Shown here one piece after another: positions 1 through 64,000 of a stretch of 64,000 nucleotides of DNA. The stretch comes from Chamaelirium japonicum (lineage: Eukaryota; Streptophyta; Magnoliopsida; Liliales; Melanthiaceae), in assembly GCA_947650365.1 (NCBI GenBank), contig OX393550.1:103194343-103258342 (forward strand), written 5' to 3'. Position 1 is the first letter of the stretch, and each line of letters begins with the position of its first letter. The notes under the pieces are model-generated. The model had not been told where the DNA came from and ran no database searches. It was given only the letters and a program-made list of their open reading frames with translations. A program made the translations under genes and the position numbers.

Positions 1-1
1 T

Positions 2-155
2 TGTAATGGAGTAACTGGAGCGCCGTTACCGGCCAGTGCTGCGGTGGGTGGCGTAATGGATGATGAGACAGGACCCCCAAAGATTTTCTCTGTTACGATC
101 ACCAAAGATCGCATTGTTGAGTTGTGGCACAATTACTGCCAAGGGGAACTTTTTG
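2..155 (+). CDS. possible partial exon, unrecognised protein
   Basis: The frame is open from the window edge and contains residues such as ETGPPKIFSVTITKDRIVEL, then HNYCQGELFG. A GTGAGT splice-donor-like sequence begins at 156. Without splicing the frame runs on to a stop at 194-196. I do not recognise the family and found no matching downstream exon before the GT17 gene, so this may be an exon of a gene lying mostly to the left, or a chance open frame. An internal ATG at 56-58 could be a start, but the frame is open upstream of it too. Confidence 0.3.
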
Positions 156-196
156 GTGAGTTTCTGAGAGGACAGGGTTTCTCCTCGAGGGAATGA

Positions 197-1720
197 TAGC
201 TCGCATCTTTTGTTGAATCTCTTGTTTTTTTCGATTTAGGTTTCCACGTAAATTGTTGTCTCGTGCTTGTGCTGTGTTTTTCTCTTGTCTTTACTTTCTG
301 TTCTTTGTGACATGTGAATCAATTTGTTTAAAATTTGTCTTATTTGTGTTTGTGCTCCTGTTCCCTCGCCGCCGCACATCCCTCATTGAAAGTTGAGATG
401 TGTGGGATGTAACAGCTCCACTGGTGAGGCAGGTGAAACTATTTGCACACATCACATGCGCGCGCACACACGAAACGAAGTGAAACACACGTGGCAAATG
501 AAATCTATCAGAAAAGCGACCTAACATAAGTTATAAGGTGTGGGGGTGGGTTTCTAACAAAATATAGGGTATTATCATTCAATGAAACATTTGAATGGTC
601 ATTGGACGAGTGTATGCATGTGCTTGTTGGCACTACAGCGGGTTGCCTTCGGTGGGAACACATTTGTCGGTATTGTAATAGGCCGCCTTCGGCGGTAACA
701 CGCCTGAACGCTTTCGGTAACAAAACACTTTTGACGGTAACACCGGCATTTATAGGGGCATTTATTTTCTCGCCCGTGCCGATTGGCACGAAGCGGGTGC
801 CTCGGCGCGACCAACTCTTCCTCCCCCTATAATTGATCAATCACAGATGTCTTTATTCGAACGGATTTCTTGAGATCGACCAGATGGTTTGGGAAGGTCG
901 GAATTTTAGCACGCGGGTTTATAGTCTTTGATGCGAACGATCACAAGATGAACGGCGTTGATGCGAACAATGATCACAATATGAACGGTCAGGTTTAGTG
1001 CAATTTAAATGGATTGAGAATTTTAGGGGTTTACTGCAGTTTAAATGAGTCGGGATTTAAAACCAATGCGAGGGAGTTAGTTGACGGAGAAATAGAGATC
1101 GTGCGTTGATTTTTGAACAAATGATTAGATCTATTCAGTTCATTTTTGTCCAATCAGTTTGTCCTAGTCAGTTTTTTTATTCCGTTTTGTCTAGTCAGCA
1201 CAGAACCGACGTCCCTTGTTGTCCAAAGACTTGTTCCCACCCAGATGAACCAACAATTTAAATCTCTCATCTCAATAGTATCCAGCAATCAAAACCAACC
1301 GTCTCCTGATCCCTGTTTATTGATCTACAAACACTCATCCTTTATTGATTACAGATCCCTTTCGATTCCCAAAGAAATTCAACCTATCAGTAGAATATCG
1401 GGGTTCCCCCATTGTTTTGAAGTTCTCATAACACCAATTCACCACTCTAAAACCTCTCCAGCTGACTACTTACATCACACTAGGATCTCTCCGGTGTTCG
1501 TGTTGTGCAAGCAGGATCACGGATCAACGTCCCTCTATTGACCTGCACAAAACACAAACAAGAAAGAGAAACCGGGGGGTTATGATTCCCGGATCCCTCC
1601 TCCGATGCCAAGTCAGAGCGGAGAAATCGCTCTATATCGCACTTTCTGGAAGAAGGAAATTTGGTTGACGTTGATCCGTGATCCTACACTTGTCAGGCTC
1701 ATCTATCAAAAGATCCGATC
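197..1720. other. intergenic stretch, no supported gene
   Basis: No open frame here looks like a protein. Positions 620-770 hold three or four imperfect copies of a short motif built around CCTTCGGYGGTAACAC, including a small GC-rich hairpin at about 681-696. The remainder looks like ordinary non-coding plant DNA. Confidence 0.5.
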
Positions 1721-2812
1721 TCACTCGTGAGGCCGCAAACATCCGCCAGGCAGCAAGAAGGCGAACTTATCAGCATTCTGCAGCAAGTATGAAGGAAGAT
1801 GAACTGCGGAGGCCGACTTCGGGATCGGCCCCATCTTCTTGATCATCTCCTGGAAGCTGTACTCCTCGGGCAGCATGTCGAACAGATCGTCCCCCTGGCA
1901 TATGATCCTCTGGATCCTTGAGTAGTTCAGGTAGCTTGACCGTCTCACCCGGTCCGCATGGCTGTAGGCCTTCATCTTGAAGGCAAACTCCTCAATCCGC
2001 CGGAAGCAGAAGCTGCAGTGCCACCCGGAATCCGTGAGGATCAGATCGGTCTGCCGCGAGTGCCGGTACCGCGTGCCCGGTCCGAACAAGTGTGCCGTGG
2101 CGCGCCAACTGCTGTAGTCCACCGGGAACTCGAAGGAGTACAAGTAGTGCCTCAGCTCCAGGTGCATCACCGGCGGCACACCGTCGCACCACCGCAGAAG
2201 CTGCACCGTCTGCGGGCTTGGGATCTCGTCGGCATCGGACATGATGACGACGTCACCCACCTCGATCCCCGACTGGCGGAGCAGGGAGTTCGCAGCCGCA
2301 CGCTGCCTGGACTCGAGCCTGAAAGGATCCATCGGAGATTCGGGATCCATCTGGTCCGAGATGGTCCCGTGGACGGTCTTTTGGCTCGCAAACTCGAACC
2401 TGCGGCGGTTCTCGACGAAGAAAAGGGGCTTGGGGGAGCCCGTGAAGGTGGTGTTCGACTCGAGGATTATGAACTTATGGATGTAGGGGAGGAGCTCGTG
2501 GTACCGGATCTCAAGGAGGTCAAGCTCGTTGCTGAAGATGATGGCATCGAAGACGCGATGAGGGGAGGACCGGACGGTCCACCCGTGGAGGCGGCAGAGG
2601 TGGTCCATGGAGACGTTCTCGGCGTAATAGTGGGGGAGGTGGGTGAAGGGGCGGGGAGGGGTGTCCCATATCGGGCGGAAGAAGTACGAGATCTTCTGAC
2701 GATGGATGAAGATGCCGAGAGAGAATGCAGGGAGGAATATGAGAAGGATCAGGAGAGGCTTTGCGGGAATTGTTCGTCTCGGAGCAGAAGATCGGGGGGA
2801 CTTTCTGGCCAT
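1721..2812 (-). CDS. beta-1,4-mannosyl-glycoprotein 4-beta-N-acetylglucosaminyltransferase-like protein (GT17 family)
   Basis: This is an intact single-exon frame of 363 residues. A basic N-terminus is followed by one hydrophobic segment (about residues 18-36), giving the type II membrane topology usual for Golgi glycosyltransferases. The lumenal domain has the GT17 hallmarks: [11 protein letters not shown] at about 93-103, the acidic SDADEIP motif at about 192-198 (the expected nucleotide-sugar/metal site) and a cysteine-containing GWHCSFCFR motif near 264-272. The family is named for animal MGAT3, which adds bisecting GlcNAc to N-glycans. Plant members share the fold, but their acceptor is not settled. 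Length matches plant homologues, and the ATG at 2812 precedes the anchor, so the start fits. It is GC-rich relative to its flanks, as expected for an intronless plant gene. Confidence 0.95.
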
Positions 2813-3111
2813 GCGATAGCTCTAGGATGTGGGTAAGGATGGCTGGAAGGAGGAGCAGTGGACATGCTTGTTCTCCTTCATAGATGTGAAGGTCTCTGTC
2901 ATCTAGCAATACAACATGATGGGGGGGAGGAGGAGGATAAGTTAGATCAAACTTTTAAAGAACTAAGTCAAAGATCACAGACATTCATGTTCTTGAAACT
3001 GAATTGTATGGTGAAAGACAAAAGAGCATTGCAGCCATTTGGGTTGATTTTTAATAATAACAAAGGATATTTCAAAAATTTTAATGAAACAGATCCAAAG
3101 AATATATTCAT
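2813..3111. other. upstream region of the GT17 gene
   Basis: This lies 5' of the minus-strand GT17 start and should hold its promoter. I could not pick out a convincing TATA box. It ends at the target duplication of a Mutator-like MITE, so that element sits about 300 bp upstream of the start codon. Confidence 0.4.
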
Positions 3112-3120
3112 TAAATTTTA

Positions 3121-3461
3121 GGGCAAATTACAAAAACCTCCCCTAAACTATACACACCTCATTTCAAATGTCCCTCAAACTTTTTTTTTTACAATTTGAA
3201 TCCGGAACTATGCTCTGACTGCACTTAGCCCACTCTGTCAACTTTCATTCCGAAAATACACTTGTCTCGGTAAGCATAAGTTAATTATTTCAAAAATCAT
3301 TTGAGCCCTACTGAAAATTGATAAAGGGTATTTTCCAGATAAAAAGTCGACAGAGGGGGCCTAAACGCAGATGGAGTATAGTTCAGGTTTCAAATTGTTC
3401 CAAAAATAAAAAAGTTTGAGGGACCAATATGAAACGACGTGTATGGGGATGTTTTTGTAAT
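3121..3461. mobile_element. Mutator-like MITE, copy 1
   Basis: The left end reads GGGCAAATTACAAAAACCTC and the right end GATGTTTTTGTAAT, the reverse complement of the left without its last bases. Flanks TAAATTTTA (3112-3120) and TAAATTTTT (3462-3470) agree at 8 of 9 positions, fitting the 9-bp duplication typical of Mutator-like elements. The interior matches the copies at 12.1 and 13.2 kb. No coding capacity. Confidence 0.75.
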
Positions 3462-3470
3462 TAAATTTTT

Positions 3471-3869
3471 TGAACAGTACCTTTTACCCAGATGCATTTG
3501 AGCACATGGAATGGTAAGGGAATCAATGATTGCTTACCTTAGCTTTTGCCTTCTTGATTCTTCCAGCAATGAGTAGCTTTCTTGAAGTAGTACAGTCGGC
3601 CCTCCGATATCTAGTAGTCACAATTGAAACAAAAGTAATTAGGTATTATATTTAATATGATATTTTAATTTTAAGCAATATCTAAAACCCACGAACCTGT
3701 CACCATTAAAATCATCAAGACAAAACAAATGTCAAATTACCATTAACTTCAGCAAAAAGATCGTCTTGACAAATAAAAGTGCCATTTTTGTTGCATTGGC
3801 ATTTCTTCTAGTTCTTCTCATAATACAAAGTTCTCTTTGCATCAATATTCTACGCAGTTTCTCATGTAT
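3471..3869. other. intergenic stretch
   Basis: No gene recognised. A short minus-strand open stretch near 3540-3610 ends at a GTAAGC donor-like site but matches nothing I know. The remainder is AT-rich. Confidence 0.3.
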
Positions 3870-4195
3870 GATATTTTACAAGTCAAACCGAAATATTGAT
3901 GCCAGATTGAAACCTTTCCGATTAAAGAAGGCATGGTTGGACATGGGCGGGCTTTTGATAATTTTGTTCAAAATAACTGGGTTGGGGGACTTGGTGCATC
4001 TAAGAGGTATCTGCGGTAGAAAATTCTTTACAAAAGATTATTTCAAAGTGGAAATAAAGAAGGAGGTTTATTTGAGAGCAGAAGTCCTTAGGAAGATCCG
4101 AAACAGAGATTTTAAAGAGGATCGAGACCTGATCCCTGAAGATAAGTCAGAAAGAAATGATCTAAAGCCCCAGCTAAAGACTTGCTATTAAAAGA
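3870..4195 (+). pseudogene. L1-type LINE fragment (region ahead of the reverse transcriptase)
   Basis: The frame includes LKPFRLKKAWLD and later a charged helical stretch, KIRNRDFKEDRDLIPEDKSE. This resembles the segment between endonuclease and reverse transcriptase in plant L1 LINEs (a PFRFEKAWL-type motif, then a K/E/D-rich linker). Neither the endonuclease nor the reverse transcriptase core is present, so this is a short relic. The assignment rests on motif resemblance only. Confidence 0.5.
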
Positions 4196-5353
4196 AATTG
4201 ATCGGCGACATACAACAATTGTACAATGAATTCAGAAAGATGATAAATCCATGGGTCAAAAGGGCTCACAATCTTACTAGTTAGTGGTATCCGCGTAATT
4301 TCGGGGGTACTTCTATCCCAACCTTTCTTAGTGCTTCTTTCTCACCCATCCCATCCAAGCTTCCCTCCCAGTTCCATAGTCATAGGCCATTTCATATCCC
4401 ATTGTTGTTGATTTGGTTGACCGAGCAGAAGTGGAAGAACCAGATTGCGAATATCAAAGTACCATGCGATCATCTAATCCATTTTTCCACTCGAGAACAA
4501 AGTATGTTGGACTTGGCCATCACTTCATTCCAGAAAAGGCTGAAGAAGGTGAGAACAATTGGCATAATAGACTAGAAACAAAACTTGGAAAAGGACATAC
4601 TTTCTTTATTCAAATGATGCGGTCGAAACGGAAAAAAAGATACTATGCTCAAGGGGGCTTGGGTACAAACGAATATGAACATATCCAACTGATTTTGCAT
4701 TCCAAATTGCTTTAGAAAAAAATACGAACATATCGAAATCTCCATGTGTAGGAATTCTATAGGTTCGGAATTAGTATGATATATAATTTTGAAACTGTGG
4801 TTCACCTATGTGGTACAATTTAGTTCCTTATTATGTTAAAGCCGATGCGATCTTATATTGGATCGTGTCGCTTCCTATTCCGCCACTTAACTATTTCAAG
4901 ACAAATAAGAGCCCAAGTATTTGAATAGAAGCAGATTGCAAGGTAAATCTTGCAAAGAGGATCCCCATGAGCCTCAAGAGCTCCCACTGCCTACGTAAAA
5001 TCATTAACAAATCTAATTCTGATCTAAAATCCCCTTAATACTCCTTCTAAATATTGGGGTTGGTATTAGAACACTCTAAACAGGATTGCATCCATAGTCA
5101 CAAAGTTCTCCGAATTTCTGAAAAAATCTCCGAAAATTCACGCATTAAGGGTCTACCGAATAAATTGCCGATTAATCTTTTGATTCATCAGTCCTCCAAA
5201 TAATCCCGAAAATTGCTAATAAGTTCAAAAATTCACGAATATCTTCAAAAAATCCTTTAAAAAATTCTGAAAACTCTAAGTAATATAGAAAAAAATATCG
5301 AATTTCCCTCCGAATCTTCCCCGTACGAACTGAACCGAATTGACCCACCACCG

Positions 5354-6888
5354 TGTTAGTGATAGTGTATAGAATGGGAATACACACCCTATAGACTCTT
5401 TGTATAGGATACCTATACTTGTAGATTCCATGTACATGATGCTCTTTTTGGGCACCTATATATTTGGCCTATGGCCTAATGAGAGGGCTAACCCTTCGTC
5501 TCAAATCCTTCGACCTCGAGCTCCCCTTCGATCTGCGATCGACACCGAGGCGAGCATCTGACCGATCTTGAGCTCTCCTCCAGATCTGAACCTCTTACCA
5601 TCGAGCTCTCCTTCAAATCTGGACTGCATCCTCCCGGCCGTTGAGCTCCCCTGCATGCCGTTGTAATCTCCGATCGGCTCCTCCCCTGTGCACCAGATCC
5701 GCCCCCGATCTTCCCCTGCGCACCAGATCCGCCCCGGCGTACCAGATCTGGCCGGTTCCTCTCCTGCGCACCGGATCCGACTGGCCCTGCTGCCATTACC
5801 TCCCTTCAGCAGGTGAATCGCGTAGGTTCCAGATGAAGGACTTAGATCCTCTCTGCTACTTCCTCGGGCTAGAGATCACCCACGGTGAGCGAGGAATTCT
5901 ACTCTCTCAACAGAAGTCACCGCTGACATCCTCAGTCGTGTTGCTATTTCTGATGATCGTTCCGCTGCCACACCTCTCGAACTTTACGTGAACCTTCGTC
6001 CCACAGACGGTGAGCCTCTCTCAGACCCCACTCGATACCGGCAAATTGTTAGTCAGTTGGTCTATCTCTGCATTACCAGGCCCGACATTACTCATGCCGT
6101 CAGCATCGTCAGCCAGTTCGTCAATACCCCTCGCTCTACTCACTACACTGCCCTTCTTCGGATTCTTCGTTATCTCCGAGGCACCATCACCTGATCCCTC
6201 TTTTTGTCCTCGACTTTCCCTCTGGTCCTACGTGCCTACTCAGATGCTGATTGGGCCGGTGATCCGACTACTCGTCGATCGACTACCGATTATGCCTATT
6301 TCTTGGAGACTCATCTCATGATGTAGCAAGAAACAGAGCGTTGTTTGTCTCTCCAGTACCGAGGCAGAGTTTCGAGCCATAGCCTCTACCACTAAAGAGA
6401 TCGTTCACTTGTGACGTCTCCTTTTAGATCTAGAGGTTGAGATCTCTGGACCTACAACTCTTCATTGTGACAATCGGAGTGCCATACAGATCGTCACCAA
6501 CTCGATCTTTCACGAGAGGACGAAGCATATCGAGCTCGATTGCTACTACTCTTGGCAGGAGTAGCCGGGACCATCTCTCTTCCCTTTGTCTCATTCGGAG
6601 AGCAGATTGTTGACTTCTTCACGAAGTTATACCCTACTCAACGTTTTCAGTTTCTACTCAGCAAACTCATGGTGCATGACGCACTTTGAGTTTGAGGGGT
6701 GCTGTTAGTGATAGTGTATATAATGGAAATACACATCTTATAGACTCTTGTGTAGGATACTTATACTTGTAGATTCCATATACAGGATGCCCTTTTTGGG
6801 CACCTATATATTTGGCCTATGGCCTGATGAGAGGGCTAACCTTTCTTCCCAAATCTTTGCCTCTCTCTCTCTCCTTGTTGAGGAGAAT
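5354..6888 (+). mobile_element. Ty1/copia LTR retrotransposon fossil (short, broken)
   Basis: Two similar LTRs begin TGTTAGTGATAGTGTATA at 5354 and 6703, with outer limits near 5511 and 6888. A G-rich tract just before 6703 is in the polypurine-tract position. Between them lie plus-strand remains of the Ty1/copia reverse transcriptase end and RNase H (YFLGLEITHGE, ITRPDITHAV and the SSTEAEF region). Gag, protease, integrase and most of the reverse transcriptase are missing, and several breaks are present. It was inserted after the host unit was duplicated, since copy B has the uninterrupted site at about 8838-8850. Confidence 0.85.
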
Positions 6889-7255
6889 TAATGTCGAATC
6901 CGATCTTTGTTAATTTGCACCAGCTCTAAAAGAAGAAAAAAAAGAAACCAGAAGTGGATATGGACCAATACTTATTTCTTTTTTTATCCTTCAACCAGAC
7001 GATCATGTTCTTGATCCTGCTAACGTGCGCATCTGAGCTCAATCCATCACTCATCCTTCAGCAGGTGTTAGAGTCAGAAGCTATATCGAGAGGGGGGTTT
7101 TGACGAAAGGAATAGAATCAAAAGAATCAAATGGAGAAGAAAATTTTTGTAAGTAAATATAATATTTGGAGAAAATAAAGTTAAATGGGTAAAAAACTAA
7201 TAATTTTTAGAGGAAATAAATCAAGAAACCCACCTCCAAAGATCGCAACCCTCCC

Positions 7256-7410
7256 CTCCGCTGAAATAGCCGCCAACGAGGCCCTCTCTTGCATCTCTCG
7301 CATTCGATCCCTCCGCTGAAACAACCACCGGCGAGGCCCTCTCTTGCGTCTCCCGTGTTCGATCCCTCGGCTGAAATAGCCGCCGGTGAGGCCGTCTCTT
7401 GATTATTTTA
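7256..7410. repeat. 55-bp minisatellite, 3 units
   Basis: Units begin at 7256, 7311 and 7366 with CTCCGCTGAAA or CTCGGCTGAAA and contain GGCGAGGCCCTCTCTTG. The same array has five units in copy B. Confidence 0.85.
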
Positions 7411-7845
7411 TTTTCCGAAAAATAAAAAAGTAGGAAGAGACAAAAAAGGTGGTCCCCTTGTCTCCATCAACAGGGCCCCACATACAAAGCAAAGTTGTCA
7501 TATGCCTCGCGGGTCACAAGTACAAACCAGCCCTTGATTGCTATCGTCTATCTATTGATCCGAACCGTTCATATCAGTAAGGAGGAAATGATCAGACGGT
7601 GGATATCACTGAAGTGGGGCTCTCTGGTAATTTCGAAGCGGCGGGGAAAGACACATCTTTTTATTATTTGGAGTCGGATTCGCTCGAACAGCGGACAACG
7701 TGTAGGGACAAAAGGATTTATGATACGAAATTTCTATCTGTGGCCTGGATCGTTACGTGAGGTCAGGCAGAATCTGCGACCCAGTAACTAAGTTGTTTTT
7801 GTTCCACCTAGGCTTATTGAATCAATCGCTTTCAAACTGTGATCA

Positions 7846-9813
7846 GGGTACTTCAATCTATCCCAACCTTTCTTAGTGCTTCTTTCTCTCCCATCCCATA
7901 CCAAGCTTCCTTCCCAGTTCTATAATCATAGGTCATTTCATATCCCATTGTTGTTGATTCGGTTGACTGAGCAGAAGCGAAAGAAGCATATTGCGAATTT
8001 CAAAGTACCATGAGATCACCTAATTCGTTTTTCCACTCGAGAACAAAGGATATTGGACTTGGCCATCACTTCATTCCAGAAAAGGCTGAAGAAGGTGAGA
8101 ACAGTTGGCATAGTAGACTAGCAACAAAACTTGTAGAAGGACATACTTTCTTTATTCGAAGGAAGCGGTCGAAAGGGAAAAAAAAAGACACTATGCCCAA
8201 GGGGGGTATGGGTACAAAGTACAAACGAATATGAACATATCCAACTGATTTTGCATTCCAAATTACTTTAGAACAAAATACGAACATATTGAAATCTCCA
8301 TGAGTACGAAATCTTAAGGTTCAGAATCAGTATGATATATAATTTGGACACTGTTGGTTCACCTATGTGGTACAATTTAGTTCCTTGTTATTATGTTAAA
8401 GCCGATGTGATCTTATATTGGATCGTGTCACTTCCTATTCCGCCACTTAACTATTTCAAGACTGATAAGAGCCCAAGTACTTGAATAGAAGCAGATTGCA
8501 AGGGTAAATCTTGCAAAGAGGATCCCCATGAGCCACAAGAGCTACCACTGGCTATGTAAAATCATTAACAAATCTAATTCTGATCTAAATATTGGGGTTG
8601 GTATTGCATCGATCGTCACAAAGTTCTCCGAATTTCTAGAAAAAATCTTCAAAAATTCGTGCATTAAGGGTCTACCGAATAAACCGCCGATTAATCTTCC
8701 GATTCGCCAGTCCTCCAAATAATCCCAAAATTGCTAATAAGTTTGAAAACTCACAAATATCTTTGAAAAATCCTGAAAACTCTAAGTCATACAGAAAAAA
8801 AAAACTCTCGAACTAAACCGAATTGACCCACCACCGAATTAATAGATCTTTGTTTAATTTGCATCAGCTCTAAAAGAAAGAAAAAAAGGAACCAGAAGTG
8901 GATATTGACCAATATTTATTTATTTTTTTATCCTTCAACCAGACGATCTGGTTATTGATCCTGCTAACGTGCGCATCTGAGCTCAATCCATCCCCCATCC
9001 TTCAGAAGGTGTTAGAGCGTCAGAAGCTATATCGAGAGGGGGGTTTTGGCGAAAGGGATAGAATCAAAAGAATCAAACGGAGAAGAAAAATTTTGCAGGT
9101 AAATATAATATTCGGAGAAAATGCAGTGAAATGGATAAAAAAAATAACTTTTAGAGGAAAAAAAATGAAGAAACCCACCTCCGGAGACCGCAACCCTCCC
9201 CTCCGTTGAAACAGCCGCCGGCGAGGCCCTCTCTTGTGTCTCCCGCGTTCGATCCCTCCGCTGAAACAGCCGCCGGCGAGACCCTCTCTTGCGTCTCTCG
9301 AGTTCGATCCCTCCGCTGAAACAGCCACCGGCGAGGCCCTCTCTTGCGTCTCCCGTGTTCGATACCTCCGCTGAAACCCACCGCCGGCGAGGCCCTCTCC
9401 TGTGTCTCCCGCGTTCGATCCCTCGGCTGAAATAGCCGCCGGCGAGGCCGTCTCTTGATTATTTTATTTCCCAAAAAATAAAAAAAAAATAGAAAGAGAC
9501 AAAAAAGATGGTCCCCTTGTCTCCATCAACAGGGCCCACCACATGGCACATACGAAGCAAAGTTACCGTACGCCTAGCGAGTACGAAGCAGCCCGTTGAT
9601 CTGAACCGTTTATATCACTAAGGAGGAAATGATCAAACGGTGGATATTACTGAAATGGGGGCTCTCTAGTAATTTCGAAGCGACGGGAAGAAAAAAAACG
9701 CATTTTTTTTATTATTTGGAGTCTGATTTGCTCGAACAGCGAACAGCATGAAGGGACAAAAAGATTTGTGACACGTAATTTCCAATATGTGGCCGGCATC
9801 GCTACGTGAGGTC
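7846..9813. repeat. tandem duplication, copy B
   Basis: This is the second copy of the ~1.95-kb unit, without the copia insertion. It has the same RNase H-like scrap (FHSRTKDIGLGHHF at about 8030-8070) and a five-unit 55-bp minisatellite (9201-9460). The uninterrupted sequence at 8838-8850 shows the pre-insertion site of the copia element in copy A. No supported gene. Confidence 0.85.
9201..9460. repeat. 55-bp minisatellite, 5 units
   Basis: Units begin at 9201, 9256, 9311, 9366 and 9422 (one unit is 56 bp). They are GC-rich and open in several frames, which produces spurious arginine-rich open frames on the minus strand. Confidence 0.9.
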
Positions 9814-10105
9814 ATCTCGTGTGTCCCGCCGTGCTTTCAGGTGGGTGTGTCACGATGGACGCATATAAACTCTCTGCGGGCAACAGATCTACCGACCACT
9901 CTAACGGCTCCCTCGTGTGGTGCTAACTGTAAATAAAGCCCACCGGCCCAAATCCAGACCGGCATGAAACCACCATGGGCCCCAACCTGCAGCCCGGCCC
10001 GATCCAACCTGATATGAAGCCCAAAAGCCTGGCTCGAGAACCCGATCTAAATGGTATACATTTGGTCTGTATACAGAGACTGTATACATTGACTATTAAT
10101 GAAGC
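9814..10105. other. intergenic stretch
   Basis: No gene, RNA or transposon end recognised. It includes a moderately GC-rich part with several copies of CCCGGCCC-like sequence. Confidence 0.35.
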
Positions 10106-10108
10106 TTA

Positions 10109-10587
10109 GAGCAACTCCAACAGCCTTCGAAGAGAGCTCTGAAGGAGGACGTGGCTCTCCAAGCGGACTGATGGCGCTCCAACCGGCTCTGTTTGGTACT
10201 CTGAAGGCTGACGTGGCGTCCCACATGGACCATGTTTGTTCGGAGCCTCCGAACGGCTCCACATACAACAGAGGTCCTTTGGAGCGTCCGAACGATTAAT
10301 TAATATTTTTTTTTACAAAAAACTCCTCATCTTTTTAGAAATAATTTTTTCTATGTCCAACGATGCATGCACCGTCCAACGATTATTTTTTACCCGTTTG
10401 GTGTAAATTTGGAAGGTTTAGATAAGTTATAAATATTGAGGGGTTTGGTGTAAAATGACAAGGATATACCAGTTCGGAGATCTTTGGAGGGGACCTTCTC
10501 TAAACCAGGATATTTTGATGAGGTGGCTGCCAAAATGGGGCCCACAGTGCTTAGGAGGTCCTAGTTCGGAGGCCATTGGAGATGCTC
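10109..10587. mobile_element. Tourist/Harbinger-like MITE (GAGCANCTCCAA ends)
   Basis: Left end GAGCAACTCCAACAGCC and right end, reverse complemented, GAGCATCTCCAATGGCC, are inverted repeats. Both flanks are TTA (10106-10108 and 10588-10590), the 3-bp duplication of PIF/Harbinger elements. 479 bp, non-coding. Confidence 0.85.
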
Positions 10588-10590
10588 TTA

Positions 10591-11837
10591 GGTGGTGTTA
10601 GTCAATTGAGACTTTTGTAGTCTCTATAAAGTCTATCGACTATTCTGGACACAGGTAGTCCTCAGACTTTTTTTGAGGAGTTCACATACTTGTAGGTTAT
10701 ATGGACTTTTTTTTTGGATTTCTGTGGTTTTTTTTGTGGGGTTTAAAGTCCAAAAAACAAAAATCAAGAGGTAGTAGATAGACATTTTCACGTGAATTAT
10801 TTCATGGACTTTTTGGGATGGCCTTTAGAACAAATGTGAGATGGTCCTTGAATCATACATGGGGTGGTCTTTTAAAAAGAGGTTTTGAGTTCAAACCCAC
10901 ACCAATAAAAAGCCTTTGAATGATACTTTTTTATTAAAATGTACATAAGTTTTAGCCTAAATCCGACTCGATCAGGTCCGAAATTCCGAATATATGTATA
11001 CATGGGCCGGGTTCGAGCTAAGACCGTTGGTTGGGTCGGCCCGACCCGACGGACCATTCCGGGCTTAGCAAATACCTATTTCGTTCGGTTTCATGCAAGA
11101 TCGGTTCGGTTCCGATTCCTAAGTGCAGAATCGTAGGGACCAGTTTCTGATTCATCCCAGAACCGGACCAAACCGAGCCATGTGCATCTCGAAGTAGTTT
11201 CATCGGCCTATGTGATTTATTGTATTTATCACATTTCTTCTCTATTTATTTGGTTAAATATTGAAAACCTCCGGATCAATTAATTACGATCTTTCTACAA
11301 TTTTATCAGTACAGTCACCATATTAACCAAGGTGTGATCGAACTTAAGGTCAAAAATAAAAATAAATCAGGCGACATTAAAAATAAAAATAGTGGAAACT
11401 ACTTAAGAGACAATAGTTTGTTAACAAGGGTTTAAGGCTGATAGGTTGATCTTTGATTCATAAAATCTGCCAATCATTGTCACATTCAGCGTTACCGTCA
11501 CCTGCGATGGGTAAGTTGGGCCCACTATATTTTGTCGGTGGCATAATGATGTTTAAGGTGATAATCAACAATCATGATATTAAATAAGAAACTTTAGACT
11601 TATTATTATGGCAGGTAATCATTGAAGTCGTCATCGTCGTCGTCATCATCATCCAAAGTCTTTCGCAGAGGAAATTGCATTCAGACCCAACGACATAAAT
11701 TATGAGCAAAAGAGCCGAAGCCAAAGTAAAATTCACCTTAATCCTTATCCTCATCGCAACCTCAGCATTTTAAATATCATTGGTAAACCAATACAAGATT
11801 TGATGTTTCTCAATGGAAAATACATGAGAGAAACTTA
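10591..11837. other. intergenic stretch
   Basis: No supported gene. Positions 10960-11190 carry repeated TCGGTTCGG and GGGTCGGCCCGACCCGAC motifs like the subterminal repeats of plant hAT MITEs, but I could not find paired ends. Confidence 0.35.
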
Positions 11838-12063
11838 GGCTCCATTTAGTTCTAAGTATTTGGTGCAGTAAGTCGCTTTCGATAAGTATTTAGGATACCA
11901 TGTATGACTTATCGTATTTGTTTTGCAGTATCCGATGCAATAAATCGATTTGGTGTCTTTGAGATATCTCATAACTAAGGCAACTCAATACCGCAAAATG
12001 AGCGATTCGACATATACCTCGTAACCATAATACTTCACATGATACTTCGAACCAAACGGAGCC
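11838..12063. mobile_element. Tourist/Harbinger-like MITE (GGCTCCRTTTRGTTC ends)
   Basis: Left end GGCTCCATTTAGTTCTAAGT pairs with a right end that reads GGCTCCGTTTGGTTCGAAGT in reverse complement. TTA flanks both sides (11835-11837, 12064-12066). 226 bp, non-coding. Confidence 0.9.
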
Positions 12064-12121
12064 TTAATGATAACCTAGGCATCACCACTTGTTCTAGCTG
12101 CTCTGGAGATCGGCAACTTGC

Positions 12122-12338
12122 CTTTTTTTTTTTGGAACAATCTGAACCCTGAACTATGCTCTGTCACTGTATAGGCCCCTCTATCAACTTTTATTCCAAA
12201 AATACCCTTGCCCTAGTGAGGGTAAGTTAAATATCTCAAAAATCATGAGACTTACTAGAAATTGATAAGGCTATTTTTAGAATAAAAAGTCGAGGGAGGC
12301 GGCTAAATGTAGGCGAGATTTTTATAATTTGCAGAAAG
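12122..12338. mobile_element. Mutator-like MITE, degraded copy 3
   Basis: The interior matches the MITEs at 3.1 and 13.2 kb (for example GAACTATGCTCTG and a later TAAATGTAG), and the right end TTTTTATAATTTGC matches the family terminus. The left terminus is missing. Confidence 0.65.
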
Positions 12339-13202
12339 GTTATGGATCTTTGACCCTTTTTTTTTTTTTTGCTCAAAGACAGTTTAAGGAGTTACGGGCT
12401 CTTGGGATGGTGCTATGCGACCGGCGACCCCTAAAAATTATTTTTAATCGAGTTAAGACAAGCTTGTTTTGGGATTATTTTGGTTGGATTTTTTTGTATT
12501 TGTTCTCGAAGATGAATAATTGATCCCCAAACAACTAATATTCTAATAACCAAATAATCTCTTACGGCTAATAATTTTTTTTGAGGAATCCAAACTTTGG
12601 AAAGTGAAAGTGGAAGCTAATGGGGGTGTTTATCTTCATTCCGGAACCTTTCGTTTTTATTCCCAGCTCCAGATTTTAAAAGTAACAGATAGTATTATAG
12701 ACCATTCTATCCCCAATTCATCAAATCATCATTTAGCTCCCTCGAGTCTCGACACAACTTTTGTGGCTTCTACGAGATATTGTTACCGATTGTGGTGCGA
12801 ACAGTTTGTGCATGTGTGGACACAAAAGAAGCAATTCTATGTGTGAATTACATAATCAGACCACAATATCTATTGTCTCTCAATCATCACGAAATAGAGA
12901 ACCATCCGCTACCGAGAGATACCAGAGATTACCGAAGGATCATCCCAGAGGAGAAACCAAGATAGTCGTGCCGAATAACTCGAAGAAAAATCCGCTACTC
13001 TATCCTATTCCTTTTCTCTTCGATAACCGCACCTAAGAACTTGGAGAAGATCCGCACACTAACCTTCCTTTAAAAATTCATAATACCCTCTTGACCTCCC
13101 CGTGATACATGAATAGTAATCTATATGCTTGAAATCAAATTTCTTGGAGAGTACATTTGACAGTAGCATAAAGAATGAGTCATTCATACGAGAGGATTAC
13201 AA
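12339..13202. other. intergenic stretch
   Basis: No gene recognised. Overlapping short open frames at 12600-13036 lack family features and good starts. Confidence 0.35.
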
Positions 13203-13211
13203 ATAAATATA

Positions 13212-13579
13212 GGGCAACTTACAAAAACTTCCCCCCGAATTATACACTTCATTTCATATTGATCCCAACTTTTTTTAAAAAAAACAATTTACCCCGGAAT
13301 TATGATCATCTGCAATTACTCCCCCACCCCCACACCACCACCACCCAAATCAACTTTTATTCCAAAAATTCCCTTGTCCTAGTAAGCATAAGTTAATTTT
13401 TTCACAAATTATTTAAATATTATTGATAATAAATAAGGGTATTTTCGGAATAAAAAGTTGATGGAGGGGGCTAAATGTAGACGAAGCACAGTTCAGGGGT
13501 CAAATTGCTCCAAATTAAAGTTGAGGGGCCAATATGAAATAAGGTGTATCGTTCGGGGGAGGTTTTTGTAATTTGCCCA
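13212..13579. mobile_element. Mutator-like MITE, copy 2 (complete)
   Basis: Ends are GGGCAACTTACAAAAACTTC and, in reverse complement, GGGCAAATTACAAAAACCTC. Perfect 9-bp flanks ATAAATATA at 13203-13211 and 13580-13588 identify a Mutator-type insertion. The three local copies define one family. Confidence 0.88.
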
Positions 13580-13588
13580 TAAATATAT

Positions 13589-14474
13589 TGAATGTGATAT
13601 CAATTGCCAACAGTATAAGTTATCTAGCTACATGAGAATGATGAGCTTAATTTTTTCCTCTACAAATTTGAATTCAGATTGCATGAATACTGCAGCAGTG
13701 CAACCAATTTGTCTCCAATGATGATAAGTACCTGACATAACAAATCTTGCATGTGCAGGACATCTAAACATTTCACTTAACGATAAATCCCTAATCTTCA
13801 TCAGAAACCCAAAAGTAACCCCACCCTCTTCTTCTCCCATCTCTCTTGCAAGCGGCAGTGGTGAGACAGCAACGGCGAGCTTGACACCGGTGACCTCGAC
13901 CCCGACGATCTGGACCCGACGACGCCAACGAGCAGCGAGCTCGACCCTGACGAGTTACAGCTACTCATCGCCACCGGGGCGGCAGTGTCGAGCAGCAGCA
14001 ACGAGAAACGCCACCATTCAATCTCAGGTTAAGAAATCCTAGATCTAGAGTTCATCCCATGGCCCATAGATCTTGGGTTTAGGGTTAGGTTTCGGTTCGG
14101 CGGTGGCAAGCAACTCTGGCAGCAGCGAGATGGTTCGGCTCGGTAGTTCTGAGGTTCACTGATTCGATGGCATGCAGAAGAAAATTTGAAATGTTGTGGA
14201 GGGCAGGCAAATTTTCGTCCACACCATTTCAAATTCCGTTAGCTCAAAGGATTTGTTTGTCAGGGACCGCTCACACATTCCCCCAAATAAAAAAAAAAAG
14301 GAGTGCTCAAGTAACACACAAGTTTTTGAATAGCAGAATCTTACCATCTTAATCCTTGAACGAGATGAAGATACAATTTCGAGACCTGGGTATTGAATGA
14401 AAAGAATAATTAGCTCACTTGAACTCATAGCACACACAAATGAAGCAAGCACAACTACATTCATCAGAAATACC
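13589..14474. other. 3' flank of the renalase-like gene
   Basis: This lies downstream of the minus-strand renalase-like stop codon and includes its 3' UTR. A GC-rich patch at 13830-13990 rich in GACGA/GGCGA looks like old coding or UTR sequence, but no frame is convincing. Confidence 0.4.
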
Positions 14475-17400
14475 TCAAATCTCAAGGATCTTCAAAGCTG
14501 CTCGTGTGCCGCTAAGAACCGCACCTTCAACACTGGGACTTGCACAGAAATCTCCACAGATGGCCAACTTCTTGTTCTTGTCCCACAGACACTTCTCCTC
14601 CCCGCCGACAGCAATACAGGGAAAAGCACTGCCCCTGCGATTTGGTCTACACAGTCAATATTATGCTCGTATATGAATCCAGCACAGATTATTAGTACGT
14701 ATACACTATACACCCTTTAAGTGTGTGGTGTGCCCTAATTATGGTGTGAGTCTTCAGTATAGATTGCACTCACACCCAAATGATACTTTGAATAGGCCCT
14801 TTATCATTTTTTTTTCCGGTAAATTAGGTATAGGTCCATAACTATTTTGCAATATTAGCCGCAGGACATCATAATTTGCTATATTAGCTAAGGTCCCTAC
14901 AAGTATACATTCGTCTCCAGGAAGAGTATATATTCGTCTTCAGAAACAGTATACATTCGTTTCAGAAAGAGTTTAAATTCGTCTTCAGAAAGAGTATATA
15001 TTCGTAGGGAGGGACTTGAGCTATATTTTGAAATTAACGTGTCCTGCAACTAAAAGTCCTCTCTCAAGAAGGACTTATGTCAAATTTCCCCCTTTTTTTC
15101 TCTCAAGTTATCATATGTAGAGCATTCTGGTGCTTAAAGTTGTGTCCATTATTGATCGACCTATCTAAAACTACATGGAATAGCTAACCCATTCACTCTG
15201 AAAACAGGTGGAGCTCTTTGTTAATTGACCTTAATTATACGTAAAAGAAATACCCAAGACCTTGTGCTACAAACATCATAGAGGTGCATGTTACACATCG
15301 TACCGATAAGAAAGCGACATGTTGCCTACCGACTACCGAGAACCACCTAATAAAATAATTCAACGTAGATTCGTGGAGTCATGAGGTAGAAGACCAAAAT
15401 ACCAACCATCTATGAGCTTTCATAAAGAATGGACGAGGAAGTTTTAATCCCGTAGCCTGGAATTCTTCGAACAGCACTTCCGCCACCTTGGCCAATGTAT
15501 CATTTGAAGGTTTTTGAAGCCCGGTTCTGGTTATTACTCTACAGGCATACTCAGGTGTTGAATGCAATACCCAATTCTCGCTGAATGATAAAAGAAAGAC
15601 ACGGCAAACATATCAATCGGAACAAAAAACTTTAGTGGCTATGTATAAGGAGTTTAAGGGAGTGGCTGATCATAAAAGAAAAGGAAGCAAATGGGTGAAG
15701 CGTACCTGTTACAAAGAACACGAGTACGGCCCGGCTTACTACTGTCACAGAAAGCCCAGCTTAAAACCTTAGAATCCTTGAACGAAAAGCCTTTTACCGG
15801 TATCTGAAACAGCAGAGACCAAATTGAAGCACAAATGTCACACAAGGACTAAATACGATAATCAGTACTCATCTCTTATGATGATACTAGAGGAGCAAAA
15901 GGAATCAAAGAGTAATTTCGAGAAAGGTAAAGATTTATGGTATTCAGTTCAATTGACACATTTTTGCTCAGACATGATACCCATATGGCCAATGATGGAA
16001 AATGAAATATAAGATAAGAAAATGTTAGGAATTACAAAGATAGAAAAGGACCTCCAGCTAGGTCTTCCCACATCCAAGCAGTGTGTCTAAGCATTTATTG
16101 ACCACTGGTCCTTGAGGCGCACCAATGAATAAGAGAGGAATTGATAATGAATATTCTAGTAAGCTAAAGAAAAGTGCTATTCCAACATCGGGGATGTGGT
16201 TACCTCTTGATGCGACACCTGATCACAGCCGTCTGATGCCTGCTGGTTTGGGGTCCGTGTGCATAGGCTTTATATTTACTCAATGTTGCCTAACTTTATT
16301 TGTGACGGACATGCTATTCCTACGTCCATAGTCGCCAAGTTCTCCATTTTTTTGTAAAAAAACGTGTTAAAACACGGATTATTCATCAATCGATTAATAG
16401 CTATCTTATACCCCGAACATAATACATCACCAAATTCAACGTTTTTTTACCCGTTTTTTCAAAAAAAATCACATTTAAAATGTCGAATCTGGTGACACCT
16501 CGTCTTTTCTCTATCCCACCGTATGTACCCTTCTAAGGGGCATGCACAATTCCTTGTGCACACAATCCATGTTAGGGATTTATATTGACTTGTTTATATG
16601 TAATGTTATTTGCATATGAGTCACGTGACTTAGGTGCTTATTTGCATGAATTTTGACAACTATAACTATATATAGGTCCCATATTATATAATGATGCATC
16701 CTTGTGCTCAAGTCCCTTTCAGGGTTTCATTGTTCAAACTTCAAAAACAATCCTCTATCCTCAGCTTTGTTCGTCTCGATTATCACAGATCTCATCATTA
16801 AGTTTTAACCTTTCTCATTCACTACATTCACTATAGATTGACTTATTGTATTATGAATGTCATGTTCTGAATGTTTTTGTTGCTTAAATATAGATTAAAA
16901 CGTTGACTTAAATGTCCCGAACTCGCCAATTTTTTTTCAAATTTTACCCTCACCTATTAAATCCTGAACCCGATTTCTCCCCGTTTTTTTCCGAAATTTC
17001 GTAGAATTTTTCCTAGTTTTACCCTCGCCGACTTACTACAGAACCCTTACTTGGTGACTATGCCTACATCGCAATATAAGTCCATCATAGGAAGTGCCGG
17101 CTAGTTGAGTTAGTAAAGTCTCGGGGGGTTGGTACCTGAGACCTGGGATCATCATGCATTTTGTACTGGATGTACAACAAACAGCAGTGTGAGTAATGGG
17201 AACTTTGTACTGATGTACAGGCTTCATCATGCGTTTTGGTTTGATCCTAAGGAAGAGAGCAACGGTCTTCTGCCACTACCGCAAGATATCATGAAGTCAG
17301 GGAAGGAAGCGATTGGAGAATGCAATGACAAGTTGAGCTATGCTACGATCACAGGTATAGGGATCGGGACGTGGCCTATGGACCGGTCATGCTAGTTGCA

Positions 17401-20400
17401 TGGTCATTCCATCAGTTTCGACAAGATTGTGTCCTACAGGATGGGTAAGACATGGTTGAAGAGCCATTTCTCATGAAGCAGATAACTCTTTCCTTTTGGC
17501 CTTATCGTAGCACTCTTTCCTTCTGGCCTTATGGTAGTACTCTGCATTCCAACGACATTTTTTCTTTAGTGCATATGCCGCATAGGATGACAGGATTCTT
17601 TTCATACATCAGAAATGCGGATTCAAATGTTGATAGACATTAGATCAAATAAAGCTTAGGTCCACATAAAAACAAAATGCTAATAAAGACCAGATTTGAT
17701 CACTAGAACTGATCGTTCAGCATATGTAAATAATAGACTACATCATATATTACAAAAGAATTTGCATGCATATAAGTAAAAGCATTACACTTATAAATAC
17801 ATGTCTGATGCCAATCCTTTAAAACTTCATAATGACCTGTCAGATTTGCATATCTAATATTTTCACCTAATGGGTATTCTATACTGCTTCACAAGCACAA
17901 ATATGAGCCTCTTACCGATGATAACGGCTCTGAAAATGCCAACATAAGAACGAAACATGAGCGAACAGGGAGATCTTGCAACATATTTGCTAATTCTGGA
18001 TACAATGCCATATCTGAAATAGCCATCCAGGTAAGGAGGTCAAAGTATTAATTAGCATGTTTTACTTAACAAGAAAACATCAAATTGCACATTAATCATC
18101 ATTAACAACCAACACAGAGCAGAATGAGCAATAAGAACAGGTTCAGTCACTGTGCAAAATGCTTCCTACCACAAGTTTTTTCTTTTCTTAGTATCTTTCT
18201 TGAAAAGTGGCAAGGTTGTCAATGCCACATGGCTGTGAAGAACCAACCACACTTCAATTGATCGCTCTTCTCAAAGGTGGCCCTCAAAAACACTGAGCCA
18301 TTCCAGATTTCTAATTAAGTCGATGCTACGTATTAATACGACGGAGGAAAAAACAGTGTGGCTCATGAATTTTTTGACAAATAAAGCATTCTATAGTCTA
18401 ATTTAACCAATAATATGAGAATATAGAGTAGGAGGATTTATCCAATAAAACCAAACAATATATAAATCAAAATCGTAGCTAATTCAAACCCATTTGATTC
18501 ATTTTCAGGTTAGGAATGATCTATAGATCTCACAAACATAACATTATTTTTGTTAACCAATAGGCATTATAGATGTTTTTATAATAAAATAAAAGTTGCA
18601 AATGATTAGGTTTTAACTAATTTGTCATAACAGTAGTAAATAAATGCAATAATTTACATATGTATGCACTTTTAGATAAATAAAAAAAAGCTTTTTAAAC
18701 AAAAATAACTTAAGATTACATTCAAATTCAAATATAATAAGAATTTCATGATGTTAGTAATCCCATTTATTGAACATCTTGATAAATATGCAGATAACTA
18801 TTACATACTTCAGATCAAACTTTTACTTCATTCATCCAATGAATCTTTAGTAAGGAATCCAACAGAAAGGTGACCACTCCATCCTTATGGGTCGAGACTG
18901 TTGAGACAGGAATTTTGAGTTCAAGAACAGTATTTTGAAGGCATTATAAGCTTCAAAAAGCATCTTACCTGGAGATGACATTCAAATGTCCTAGCGTCTC
19001 CATGAAAGTTTGCGAGATTGTTGGGCTAATTGAGGATGACTACCTATATATCAGTGCATTTAGTGTTCAGCTAGTCAGCACAGCACCTATGGCTGAGCAC
19101 AATACTTGAGATGCCATGGAGGAGCAGCAAATGGATAACAGAAACTTGGCTATGGTAATTTATGTGATCAGGGCCTTTCAATTGTCAAAATAAAATACAA
19201 GCGTTGTTCTTATGGAGTTCGAAGAGCAAGAGCTGCAACCACAACGAATTAGTTAGTATTTTCATTACCGAGTATTTTCAGCACCTATGCATGCATTGTC
19301 TACACTTGGCAGCGCCCAGTCACGAACGATCTGATGAATCACGAGTTAGACCCTATCGTGGAAATGTGCATCCACACTCTTCGATTGAGGTGACATTTAC
19401 AAACATTTTTAATAATGTGAACTGATTGCATTTAGAATTAAATAAGTATTTTTAGTATTAAGCATTGAATGGATTAAGGTTAGGATGCCCATCTCAGCAT
19501 GCGGGTCTTGACGAACTCGTCGCATGTGGTCAATGGACCCCGCCTTGCATGCGGTGTCGCGAGTCCGCCGGCGCATGCAATTAATTAGAAGAACCATATA
19601 TAAATACTTTTGCCTGGATACGATATCATAATGTCTCAACTTATAACTGGAGAATTAAATAGTGTTATGGCATCTACCTTTGTAGGAAGGTTTGGAGGAA
19701 GCTAGAATAGAAAACATTTGTTGATCTACTTGAGGTTGAGTTCCTACAAAGTGACAAGACTAAGTGTTCTTAAGAGTAATATATGAGTTGTCCATATTGA
19801 AAATGTAAGAAAAGAAAAGAATCTACCAGTAGAGAAAGGGACCCCACACACACTGAGATAGTGAGTCTTCTATGGGTGTGCAGCCCAAAACCAAAAGTAG
19901 GTTTGGGATCACGGGCAAGGTTTACGATAAAGCGCTAAGTAGTTGCCCTTTAATTGGCAAAAAAAAAGTAATTGTCCTTTTAGGGGCTTGGCCTAGGAAA
20001 CCCCGACCTGGGGTCACAGCAGCCTCTGAAGCAAAACAAGATGGGCGAAAGTGCTCCTCCATGAAAAATGCAAAAAATCATTTGGCCAATTGGGTAATTC
20101 TGTATGAATGGATCCCGTTTATGAATAGAGCTGGCCCTCTGAAGTGAAATAAAGGCCCAATAGTAATACCTCCTGGGGACAAAATGAACAAAACAATATC
20201 AGGGTTCACAATAAGCTATAAAACACTTGACTATATGGCATATGACACTAGATAATATCGTTGCCATTGTTTTATAAATTCTACATTATTGACTTGCAAA
20301 TATTAGAATATTGTCATATAAACCTTTATATCTCGTTAGATTAGTTTGTCAATTCTTGAAGACTGAACATGTGACTTAAAAGACGTTTATTTCTAGTTAT

Positions 20401-23400
20401 TAAAATGCATTTGGATGTCACTAGCCTTTAATTTGGCCAATCTCCCAAATTCGTTTGAGGGCTGCCCATTCCCACGGGCAAGCTCACTTTCAGGACAGGA
20501 GACTCGAGAGCTTCAGTAGGAGTTAGAAGTGGAGTCTGCAGGCGTCGCGTTGTAGCTTTCGTCTTTCAGTATTTTTTGGATCATGTTGTCTCATGTTGGA
20601 TAATGTATTTGAGGATGGAATCAGATTATCGATCAATAGTCGTTTCTCTTAGTTATTGTGCGTTAAAGTGTCATATAACATTGCTATGATCCAGCTGGAA
20701 AGAGGATTTGCACTTGGTAGGCCTTTTCTTAAGGCGGCTCCCGTTAACCTCAGTAAGTAGTCAATGATAAGTAGGTAAAAGACTAAAATGATCTATCCCA
20801 AGTACTTATCCTTGCCCCTAGTTGTACTTGAGTATATGGAGAGACTGTGAGGTTTCTTGCTCGCCGTCGGAGAATTGAGCAACCGTGCTTCTTCCAAGGG
20901 GATTCTACCAGCGTGCTGTGGCACTAGAGTGTCGCCCAAACTAGGAGGATAGCCCTCTAATAGGTTGAGTTGCTTCTCTGGGAAGTTTCTTCCTTAAACG
21001 TATAACAAAATAATTTTGATTTCTAAAATTAAAATGTTTTAAATTGGCTCTCTCCTCTTCTAGTGATGTGAGAATATAGACTAGAGCCGGTGAGAGCCTT
21101 GACCATGTTCCAGTTGACTTGACCAAACCTATTTTTCACCCCTCTTCACTCTTCTCACCCCCAAAAATCGGTTCTCGTATTTTCGGGGCGTGACAGCTGG
21201 TATCACGGGCAGTCTCACTTTTAGGGCAAGAGACTCAAGAGCTTCAATAGGAGTTAAGAGTGAAGTCAACAGGCGTCACGTTGTAGCCTTCGTCTTTCAG
21301 TATGTTTTGGATTATGTTGTCTCATATTGGATAATGTATTTGAGGATGGAATGAGATTATCGATCAGTAGTTGTTTCTCTTAGTTATTTGTGTTAGTGTC
21401 ATATAACCTGACTATGATCTAGCAGAAAAGAGGCTTCACACTAGGTAGGCCTTTCCTTAAGGCCCTCGTTAACCTTAGTAATTAGTCAATGATAAGTAGG
21501 TAAAAAGCCAAATGATCTATCCCGAGTACTTGTCATTGCCCCTAGATGTACTTAAGTGCCTAAAGAGAGTAAGGTTTCTTGTTCGCCGTCAGAGGCTTGA
21601 GCAGTCGTGCTCCCTCAAAGGGGATTCTGCTAGCGTGTTGTGGCACTAGAGTGCCACTCAAACTGGGAGGATAGCTCTCTAATTGGTTGAGTTGCTTCCC
21701 CGAGAAGTTTCTTCCTTGAACACATAGTAAAATGATTTTGATTTTTAAAATTAAAATAAATGTTTTAAATTAGCTCTCTCTTCTCTTCTAGTGATGTGAG
21801 AATATAGACTAGAGCAGGTGAGAGCCTTGACTATGTTCCAGTTGACTTGATCAAATCCATGTTTTACCCCTCTTCGCTCTTCTTGCACCCAAAAATCGGT
21901 CCCGGATTTTTGGGGCGTGAGCTGCTGATTCAAAATTCAATAATTTGATATTTCAAGGCTAATATCAGCCATCCATTTGACCCTACATGATTTCCCACTT
22001 TATAGAGATGTAATAAGTTGTTAGAAAGATGGAACTATTGTGCCATCATTGTTTGATGAGTGCTACTGGACCATCAAGAATAGGTAGTAACTGGCCCTAT
22101 ACATATATTATTGCATATGCACATAAACATGTAATAACACATATACAAATATATATAGTTTGAGCATGTGCATCGATCGCAGATGAATTGATTAAGAGCA
22201 TCAATGGCTGATTTCTTCAACAGTTAACAGTGGTTTTTTTTTTCAATAAATAGGAAGTAACGATAAATGAACATATAATCTAGATAGCAGGCCCTAGCCC
22301 AGTTTAGTGGGGTCAGCTTTAGGCATCCAAAATCGTCACCGGTTCATATCAAATGCCGAGTCCCAAAAAAGGAAAGTGGATTCTATCTCTTCTAACTGTG
22401 TTGTCCATGGTTTCACCCTGCCATGTCTTTTGTTATTCTTCAATCTGAATGGAAGACCCCTCTTCGGTGGGTTCGCCTCTAGCATGTGTGTAGGGCCGCA
22501 GGCCAAACCATATCGAACAGTATTTACTCACCTTTTCCTTTATTATAAGCTTCCAATAATGTACTCATTCCTATCTCTATTTTTCCCAGTTTTAGAAAAC
22601 ATCTAACTCAGCATCTTCTCTATATTATTGTTCATTCATTACCTTTTCTAACCAGTACTTTAAGCGCAGGCTGCGCAGCAAATCCGGTACAGATTTGAGT
22701 TCAAAAAAACCCCAGCAACCCTAAATAGAAATTGACAATTATATGAACTCCCCTTTAAAGTATTCATCTGCATAAAGGGGACAGGCTATTGAAATAAAGT
22801 GACATAGTACAATGATAATTGTAGAGAAGAGTAAGAATTAAATGTTTGACTTAGTAGACTTCTGACGGAATTAAATAACCTCAGAATTTAACATCTGTGT
22901 CTCTCTACTGTGCAACCTTTAATTATCCATAGCTTAACCTTGTATGTTGCATTACTTATAGGTCCCAATATTCCATGAATTAGAGAGGTTAATAAAGAGA
23001 TACCGAACAGTTATACATTGTTTCATTACATTATGTAAGATTTCACATAGTTGTAACTTGCAACTATAAACATTGTATCATATACTCACTGAATTCAGCC
23101 TGAACATCAATCCAATAGAAACAGATAAAAACTGATAGGCTATGCCAATTTAATAATAATTTTGACCTTTATATGATATTATACAGAGAATTCTAGAGAG
23201 AACAAACCCAGAGGTGGCGGTTTTGCTGTTACCCTTGTAAATCTTGGTGATAACATATTTTTGTCTGATGACACCACATAATCAAAACGGCCTAAATCTT
23301 GCCCACACAAACTATTCAATGACCATGTACTTTTATCCTGCAGCCAATCCATTTTACCAACAGTGACCCCAAACTTGGCCTCCACTCCTAAAAAAGGAAA

Positions 23401-26400
23401 ACACAATAATTCAATCCCGGAGAGCAACAAAAGGTTTAAATGTAAAGCAAACTGCACCGCTAACCAGGTTCAACACATAGTGCTTTACATATTGAGTTCA
23501 TGCCTGGAATGCCTACATATTTCTTAGCCCTTCCTTCCTGAAAGAATCAAAGCATTAATAATGGCTAAATACACAATTTACATAGCACTGACAATTAAGG
23601 GGGTGTTTGGTATCATTTCGGAACAATCTATTTCCATTCCGAATTTCATGATTTAAAAATAATGGCTAGTAATTGTTCCAGGGGAATGAAGAACTTGGGA
23701 ACTAAAATATATCACTCCGGATGTTTCTATGCCAACCGGAACGCTGGACCATCAAATTGCATTAGAAATAGTAATTGACGGTAATAACCACTTCTGGAAG
23801 AGGATTAAGGGGAACATCTGTTTTACATACCAAACACCCCCTAAATTTCTGAGTGGTTAGAGCATGTGCACCTATCGCATTGCTCCATGAATTTAAATAG
23901 AAACTTATTCCGTTCTTAGTCTTATATAAAAAAATAGGACAGCTATAAACTAAGAAGCACTGACACTGGAACGGGGACACGGGTACGACACGACACGGGT
24001 TCGCCGACACGACAAATCCTAAAAAAGGACACGGGTACAACGAGGACACGGCAAAATAAATTAATATTTTTTAATTTATATTTTATGTGTGCTTGCAATT
24101 CATATATATTTCAATAACCGAAAAAACCTTATAGAAAACAACTAAAATAAAATTTTAATGCATACTGAATCGCTATCGTTAGTTACATCCAGCCCGATCG
24201 GTGAATCGCAGACAGCTCTAAATGGTATGGAAAATAACGATTGTGTTTCAGCTTTGACTTCAACCTATCTGAAACCTCAGAGGATAAGATAAGTTAAAGC
24301 CAAACCTGAATTGTAACCGTCCATCATAACCATCCTGACAAGTGAATCACACTCAGGCCCAAATGGCATGCAAAAGAACGGCTGCGATTCAGTTTTGGCT
24401 TCAACCTATCTGATTCTCTGAGGTTATAATCTCAGAGGATCAGATAGGTTGAAGCCAAAACTGAATCACCACAGCTTGAACCCGACCCTGTATCGAACAA
24501 TCCGTCAACCCGCAGTGTCCTGAGTGTCCGAGGAGTGTCCGGCTCCCGGAAGCACGAGGACACGGCACATGCGTGTCTCGTGCGTGTCCAGCAAGTGTCC
24601 GACACGGGTACAGGAGGCCTAAGGAAGTGTCCATACTTCCTAGGTTATAAAAGACCACTCAATAGACGAGGAAGATGACAATATTATACAGAACTGCACC
24701 ATGTGATAAACTTTCTCTAGAGTGAGGAATTTTCCATCAAATCAAAATACCCAGTCCCTTTCAACTAGGGCTGGCAATTTCGGACTCGACACGGCAGACC
24801 CGACACGAAGTTAGCGTGTCTGGGTTAGGGCTAAACGGGTTCGGGTCGTAAACGGGTCGACACGATAGACCCGTTTAATAAATGGGTCGGGTCCGGGTTA
24901 AGGGTCTGGGCACGGTAGACCCGGGAAGACCCGTTTAGTATTCAACGGGTAGTGTCGGGTCGGGTCGGGTCTACTCGCAATCCTATACTATAATATATAA
25001 TACCAGCGGGTCTTTCGGGTCAGGTCAGGTCGAGTCGGATTGGGTCGGATCGAGTCAACTGAATAGACCCGGGTGGTAAACGGGTCTTACCGGGTCTACC
25101 CGTTTATTAGCGGGTCGGGTACGGGTTTAGGATCTAGACACGATTAGTTAAACGGGTCGGGTCCGGGTCTAGGGGTTTTGGACACGACACGAAACTAGAC
25201 ACGAACCCGACACGACACGACCCATTGCCACCCCTACTTTCAACACAGAGAATAAGATAATTTTCCTTCAAGCACAGAGCTATAGCCTCTATTTCATTCT
25301 ATAAGTGGATAAAGGAACAAAAAATAGGTTTGCACATATATGCTTATATTTAGGAATTCTTATCATCTTTTTCCTCATTGTACCAACAATACACACGTGC
25401 ATCGCTCTGTATCCAGATTGATTAGACCATTAACAATTGGGGGTCACAAAAAGTTCAAAAATAAGTCTCGTTTCTTCACGACAATTGCATGATGTAGCTC
25501 ATGATTTCAAAATTTGGCCGATACCGAATCGTATCGACCGGTTACGACTTACGAGTCATGAGGCAGTACCGATGCTTGGTTAGTATCGGTCGATATCGGT
25601 ACATATCGATCATCATTGGTCAAGTCAGTCAAGTATTGGCTAATACGGTCAAGGCATATTGTTGGGACCTGCAATTTTTTTCGGATTTTTTTTTAAGGTT
25701 GAAACTGGCATCTGCCTGAACCGGCCATACAGAGCCAACTCGGCCGAGTTGACTCGGTTTTCTCAAGCTGATACAGTGATGGATACCCGGTTTTAAAACC
25801 AAGGTGTAGCTTCTTTAATCCAAACTATGGGATATCAACGGTTTGGACAACTAGGAAAAACAAGAATTCAACATGATTTTCGATATAAATGGGAAGACTC
25901 TCATTGTTGTCTTCCCCTTTCAGCAACCAGAAGCTGCTGTATTCACTCTTTGTTGCTTCTACAGTTGCTTACCAACACTTCCAGCCCTCTCTTGTGACAG
26001 TACCCTCTTAATTTTCTAGACTAAGTGAGGGTTAATGCATAGATCATGATGAGAGAAATGTGTTTGGATAACTTAAAGAAGGTGCAATCGGCAGAATATG
26101 GTGCCACATAATGAGAAGCTCTTTTCTGCTCAACTTATTACCCGCATCTGTAAGTTCGTTTTAGATGACAGAATCTGACTTATCATGTTGACAATGAAAA
26201 CAACATCAACTACACCATCAAAACTACAAGGTAGACTTCAATGATTATCCTTTTTTTTGGTCTACTTTTACATCTTTGCATCTCTTACACACGACTAACA
26301 GCATGCAATTATTTACCGACAACTTTCAGGCAGAAATATGAAGTTGGATTCGGCCCGGACTTTCCAAAAATAAGTATAGAGAAAAGTCAAAACAAGTTGA

Positions 26401-29400
26401 CTATAAGATGGAAAGTTACACCATAATCGTAACTACAACATTAGCATAACAATAAACATCAAGCCGTGTCCTGTCTTTCTTGGTTGGCTTTATGAATCCT
26501 TCTTCACATGTTTTCCTATTAAGGGATATCCCTTTCTTCACTAGACTCACTACATGCTTTTACAACCTTTTTTAACTCTCATCCGTATTATTTTAGGTCT
26601 TCCCCTCCTATATCTTGACCCCTCCACCACAATCTGAGACACTTTCCCAACATGAGATGTGCTCGCTTTTGGCGTGTGCCAAATTACTTAAATTATTCCC
26701 CATCATTTTCCCCTCAATTGGTGCAACTCTTGCACTTGTTCTAGTATACACATTCCGCTTGGACACTAAAGACAACAAAGACGCTCTATACAAAATAATG
26801 TGGGAGGTTGTTGACTGATCCAAGCGAACGGAAGTGATGTTCTCACTCTCAAGGATATCCCCAAATAATGTGATGATATTCCAAAATAATGTGATGATCT
26901 TTCACACCTAGTGTAAATCCAATGAAGTCAATTTCCCACCCCACCGAAAAACCAAACGAATGTAAAAAAAAACACTAATCTCATTTGCAGCAAATCGGTT
27001 GTTTTGTAGCATCATTTTGAAACTCACTGCTGAAAAGTTGAAAATGGAAAGTGAAAGTAGAAAGGAATTAGAGTTTTCAGATGTGAATATGGTGTTGTGC
27101 GCCAGACCGGTATCCATCCCTACATGGGATGTTGGGCTTCAACTTCCCTTTGGCCTTTGGTAAGGAAAAATGTGTAGCACGGACATACCTAAAAAAGTAA
27201 AAAATGTCATTTTCTTCCCTTTCTTTTGTTTTGTTGAATTACGCCATCGATCAGTGTTCGATCCATCTGTTCACAAGTCACAAGCTGCTGCACTATCCAT
27301 CCTTGCTTTGTTTGCACATCCACCTTAGCATTCTCATCTCCGCCACAATGTGTGCTGCCTTTTCTATGACCCAACATTTTGAACCATACAACATTGCGTG
27401 CATTGTTATTGTCTTGTAAAATCTACCATAAGTCTTAGAGGCATGCGTCGATTACATAGCACATTTGAAGCACCATTACACTTCATCCACCCAAAACTAA
27501 TTTTATGGAGGACTGTATTATCACTACCATTTCAACTGAAATTATATTGCATAATTTTGTAGTAGTTCTACCAGACTTGGCTCCGGTCTTCGTCTCCGTC
27601 ATTTCCAACAGCGAGGAGAGGGGGGGGGCACCGTAACATCTTCATGATGATTGACGAGACATTTTGCCATGGATAAAAATATCGATCGCGGACAAATTAT
27701 CGGCCGGCCGAAAAAACGGTTCAAACCGGGCTGTACGAACCGGTATCGGTCTGAACCGGTCCATAACGGTGTGAATTGATTTTTGGTTTCAAAAAAATTT
27801 GAAAAAATAACCAAAATATCCAGAATAATCTAAAATAATGATTTGTGATGTTTTTTTTCATTAGTAAACTAGTTATAGGTATGAACCGGTCTTTCTAAGT
27901 TATAAAGTTACTGTTTTCACTGTATGATTCTAAATTGTGGAATTTGATATAGTTATTAAATTGTATGTATTAGATTAGCCTAGTATTAAGCTTAGGGATT
28001 ACAAAACATAATTCATGACCATTGCACAAACATGAATTACACAACTAATACGAGTACATGAGTCATATTTTACAATTTCACATAATATGATAATAAACAC
28101 AAATTCATATTCCTAAGACTCCTAACATGTTTAGCAAATAAAATGCATATCCATAACTTACAAGAGTAGAGAATTAGATATTTTTACCTACTTAGACTGA
28201 GTAACTTAGTACCACATGGAACTTCGGGCAGGCTGCATTTCATCATCATCATCATTGCCTCGTGGATGACCAGATGGCGGCAATGTCAGATATTGGAAGA
28301 AATCATACACAAATGACTGATATTGAGGCTCCCCGTACGAACTCCCAAATTGGGAGTTCGTACGGGGAGTCCCAATGCTACCCATCGATGATTCTGGCTC
28401 CGGCTAAGGATAATATGGTGGTGGGTAGTGTGGTGGAGGATATCCATGTCCATAATAAGGTTGTTGCCACTGTCCTCTAGTTTCTCTAACTCCACTATCA
28501 TTTGCACCCCCAGTACCTCCATGTTCAATACCAACATTCCCACTATCTCCGAAATCCATACTATGTGAATCGAAGACACATGTGTTGTCTTCATAAGTGC
28601 TGTCGGTGTATACAGGGTATGGTCATGGAGACTGTGGAGAAAGCGGCAACCGAGGTCCTAGAGAACTGCTACTACTGCTATGATGGCTGGACTCAGAATC
28701 AGACTCATGTGGTGCCTCCCGCTTAGGCTGAGTCTGGTGTTTACCTCTGTAAGATCTTATCCGGTCAGCAGCTCTGAGAGACTCATTACCATCCAAGTCT
28801 GGTATATCTCGTACTAATGCTTCGTCACCATCTAACACTGGTAGCTCCCCTTCTTCTATCCAAAGTGTCAACGGATCATTCTCCTCTGAAAATATATAGT
28901 CCAAATTAATTGAACATGAGTACTCTTTCTGCTCTTCCGCATCCAATCGTTTTCTAGTCCTCGTTCTAAGCCTTAGATTATAATTGATGAAGACCAACTT
29001 CTCCAAATTCTTCATAGTTATACGATTTCTTGGCTCACAATTTGAAGAAGAGGTTGTTTGGCTCAAAACTCTGATGACAACCTTTCTTAGTGCTGGTGTT
29101 GTTTCTCCATAATTCATCCACCACTCCGCTGCAAATAAGAAAAAAAAAAGAATTAGTTCTCTTTATTGTATCAGAAATTACCTCCATACATAAAAAAATA
29201 AATTTGGTTATCTTTATCGGGCTTGCATCTCTCTATTGCGTGTCTCGCGATAGTGTCTCCAAAACTCCCTAACCCTTGATTATAGTAGTCAATCTGTAAT
29301 AAAAAACAATATACATTAATGATTTATGTTATAAGAAATAAATAGTAACATCCTAAAGATGAATAATGTCATTCGTCCTTACCTGAGTAATGTCATCAAT

Positions 29401-32400
29401 CTGATCGTTTACATTACTTAGTAATCTCTTTATCATTTCTTTTAATCCTACGCGCACTTCATCAATGATCTCTCGTGAATTATTTGCGTAGCGGTGTATA
29501 GGATTAAGAAAATAACTTACATATTCATCAATACAAGTTATCCATATTTCACAATATTTATTTATATGCTAACCACTATACAAATATGAAATACATAATT
29601 CAATTACCTGCTGCGTGCAGGTCATGGTACAGCTGGCGATCCACTTTTTATCAATCATCTCCCAATACTTTTTATAGTATCTGGTTCTCGCCTGGATTTG
29701 CAACTTGGCTCTGTCCATTACCTCGTATATATCTCCCATTGTCGGCTTCTCGTCACCGTCAACTAGCCGCAAGACAAAGAGTAGTGGCTCGACAATATCA
29801 CAAATATCCTTTACATTATCCCAAACTTTCTTTTTCGCACTATCCCTGCCATATCAGCTCTTGGGCCTTCTGTAATCTTCCCATATTTTGATACTAGCCT
29901 TTCCGAAGAGAGAAACATCTGTTGCAAACCAATTTTGTGCTTCCACAAGCTATCTAAAGCAATGTAGTTTGTGGCAAATCTAATTATGCCGGACCTTAGC
30001 AGTTCATGACCATCTGTATAAGTCTTCATCAATGCAATGAACCAGTTATGAGTGTAGATGAACATTGTAATTTTTCTTGTCTTTACAATCGCTTTTGACA
30101 CCCATGGTTTTTTCCCAATGTCTTCAATCATCAAGTCCAAGCAATGAGCTAAACAGGGGGACCAAAAACTATGCGGCCAAGTCAGTTTCATTCCTGCAAC
30201 CTTATAAGTGGCTTCGTTGTCTGTCACGATTTGGACCACATATTCTTCACTTACCTCCTCGACGACTTCATTCATCAATGTATGCAGATAGTCAGCATTT
30301 TTTACTTTGTCTGTCGCATTAATAGACTTAGAAAAACTGTCCCGGAAGATAAATATACAAGAAAATTAATCAAACTTCTTCGGTTGATGCTTGTCCACCC
30401 ATCACACATAATAGTGCATCTTCTTTCTTTCCAACAATCCTTAAAGCTGTTAACCCATTCCAATGCCTCCTTGTACTCATACTGGACACATGTATGTCTT
30501 ATATCATATGGTGTAGGGGCCGGAATACCAGGACCAGCACTTGCCACTGCGTCAAACATGCCTTGCAGGTACGGTGACGATGCAACATGAGGCGAAATCT
30601 GATTGTGTAGAAAAAAATTTCATGTTGCCTTCTTCACAATCTCCTTTGCCTTCTTTTGCATCCCAGTTAATGCAGCTTTGATACCAAGCTGTGTAGATGA
30701 CGGTCTCCTACAAGCCATCGGACCCACTACTCTCGAACTAGGCCCCCCCGACAAATGTACCTCCTCGTTCCTCTCAAGGGGTCGTGAGCTGAGGACACGA
30801 CGTAAAGATCCGCCAAAGCCTTGTGATGATTCAATACCCTTGTCAGTGCTACCAGATGGTCTAGATCCACCGGATCTAGATACGCCTCCATGCTCAAAAG
30901 TTGAACATCTCGTAATTGCCTCTCGTTGTAATCTCCTCATCAGTTTGCAGAGTCTGCTTAGAAGCTCTCATTGCTGCCTCCATCTGAGAATCATCATCTT
31001 CATCCTCACTCCCCCAGATCTCATCTCTACATGCATCTAGCTCCTATCTCCTGCTAGTTTCCTTCTGTGCTTTCTTTTGTTTTCCACAGTCAAGCAATGC
31101 TTGCATTTATTTTTTAACCTCCTTGGATATATTGGGACATACAACTACTTGACATTTTTTATGTGTCAAGTGCTCTTTCAGCCTCGTGATCCCTCCATTG
31201 AGCACCTTTGCACAATACTTGCACTTAATTTTGTGCCTCAAACCCGCAACTACTTACCCATGGGACCACGCATGATCATACTCTCGCATTATTTTCCTGA
31301 AAAATAGTCAAACATTCAAGAATCAAGTCATTTTACAATTTACATATATTTCGCCATAATTATTTAGTTTTTTTTTCAAAAAAAATGTTACAAAAACAAA
31401 AGAAAAATGAAAAAACATCCAAAATTTGCATGAACCGATCATGCAAATTTGGAGATGATACTTCAAATCTTATAGATCTAACCTTTATTGGCATAGATCT
31501 GACCCATATCAACAATTTCATCATAATTATTTAATTTTTTTTCAAAAAAACTTGCAACAAAAGAAAATAAAAATGAAAAAAACCCAAATTTGCATGAACC
31601 GATCATGCAAATTTAGAGATGATGCTTGATCTATCGATCTAAGCTTTGATGGCATAGATCTGACCCATATCCACATTTTCACCATAATTATTTGATTTTT
31701 TTCAAAAAAAAATGAAAAAAAAAATGAAAAAAACCCAAATTTGCATAAATCGATCATGCAAATTTGAAGATGATGCTTATAGATCTAAGCTTTAATGGCA
31801 TAGATCTAACCCATATCAACATTTTCACCATAATTATTTGGTTTATTTTTTAAAAAAATATAAAAAATAAAAATAAAATGAAAAAACGCCAAAACCGATC
31901 ATGCAAATCTGGAGATGATGCTTATAGATCTATAGATCTAAGCTTTGATGGCATAGATCTGACCCATATCAACATTTTCACCACAATTATTTGGTTTATT
32001 TTTAAAAAAAATGCAAAATTTTTTTTGAAAACTCCCCAAATTTGCATGAACCGATCATGCAAATTTGGAGATGATGCTTATAGATCTATAGATCTAAGCT
32101 TTGATGGCATAGTTCTGGTCCATTTCAACATTTTCACCACAATTATTTGATTTTTTTCAAAAAAAATACAACAAAACAAAAGAAAAATGAAAAATATTTA
32201 TGAAAACATACCTTTAAATGTGATTTTGATCTTGCAAATCCGAGTTTTTGGCTTCAAATCTTACAAATCCAGCTAGTATGGAGGTTCACCTTATGTGGGA
32301 CTGAAGAAAGATGCCCCAAAAAATACAATTAGAATGAAAAAAATCACCCAAAACCATACTTCATACCCGGTACCGGTTCAAACCGGCCGGTTCGAACCAG

Positions 32401-35400
32401 TACCGGCCGGTATTTACGCGATTTAAACCTCGCGACCGGTATCGACTGGATACCGGTGTAGTTCGGTCCGATTCCTGGTTTGAACCGGCCGATACGGTTC
32501 GTACCGGCCGGTATTTTGATCCTTGCATTTTGCCGATCAACCACTCATGAAGCGTCATGTGGTGGGAGAGTGCAAGCTCGCATCCTTGAGACGCGAAACG
32601 GCACCGCGATGAGACTACCCGATGTTTGTCATTTTACGCCGGGTGTCCTGGTCAAATGATCGTCATGTGTCCCATTATGATGACTGAACAGATGTCGCCA
32701 GTTGTTGCCCACCCAACAGCCAGTTGGAAACAATTGTCACCTGTTTTGTTGGGGTACAGACAGCTGGACCCCATTTATTCGGAGTGAGCACCCTGAACGA
32801 CAGAGACCACCACCGAAACGACCGAACCATGACACAAGATCATGTCGGGTTCCTGAAGACGCTGAGCTCTACTGGATGCAACCCTCCATGAGAGGGTAAT
32901 GTTGGTGTTCGGGGCGTCACCTGCTCGACCTTTGTGTGACAACTCGATGGACAGGAGCAGGGGACGATGACTCGTGATCAGCCGGAACGACCATGGGAAA
33001 AGCCAAGTCCGGCATAAACACCTAGTAGCTTGCCCGTGATAACGTCAACATGATGTTAGCAACGACTAGCGAGCTCCTCAACGATGACGTTAGTAAGGAG
33101 CTCGTCCATAATAAAGTCAGTATAACGTCGGCGGGGAGCCCCCTATGATGACATCAGCAGAGAGCTCACCCATGATGACATCAACAAAGAGCTCATCCAT
33201 GATGATGATGACATCAGCAGGAAGCTCGTCCATGATGATGCCAACATGATATCAGCAGGGAGCTCGATCGAGATAACGGTAGCGGGATAATAAATAGGAG
33301 TTCATCCCATGGGCGGTAAGCTCTCCTACGACACCATGCGGACAGCCTCCCCGAACTTGGCTCCTTGACAGAAATCCCCTTCCTTGCTCGTCGTCTAAGT
33401 ATGGGAAGGGTGCCAAGAAGTAGAGGCGTGTTGAGCAGCGTGCACAGACCAAGGATCAAAATACCGGCCGGTACGAACCATACCGGCTGGTTCAAACCGG
33501 GAACCAGACCGAACCGCACCGGTATCCAGTCGATACCGGTCGCGAGGCTTAAATCGCGTAAATACCGGCCGGTACCTGTTTGAACCAATACCGGGTATGA
33601 AGTATGGTTTTTGGTGGTTTTTTCATTCCGATTTTATTTTTTGGGCATCTTTCTTCATTCCCACATGAGGTAAACCTCCATACTAGCTGGATTTGCAAGA
33701 TTTAAAGCCAAAAACTCGGATTTGCAAGATCAAAATCACATTTGAAGGTATGTTTTCATGATTTTTTTTCATTTTTTTTTGTTTTGTTGCATTTTTTTTG
33801 AAAAAAATAAAATGATTGTGGTGAAAATGTTGAAATGGGCTAGATCTATGCCATCAAAGCTTAGATCTATAGAGATATAAGCATCATCTCCAAATTTGTA
33901 TGATCGGTTCATGCAAATTTGGGGGTTTTTCAATTTTTTTTTTTTTATTTTGTATTTTTTTTAAAAATAAACCAAATAATTGTGGTGAAAATGATGATAT
34001 GGGTCAGATCTATGCCATCAAAGCTTAGATCTATATATCTATAAGCATCATCTCCAAATTTGCATGATCGGTTTATGCAAATTTGGGGTTTTTTCATTTT
34101 TATTTTTATTTTTTGTATTTTTTTAAAAAATAAACCAAATAATTGTAGTGAAAATATTGATATGGGTTAGATCTATGCCATCAAAGCTTAGATCTATAGA
34201 TCTATAAGCATCATCTCCAAATTTGCATGATCGATTCATGTAAATTTGGTTTTTTTCATTTTTATTTTCATTTTTTGCTTTTTTTTTGAAAAAAACCAAA
34301 TAATTATGGTGAAAATGTGGATATGGGCCACATCTATGCCATCAAAGCTTAGATCTATAAGCATCATCTCCAAATTTGCATGATCGGTTCATGCAAATTT
34401 GGGGGTTTTTTATTTTTATTTTTTTTTTGTTGCATTTTTTTTGAAAAAAAAACAAATTATTATGATGAAATTGTTAATATGGGTCATATCTATGCCATCA
34501 AAGGATAGATCTATAAGATTTGAAGTATCATCTCCAAATTTGCATAATCAGTTCATGCAAATTTGGATGTTTTTTCATTTTTCTTTTGTTTTTGTAACAA
34601 TTTTTTTGAAAAAAAAGTAAATAATTATGGTGAAATATATGTAAATTGTAAAATGACTTGATTCTTGAATGTTTGAATATTTTTCAGGAAAATAGTGATA
34701 GAGTATGATAATGCGTGGTCCCATGGGGAGGCAATTGCGGGTTTGAGGCACAAGATTAAGTGCAAGTATTGTGCAAAGGTGCTCAATGGAGGGATCACGA
34801 GGCTGAAAGAGCACTTGGCACATAAAAAATGCCAAGTAGTTGTATGTCCCAATGTACCCAAGGAGGTTAAAAAAGAAATGCAAGCATTGCTTGACTGTGG
34901 AAAACAAAAGAAAGCACAGAAGGAAACTAGCAGGAGACAGGAGCTAGATGCTTGTAGAGATGAGATCTGGGGGAGTGATGATGAGGATGATGATTCCAGA
35001 TGGAGGCAGCAATGAGAGCTTCTAAGCAGACTCTGCAAACTGATGAGGAGGCGAGGAGGTTACAGCGAGAGACAACTATGAGAGATTCGACTTTTGAGCA
35101 TTGAGGCATATCTGGATCCGGTAGATCTAGACCATCTGGTAGCACTGGCAAGGGTATTGGATCATCACAAGGCTTTGGCGGATCTTTACGTCATGTCCTC
35201 AGCTCACGACCCCGTGAGAGGAACGAGGAGATACATTTGTCGGGGGGGCCTAGGCCGAGAGTAGTGGGTCCGGTTGGCCCAATGGCTTGTAGGAGACCGT
35301 CATCTACACAACCTGGTATCAAAGCTGCATTGACTGGGATGCAAAAGAAGGCAAAGGAGATTGTAATGAAGGCAACAGGAAAATTTTTTCTACACAATCG

Positions 35401-38400
35401 GATTCAGCCTCATGTTGTATCTTCACCGTACCTGCAAGGTATGTTTGACGTAGTGGCAAGTGTTGGTCCTGGTATTCCGGCCCCTACACCATATGATATA
35501 GGACATACATGTGTCCAGTATGAGTACAAGGAGGCATTGGAATGGGTTAACAGCTTTAAGGATTGTTGGAAAGAAAAATGATGCACTATTATGTGTGATG
35601 GGTGGACAAGCATCAACCGAAGAAGTTTGATTAATTTTCTTGTATATTCATTTTCCGGGACAGTTTTTCTTAAGCCTATTGATGCGACAGACAAAGTGAA
35701 AAATGTTGACTATCTGTATACATTGATGAATGAAGTCATCGAGGAGGTAGGTGAAGAATATGTGGTCCAAATCATGACAGACAACGAAGCCACTTATAAG
35801 ACTGCAGGAATGAAACTGATGCAGACTAGGCCGCATATGTTTTGGTATTCTTATGCAGCTCATTGCTTGGACTTGATGATTGAAAACATTAGGAAAAAGC
35901 CATGGGTGTCAAAAGCGATTGCAAAGACTAGAAAAATTACAACGTTCATCTACACCCATAACTGGGTCATTGCATTGATGAAGACCTATACAGATGGTCA
36001 TGAATTGCTAAGGCCCGGCATAACTATATTTGTCACAAACTACATTGCTTTAGAAAGCTTGTGGAAGCGCAAAATTGGTTTGCAACAGATGTTTCTCTCT
36101 CCGGAATGGCTAGCATCAAAATGGGGGAAGATTACAGAAGGCACAGCAACTGATGTGACAGCGATAGTACGAAAAAAGAAATTTTGGGATAATGTGAAGG
36201 ATATTTGTGATATTGTCGAGCCACTACTCTTTATCTTGCGGCTAGTTGACGATGACGAAAAGCTGACAATGGAAGATATATACAAGGCAATGGACAGAGC
36301 CAAGTTGCAAATCCAGGTGAGAACCAGATACTACAAAAAGTATTAGGAGATGATTGATAAAAGGTGGGATCGCCAGCTGCACCATGACCTGCATGCAGCA
36401 AATAATTGAATTATTTATTTCATATTTGTGTAGTGGTTAGCATATGAATAAATATTGTGAAATATGGCTAACTTGTATTCATGAATGTGTAGGTTATTTT
36501 CTTAATCCTATACACCGCTACGCAAATAATTCACGAGAGATCACTGATGAAATGCGCATATGATTAAAAGAAGTAATAAAGAGATTACTAAGGAATGTAA
36601 ACGATCAGATTGATGACATTACTCAGATAAGGACGAATGGCATTATTCATTTTTAGGAGGTTACTATTTATTTTTTATAACATAAATCATTAATGTACAT
36701 TGTTTTTTATTACAGATTGACTACTATAATCAAGGTTTAGGGAGTTTTGGAATTTGGAGACACTATCGCGAGACACGCAATAGAGAGATGCAAGCCCGGT
36801 AAATATAACTAAATTTATTTTTTTATGTATGGAGGTAATTTCTGATACAATAAAGAGAACTAATTCTATTTTTTTCTTATTTGCAGCGGAGTGATGGATG
36901 AATTATGGAGAAACACCAGCACTAAGAAATGTTGTCATTAGAGTTTTGAGCCAAATAACCTCTTCTTCGAATTGTAAGTACAATTGGAGTACATTCTCGT
37001 TGATTCACACAAAGCCAAGAAATCGCCTAACTATAAAGAATTTGGAGAAGTTGGTCTTTATCAATTATAATCTAAGGTTTAGAACGAGAACTAGAAAACG
37101 ATTGGATGCGGAAGAGCAGAGAGAGTACTCATTTCCAATTAATTTGGACTATATATTTTCGGAAGAGAATGATCCGTTGGCACCTTGGATAGAAAAAGGA
37201 GAGCTACCAATGTTAGATGGTGACGAAGCATTAGTACGAGATACAGCAGACTTGGATGGTAATGAGTCTCTCAGAGCTGCTGACCAGATAAGATCTTACA
37301 GAGGTAGACATCAGACTCAGCCTGAGCGGGAGACACCACATGAGTCTGATTCTGAGTCCAGCCATCATAGCAGTAGTAGCAGTTTTCTAGGACCTCGATC
37401 GCCGCTTTCTCCACAGTCTCCACGACATACCCTGTATACACCGGCAGCACTTATGAAGACAACACATGTCTTCGATTCACATAGTATGGATTTCGGAGAT
37501 AGTGGGAATGTTGGTGTTGAACATGGAGGTATTGGGGGTGCAAATGATAGTGGAGTTAGAGAAACCAGAGGACAGTGACAACAACCTTATTATAGACATG
37601 GATATCCTCCACCACACTACCCACCACCATATATCCTCAACCGGAGCCAGAATCATCGATGGGTAGCATTGGGACTCCCCATACGAACTCTCAATTTGGG
37701 AGTTCGTACGGGGAGCCTCAATATCAGTCATTTGTGTATGATTTCTTCCAATATCAGACATTGCCGTCATCCGGTCATCCACGAGGCAATGATGATGATG
37801 ATGAAATGCAGCCTGCCCGAAGTTCCATGTGGTACTAAGTTACTCAGTCTAAGTAGGTAAAAATATCTAATTCTCTACTCTTGTAAGTTATGGATATGCA
37901 TTTTATTTGTTAAACATGTTAGGAGTCTTAGGACTATGAATTTGTATTTATTATCATATTATGTGAAATTGTAAAATATGACTCATGTACTCGTATTAGT
38001 TGTGTAATTCATGTTTGTGCAATGGTCATGAATTGTGTTTTGTAATCCCTAAGCATAATACTAGGCTAATCTAACAAATACAATTTAATAACTATATCAA
38101 ATTCCACAATTTAGAATCATACAGTGAAAACAGTGACTTTATAACTTAAAAAGACCGGTTCATACCTATAACTAGTTTACTAATGAAAAAAAAAACATCA
38201 CAAACCAGTATTTTAGATTATTTTGGATTTTTTGGTTATTTTTATAAATTCTTTTGAAACCAAAAATCAATTCACACCGGTATGGACCGGTTTAGACCGA
38301 TACCGGTTCGTACCGCCCGGTTCGAACCGTTTTTTCGACCAGCCGATAATTTGTCCGCGACCGGTATTTTTAAACATGGCACAGACCAAACAACCAGGAT

Positions 38401-41400
38401 GGCAGAATATTGACCTATAAACAAGAGCATAACGCGTGGTGTAGAAAAATGGCGTGCTCCAACTGACCGACCACCTGGTGACCCACTACATCACCGACCT
38501 GCCACCAACTAGGGCACAACCCATGGAGATTCTCTAAGCAGTCTAGCATTCCTACAGCACAGTGATGCCAGCCCCTGACCGCTAACAAGCTGGCCCAAGA
38601 GGTGACCTGCACTAGTAACGCCCCACCACTTGGTTGCCACATGGTCGGATACGTGTTGACGTCTTCGACCTCTAGGCTCCGATAAAAGCCAAACAAGGGC
38701 TCTATTCAAAGGGTCGGAATACAATGAGTCCTATAAATACCCTAGCTCTCCTTCCCTTCTAGCTCGCCCATCCGCTCTTCACCGAGTCCGATTTAGGCAT
38801 CGGATGGTCGTTGCTCCATAGGGAGTCGGTCGTCTCTAACAATTACTATGTTTTGTAGTCCTTCACCGACCCCCTCACTTCTCAGTCTTCTCCTCACTAA
38901 CGGAGTCGAACGCCGAAGCCACTATAGCGGTCCCCCTCCGGCGAAAAACTTTGCCCGGCAGGATCCCTAAGAGGACGTTTTTCCCCCCAACAATCATCAG
39001 CATAATCACCATCCAAGTCTTATCCCATCAAATTGGGATCGACTAGTACACAAACTTGACCAAGGCAGTTTGGCAAGGGAGAGGCATGCCATAAAAATAA
39101 AATAAAAAACTAAAAGGCTAGTTGGCGGGTAGGGAGACTCGCCTTATTGGTGTGTCTCTAAAGTCTTTAAGCTCAGGCAACTATGAAGCAACACTCTAAC
39201 GTTCCTCTAGAGTCTAGACTAAGAAAGTGTCTAGACAAAGAGGGTAGAAGGTAAGATTTGATATAGAGAATTGCATTCATTTGTGTAATACGAATTCTAC
39301 CCCAATGAGTTAAAACAAAAAAACATGACAATAGATTTGACCATATAGAGGAGGGGTTAATTCTTATAACACCTAAAATGAATTCACAACTAAGATTGAG
39401 GTCGAGCATTGTATTCATATGGTTGTCATCATATTGAGTATCATGTCATAAAAAATGCTTGTTCTTATAGCAATCCATTAGGTAAAGTGATTAACGCAAG
39501 GATGTAAATTAATCATTAAGTGAATCAGGCGTAGAGTCCATGAAACAATATTGTTTGTGAGAAATTACTATCAAGGTGCATCCAATTACAGAAGTCTTTT
39601 GACATGAACGCATTACCAATTACTATTGTACTATTTTGGTCACTTTATGGGAAACCATAGTATCGATGCATGGGGCACTTACTGGAGCACAATCGATCAC
39701 TAGGTGTGATAGGGGTATGCAATGATCGAGGGAAAATTGTTTACTATGGAATCAAACATAACAAAGATTCATACAAAAACATAAAAATGGATCAGGATGA
39801 AAATTCGGTTGTGATGTACATAACTGACTTTGATCATAGACTTCACAAGTTTATGTATTATCATTATTGTGATCAGTGAGAAGTTATATCCATCATTTTA
39901 TCTCTTGATCAGAGCGAAAATCTTGATGACCATGTTACGGATTGGCTACAGTTTCATACTATCTATTGTTTTTCCCATAAGATTGTTCTTAAGTAAAATT
40001 TGATGGAATCATGGAAGGAGTAGACTGTAAGTCTTTTGTTTGTGGACTTATGTTTAATTTCCTCAAACTTAGGTCCGTAATTGTAAAAGTGACATAATTA
40101 TTTGTACTTATGAATTGGGACACTTTTATTAAATTGTGACACCCAACACATGTTCAGGAAGCAAGTTGGGATTTTGGGAGTCATAAACTTACACGAGCAC
40201 CAATCCCCCTTCCAACTTTCTTCATATATATTGGTTGATCCCTCCCCGTCAACACATATAAGTTGACCCCTCCCCCACATAAATAAATAAATAAATAAAC
40301 AGGACCTCCTGCATGACAAGTCTTCCTTTAAGCGACCATGAATCGCTATGAAGCCATTACCTCAACAATACATCTAGGTTTGTGTGCTAGAACAATATGC
40401 TCTAGGTTTATGCATATTTTAAAATAATATTATGCATTAGATCATGAACTCTATTACTTTTTTTTGAGAATTCACCAACGTCATGTATGAGCGGGGTTAA
40501 GACAGGGACCCTTACCAGTTAGTCAGTTACCCTATTTGATGAAGGCGGAATTCGATCCCAGGTCTCTAATACAACCACCAAGAGACTTTACCAGTTACGC
40601 TAACATCACACCATAAATTATATGTTTTGCATCACGAGCATGATGATGATCTACACATGTAGGATCCCGATTTATGTTTGCTTAAAGGTGCTTGTAGAAA
40701 GGGGGCTTATGGTGCCGTAATGAAAGGAGAGATCCATGCATGTTCAGCGATGCTTGGTATTTGTTTTCACTTCCAAAAGCAGTTAATATTATACTAATTA
40801 TTGTGTTTAAGCCTCAATTAATAGATATTGAAAGAAAAAGAACAAAATATTTTCTCTATTCACAGATAATTCCCAAACCATCCCGCATCTCCATATTTTA
40901 AGAGGTGGTAGCAAATTGAACCTAATTCTACACCAACTCCCATTCCACCAAACTATCTATCCCACAAAAACATTAGTAAACATGTGCACTCAAGATACAC
41001 GAGTCTCAAGACATAATATTAGTAAACATGTGCACTCAAGATGAAGAAGGCAAATCATATAAAGAGGTTCGCATGACAAACGTTTTCGATTTCCAGGAAC
41101 TTGGCTGTGATCCTATCGAAACACCCGAACTTTTCCTTCCACTCGGCAACAAGACCGCACGCTTCCCATGAGCCGACGACGCCCATTGCCTCATTGTTCT
41201 CCACGGTGAAAAAGGGGGCGCCGTGATCGAAGAAGAGCTCCCTCCCGTCTTCTGTGGTTTCCCTGAAGGGATCCAGGCATGAAATGTGGTCTCTTGGTGC
41301 TAGCAGAGGCTATAAACTCAACTAAACATGTTCACTCCTCAAATTTTCAGGAGAAAAGTTGCTTAGAAATGGAGAACAAAAAGAACCCACTAGCCAATCC

Positions 41401-41915
41401 CTTTTCTGAATCAAAACCAACCCATTCTGGAAAATAAAAATAAAAAACCATTGCACCCCAACAAGTAACAAGGAATTTGAGGATAACCCATTTCTTTAAA
41501 ATAGCATCCCATCCCAAAAAAGGTCGAAAAAAAAAATTTTGACAAGGAAGTGAAGCAAGAACTCGACCATTCTTTGCGACAGGGGAAGAAAGAATCGAAC
41601 CTCCGTTGCGACATCCGCCCACCGGCGCCCCTGCCGGACTCAAAGACGGTGACGGAAACCCCTCCGCGTGCCAGAACGGAAGCGCAGACCGCCCCAGAAA
41701 CTGGCAAGGGCAATCCGCGCATCAAAAATATATATATAATCTCAGAAAAAAATGCAAGAAAATAAGAGAATTCATGTGATTTTTAGAAGTAAGGTCGGGA
41801 TCGAGGGTGCCAGAAATCGAATACCTCCACTGCCGATGACGGCCACATTGGAAGCGCGCCTCATGGTGGCCGCGTGCCGACAGAAGACGGGGAGAGGCGA
41901 GAGGGGTGCTGCCAT
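14475..41915 (-). CDS. renalase-like NAD(P)/FAD-dependent oxidoreductase, nine exons over 27.4 kb
   Basis: Coding exons on the minus strand: 41825-41915, 41601-41700, 41082-41262, 23465-23537, 23208-23387, 17916-18013, 15706-15803, 15407-15580 and 14475-14634. All introns are GT-AG, phases agree, and the total is 1155 nt (384 residues plus stop). Residues 28-33 are the FAD-binding GSGVSG, followed by ESGRGAGGRM (51-60) and DHGAPFF (about 76-82). Later come YVGIPGMNSICKAL, YVVSSDKNMLSPRFT, PFFMKAHRW and a C-terminal ICGDFCASPSVEGAVLSG flavin motif. It resembles Arabidopsis At3g04650-type proteins. Renalases oxidise abnormal NAD(P)H isomers in animals and bacteria; the plant substrate is unknown. 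An in-frame ATG at 41999 would add 28 residues. The N-terminus may be an organelle signal. Introns 3, 5 and 6 are swollen by transposons. Confidence 0.93.
14903..15004. repeat. 23-bp tandem repeat in intron 8
   Basis: About four and a half units of GTATAYATTCGTCTTCAGAA-type sequence (22-23 bp each) lie in tandem within intron 8 (14635-15406) of the renalase-like gene. Confidence 0.8.
16327..17062. mobile_element. hAT non-autonomous element in intron 6
   Basis: Ends CATAGTCGCCAAGTTCTCC and, in reverse complement, CATAGTCACCAAGTAAGG. Flanks CCTACGTC (16319-16326) and CCTACATC (17063-17070) match at 7 of 8 bases, an hAT-sized duplication. The interior repeats CCCGTTTTTT-like runs. 736 bp, non-coding, inside intron 6 (15804-17915) of the renalase-like gene. 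Confidence 0.8.
17095..17180 (+). repeat. tRNA-derived SINE fragment
   Basis: An A-box-like TAGTTGAGTTAG at 17102-17113 is followed by AAAGTCTCGG and ACCTGGGATC, in the same order as in the SINE at 40.5 kb. The B box is weak and no A-rich tail is seen. It directly follows the hAT element. Confidence 0.4.
18014..20472. other. intron 5 of the renalase-like gene, right part
   Basis: Within the 5.2-kb intron 5 (18014-23207). No further exon, RNA or clear transposon end is seen here. The sequence is AT-rich with scattered short open frames. Confidence 0.4.
20473..21922. mobile_element. LTR retrotransposon fossil: two tandem leader-plus-LTR units
   Basis: Two copies of a ~725-bp unit lie head to tail, offset by 731 bp (20473-21197 and 21204-21922). 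Each ends in GGGGCGTGA, which in the first reads GGGGCGTGACA and is followed by TGGTATCACGGGC, close to the initiator-methionine tRNA primer-binding site used by many plant LTR elements. The order is therefore leader, LTR, leader, LTR with no coding interior. The family is probably Ty3/gypsy. It is an old, broken element. Confidence 0.65.
21923..23207. other. intron 5 of the renalase-like gene, left part
   Basis: No exon or transposon terminus recognised between the LTR fossil and exon 5. It includes a poorly coding open frame at 22307-22606 that I do not support. Confidence 0.35.
23599..23841. mobile_element. Tourist-like MITE (GGGGGTGTTTGGTA ends)
   Basis: Perfect 14-bp terminal inverted repeats GGGGGTGTTTGGTA/TACCAAACACCCCC, with TAA on both sides (23596-23598, 23842-23844). 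243 bp, non-coding. It lies at the 3' end of the 17.5-kb intron 3 of the renalase-like gene, 62 bp from exon 4. Confidence 0.92.
23950..24643. mobile_element. hAT MITE with internal hairpins
   Basis: Ends CTAAGAAGCACTGACACT and, in reverse complement, CTAGGAAGTATGGACACT. Flanks GCTATAAA (23942-23949) and GTTATAAA (24644-24651) match at 7 of 8. GGACACG-type subterminal repeats are dense at both ends. The middle holds strong hairpins, for example arms at about 24390-24425 and 24431-24466. 694 bp, in intron 3. Confidence 0.8.
24766..25236. mobile_element. hAT MITE (TAGGGCTGGCAAT ends)
   Basis: Ends TAGGGCTGGCAAT and ATTGCCACCCCTA with a perfect 8-bp duplication CTTTCAAC (24758-24765, 25237-25244). 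It is packed with GGGTCGGGT/AACGGGTC subterminal repeats, the usual hAT transposase-binding arrangement. 471 bp. Confidence 0.92.
25500..25803. mobile_element. hAT MITE (CATGATTTCAAAATTTGG end)
   Basis: Ends CATGATTTCAAAATTTGG and, in reverse complement, CTTGGTTTTAAAACCGGG. Flanks ATGTAGCT (25492-25499) and GTGTAGCT (25804-25811). The interior carries TATCGGTCGATATCGGT repeats. 304 bp. The termini resemble those of the two large hAT elements nearby. Confidence 0.82.
25812..27659. other. intron 3 stretch with no recognised feature
   Basis: Between the hAT MITE and the first large hAT transposon. Short open frames show no family features, and no further exon of the renalase-like gene is expected because exons 3 and 4 join in phase. 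Confidence 0.4.
28206..31289 (-). pseudogene. hAT transposase (BED finger, DUF659, hAT dimerisation), left copy, disabled
   Basis: Starting at the ATG at 31289 the order is: BED zinc finger (CKYCAKVLNGGITRLKEHL), DUF659 core (DGWTSINRRSL, IVTDNEATYK, AHCLDLMIEDIGKKPWVSKA), then a C-terminal dimerisation region (LEKLVFINYNLRLRTRTRK) ending at the stop at 28206-28208 after SSMWY. Intron positions match those inferable in the other copy. A stop codon interrupts the BED region just after AWSHG, and the conserved NWSTFSLIHTK motif kept in the right copy is deleted here. It is therefore probably not a source of active transposase. Confidence 0.88.
28329..28369. repeat. 41-bp near-perfect palindrome in the hAT C-terminus
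   Basis: Two perfect 20-bp arms starting CTCCCCGTACGAACTCCCAA flank one base. In the right copy the matching 41 bp (37675-37715) has two arm mismatches. It lies in the transposase C-terminal coding region. Confidence 0.9.
31380..32170. repeat. five-unit tandem array inside the left hAT
   Basis: Units of about 147-163 bp repeat the order TTTGCATGAACCGATCATGC, GGAGATGATGCTTATAGATC, AAGCTTTGATGGCATAGATC, ACCATAATTATTTGGTTT and an A/T run. Each has a palindromic core built from GCATGANCCGNTCATGC. It lies between the transposase start and the terminal repeats, so probably in the 5' leader or intron. Confidence 0.88.
33740..34625. repeat. five-unit tandem array inside the right hAT
   Basis: Reverse-complement counterpart of the left array, with units of about 155-165 bp. 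Each contains CCAAATTTGCATGATCGGTT with its palindromic partner, a CATCAAAGCTTAGATCTAT segment and a T-rich run. Confidence 0.88.
34695..37838 (+). pseudogene. hAT transposase, right copy, disabled
   Basis: Same domain order as the left copy: BED finger (about 34695-34900), DUF659 core with MCDGWTSINRRSL, IMTDNEATYKTAG and AHCLDLMIENIRKKPW (35590-35950), and C-terminal dimerisation region with NWSTFSLIHTK and LEKLVFINYNLRFRTRTRK (36900-37130), ending with SSMWY and a stop at 37836-37838. A one-base loss next to GATGATTCC near 35000 shifts the frame after the BED domain relative to the left copy, so this copy also looks non-functional. Probable introns interrupt the region at about 36400-36490, 36650-36716 and 36800-36886. 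Confidence 0.88.
38993..40456. other. intron 3 stretch with no recognised feature
   Basis: AT-rich, no convincing open frame or transposon ends. A short AAAT run lies at about 40280-40298. Confidence 0.35.
40458..40618 (-). repeat. tRNA-derived SINE
   Basis: On the minus strand an A box TAGCGTAACTGG (plus coordinates 40591-40602) and a B box GGATCGAATTCC (40547-40558) are about 32 bp apart, the tRNA spacing. A run of A residues (T on plus, 40458-40465) marks the 3' tail. About 160 bp. It lies in intron 3, in the same sense as the host gene. Confidence 0.7.
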
Positions 41916-42093
41916 TTTTTGTGAGGAGTAGAGATTCCAAGCACCATTGGGTGCGGTTACCGTCGTCAGCTCTCGAGCTACGGCGGCGGTCCTGTACAAC
42001 GGCTACCGGCTGGCGTTGGGACACGACGGGCAAGAGGGGACCGGATCTCCCACCAAAAAACAGAGTGGGCCTTAAATTCAAGTGAGGGTGGAG

Positions 42094-42101
42094 CTATATA
42101 C
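42094..42101 (-). promoter_or_regulatory. candidate TATA box for the renalase-like gene
   Basis: On the minus strand the sequence reads GTATATAGC, about 180 bp upstream of the ATG at 41915 (or 95 bp upstream of the alternative ATG at 41999). Position and sequence fit a plant TATA element. There is no transcript evidence. Confidence 0.4.
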
Positions 42102-42634
42102 AGCTCTTGGCTTGCTTTAGGCAGCCCCCCGCCCCCTCTTTTGCCACCATTGAATAGATATTTATCATCTTTATAATAGATTTTTAATAGGATTTATGTA
42201 AAAGAAAAAAAGAGATGTCACACATGGAAGAAGAATTATGGCTCCAAATTAGTATTAGATTAAATATTATTATAAAAGCAACAATTCAGTAATAAGGAGC
42301 AACAATTGCTACAATGAAACCAATTGTTGCTCTTTATTTTCAATTTGATGCTCTTGCTGTATTGAAACTAATGTAGCATTTTTTTTTGTGAAATCTTGTT
42401 TCTTTTATTGCTACGGTGAAAATGTTATAGCAATTGCTGCTTTCCATCTGATTCTCTGTGCAGTTGCAAGTAGGGGTAAAATGAACATTTTTCAAATGGA
42501 AGGACATAATGTAATTTGTAATATTTTGTTGTCCATTACTTTAAAAATTTCTTTCATTAGGGATTAATCACCGATTATCCCATATTTAAACTGGTCAGGG
42601 TGGACAATAGTGGTGTTATATATATAGGGAATAG
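42102..42634. other. spacer between divergent genes, left part
   Basis: AT-rich upstream region of the renalase-like gene. AACAATTGCTACAATG/AGCAATTGCTG-type repeats occur at 42280-42450. No gene. Confidence 0.35.
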
Positions 42635-43357
42635 GGAACATGGTCCTCCCGACCACCCAACACGTTAGTCCTCCTTTGAATTTGGATGTCACATGGCACT
42701 TTTTAACCATATTTTTTTTTATGGATGGTCAATCCACTCTACTTAGATCAAAATTTTAAAAAAAAATCTAAAAAAAAAAACTTAAAACAACTCGATCAAC
42801 GGTCGACAAATTTAATGGTAAACTTGTAGTGTGCAAATAACGCTTGTTATGGTTAATTTAAAAATGCCACTTGGCATATTTTTTTTTCATATTTTTTTTT
42901 ATAATCATTGTTAGGAGGGATGTACCCACCTTGACCAACCCCTGACCCCGGTTAAAAAGTGCCATGTGGGAATATGGAACATAGTCCTCCCGACCACCCA
43001 ACACGTTAGTCCTCCCTTCAATTTGGGTGCCACATGGCACTTTTTAACCATATTTCTTTTTATGGATGGTCAATCCACTCTACTTAGATCAAGATTTAAA
43101 AAAAAATTCTAAAAAAAAAACTTGAAACAACCCGATCAACGGTCGACAAATTTAACAGTAAACTGTAGCGTGCTAATAGCCCTTGCTACGGTTAATTTAA
43201 AAACACCACTTGAAATATTTTTTTTTCAATTTTTTTTTTTTATGATCATTGTTAGGAGGGATGTACCCACCTTGACCAACCCCTAACCCCGGTTAAAAAG
43301 TGTCATGTGGCACCCAAATTGAAGGGAGGACTAGCATGTTAGGTGGTCGGTACGTCA
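42635..43357. repeat. nested or tandem long-terminal-repeat MITE pair, 341-bp unit
   Basis: Two units offset by 341 bp each begin GTCCTCCCGACCACCCAACA and run through GGTCAATCCACTCTACTTAG, CGATCAACGGTCGACAAATT and TTGTTAGGAGGGATGTACCC. The far right end (43300-43350) is the inverted complement of the start (TGTGGCACCCAAATTGAAGG), giving long inverted ends typical of a MITE, with one unit duplicated inside. Non-coding. Confidence 0.7.
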
Positions 43358-43399
43358 ATGTTGGACTTAAATGATACCATGTCTTACGCTTCTGCGTCA

Positions 43400-44990
43400 C
43401 TAAGTCTGGCACCAATGAGTGTCTCTCGAGGATGATCATCATTGCCAATGTCTACTCGGACGATCTCCTCGATTGAAGGTGGAGCCTCCCACTCTGTTAG
43501 TGAAGGCTCTGGCCATGAAGGCTTCCTTGATTGCTATATAGTCGAGGGACCATCTTCATCGGCCACACACTTTACTGGTGTGACATTATACGTTGGCCGA
43601 ATCCGTGCAGCCGTGGCCTTGCACGACCTGCCTGTCTGTTGACTGCCTCGAATACACCTGATGCCCTCCCCAGTAGGAAACATGAGTAGTTAGTGATAGG
43701 AGGAGGAGACGATGTTGATTTGGTGAAGGAAGGGTCTATTTATGATGGCATTGTAATTCAACGTTCCTTCGATGACGGTAAATCGAATCAAGGCTTGTGT
43801 CTCTCTATCGAGATTGAGCATGAATCGTACTTCCCCCAATGTGATGCTTTGCTCGCTGTTGAGCTGGCGATGACAGTGGGGATGACGTCAAGGCTCTCAT
43901 ATTTGTGTCCGAGATGCTTAAAGCAGTCGGAGAACATAATATCGATGGAGCTGTCGGTGTCGACGAGTATCCAGCTGATGGAATTCCCATCTATCACAAG
44001 CCGGAGGACCAAGAGGTCACGGTGCGGAGTGCAGGCCCCATTGAGGTCCTAATCGGTGAAGGAAATCGCTGGCCAAGAAAGCCTTTGATAGGCTTCTTGA
44101 TCCAAGATTCCTTGACTTGGGCGGCCGTACGAACATTATGAACGTGTCGCACTTGTCGCTCGACTTTTTTCAGAGTTAGAGTTTGATGGTAGAGATTATA
44201 GTGGATGCCATAGATCTTCACTTGAATGATGATGGGGGTTGGTTGACACACAACCGAGCGGATCCAACACGTATCCTTTCCTTTTAGCAAAGGAAAGGGA
44301 GGAAGTAAATCGTTAGTTTTGCTTGCTTCTACCTTGTACTTGTGGAGGTAGTTTTTCTGCAAAAGGTCCTCCAGGTTGTACTTTAGGCGGAAGTACTGAA
44401 CAATAGGGTGCCATGGCACCGGTGAAAGTCGTAGTAGACCGACTCGTCTTTCGTCTATTTAGTGTCAGGCTCAAGAGGGTCGGGCCTCCTTAGATACTCT
44501 TTTGTGCTGGATTTGCTCAAGGATAATGTCGATTGGCAGATTCCAATTGATGAACTTGGTCCTCTGAGGCTTCGTGGGTCTACCGGCTGCCCCTTCGTCC
44601 GCTGGAGGATCCACCTTCTTTAGATTGAGCATTGTGAGCTTGGGCTGTCGATCTTACAAGCTCCTTATCGGACGAATATTTCTTAAGGTCATGCACTTTG
44701 TGTGCGATTTGATTGTCTTCTACCTCGATTTCTCTCTGGATACGATCAAACATCGCCCTGAGGGGAGGCCGGGGGGTTGCAAATGAAGTCGTTGTAGATG
44801 TGAAGATTATAGCGCAGGGCATTCTGGAATGCTAGTATGACAGTTTCGTCATCGAGATGACGTCCGGAGAGCGCTGCGTGCTCGTTTAGAACCTCCAAGT
44901 GAAATTTCGAAGGGTTTCATCCATACCCATCCGAAGCCGGTAGAGGGAGCCTAACCATGTGCACCTCTAGTACTGACGGAGGCGGAGGCA
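43400..44990 (-). mobile_element. Ty3/gypsy gag-protease fossil
   Basis: Minus-strand stretches resemble plant Ty3/gypsy Gag and aspartic protease: a protease-like VIDGNSISWILVDTDSS region (about 43800-44010) and Gag pieces upstream at 44000-44420 and 44580-44820 (FDRIQREIEVEDN). No reverse transcriptase, integrase or LTR is seen, and several breaks are present. Old and non-functional. It occupies much of the spacer between the renalase-like and helicase genes. Confidence 0.6.
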
Positions 44991-45229
44991 GAGGCAGCGG
45001 TGGGGGGTATAAGACTGACGGTGGGGGTGATGGTGCCATTCAATATGCTCGGAAAGCCTCGTGACACATTAGACATTTTATTTTTTGGGTCACTTGGTGA
45101 AAAGCCCTTTTTTCATAATATGCTTTTAAGCTCCATTCCCCCGACAATGTTTTGGTTTGAGCTTAAACCCATCACGAAAATACACTTTTAAATAAAACCC
45201 TTGTTGATACTCTGCTAACCGGAATTGAT

Positions 45230-45480
45230 ACTCCATAATCTGCTACAATGATTCTACAGTATCAATTCGGTTGCTATTCCCAAATCATTGTACTTGCGTT
45301 ATAGCTGCTATAGTGATTTCACTATAGTAATCAAATTTTATACTCCGTTGTGATATTCCTTTCGAGTTGATATCACTGTAGCAACTGGATTTATACTCAT
45401 TCGAGCTACTGCACTGAAATCACTGTATCAACCGAGTCAATGCTTCGAAAAAAATATTTTTACTGTGAAATCACTGTAGC
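45230..45480 (+). promoter_or_regulatory. repeated TCACTGTAGCAAC motif upstream of the helicase gene
   Basis: Five related motifs (CTACAGTATCAA, TCACTATAGTAAT, TCACTGTAGCAACTGG, TCACTGTATCAACC, TCACTGTAGCAACT) occur in about 230 bp, 190-420 bp upstream of the helicase ATG. They may be regulatory or the remains of a MITE. Confidence 0.35.
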
Positions 45481-45535
45481 AACTATAATATTTTGGATTT
45501 ACTATTAAGATTTTACTGTGCAAAAACATTCAGTG

Positions 45536-45544
45536 TATAAATAT
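45536..45544 (+). promoter_or_regulatory. TATA box of the DEAD-box helicase gene
   Basis: TATAAATAT lies 122 bp upstream of the ATG at 45666, which would give a 5' UTR of roughly 95 nt. No other good TATA is nearer. Confidence 0.6.
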
Positions 45545-45628
45545 CTTTCCCCTACAGAACCCTTTCCCGAGGTTTTCACGCTTAAACCCCCCGTTCTCCG
45601 CCCCTCACCACACACACCCTAGACGCTC

Positions 45629-45637
45629 TAGGGTTTA
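45629..45637 (+). promoter_or_regulatory. telo-box in the helicase 5' UTR
   Basis: TAGGGTTTA, the plant telo-box type sequence, is common near the start of plant genes for translation and organelle biogenesis. It lies 29 bp upstream of the ATG. Confidence 0.5.
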
Positions 45638-45665
45638 TTCCTCTCCACCCATACTGTGCAGCGAG

Positions 45666-48600
45666 ATGAACTTCCTCTTCCGAAGGTCCGCCTCGATCGC
45701 CGCCGCCTCGGCGTCGAAGCGAACCCTCGCCGCCCTGCTCTCCTCCGAGCCGCTTCGGCTCCCTCCCGCGATCCCGTCGGAATCCTTCTCCTCCGCTCCC
45801 TCCATCCCTGCACGGAAGTTCCATGGCTCCACGGCCTTGGAGGAGCTCGGATTCGGCGGTCTCCGTCGTAGGGACCTCCATTCCTCCTCCGTGCCGCTGG
45901 GCTTCAGGGCTACCGACGCCGTCCGGGTGGAGTACGCGGTCGACGAATTCTACGACGAGGAGAAGTCGCCCGCCGCGAAGAAAGGGGATGAGGGGCTCGA
46001 GATCGCCAAGCTCGGGATCGCACAGGAGATCGTCTCCAATCTGGCGAAGAAGGGGATCACCAAGCTTTTCCCTATACAGGTATTGAACTCTGATCCGAAA
46101 TTGCTATGAAGTTATAGCTATAGGCCGTGAAATTTTGGAATTTTTGGGAAGAAATGTTTTTTTTGTGACCCGGTAGTATGAACTATGAAGTGCTCTTTAT
46201 CGATTTGGATCTGGGAATTTTATTGTGAAGTGCTTTATTTACTTTATATAACCTTCATTGCCACCATCCAATGATCAGGCATTTATTAATTCAAAAATTT
46301 CTATAAGAGATGGAGTAACCAGTTAATGGGATTATGGGACTGCCCATTTCTCTACTGGGATGGAACAGATATTTTACTAGAACACTGCTACTTGAACATA
46401 CTGAGGGACATACTCTTGGACATGCCGCGGTGGTGTGGGGGACATTAGCCAGCGCTCAGTGCATCGGCATTCGCACCAAGCCTTGGCCAATGCCCCCCAC
46501 CATCACAGTATGTTCGAGAGTATGTCACGCAATATGTCCAAATAACATTTTCCATATTATCATTTTTTATGCTGTAAGCAGATGTTGCAAACATTATGAT
46601 AGACTCGACATGGTTATATAAGTGAAGACTTTTTAAGTTTTAACACAATGGGTTAAGTAATTGGGGTAGGGGACTCTTTTGCATCACGGCAGCTGAGTAG
46701 TGAGTTCTTTTGTGCGCTACATATTAACAAGGTGCCGAGAGGTGAACATGGGCACACGCTGTATAAATTTTAGGTTTATGCACTTGTAATCGGTATTGGA
46801 TAAATATAAGTGAACTTGTTTCTGTGTGTTACCACATCAACGTCACAGGTTATGCAAAGCGATAAATACTTTGCACTTTGATTGGTGTTATATATTGTAA
46901 TTATCTTGCTATTGCTTGCTGACATATTTTACGAAATCCCAACGATAAATCAGCGACTAGAGTCATATTTGTTAATTTTGCTTTATATGTAAAATTACTA
47001 AAATGTTACATTGTTTTTATTTGCTTTTTGTAATTTTTTACCACCTTCCGTGAAGAAGTAAAAGAGAGGGATGACACTATTTGTTATCTTCCCTCATAAA
47101 ATTTATATAGAAACCATGCTATTAGTTTTGAAAAAAAATCCGTTATGTGTAATAGTATAGTTATAAATCCAAATGTTATTGCACATTTCTGACCGTCACA
47201 GTACTAAATTAGTTCTCTAGCATTTCATCTTATAATTTTGAAATATGTTAAATCTATTACATTATATAAATTGTGAAATTTGCTATATCTCATTGATTGG
47301 AGAAGATTGTCTTCTACTTCAAAGACAAATCTTGTAATTTTACAAAAACAAAAGTCAAATCTTGGAATCCACCAAGAGGTTACTTGAATCCACAAGGAAG
47401 ATTGACAAACCGTGTAAACCACTAGGGGCTCTTGGAAACCACCAAGAAAAATAAAGTGGAAAGCCTCAAAATAGTTTTATCCAGAATAATTCATTGATCA
47501 GTAAACCTACTACATCTAATTTATATATGAGGGTGAGACTCTTACTACTACTCATATACAAAGAAGAAATATGATAAAATATAACACTTCAAATAGTCTA
47601 GGATAGCAACGGGATAAGCTTCATCCATGGGATAAGGATAGTCGTGGCTAGGCGCGCCTTCAATCAATTCTTTCCGGAGGATTTGAGTTTCTTTCACCCA
47701 ATTCCTTCTGGAATGCATTTCTTGTGGCTGCATCGGTTATGTTGGCATGCGGGCCCATGCTTGGTTGGGGTGTGCATCGTACGTCAAATCCACTTCACTT
47801 GAAGAAAACCCGTCCTCGAGTTCATTATTGGTGAACAAGCATCTTCTTTGCACAATCTATAATGTATCATTGTCACGGTATCAGACGATGGAGAACATTA
47901 TCAAATGACGACGAACTATCTGTAACTCTTTTTCTGGCCACTCATAAGTAGAACAAATCCATGTACCATTCCTTTTCCCATAGTTACTGATGGTAGGAAT
48001 AAATTAAGATGATGATGTAGCTTTATTAAAGCTAGGATCTCAACGTGGTGTCAAAAAAGATATAGTCCTACTCCAAAGTGCAAGTGTACTTGTGGGTGAA
48101 TGGGTTGAGATGGCCGGTGTAGAAGGGAGGAGGGGTTTACGATCGCCAGTTGCGAGGAAGCAGAGAAGGCTCGGGGTCATGTATAAATCACGAGGTGAGG
48201 AGATAAGGGCTAGGGTTCGGTTTAGGCCTTTTGAGGAAAACGAGACGTGTCAGGTTGGGGGAGCTCATGGGTTATTATGGGGAATATGGGGGGCATCGTG
48301 TAGAATCATATTTTTAAGAGGATTGTCTCAACCTATCGTAATTGTTCTAGGTGGGTGTGGGTGAGGCTAAAGGGTGGGGTTTACGTAGTTTGTTGGTTGG
48401 GATCTCGTATATATAATGTATATAATACTTAATTTATTCTCTTTCTTTTTACAATGTTTTATATTCCCAATTCCCATCACAAATGTCTTAATAAATTTCT
48501 AATAACCAAAATTATATCTTGATGACATACTTTAATTAGAGATTTACAAGTTTCTTTAATACCTTTTGTTTTTTAAAGACTAAAAGATTTCATTATTTTA

Positions 48601-49393
48601 TTGATGTATTAAGATTAAATCCATTGTTAATTCAATTTAGTCCAAATTCTAAATTTATTTATTCCCAAAAATTCACGTAAGTTTCAAATTTTATTCTTCA
48701 GCATATAATTATTAGGAAAAAAATACCTTTAAATATTTAATTATGCCTAAATTCTGAAACTTCATTTTTGTTCATAAAGTTTATTTTCTAACTTAAGGGA
48801 TGAATATTATTAATGGTAAAATGATTTTCCATTTTGATTCCAACGCCTTGCCACTTATCATCATCAGCTAAACATCGTCAACAAAGTACTCACATTCAAT
48901 TTTTCATATTTAATAAATAATAAAATTTTGTTTCATAACATTGAAAATGGTATATGTACTCACCGACTCTGTTATTAGTATCGTACGATACACGATACGT
49001 ATCGTACGATACGATATAGGAGAAAAACGATACGTATCGTGTTTACGTATCGTTTTTCTCCTGTATCGTACGATACACGATACGATACACGATACGGTGA
49101 AAACATGTTTTTTTGTTTGTTATTTTTTTTCTTGAAACTTTTAAAATGATTTTTTTTCTCTTAATTTCCCAAAGGACTATATAGGTCTCTTAGAGTCAAA
49201 AAAATACTTAGGAATATTTTCTAACCTAGAGTGAAGTGATACTAATTTTTTTTAGAAGTTTATAGGTGTTTTATAAATCTTTCTCTAGAGTTGTCGGATC
49301 CCAATGCCATTTGTTTTTAAAAATTTTCTAGAGCTTGGAACACCAAATATCTACAACTTTGCTAATTTCAATAGTTATAGGATTCCATTTCTA

Positions 49394-49486
<93 letters not shown>

Positions 49487-52400
49487 TACTTCTTAGTAGA
49501 GGGCTAATGGATCTATGTTCATAAAGTAAGGCTAAAGGAAAGAAGTGGATGACTTTGAATAAGACAATGAGGATGAGAATGAAAATGCATAAGAGGTGCA
49601 AAAGACATTAGAGGAAGATAAAGAAGCAAGTGGTGATAGATTATCTATTGGTGATGTAGATGCGGTGGAGATTGAAAAATAAGACCTTCCTACTTTTTGA
49701 GTTTTTGTTTTGTCTTCATTGACCATTCGAATATTTCGAGAACAATATATTGATAGATCATAGATAATACTTATATATGATTTCTTTTTTATATAAATAT
49801 ATACATCATATTTTTTGTATAGGCCAATGTTATGTTTGATGTGAAATTATAGGGAATGTCTTACTCTTCTACTTGACTTTTCATATTTAATATTCTAGTA
49901 TGTACTTTCTATATTTATTATATATATATATATAATATAAATTTAACCGTATCTTACGATACACGATATGATATGATACACGATACACAAAATAGGAAAA
50001 ACGATACACGATATGACAACCTTGCTCACCGACACACTCATATTGAAAATAAAAATTACACTCATTACATACCAGTTCGGAGGCCACTTGTAGTTGGTCA
50101 CTTGCCTCAACATGTCATTAGTGGACCCGATCACAACTTCCACATTACCTGCAACCTCTGACCTCAGCAATATTTCCTGTGCAACCCCGAACTGAGCCCC
50201 CTCCACTTAGTGTTTTGTTTACGAACCTTCTTGCTGAACACTAGGGCACGATTGGCATTGGTTCCTTTGCAATCCATTGTTGTCGGCCATAGCCTTTCCA
50301 TCAAGGTTTTAAATTTTGATTTCGTGTCGGTTTTGGTCAAGTCTAAACTGAAATTGATCGAAATTTTGCAATTTCGATTGAAATTGACCGAAATTTTAAA
50401 TTTATAGTTCTAGTTCTAAACCGAAATTTCGACAGAAATGAATCGAAAGTTACCGAAATTTATAGTTCTAGTTACGAAAGTTGAAATCAAATTTGACCAA
50501 AATGGCTAGCCCGCTGGTTTTGACCCTAATTTTATTTCGGTCATGGCCAAAACCGAATTATTTCGCTGAAATTTCATAATTTCGAACAAAATTTGAATCC
50601 ATGCTTTCCACATTCGTGCTTTACCTTAGGCTTGCCTACTTCCAGCCAACGACGTCACATCCAACTATTGATTACTTAGAGATACACACATCAAGTACCA
50701 CAGAATCGCCACGACTGACAACATGATATTTTGGGTTTGATCGCAGATCCCTACCTGTTAGTTATGGGTTGTGAGTCTGCTGGCCCGCAAACTCGTGGAC
50801 CTATTGGTCCTAACCTGCAGACCTAGTAAGTCCTTTTTTTTGTATTTGAGACTGTTTTTAGTTGATTTTGGTCTTGTTTGAGTCATGAAACAAGGCGGGA
50901 GAAAGCTAGTAGATACCTTGGCGTGTGCCATGATAGTAGTTATTTTAGTTATTCACATTGAATTTTATATGTTCAATTATAAAGAGCAATTACAAGGCAG
51001 TACAGAAGGCAGGAAGCATTGTAAGCTGCTATCTTCTTCCTTACAGGTTTCTTTAGTCTTCATTCGGTAATTTCATACAAGAACAATGTCGGAAGTTTCA
51101 AGGTTCAGCTAATGAGAAAGCAAAGTTACAAGCACAATTCAAATGAATACCTTTTCTATTCGATATATTTTAATTGTTTTATGGAGTGCAGTGCATACAG
51201 TACCTTTATCTGGATTGCCAGAGTATAGTTTTTTAAGCAGGGTCCCCAACCTGTCGTGCATAAGTATTCAATAGCTTCATAAATTATTTCTTCCTGAATT
51301 TGTGTGTGGTTTCTTTTATTTTGTCTTTGGGAATTGATTTGAAAGATCTGTCTTTGCAAGTTCTGGAATAGGATTTCCTTGCTTACATTCATTTCAAGCA
51401 ACTTCTTCAATTATAAGTTGATTCTTGAGAACTCTATGCAAGATTTCACATTTTAAAATGTCAAAAATTCATTAATAACTCTTTTTCTCTCCGTGTTTCA
51501 TATATATATATATATATATATGTATTAGACTTTCAAAACCTACTTTTCATCAATTATCTTTGTAGCATGTAAGACAGGGTGGTATACTATGCATGCCCAA
51601 TGAGTTGGAGTGTGATACAACTATTATTAATGTGGTTCAATATGCTTTTTGTTGCATTTATTTTTACCATATGCTAACCTCATGCTACGTGTCTGCTTAG
51701 TTAATGCATGATTTATTGTCCAATTCAAGGGGATGGCTAGAGGATCCAACTATCCAAGGAAGTTTTATTTTATAATGATTTTTGATATCTAGTTGGTTTA
51801 GTTTACATGGATGTTATTGCATAAACCAACTTGAAGTTACTTGGAGGGACCAAATCCTAATCTCACGATTCTCACCTCTCCGAACACACAACAATTCTCG
51901 AAAGCAATTCAGACAAGAAAATTAAGAAACGTGTGGTGGTCATGCAATTCAACAAACTTTGTCGCACTCATGTGGTAATATAGGGTAGAAACATACAATG
52001 CTTTAATCTAAACATTCATATCATTCAAAATAGAACACAAGATTTTAGGTGGAAACCCAAACAAGAAAAAGAATCTCGAGGCAATCTCGGATTCGCTAGT
52101 AATCCACTATAGAGAAAGAGGATTACAAGTTTACAACCAAGGTCCCAAGACCTTACCTTGAAAGACTAAGGCCCGACTCCGTTGATGAAGCCAAATCCCT
52201 CGCACCACTGATAGCTTTTCGGTACTCTCCTTCCTTGACCTTGTAGCTTCCTCCATTGGAGTCGCATACATGCTCCTTGTGCAATTGCCGCGTACTCTCG
52301 CCTCTCCTAAATGAGTACGAGTAGCACCTCTGACTCCTTCGATGATGGTGTTCCCAAACGATTGGACGATAAGGCTTTTGGAGAGTATGGACTTCATCGT

Positions 52401-55400
52401 CATCCAGTGGACATGGCCATACTCCCTTGAATCAAATCCCTCACACATAGAGGTTCAAATCCGAGGATTTCATTCAGGAGGCTTGTGAAGTGCAACTCAC
52501 AATGAGAGAAGAGGAAGAAGGTAGGGTTTCTCTCTTGAAAAGGGTCATGAGATGAATATAAGAGACAATAAACCCTAGGCAATACAAAGAGTTTATATAG
52601 ACTTTTGAAAACCTTAAACACACCCCACACATAGGTTGGACCTGATTGGGTTCGAGTCTCAAAGCAAAACACTCAATTTAATGAAGAAAACCGAATATGA
52701 AAATCGACCATGCGCATGACTAAAAGTCTAAAACCATTGTGCACACATTCAATGGGCCATGCAGACGGTCACGCATATGTTCAAAAACTGTGTTATGGAA
52801 AACTGGCCAGAACATGCTATGTGCGCATTAAGAAATGGAACGTGTGCAGATTAGGTGCATGATGAAAATGACCCCACTGCAATACTCATTTTCAGTAAAT
52901 ATCTAGGTTCATTCAGGGAAACAATTTGCTCATCAACCTTTTTTAAATAAAAACATTTAAGTAAATTCGTGTATCATTATTTTGATTTGAATTACTCTTG
53001 TATGATAAAAAACATTTAAGTAAATGTCGTTTCTCCATTTATAATTTTAAGTTATTTTATGTAAGTAAGCAAACATCCCCCCATTTGGATTCAGTAAATA
53101 TATCAAAAATATCAAAATCCAAATGAATAAAAACTTGGCTTTCTAGTTTCTATACAAAAGTAGATTTTTTTTTTTTTTGGGGGGGGGGGGGGGGTGTTAT
53201 AAAAGCGCTATGCTTGGAAACCAATTAAAGCAAAAATAGTTTTGGCCAGAAAAATTCAACATGATTTAGTAATATAAGAATAAGATTAGCTAAAAACACC
53301 AAAGTCTGGTAAAATGTTTGGAGTCTTTTGACTTTATTACAAATTTCTTTCATAACAACACATTTTTTCCATACTACCAAATTTAAGAAACCCAATTTTC
53401 AACCTATTGAATCCTTAATAAATAATATTTGAAAAATAATTGAAAAATCCAAAATTGTTTTATCATCAACATGCAAGGTAACCATGAAAATACTTTTTCG
53501 TAATAAATCGGATTCCTTAACATAATGTAAAGTCCAATCCATTCAAAAAAATTATAACTTTTGGAGGTCTGCGATGTATTTTGAAATCCAGTTTTCTTGT
53601 TGATCTTCAATGCACACTTGCACTGCTTTGAAGCTTCATGTTGTCTTTGGGATTGTGGAAGCAACATAGACACTAAGACTAGACACCTTGGATCTGCAAT
53701 TCACCGAAAACAATTTGGCACACAAATTTTGCGAACCAAGCAGGCAATCACACAAAGTGTTAACAGTTTATTCATGCCTACATGCACTCCCACCATATGA
53801 TCCCGCGCGCCCTCTTTGATATAAAAGTTTGAAAACATATTCTTAGTTTAAATGTTTGTTCTTGCATAAAATTAGCTTTAAGACATTACAAGTTGCTATG
53901 TTACCAAAAACTCCGATTTTTTTGTAATAAGTCGTGATTAAAACACTACTTATTTGGTCAATGTTCGCTACATGACTTTTTCCCGATTTTTTTAAGAAGT
54001 GACGATTTTGTGAAAAAAAATCATGATTTTCACGTGTTAATCCTGATTTATGTGTTTTAATTCTGATTAATCATGTTTCAATCGCGTCATATACTACTCA
54101 GAAAGCTAGTTGAAACATCGTTATCAAAATATATTTTAAAATTCTACCGTTTGTTTCCCGGCTCTTTCCCGACCTTTTACCAATTTTTCGACTTCTCCCT
54201 TAGCCGATTTTTTCCCAATTTCCGACTTGGTTACTATGCTAGTTAGTAGTTTGTGAAATGTTCACATATATTTGCACCTCCTTCCTCTCGCATTTCAGTG
54301 ATACATAATCTGCATGTGTTTAACTTCAAGTATTAATTTGTTGGCATGCGGATTTTCTATGACAAAATATATGTTTTGTTGTGTTCTGTGTTATGTTGAA
54401 TTTTTATGTCTGTAATCTGGAAACCCTGTATTGAAAAACTATGCTATTTAATATTGATATTAACAGCATTGTGTTTAATGCTCGCATCTGACCTATTTTC
54501 AGAAAGCTGTTCTTGAACCAGCAATGCAAGGACGTGATATGACTGGCCGAGCAAAAACAGGAACCGGGAAGACTCTTGCTTTTGGAATTCCCATTATGGA
54601 TAAAATTCTTCGCTTTAATGCAAAGCATGGGTTAGTTTAGTACTCTCTACATTTGAACAATGTTCTATATGGTGAGTGAAATAAGGTGTAAATTTCTTTA
54701 TTTCATCCAAATCTGCAGGCGTGGGAGAAACCCTTTGGCTATAGTTTTGGCACCAACGAGAGAACTTGCTCGCCAAGTGGAGAAGGAATTCAGAGAAACT
54801 GCCCCATTGGACACAGTCTGCATCTATGGAGGGTCACCCATTCAGCAACAAATGAGAACCCTTGACTATGGTGTTGATGTTGTAGTTGGCACACCTGGTC
54901 GAATAATTGATCTGCTCAAGAGGGGCGCCTTAAATTTGTCTGAAGTCCAATTTGTGGTGCTTGATGAAGCTGATCAGATGCTTGCTGTGGGGTTTGATGA
55001 AGATGTGGAAATAATATTAGAAAAGTTGCCTCGAAAGAGGCAAAGCATGATGTTCTCAGCAACAATGCCCCCGTGGATAAGAAAACTGACCCTGAAGTAC
55101 CTAAACGATCCACTCATTATTGACCTTGTAAGAAACGAGTTTATTTCGTAGCTTATATCGATTTCTCAGCATTTTTAGTTGTTAGTAACTCATTAGTGCT
55201 CAACACTCGTGCAGAATAGACTTGTTTCTCAGACTTATTTGTTATAGAACAATACTTGGCTGCTACACCTGGGGCAGCAACCTCCTGCCCCAGCTGATGT
55301 GGCAGCATATAATTGGTGGAAGCATTTGGTGCATGTGCTAAAAAACATGAAAAAGGTAAAAATGGAGAGCAATAAACGTGGGCCCCATATAGTTGAATTT

Positions 55401-58093
55401 TTTAAAGACTTGTCCCCACATATCCCCCTATCATGTGCTGCCTGGGGAAGGAGGTTGCTGTCCCGGGTGTAGCAGCCAAGCGTTGTTCTTTGTTGTATAG
55501 CAGTTAGGTGCACATTTCCATTTCATTCATTTCGATTATGCATGCTGGAAATGCTTTTGTCTAGCTCTTCATTCTGATAACTGATGTTTTCACATTTTAT
55601 TCTTGTTTTTTTTTTTGATTTATTTTTTAGTAGTGTTCATGGTGGAACCGTTTTGCCATTTGAGAACTGATAGGGGATTGTTTGTTCTACAGGTTGGTGA
55701 AAATGATCAGAAGTTAGCTGAAGGAATTACTCTTTACTCTATTGCAACGGACAATTATGGGAAATCATCGATTATTGGGCCACTAATTAAAGTACGTATT
55801 AAGCATTTCCCTCCTTTTTTATCTCCATCTTTCTGAATTTCGCTCTACATTATGTGTGTAATCCATCCTTTTTTAAAAATCTTTTCTAGGAGCATGCTAA
55901 AGGAGGAAAATGCATAGTTTTCACTCAAACAAAGCGCGATGCCGATCGGTTGTCTTACGCCATGAGTCGGAGTTTTGGATGTCAGCCTCTGCATGGAGAT
56001 ATTTCACAAAATATGAGGGAAAGAACACTTGCTGGCTTTCGGGATGGTCACTTCAATATTTTGGTTGCTACTGATGTTGCGGCTCGTGGACTGGACATAC
56101 CTAATGTTGATTTGGTAAGGATTTTCTTACTTTCAATTTCAATGTTGGGTTTTAGAGATATTATTCACTAAATGTTGATTTTTACTGGATAAATTATGAA
56201 ATGAAACCTAGTTTTTGTGATGTTCTTCATTTTGTTGACTGACTAGCAGTCTGCTTTCGATTATAAGTGTTTTTGGTTTCTATTTATTAGTTTTTATCGA
56301 AGGAAGTAAGGAACTGCTTGCTCTCGCTTTTAGTTTTTACAAATGATGTTATAGAGCTTTGAAAATTTCCTTTTGCAGTTGGAATTTTATTTATTATTTA
56401 TCTCTAACTACATTTCATCAAGATGCATGTTGTGGTTCGGTAAGGACACTGGTAATTGTCTTTACTGTGTTAGCGCCTATGGTCTTAGTGCACATGATTA
56501 AATATACAGTGATTATAGAAAATAACATGTGATCAAATCCGCTGTGCTGACATTCTAAGTAGTTGTCTGAGAAAAGTAATACCACACAAAGGGTGACATT
56601 AGCAAAAATCGCTTGCTGAAGACTTAGGTATGAAGACGAGAAGAGAAAATTCTCGCTGTTGGTCCTGTGATGGAGTGGCCACTTGTGGTTTCAAGTAAAA
56701 TCTAATACTGTAGAATCTTGGGGAATGGATTTCATCAGTTCAAGAAATCTCGTGAGCCCATGAGCCTTTCCTGTTTTTGATATTTGTGGTAAGATAGCAC
56801 CTTCGTGATTGGCTTCATAGTTCAATACAAGGGCTGGTCGAATTCGACGACTGGATAAATATATCCAGTGTGATGTTGCTTGCTCATGTAATATATGAGA
56901 CTAGTACTATTCCCTTGCAATGCTCTGACAGCTGTGATGCAGAGACTCAGCTTTATTTATAAGTAGTATGTGTGCATTTTCTTTCCTGTTCTGCTACTTG
57001 TCCAAGCTTAAGGAGTTCTATTAGAAGCTCGTTCCAACTAATTTGACTCTTCTTTCTTGCCCAGATTGTACACTATGAATTGCCAAACAGTTCAGAGCTC
57101 TTTGTTCATAGGTCCGGTCGAACAGGACGAGCTGGGAAGAAAGGGTGTGCGATTCTCATTTACACCCGAGAACAGACACGGCTTGTTAGGGGCATCGAGC
57201 AAGATATTGGGTGCAAGTTCACAGAGGTGCGATGGTTGATGAACTTTTTTTCATACGTTAGACATTTGCTATGACCAAAGTCGTCGTTTTTTCTTTATTT
57301 GTCAACCGTTAGTGTTAATTAGTAATTAGAAGATTGCTAGGAGCATTAAATAGACATCACTGATCTTTAGAAGTTCAACGACTTAATATCAGTTACATCC
57401 ACTAAATCAACAACATCTATTTTACCATGAGTTTCATGTCCATTATCTATCTTGGAAACTATGTTTATGCCCGCAGCCTCATTTTTCCTTTTTATATGCA
57501 CTTTTCAGCTTCCAACGATTGCGGTCGATGGTGGGAATGAAGACATGTTTGGTGACATGGGTAATCGGTTCGGTTCCTCCGGTGGTGGCCGCATGAGTGG
57601 CCCGGGTTTTGGTCGTGGTGGAGGCGGTGGTGGTTATGGCGGATCTAACTATGGCCGTCCTCGCGGCTATGGTGGTAGTGGTGGTGCTGGTGGTTTCGGT
57701 GGCCGTACAGGTGGGTACGGTGAGTCTGGATCGGGCCGTTTTGGATCCTCCAGCGGGTCAGGGTTTGGCCGTTCCGGCGACTCGGGTTCAGGGCGTTCAG
57801 GCGGTTTTGGTAGCTTTGGCGACTCGGGTTCGGGGCGGTCAGGCGGTTTTGGTAGCTTTGGCGACTCGGGTTCGGGGCGTTCAGGCAGTTTTGGTAGTTT
57901 TGGCGACTCGGGTTCGGGGCGATTTGGTAGCTTTGGTGACTCCGGGTCGAGGCGGTCTAACAGCTTTGGCGGTTCCAGATCAAGCAGTTCTGGTAGCTTT
58001 GGTGGAAGCAACTCGGGGGGTTTTGGTGGAGCTTCTGACAAGAGCAACCGCGATGACGGCTGGCCAGGAAGATCCTTTATGAGTTCGTCTTAG
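45666..58093 (+). CDS. mitochondrial DEAD-box RNA helicase, RH9/RH53 (PMH) type
   Basis: Coding exons: 45666-46079, 54503-54630, 54719-55127, 55693-55791, 55890-56114, 57065-57226 and 57509-58093. All introns are GT-AG, phases agree, and the product is 673 residues. The N-terminus is rich in Ser, Ala and Arg without acidic residues, like a mitochondrial presequence. Motifs in order: Q motif ([10 protein letters not shown], 129-138), motif I AKTGTGKT (155-162), Ia APTRELA, Ib TPGR, II DEAD (263-266), III SAT (294-296), [21 protein letters not shown] (440-447). The tail (about 480-673) is Gly/Ser-rich. Arabidopsis PMH1/PMH2 of this type assist splicing of mitochondrial group II introns, so the same role is likely. 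Intron 1 (8.4 kb) separates the Q motif from motif I. The gene diverges from the renalase-like gene across a 3.75-kb spacer. Confidence 0.97.
46080..48966 (+). other. helicase intron 1, first part
   Basis: Start of the 8423-bp intron (46080-54502). Apart from the foldback at 46394-46539 I see no exon, RNA gene or transposon terminus here. Confidence 0.4.
46394..46539. repeat. 146-bp foldback (MITE or miRNA-like hairpin)
   Basis: Left arm starts GAACATACTGAGGGACATAC and the right arm, reverse complemented, GGACATATTGCGTGACATAC. The arms stay paired for about 60 bp through GGTGGTGTGGGGGACATT, with a ~25-nt loop. No clear flanking duplication. It is in helicase intron 1 and would be transcribed with the gene. 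Confidence 0.65.
48967..50024 (+). mobile_element. hAT deletion derivative in helicase intron 1
   Basis: 1058 bp flanked by a perfect 8-bp duplication CTCACCGA (48959-48966, 50025-50032). The left end CTCTGTTATTAGTATCG and, in reverse complement, the right end CAAGGTTGTCATATCG are followed by dense GTATCGTACGATAC subterminal palindromes. It keeps a scrap of transposase C-terminus ([20 protein letters not shown] at about 49610-49670, with in-frame stops just upstream) and a long (AT)n tract. The BED and catalytic parts are gone. Confidence 0.88.
49396..49484. repeat. (AT)n microsatellite, about 44 repeats
   Basis: An uninterrupted 89-bp TA/AT run inside the hAT derivative. It is self-complementary and likely to vary in length. 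Confidence 0.97.
50302..50603. mobile_element. hAT MITE in helicase intron 1
   Basis: Ends CAAGGTTTTAAATTTTG and, in reverse complement, CATGGATTCAAATTTTG. Flanks CTTTCCAT (50294-50301) and CTTTCCAC (50604-50611). The interior repeats GACCGAAATTT/CCGAAATTTCG. 302 bp, 277 bp after the previous hAT derivative. Confidence 0.88.
50612..53164. other. helicase intron 1, middle part
   Basis: No exon or RNA gene recognised. A short AT run lies at about 51501-51521. Minus-strand open frames at 52131-52672 have no recognisable family. Confidence 0.4.
53165..53194. repeat. T15-G15 homopolymer junction
   Basis: Fifteen T residues run directly into fifteen G residues. This is unusual in plant intron DNA and may be real or a sequencing/assembly artefact. 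Confidence 0.9.
53896..54238. mobile_element. probable hAT MITE related to the one at 16.3 kb
   Basis: The right end in reverse complement reads CATAGTAACCAAGTCGG, like the CATAGTCNCCAAGT ends of the 16327-17062 element. The left end CTATGTTACCAAAAACTCCG is similar, and both share TTTCCCGATTTTTT-type interior runs. The flanks do not give a clear 8-bp duplication. Confidence 0.5.
55247..55488. mobile_element. Mutator-like MITE in helicase intron 3
   Basis: Long terminal inverted repeats of about 45 bp start GAACAATACTTGGCTGCTAC and, in reverse complement, GAACAACGCTTGGCTGCTAC. Flanks TTTGTTATA (55238-55246) and TTTGTTGTA (55489-55497) match at 8 of 9, a Mutator-type duplication. 242 bp in a 565-bp intron, so it accounts for nearly half of that intron. 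Confidence 0.85.
57779..57946 (+). repeat. 42-bp coding minisatellite in the helicase tail
   Basis: In-frame units begin GACTCGGGTTC at 57779, 57821, 57863 and 57905 (the last is shortened). Each complete unit encodes the 14-residue [14 protein letters not shown] with small changes, which lengthens the glycine-rich tail. Expected to vary between alleles and species. Confidence 0.92.
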
Positions 58094-58308
58094 GTTCGTA
58101 TCCTTTCATCCTTTTGCTTCTTCGATGAAATACCGATTCATTTGCTAGTGCTGTTTTCATCTTTGTATATATCTTTTTAGGATCCCGACTCATCAACCAA
58201 ATCTCAGTACCATGACCAGCGATGAGCTCTATGGACCAACCATTTGCTGTTGGCCTCAAGGACTGATTCGTGACCTGGTCGTATGAGTCCGCCCTTCCTT
58301 TGTTTGAT

Positions 58309-58762
58309 AGGGGTGCAATTCGGGTCGGGTTGGTTTTGGTTTGAGCCAACCCGAAAGTGAACCGAACTAGTTTGGTTCTATCATATTGAAACCTGAACCA
58401 ACCTGAATTGGGCATAGACCTAAACTAACTCGACCCACACTAAGGTCGGGTCAGTAGTTTCTCTAAAAAAGTAATGGTCCACACTAGCAAGCCATAGGTC
58501 CACATTAGGCCTTAGACATCAGTGTTAGTAAACAGCAAGCAGTTGGCCTTGTGCTAGTATGATGTAGCCCCCAAGTCCAAACCACTGACATATATATGTG
58601 GACATATCACATATATGGACTAATATATATGAATTTGCTCTCGGGCTGGGTCGGGTCTACCCGAGCCCCAACCCAGAACCGACTTGATTTAGTTGAGTCA
58701 GCAAGACTTTTTGGCCAGGTTGGGTTGGTTCTTGGTTTTACCGGACCCAAGTTGCACCCTGA
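58309..58762. mobile_element. hAT MITE downstream of the helicase gene
   Basis: Ends AGGGGTGCAATTCGGG and, in reverse complement, TCAGGGTGCAACTTGGG. Perfect 8-bp duplication TGTTTGAT (58301-58308, 58763-58770). Subterminal GGGTTGG/CCAACCC repeats. 454 bp, about 215 bp past the stop codon and possibly within the 3' UTR. Confidence 0.88.
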
Positions 58763-58770
58763 TGTTTGAT

Positions 58771-59439
58771 ACTATGATAAAATTTTGCTTTGTTTCCATT
58801 TTCGACTTTGGATGTGGTAGGTGGTGGATTGCCTCTGAACTTCGAAACGATGGCAGGTAAGTTTTGGGTGGGGGACGAGCAGCTAGTCATTCAACTCCAA
58901 GCAAGGTCCGGGGCTAGAGAGAGAATTGGGCAGGTATATATACAATTCTTATGCTTTAGTCTTTTTTTTTTTAAAAAAAAACTTAAATGGTGGCTGGTAG
59001 GACTGCCCACGTGTAATATATGCCATGAATCCTACCTGTAATGTTTTTATCCCGCAAGATATTACATGTTTGTAGTTTGTCCTTGTGTTGTATTGTTTAT
59101 GTGGTGTTACTAGATGATTTGATGTTATCAACGGCCGAGATCCTCTGTTTTGGGTTACACCGAGTATTCCTGATGTTGAATTGAGCTGTTGAAGATTTTC
59201 TACGTGGTGTCGTCGACCACCGAAGGCATGAGTTAGCCTGGCTTGATCGACGGAATTTTGTGTTGTATCGTTCTGAAGTAACCGACCTCTGCATCACGAG
59301 ACCTTCAACTTGTCAACACAGTAGTTGGTTCCATGGTAACGGGTAAGAGTCATGTCTTTGGGTTGGAGCTTCATTGAGTGGGACTCGTCTGGCTGGGCTG
59401 GACCGGATCAACTTGAGCCTGGGACGAGCCACGACAACA
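58771..59439. other. 3' flank of the helicase gene
   Basis: No gene recognised. A GCAGGTAAG donor-like sequence at about 58853-58861 follows a short open stretch, but there is no matching exon. Confidence 0.35.
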
Positions 59440-59909
59440 GCGTCCAGAGACCAGGCATGGTGTGAGTTCACTCATGATCATCACAAGGAGCTCGTAAGTG
59501 GGGGGCATTTTGTCTAGAGGGAAGCACAGAAACGGAGAGAGAGAGAGAGAGGGACCGATTTGGACCGAAAAATAAATAAAAGGAAAAATTTTATTCATAC
59601 CCCAAAAATCTGTAACTAGCCACCATTTCCCACCTGTTTCACAATAACTTATTCAAAAAATTCAAAATGTCATTTATACCCTTATCTTTTATACCACATC
59701 TAACTAGATCCTAAAATAAAACCTTTGGGCACAAACTGCAACTGGAAAGGAATTGAGCAGTGGTGACAGTATGGCTCGAATATCTTACTTTCCCCGATCT
59801 GATTTCTTTATAGATGGCAACAGGGCTCGAAGATTTCACTTTTTCTGATCGGATTCCTTCATACGAGATCTAACCCCTCTAGGCTCTAGCAATGGGGAAA
59901 GAAGAGGGA

Positions 59910-60076
<167 letters not shown>

Positions 60077-60175
60077 GTCCAGAGACCAGGCATGGTGTGA
60101 TTTCACTCATGATGATCATTACAAGGGAGCTCGTTAGTGGGGGGCATTTTGTCGAGAGGGAAGCACAGAAATGGG

Positions 60176-60178
<3 letters not shown>

Positions 60179-60252
<74 letters not shown>
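60179..60252. repeat. (GA)n microsatellite, about 37 repeats
   Basis: Purine run in unit B, complementary to the CT tract about 100 bp to its left, so the two can pair as a long hairpin. Confidence 0.97.
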
Positions 60253-60259
<7 letters not shown>

Positions 60260-60893
60260 AATTATAGGGACCGATTTGGAACCGAAAAATAAAAAAAGGG
60301 CAAATTTTATTCATACCCCAAAAATCTGTGACAAGCCCCCATTTCCCACCTGGTTGACAATAACTTACTCAAAAAATTTAAAATGTCATTTATACCCTTA
60401 TATATCACATCCAACTAGACCGGGCATCGACTGCAATTGGAAAGGTACTGAGCAGTGGTGACAGTATAGCTCGAATATCTTACTTCCCCCGATCGGATTC
60501 CTTTATAGATGACAGTAGGGCTCGAAGATCCTACTTTTTTCGATTGGATTTCTCCATATGAGATCTAACCCCTCTAGGCTCGAGCAATGGGGAAAGAAGA
60601 GGGACATATCTCTCTCTCTCTCTCTCTAGCCATCAATGAATGGCAGATGATCAAAATAATCCTCCTCAAGTTCCTATACTCATGGAGCTTCAACATCGGA
60701 ATGGAATGGGGTATTATCAAGTTGAGGCAGGCCATATAATCGGGGTGTATACAACATGGGGTGTAAAAGGAAAGGATATTTTTAAAATAGGAATGGGGTA
60801 TGATAAAAAAAAAAGAAGGGTGGTGCTCAAGTTTGTTAGAAGTGGGGGCTAATTACAGATTTTTGGGGTATGAATAAATTTTTTTTAAAAAAA

Positions 60894-61384
60894 GTTATTT
60901 TGACTTTGACCCCCAAATTTTATCTTGAATTAGACTTTACCCCCATATTTCATTAATTAGACTTTACCCCCCAAAACTAACTGTTCCGTCAGCTCACCAT
61001 TAAGAGAAAGGGTGACTCGACGGAAAAGAAATAAAGTTCGGGTTATTTTGATTTTGCCCTCTAAAATTTGCCTTGAATTAGACTTTACCCCCCATGTTTT
61101 CATTAATTAGACTTTACACCCCAAAACTAACTGTTCCGTCAGCTCACCATCTAAGAGAAAGGGTGAGCTGACGGGAAAAGAAATAAAGTTTTGAGGCGTG
61201 AGCTGATGGAACAGTTAGTTTTGGGGGGTAAAGTCTAATTAATGAAAATATGGGGGTAAAGTCTAATTCAAGGCAAAATTTGGGGGGCAAAGTCAAAACA
61301 ATGGGGGATGAGCTGACGGAACTGTTAGTTTTGGGGGGTAAAGTCTAATTCAAGGCAAAATATGGATGGCAAAGTCAAAATAAC
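60894..61384. repeat. foldback element with internally repeated modules
   Basis: The outer ends GTTATTTTGACTTTG and CAAAGTCAAAATAAC are perfect inverted repeats. Inside, modules such as TTGAATTAGACTTTACCCCC, AACTAACTGTTCCGTCAGCT and their complements recur several times on both sides of a centre near 61190. Non-coding, with MITE-like or foldback structure. No flanking duplication assigned. Confidence 0.75.
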
Positions 61385-61530
61385 CCAAAAAAAAACATAC
61401 GGGGGTTACTACTTTTATACGATGATTCCTTAAATAATCGATTATTGGCTATGTAACCTTTATCAAATAAATGTATTATCTTGCGTGGCGAATGCCATAT
61501 GAGAATCAATCCTACTATGAAATACAAACA

Positions 61531-61640
61531 AGAAGCGCTATTTAGTTGGTAAGGGATACACAACTTGTGGTCTTGGTCAAGGGTTCGAATAAATTCTATA
61601 GTCGCGGACCTCCCTCTCATCTTTATTAAAAATCAAGGCA
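61531..61640 (+). repeat. tRNA-derived SINE-like fragment
   Basis: An A-box-like CTATTTAGTTGG (61538-61549) and a B box GGGTTCGAAT (61581-61590) lie about 32 bp apart, as in tRNA-derived SINEs. No long A tail was identified. Confidence 0.5.
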
Positions 61641-61686
61641 TTTATATTGCACCTATGGCGAGTTTCGATCTTTGGTCTGTTTTATC

Positions 61687-61902
61687 AGGGGCGAATCCAG
61701 GAAACGAACATTGAGGGGGCGAATGTTAGAAAAATCTTTGAGGGGGACAGGATCTTAAATTTGTTAAAAATTCAGGAGAGGCGAACTTATACAATTGTAT
61801 AATTTTAAAATAATCCAAGCTAACAATACTATAATAAGAGGCTCTCTTTCGAATCTAGGGGGGGCGATCGCTCCCACACGCCCCCCCTTGGATCCATCCC
61901 TG
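61687..61902. mobile_element. hAT MITE (CAGGGGCGAATCCA end)
   Basis: Left end CAGGGGCGAATCCA and, in reverse complement, right end CAGGGATGGATCCA. Flanks TGTTTTAT (61679-61686) and TATCTTAT (61903-61910) match at 6 of 8. GGGGGGCGA runs near the right end. 216 bp. Confidence 0.7.
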
Positions 61903-62322
61903 TATCTTATGCCGGTGCACTAACGGGTGATGTACTGACCAGTATGGTGGTTCCTTCAAAAAAAAAAAAAAAAAAAATTAATATCAATAATTCATCTCAA
62001 ACAATAAGAAAATCCCTTTTCTGGGTCTATGTACAAAATAATGTTCTTCTACAAAACGCCAAGATGCCAACGAAACTAAATGACCACAACGACGCCAGAA
62101 TCCCTTCTTTCTTTGTGTAGCTTGCCGTCATATTACAAATCATCTTCATGATTTTGGTGACTGAACTATAAAATGGGAAAAGAGGGAGAGAAAAAAAACT
62201 GCTCTTTCTGTCTTCGATGGATGTCAACACCGTCCGAAATCACATAGGCGACCACTGCCATCCCCAAGCAACATGCTTGGCTGCTTACCGATGGCTCACT
62301 ATCATGAAGCAATGCGATTGGC

Positions 62323-62324
<2 letters not shown>

Positions 62325-62412
<88 letters not shown>
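62325..62412. repeat. (GA)n microsatellite, about 44 repeats
   Basis: Uninterrupted GA run. A second short GA-rich patch lies at 62573-62612. Confidence 0.97.
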
Positions 62413-62414
<2 letters not shown>

Positions 62415-62786
62415 CCCACCATCCCCCAACTTTTTTTCTTTTGTTTTTCTGTTTTAGTGGAATGGTTGGTTTTTAATGTAGGCGTTTTTGAATGGAACGC
62501 ATCGCACCGAAAAAAAATATCAACACGGGAGAGAAGACTTTGTTTTAGTATACTAATTCCCACTCCACATGTGTGAGAGAGAGAGAGAGAGAAAAAGAAA
62601 GAGAGAGAAAGAGATGGGGGAGAGAGAAGGGGGATGGAGAGGCCGCCACATGGCACCAGAAGGCCTCATCTTCATAAGTAAAGTATCGACATTAGATTAT
62701 CTTAATTTCAATTATCTAACTTACCAAAAAAAAATATATTAGATTATCCTCCATCTATATTTTTGAAATGGGTTTTTCAATCCTCA

Positions 62787-62897
62787 TGTGGCACATGATC
62801 ATAGCCGTCCCTTTGCCTGCTAGTGCATGGAGCTCGTTGGATGAATCGCACTCAGTCCCACTAGTAGGCAAAGGAACGACTATAATCATGTTCCACA
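62787..62897. repeat. 111-nt hairpin with 39-bp arms
   Basis: Left arm TGTGGCACATGATCATAGCC onward pairs with right arm 62859-62897 (CACTAGTAGGCAAAGG onward) with only a few mismatches around a ~33-nt loop. It has the size of a plant miRNA precursor or a small foldback MITE, and no terminal duplication is seen. Confidence 0.6.
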
Positions 62898-63000
62898 TTA
62901 GTATGGCCCGATCTTGATGGAAAACAGGATGATCGGATAGTATTTTTCCTTTCGGAAGGAGAGTTATTTTGTTCCAACCTCCTTTAGGGAGGTTGGGAAG

Positions 63001-63320
63001 TTTTTTTTTTTAATGGTAGACACACAACTTACAAACCAGCTACATCACCTTGGCTACAACACCAACTTCCTTTGAGGCCTAAGAGAGAAACGTAACCAGA
63101 TATCATCTTGACAGATCACACGCAGGCCATGAGGGTAAACTTGTTGCCAGACTTTAGGAATCCTTGTTTGCGTAACTAGCCAGCCAGTCAGCAGCAGGGT
63201 TGCCTTCTCTAAAAATATGCTCAATGCGAACTTCAGTGAACTGTGTAAGCATAGACTTGATATCCATGATCAAAGGATGGGAAATGATGGAGTCAATTGA
63301 AGAAGGTAGTTTATTAGTGT
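63001..63320 (-). pseudogene. L1-type LINE 3' end with RNase H-like domain
   Basis: On the minus strand an open stretch includes SIISHPLIMDIKSMLTQF and then VRIEHIFREGNPAADWLASY, the C-terminal RNase H signature of plant L1 LINEs. It ends in a stop and leads to an A run (T on plus, about 63001-63012). The reverse transcriptase is absent, so this is a 5'-truncated insertion. A host RNase H-like fragment is less likely given the A tail. Confidence 0.7.
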
Positions 63321-63487
63321 TGATAATTTACCGAAAATCACTGTAGACACACGAATTTCGCTCGGACCCAAACCCGACTTACGTGTGCCGACGCAGATGC
63401 AAACCCGACACGCGGACCCGACTCGCGCGCACCGATGCGGACCCGGACTCGACTCGCACCTAGCAAAGAGGAGCGGACCCCATGCTT

Positions 63488-63600
63488 CAAGGGGGGCCGG
63501 CCCCTACTAGGGTCCGAACCCCATGGGGCCGGCCCCTACTAGGACCCGAGCCACATGGGGGCCGGCCCTACTAGGACCCGAACCCCATGGGGGGCCGGCC
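63488..63600. repeat. GC-rich ~32-bp tandem repeat
   Basis: Three to four units of CCATGGGGCCGGCCCCTACT followed by AGGACCCGAACC, each with the palindrome GGGGCCGGCCCC. It directly precedes an ~85-bp purine-only tract. Confidence 0.8.
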
Positions 63601-63608
63601 GGCCCTGC

Positions 63609-63697
63609 AAGGAAGGAAAAGAAAAGGAAAGAAAAGAAAAGAAAGAAAAGAAAAGGAAAGAAAAGAAAAGGAAAGAAAAGAAAGAAAAGGAAGGAAA
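63609..63697. repeat. A/G purine tract (GAAAA/GGAAA repeats)
   Basis: Almost pure purine on the plus strand, made of irregular GAAAAG and GGAAAG units. It gives spurious Lys/Glu-rich and Phe/Ser-rich open frames. Confidence 0.9.
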
Positions 63698-63699
63698 TA

Positions 63700-64000
63700 C
63701 CGCCATGCGCGGGGGGAGGTTGCGTATGACGTCTGCACACACGCAGATCTGCGCCGATCCCTCGATTCGACGCACAAGACGAAGCGCCCGATCGCCATCG
63801 ATTTCGTGTGCCAAATCCAGCCATAATTGCCTCGCCAGAAAAGGAAAACAAATAAACGTTATTCCCCTCATCAATGGATGAATAAATCCAGGATAATTAT
63901 GAGAGAGATACAAAAGAGATTTAAAATTAAAAAGTTCCCATATCTCTCTCCCCACCCCTTTGCCTATAAATAGAGGGGGTGGGTCAATGAAGAAGAGGTC
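63700..64000 (+). promoter_or_regulatory. possible promoter at the window end
   Basis: CTATAAATAGAGG at about 63963-63975 is a good TATA-type element reading toward the right edge, so a transcription unit, or the LTR of an element, may begin just beyond the window. Repeated CGGACCCGACTCGC-like sequence upstream (63360-63480) would fit an LTR. Undecided. Confidence 0.35.

Follow-up and report, generated by a model that had tools for sequence, protein, structure and literature searches.

Two inverted hAT transposons in intron 3 of a renalase-like gene of Chamaelirium japonicum: a probable passenger pair in a family that seems to have stayed mobile

The analysed stretch of Chamaelirium japonicum DNA (the window, 64,000 nucleotides of contig OX393550.1) carries a renalase-like gene on its minus strand, with two hAT transposons inside the third intron. 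The gene is arranged as follows:

14475 to 41915, minus strand: coding part of the host renalase-like gene, 9 exons, 384-aa open frame, GT-AG introns, PDB and Pfam matches
41915-41825, 41700-41601, 41262-41082, 23537-23465 and 23387-23208, minus strand: exons 1 to 5, open frame
18013-17916, 15803-15706, 15580-15407 and 14634-14475, minus strand: exons 6 to 9, open frame
23538 to 41081, minus strand: intron 3 with both hAT copies inside, about 17.5 kb

The borders are GT-AG at 8/8 introns and the 384-aa frame is uninterrupted. In a PDB search the protein matched renalase 4zcc (E 1.3e-32), and the Pfam domains NAD_binding_8 and Amino_oxidase were recognised. The 5' part of the gene gave a single match in the genome (1/1), which is its own locus. 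The original prediction had placed both transposons in intron 3 of a renalase-like gene, and this was borne out by the nine-exon frame with its intron from 41081 to 23538. The reading frame and all the splice sites are intact, so the insertions are apparently tolerated. The features inside the intron are:

27668 to 32525, minus strand: hAT copy 1, 4858 bp, sense with the host gene; ends and duplication, DUF659 and Dimer_Tnp_hAT fragments
33450 to 38378, plus strand: hAT copy 2, 4929 bp, antisense to the host gene; ends and duplication, zf-BED, DUF659 and Dimer_Tnp_hAT
27660 to 27667, no strand: left target-site duplication of copy 1, CATTTTGC
32526 to 32533, no strand: right target-site duplication of copy 1, CATTTTGC
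33442 to 33449, no strand: left target-site duplication of copy 2, GCACAGAC
38379 to 38386, no strand: right target-site duplication of copy 2, GCACAGAC
32526 to 33449, no strand: spacer that would form the loop, 924 bp, no second full match in the genome
31349 to 32187, no strand: tandem array of copy 1 on the transposase 5' side, 156-bp unit, about 5.4 copies
33764 to 34635, no strand: tandem array of copy 2 on the transposase 5' side, 163-bp unit, about 5.4 copies

Both copies are near-full-length and lie in opposite orientation with 924 bp between them. Their positions, orientation, spacing and both target-site duplications were found as predicted. Each copy is flanked by its own perfect 8-bp duplication (CATTTTGC and GCACAGAC), which supports two independent insertions, as had been claimed.

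The assignment to hAT was supported by the 8-bp duplications, the terminal repeats and the transposase domains. Among 19 other family copies with hand-placed ends, 11 have a perfect 8-bp duplication; the remaining 8 include truncated copies and possibly misplaced ends. The terminal repeat CATGGATAAAAATA is present exactly at one end of 13 of the 19 and of copy 1, and CAAGGATCAAAATA at the other end in most copies inspected; the first end of copy 2 deviates (CATGTTTAAAAATA). The domains zf-BED, DUF659 and Dimer_Tnp_hAT are all present in copy 2 and in the young family member L045. In copy 1, DUF659 and the dimerisation domain were found in the pieces searched, which lie outside its BED part. 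The DUF659 part of copy 2 gave no match in PDB at E 0.1. With the plant hAT superfamily of the Ac/Ds kind the family shares the 8-bp duplications, short imperfect terminal inverted repeats starting with CA and the three domains, and it differs only by family-specific sequence and the subterminal tandem array of 156-163-bp units. In the first coding exon, copy 1 has five stop codons in frame and six deletions, and copy 2 has four such stop codons and a single 1-bp deletion, so that both transposase frames are disrupted; the young copies have only the natural stop codon.

In a global alignment of the two copies, 4515 of the 4825 ungapped columns match (93.6%) and 310 do not; 27 gaps occur, 2 of them longer than 10 bp. 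Local alignments cover 1373 bp at 94.8% identity and 3557 bp at 90.7%. The similarity as such is beyond chance. The predicted similarity from end to end holds at 93.6% over the ungapped columns; the arms, however, are not near-perfect. Perfect runs of at least 21 bp cover 2507 bp, the longest being 137. Folding was done with matched 400-column segments of the arms, not with the whole 10.7 kb. In these cofolds 4633 of 4929 copy-2 bases pair with copy 1, and the cofold energies are about 2- to 4-fold the self-folding ones. As modelled, RNA of the two arms could form a duplex over nearly their whole length, and the segment cofolds together with the intron position support the predicted potential for a hairpin in the host pre-mRNA. 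The C/T differences between the arms amount to 6.6-7.8% at CG and CHG and 5.0-5.9% at CHH. Strong methylation-type decay was not seen, as CG and CHG are only mildly above CHH.

The family has many young members. At least 19 places in the genome match the end of a young copy at 98% or more over the full length (40 scored of 664 candidates), and 15 of 16 sampled ends are mutually 99.6-100% identical with different flanks. The best 40 of 139 coding-region candidates are 100% (17), 99% (7), 98% (4), 97% (7) and 96% (5) identical to a young copy, an identity to one copy that is itself no age. Two young copies, L045 and L046, are 99.7% identical over 5.36 kb and have the duplications CTCCCTAC and CTAGCAGC. 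Both transposase exons of L045 are open, with frames of 577 and 357 aa, and so is the first exon of L046, the only one examined there. Perfect matches to the arms were found at 1928 of the 5336 21-mer positions of L045 (36%) and at none in 1301 bp of a control flank.

The age order was derived from a tree of 16 sequences, comprising the two intron copies, two young copies and 12 other older copies. Copies 1 and 2 have terminal branches of 3.7% and 3.4%, the two young copies branches of 0.14% and 0.10%. The private changes fall on the three codon positions without bias, 14/10/11 in copy 1 (p 0.69) and 9/12/5 in copy 2 (p 0.24); between the young pair and the rest the differences are 4/0/11. By their sequences the intron copies look much older than the young copies. 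Insertion dates taken from branch lengths may include divergence before insertion, and decay could have started in defective copies that were moved in trans.

We consider it likely that the pair is a passenger, formed by two hAT members that inserted into intron 3 and then decayed unconstrained, and that it is not an off-switch of the family. Two members of a long-lived, multi-copy and recently active family would have inserted in opposite orientations, both probably a few million years ago as judged from their divergence, and both would have decayed afterwards without constraint. Intron 3 would normally be transcribed and then spliced out together with both copies. Folding of the nascent RNA, if it occurs, might at most lead through Dicer-like processing to local methylation of the two copies, as with other intronic transposons, and the family would not be shut down. 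Judged from the sequences, transposition of the family seems to have continued once the intron copies had begun to decay, also for members that share many perfect 21-nt stretches with the arms.

How the pair arose is a matter of origin and not of function. The configuration recurs, as a second inverted pair (C6) and two foldback derivatives (C4) were found in the family, and uniqueness of the window pair is thereby rejected. It is possible, and we hold it tentatively, that the pair goes back to a short-range jump that ended in reverse orientation, made by one of the copies or by a common source nearby. Copies 1 and 2 are sisters in the 16-sequence tree (UFBoot 93), although on a very short branch (0.0024), and the C6 pair is likewise sister (62). 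Seven sites are exclusive to copies 1 and 2; leaving the young pair aside, no pair has more, and one other pair has as many. These sites are scattered over 28781-31290 and so do not form one conversion tract; gene conversion was rejected as the source of the kinship. Against local transposition, the tree is star-like with tiny internal branches, and the copies differ by 6.4%. Such a short jump is compatible with the passenger reading.

An effect in cis only, in which a heterochromatic intron 3 would lower or alter host expression by premature polyadenylation or splicing defects, is unlikely. Transposon sequence does fill 9.8 kb of the 17.5-kb intron, the 5' part of the gene matches the genome only at its own locus, and intronic transposons are known to be handled by IBM2-type factors. 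However, the frame and every splice site are intact, and the mildly higher C/T differences at CG and CHG give no strong signal of methylation-driven decay.

The original prediction had proposed a natural silencer of its own hAT family with Mu killer (Muk) of maize as the analogue. Host transcription through intron 3 would then produce a 4.9-kb dsRNA, and its siRNAs would silence the family in trans. The near end-to-end pairing of the segments and the arm matches at 36% of one young copy's 21-mer positions favour this, and so do two precedents: PMC9263138 describes RNAi by mismatched hairpin transgenes as more uniform and persistent than by perfect ones, and PMC7714444 reports trans action of intronic MITE siRNAs in rice. 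Nevertheless, we think it improbable, and the silencer claim found no support, since young near-identical members with arm-matching 21-mers are present in the genome. A killer predicts few or no members younger than the pair, and the young set speaks against this timing. Of the 12 other older copies, 10 have terminal branches shorter than both intron copies, 5 of them clearly (2.1-2.7%). Activity of the family seems to have gone on, with a recent burst, despite perfect-match targets. Since the spread of the family apparently continued, the pair seems not to act as an effective off-switch. Dominant inactivation of an active family, as exerted by Muk, was not found, judged indirectly from the young near-identical members with matching targets.

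The Muk analogy stands for the inverted repeat of DNA transposon with transposase sequence, which lies beside a gene in Muk and within a gene here. It is weaker for the read-through: in PMC3440606, sense read-through from the flanking gene was seen in Muk plants that failed to silence MuDR, and silencing plants have short antisense transcripts from inside the locus. According to that source, Muk is a single rearranged derivative of MuDR that carries the same end twice and includes about 1.3 kb of mudrA in inverted form. Unlike Muk, the window pair consists of two whole intronic elements with their own duplications, 6.4% diverged around a 924-bp loop, and its silencing is hypothetical; the foldback in L027 (C4) is closer to Muk in shape. 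The pair resembles the rice WRKY45 MITE, which is also intronic, and the loci of intron-derived hairpin siRNAs in that an inverted repeat within an intron may give rise to siRNAs. For the MITE, siRNAs are reported in PMC7714444, whereas the pair is a candidate source from sequence alone. Among the literature matches listed, by titles and abstract openings, there was no hAT inverted-pair silencer, which does not prove its absence.

A weaker form is highly doubtful, namely that the family repeatedly leaves inverted pairs or foldbacks rather than direct pairs, that their hairpins exert partial siRNA pressure, and that the amplification of the young and apparently autonomous lineage followed the divergence of its 5' end from the arms. 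Among 90 sampled elements, 4/4 pairs within 50 kb are inverted (the window, C6 and the two C4 foldbacks). The census was prompted by the window pair itself, and its 98 places, taken from best-scoring lists without duplicate or short secondary rows, were merged by rule to the 90 elements, which may hide direct pairs. At its 5' end the young lineage shares only about 87% identity with the arms. There, 19-21% of the 21-mers match the arms in 15 young copies and 28% in L029, compared with 22-38% in 10 older copies. A partial escape of this kind could explain why the young lineage amplified, which would count against the passenger reading. Escape by total loss of arm matches was rejected, because 36% of the young-copy 21-mer positions still match.

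An assembly artefact is extremely improbable: inverted repeats are prone to assembly error and the foldback in L048 adjoins a run of N, but the two target-site duplications differ, the copies are 6.4% diverged, the window contains no N, the host 5' part is single, and only 1 of 6 candidate genome matches of the 924-bp loop is full, at its own locus, the other 5 being short and partial.

The locus offers a test in nature of the idea that a long hairpin from an intronic DNA transposon suffices to silence its family. The genome argues against this idea: decay of the pair seems to have set in before the amplification of copies that match it and are apparently autonomous. A very recently mobile hAT lineage is also indicated in Chamaelirium japonicum.

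In the window, two copies of a hAT transposon lie in opposite orientation, separated by a spacer of 924 bp:

27668-32525: hAT copy 1, inverted relative to copy 2, with its ends and its own duplication
33450-38378: hAT copy 2, inverted relative to copy 1, with its ends and its own duplication

The original prediction had described this arrangement, with an independent perfect 8-bp duplication at each copy (CATTTTGC at copy 1, GCACAGAC at copy 2), and this observation of the pair is accurate, the element ends being exact. In a global alignment 4515 of the 4825 ungapped columns match (93.6%), with 27 gaps, and near one end of each copy a unit of 156-163 bp is repeated in tandem about 5.4 times in a subterminal array. 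The transposase pieces of copy 2 contain zf-BED, DUF659 and Dimer_Tnp_hAT domains; DUF659 and Dimer_Tnp_hAT were found in copy 1, where the pieces searched did not include the BED part.

The host gene was modelled on the minus strand with nine exons and GT-AG borders, giving an open frame of 384 aa in which NAD_binding_8 and Amino_oxidase domains were recognised. Among solved structures the protein is closest to 3kkj, a flavin-containing amine oxidase by name (E 8.7e-33), and to 4zcc, entered as renalase (E 1.3e-32), in each case over residues 24-383. The exon model and the 4zcc match confirm the predicted location of both copies in intron 3 (41081 to 23538) of a renalase-like gene. Along the host transcript the order would be copy 2 with the transposase antisense, the spacer, and copy 1 with the transposase sense. 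The genome search found no second full match to the 5' part of the host gene or to the 924-bp spacer. Elsewhere in the window, open frames at 45489-58090 on the plus strand resemble those of a DEAD-box RNA helicase whose tail is rich in glycine, and long GA/CT microsatellite tracts at 59912-60252 form short inverted repeats.

The pairing of the two arms was computed on the minus-strand RNA, cut into matched pieces of 400 alignment columns. Copy 1 pairs with 4633 of the 4929 bases of copy 2, this pairing yields about 2 to 4 times the energy of self-folding, and 2507 bp of the arms lie in perfect runs of at least 21. This piecewise pairing bears out the claim that the complementary arms could form a hairpin; provided that transcription runs all the way through intron 3, the structural premise stands. 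According to PMC9263138, hairpin transgenes with mismatches showed less self-silencing and more persistent RNAi, so the 6.4% divergence of the arms alone would be no bar to silencing. The proposed analogy to maize Mu killer is weaker than had been suggested. In PMC3440606, plants in which Mu killer silenced MuDR had short antisense transcripts, whereas sense transcripts reading through from the neighbouring gene occurred in plants that failed to silence it, which weakens an argument built on host read-through; its authors also consider a contribution of longer hairpin transcripts possible.

The family was then sampled in the window's own genome (1.52 Gb) with one end of copy 1 (best 40 scored of 533 candidates) and one end of copy 2 (best 40 of 518). 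Besides copy 2, the closest match to the copy 1 end among its best 40 was 95% identical. A tree that combined 12 older copies with the window pair and two young copies was star-like. Terminal branches, which may contain divergence from before insertion, were 2.1% to 5.5% in the older copies, 3.7% in copy 1 and 3.4% in copy 2; in 10 of the 12 older copies they were shorter than in both window copies. The two window copies group weakly as sisters (UFBoot 93, branch 0.0024), a hint that they arose by local transposition or from a shared source nearby. Plant neutral rates are roughly 0.6-1.5 x 10^-8 per site per year, and at these rates 3.5% per lineage corresponds to about 2-6 million years and 0.1% to about 0.1-0.2 million years. 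The chance of 16 unchanged bases at 7.1% divergence is 0.31, so the perfect target duplications are compatible with an age of 2-6 million years. One locus (L014, 4743-6501) holds a 1759-bp non-autonomous derivative, internally deleted, with both ends kept and a perfect 8-bp duplication.

The inverted configuration of the window pair is not special. Three further cases were found in the genome, on C6 and C4:

L016 4083-9001 and L047 4968-9130 (C6): two copies that face each other across 4.9 kb, both with an 8-bp duplication of their own
L027 3239-8438 (C4:82207087-82212286): foldback, one element half present again inverted
L048 (C4): foldback of the other element half than in L027, with an arm of about 2.5 kb aligned at 93.5%

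The duplications of the C6 pair are GGAAGCAC and ATATATGG, and its L047 copy lacks about 0.7 kb internally. The L027 foldback has arms of 2470 and 2691 bp, identical at 90.1-93.2% in aligned pieces and about 40 nt apart; both sides end in the same transposon end, and a perfect 8-bp duplication surrounds the outer element. Its shape resembles Mu killer or maize double Ds. A run of N adjoins the L048 foldback, which is less sure and possibly an assembly effect. The L027 element and that at another locus, L028, are inserted at the identical short motif CTCTATAAATAG with ATAAATAG duplicated, perhaps reflecting TATA-box-like target sites or a shared repeat. When 98 places were merged to 90 elements, all four pairs within 50 kb were inverted, against 0.264 pairs expected in any orientation (0.053 within 10 kb); two of these are each a rearrangement of a single element, and the search was prompted by the window pair itself, so that the C6 pair is the only fresh case.

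Had the pair shut off its own hAT family, as had been proposed, members younger than the pair would be rare or absent, and any young survivors would be without targets. Both expectations failed. Within the copy-2 end list a separate lineage appeared: 15 of 16 sampled ends are mutually 99.6-100% identical although their flanks differ, and their identity to the arms is 86.7-87.3%. Two full members were delimited:

L045 190-5545: young copy, reverse-complemented, 5' end left, full element with a perfect 8-bp duplication
L046 156-5509: young copy, 5' end left, full element with a perfect 8-bp duplication

They are 99.7% identical across 5.36 kb, and as whole elements they share 93.0-93.3% identity with the window pair. 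In L045 two open frames, of 577 and 357 aa, carry zf-BED, DUF659 and Dimer_Tnp_hAT; in L046 the first exon, which the check covered, is open. In the first coding exon copy 1 has five in-frame stop codons and copy 2 four, the young copies only the natural one. Private changes are spread across the codon positions in copy 1 (14/10/11, p 0.69) and copy 2 (9/12/5, p 0.24), as decay free of constraint would predict; the differences of the two young copies from the rest (4/0/11), in contrast, fit a lineage that stayed functional in the meantime. Targets are present: 21-mers at 1928 of 5336 positions of L045 occur in the arms, compared with 0 in 1301 bp of control flank. Of the 21-mers in the young 5' ends, 19-21% match the arms in 15 copies and 28% in the locus L029, and 22-38% do so at the equivalent end of 10 older copies. 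Since the young ends match less well, partial small-RNA pressure on the young lineage may exist. Taken together, these comparisons are indirect evidence against an effective silencing role, and the pair is best read as an ordinary passenger of a long intron that has the potential to form a hairpin and no more.

Among the best 40 of 664 candidates, the young end was found at 19 places with at least 98% identity over its full length, and at one more place as a partial match of 100% identity. For the young coding region, the best 40 of 139 candidates comprised 17 at 100%, 7 at 99%, 4 at 98%, 7 at 97% and 5 at 96%, where identity to a single young copy does not in itself equal age. The young lineage is apparently autonomous and appears to have been amplified very recently. 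From at least 19 places at 98-100%, the perfect duplications of L045 and L046 and the open frames of L045, it seems possible that the hAT family has remained mobile in this plant, and this young, autonomous-looking lineage is a more notable finding than the pair.
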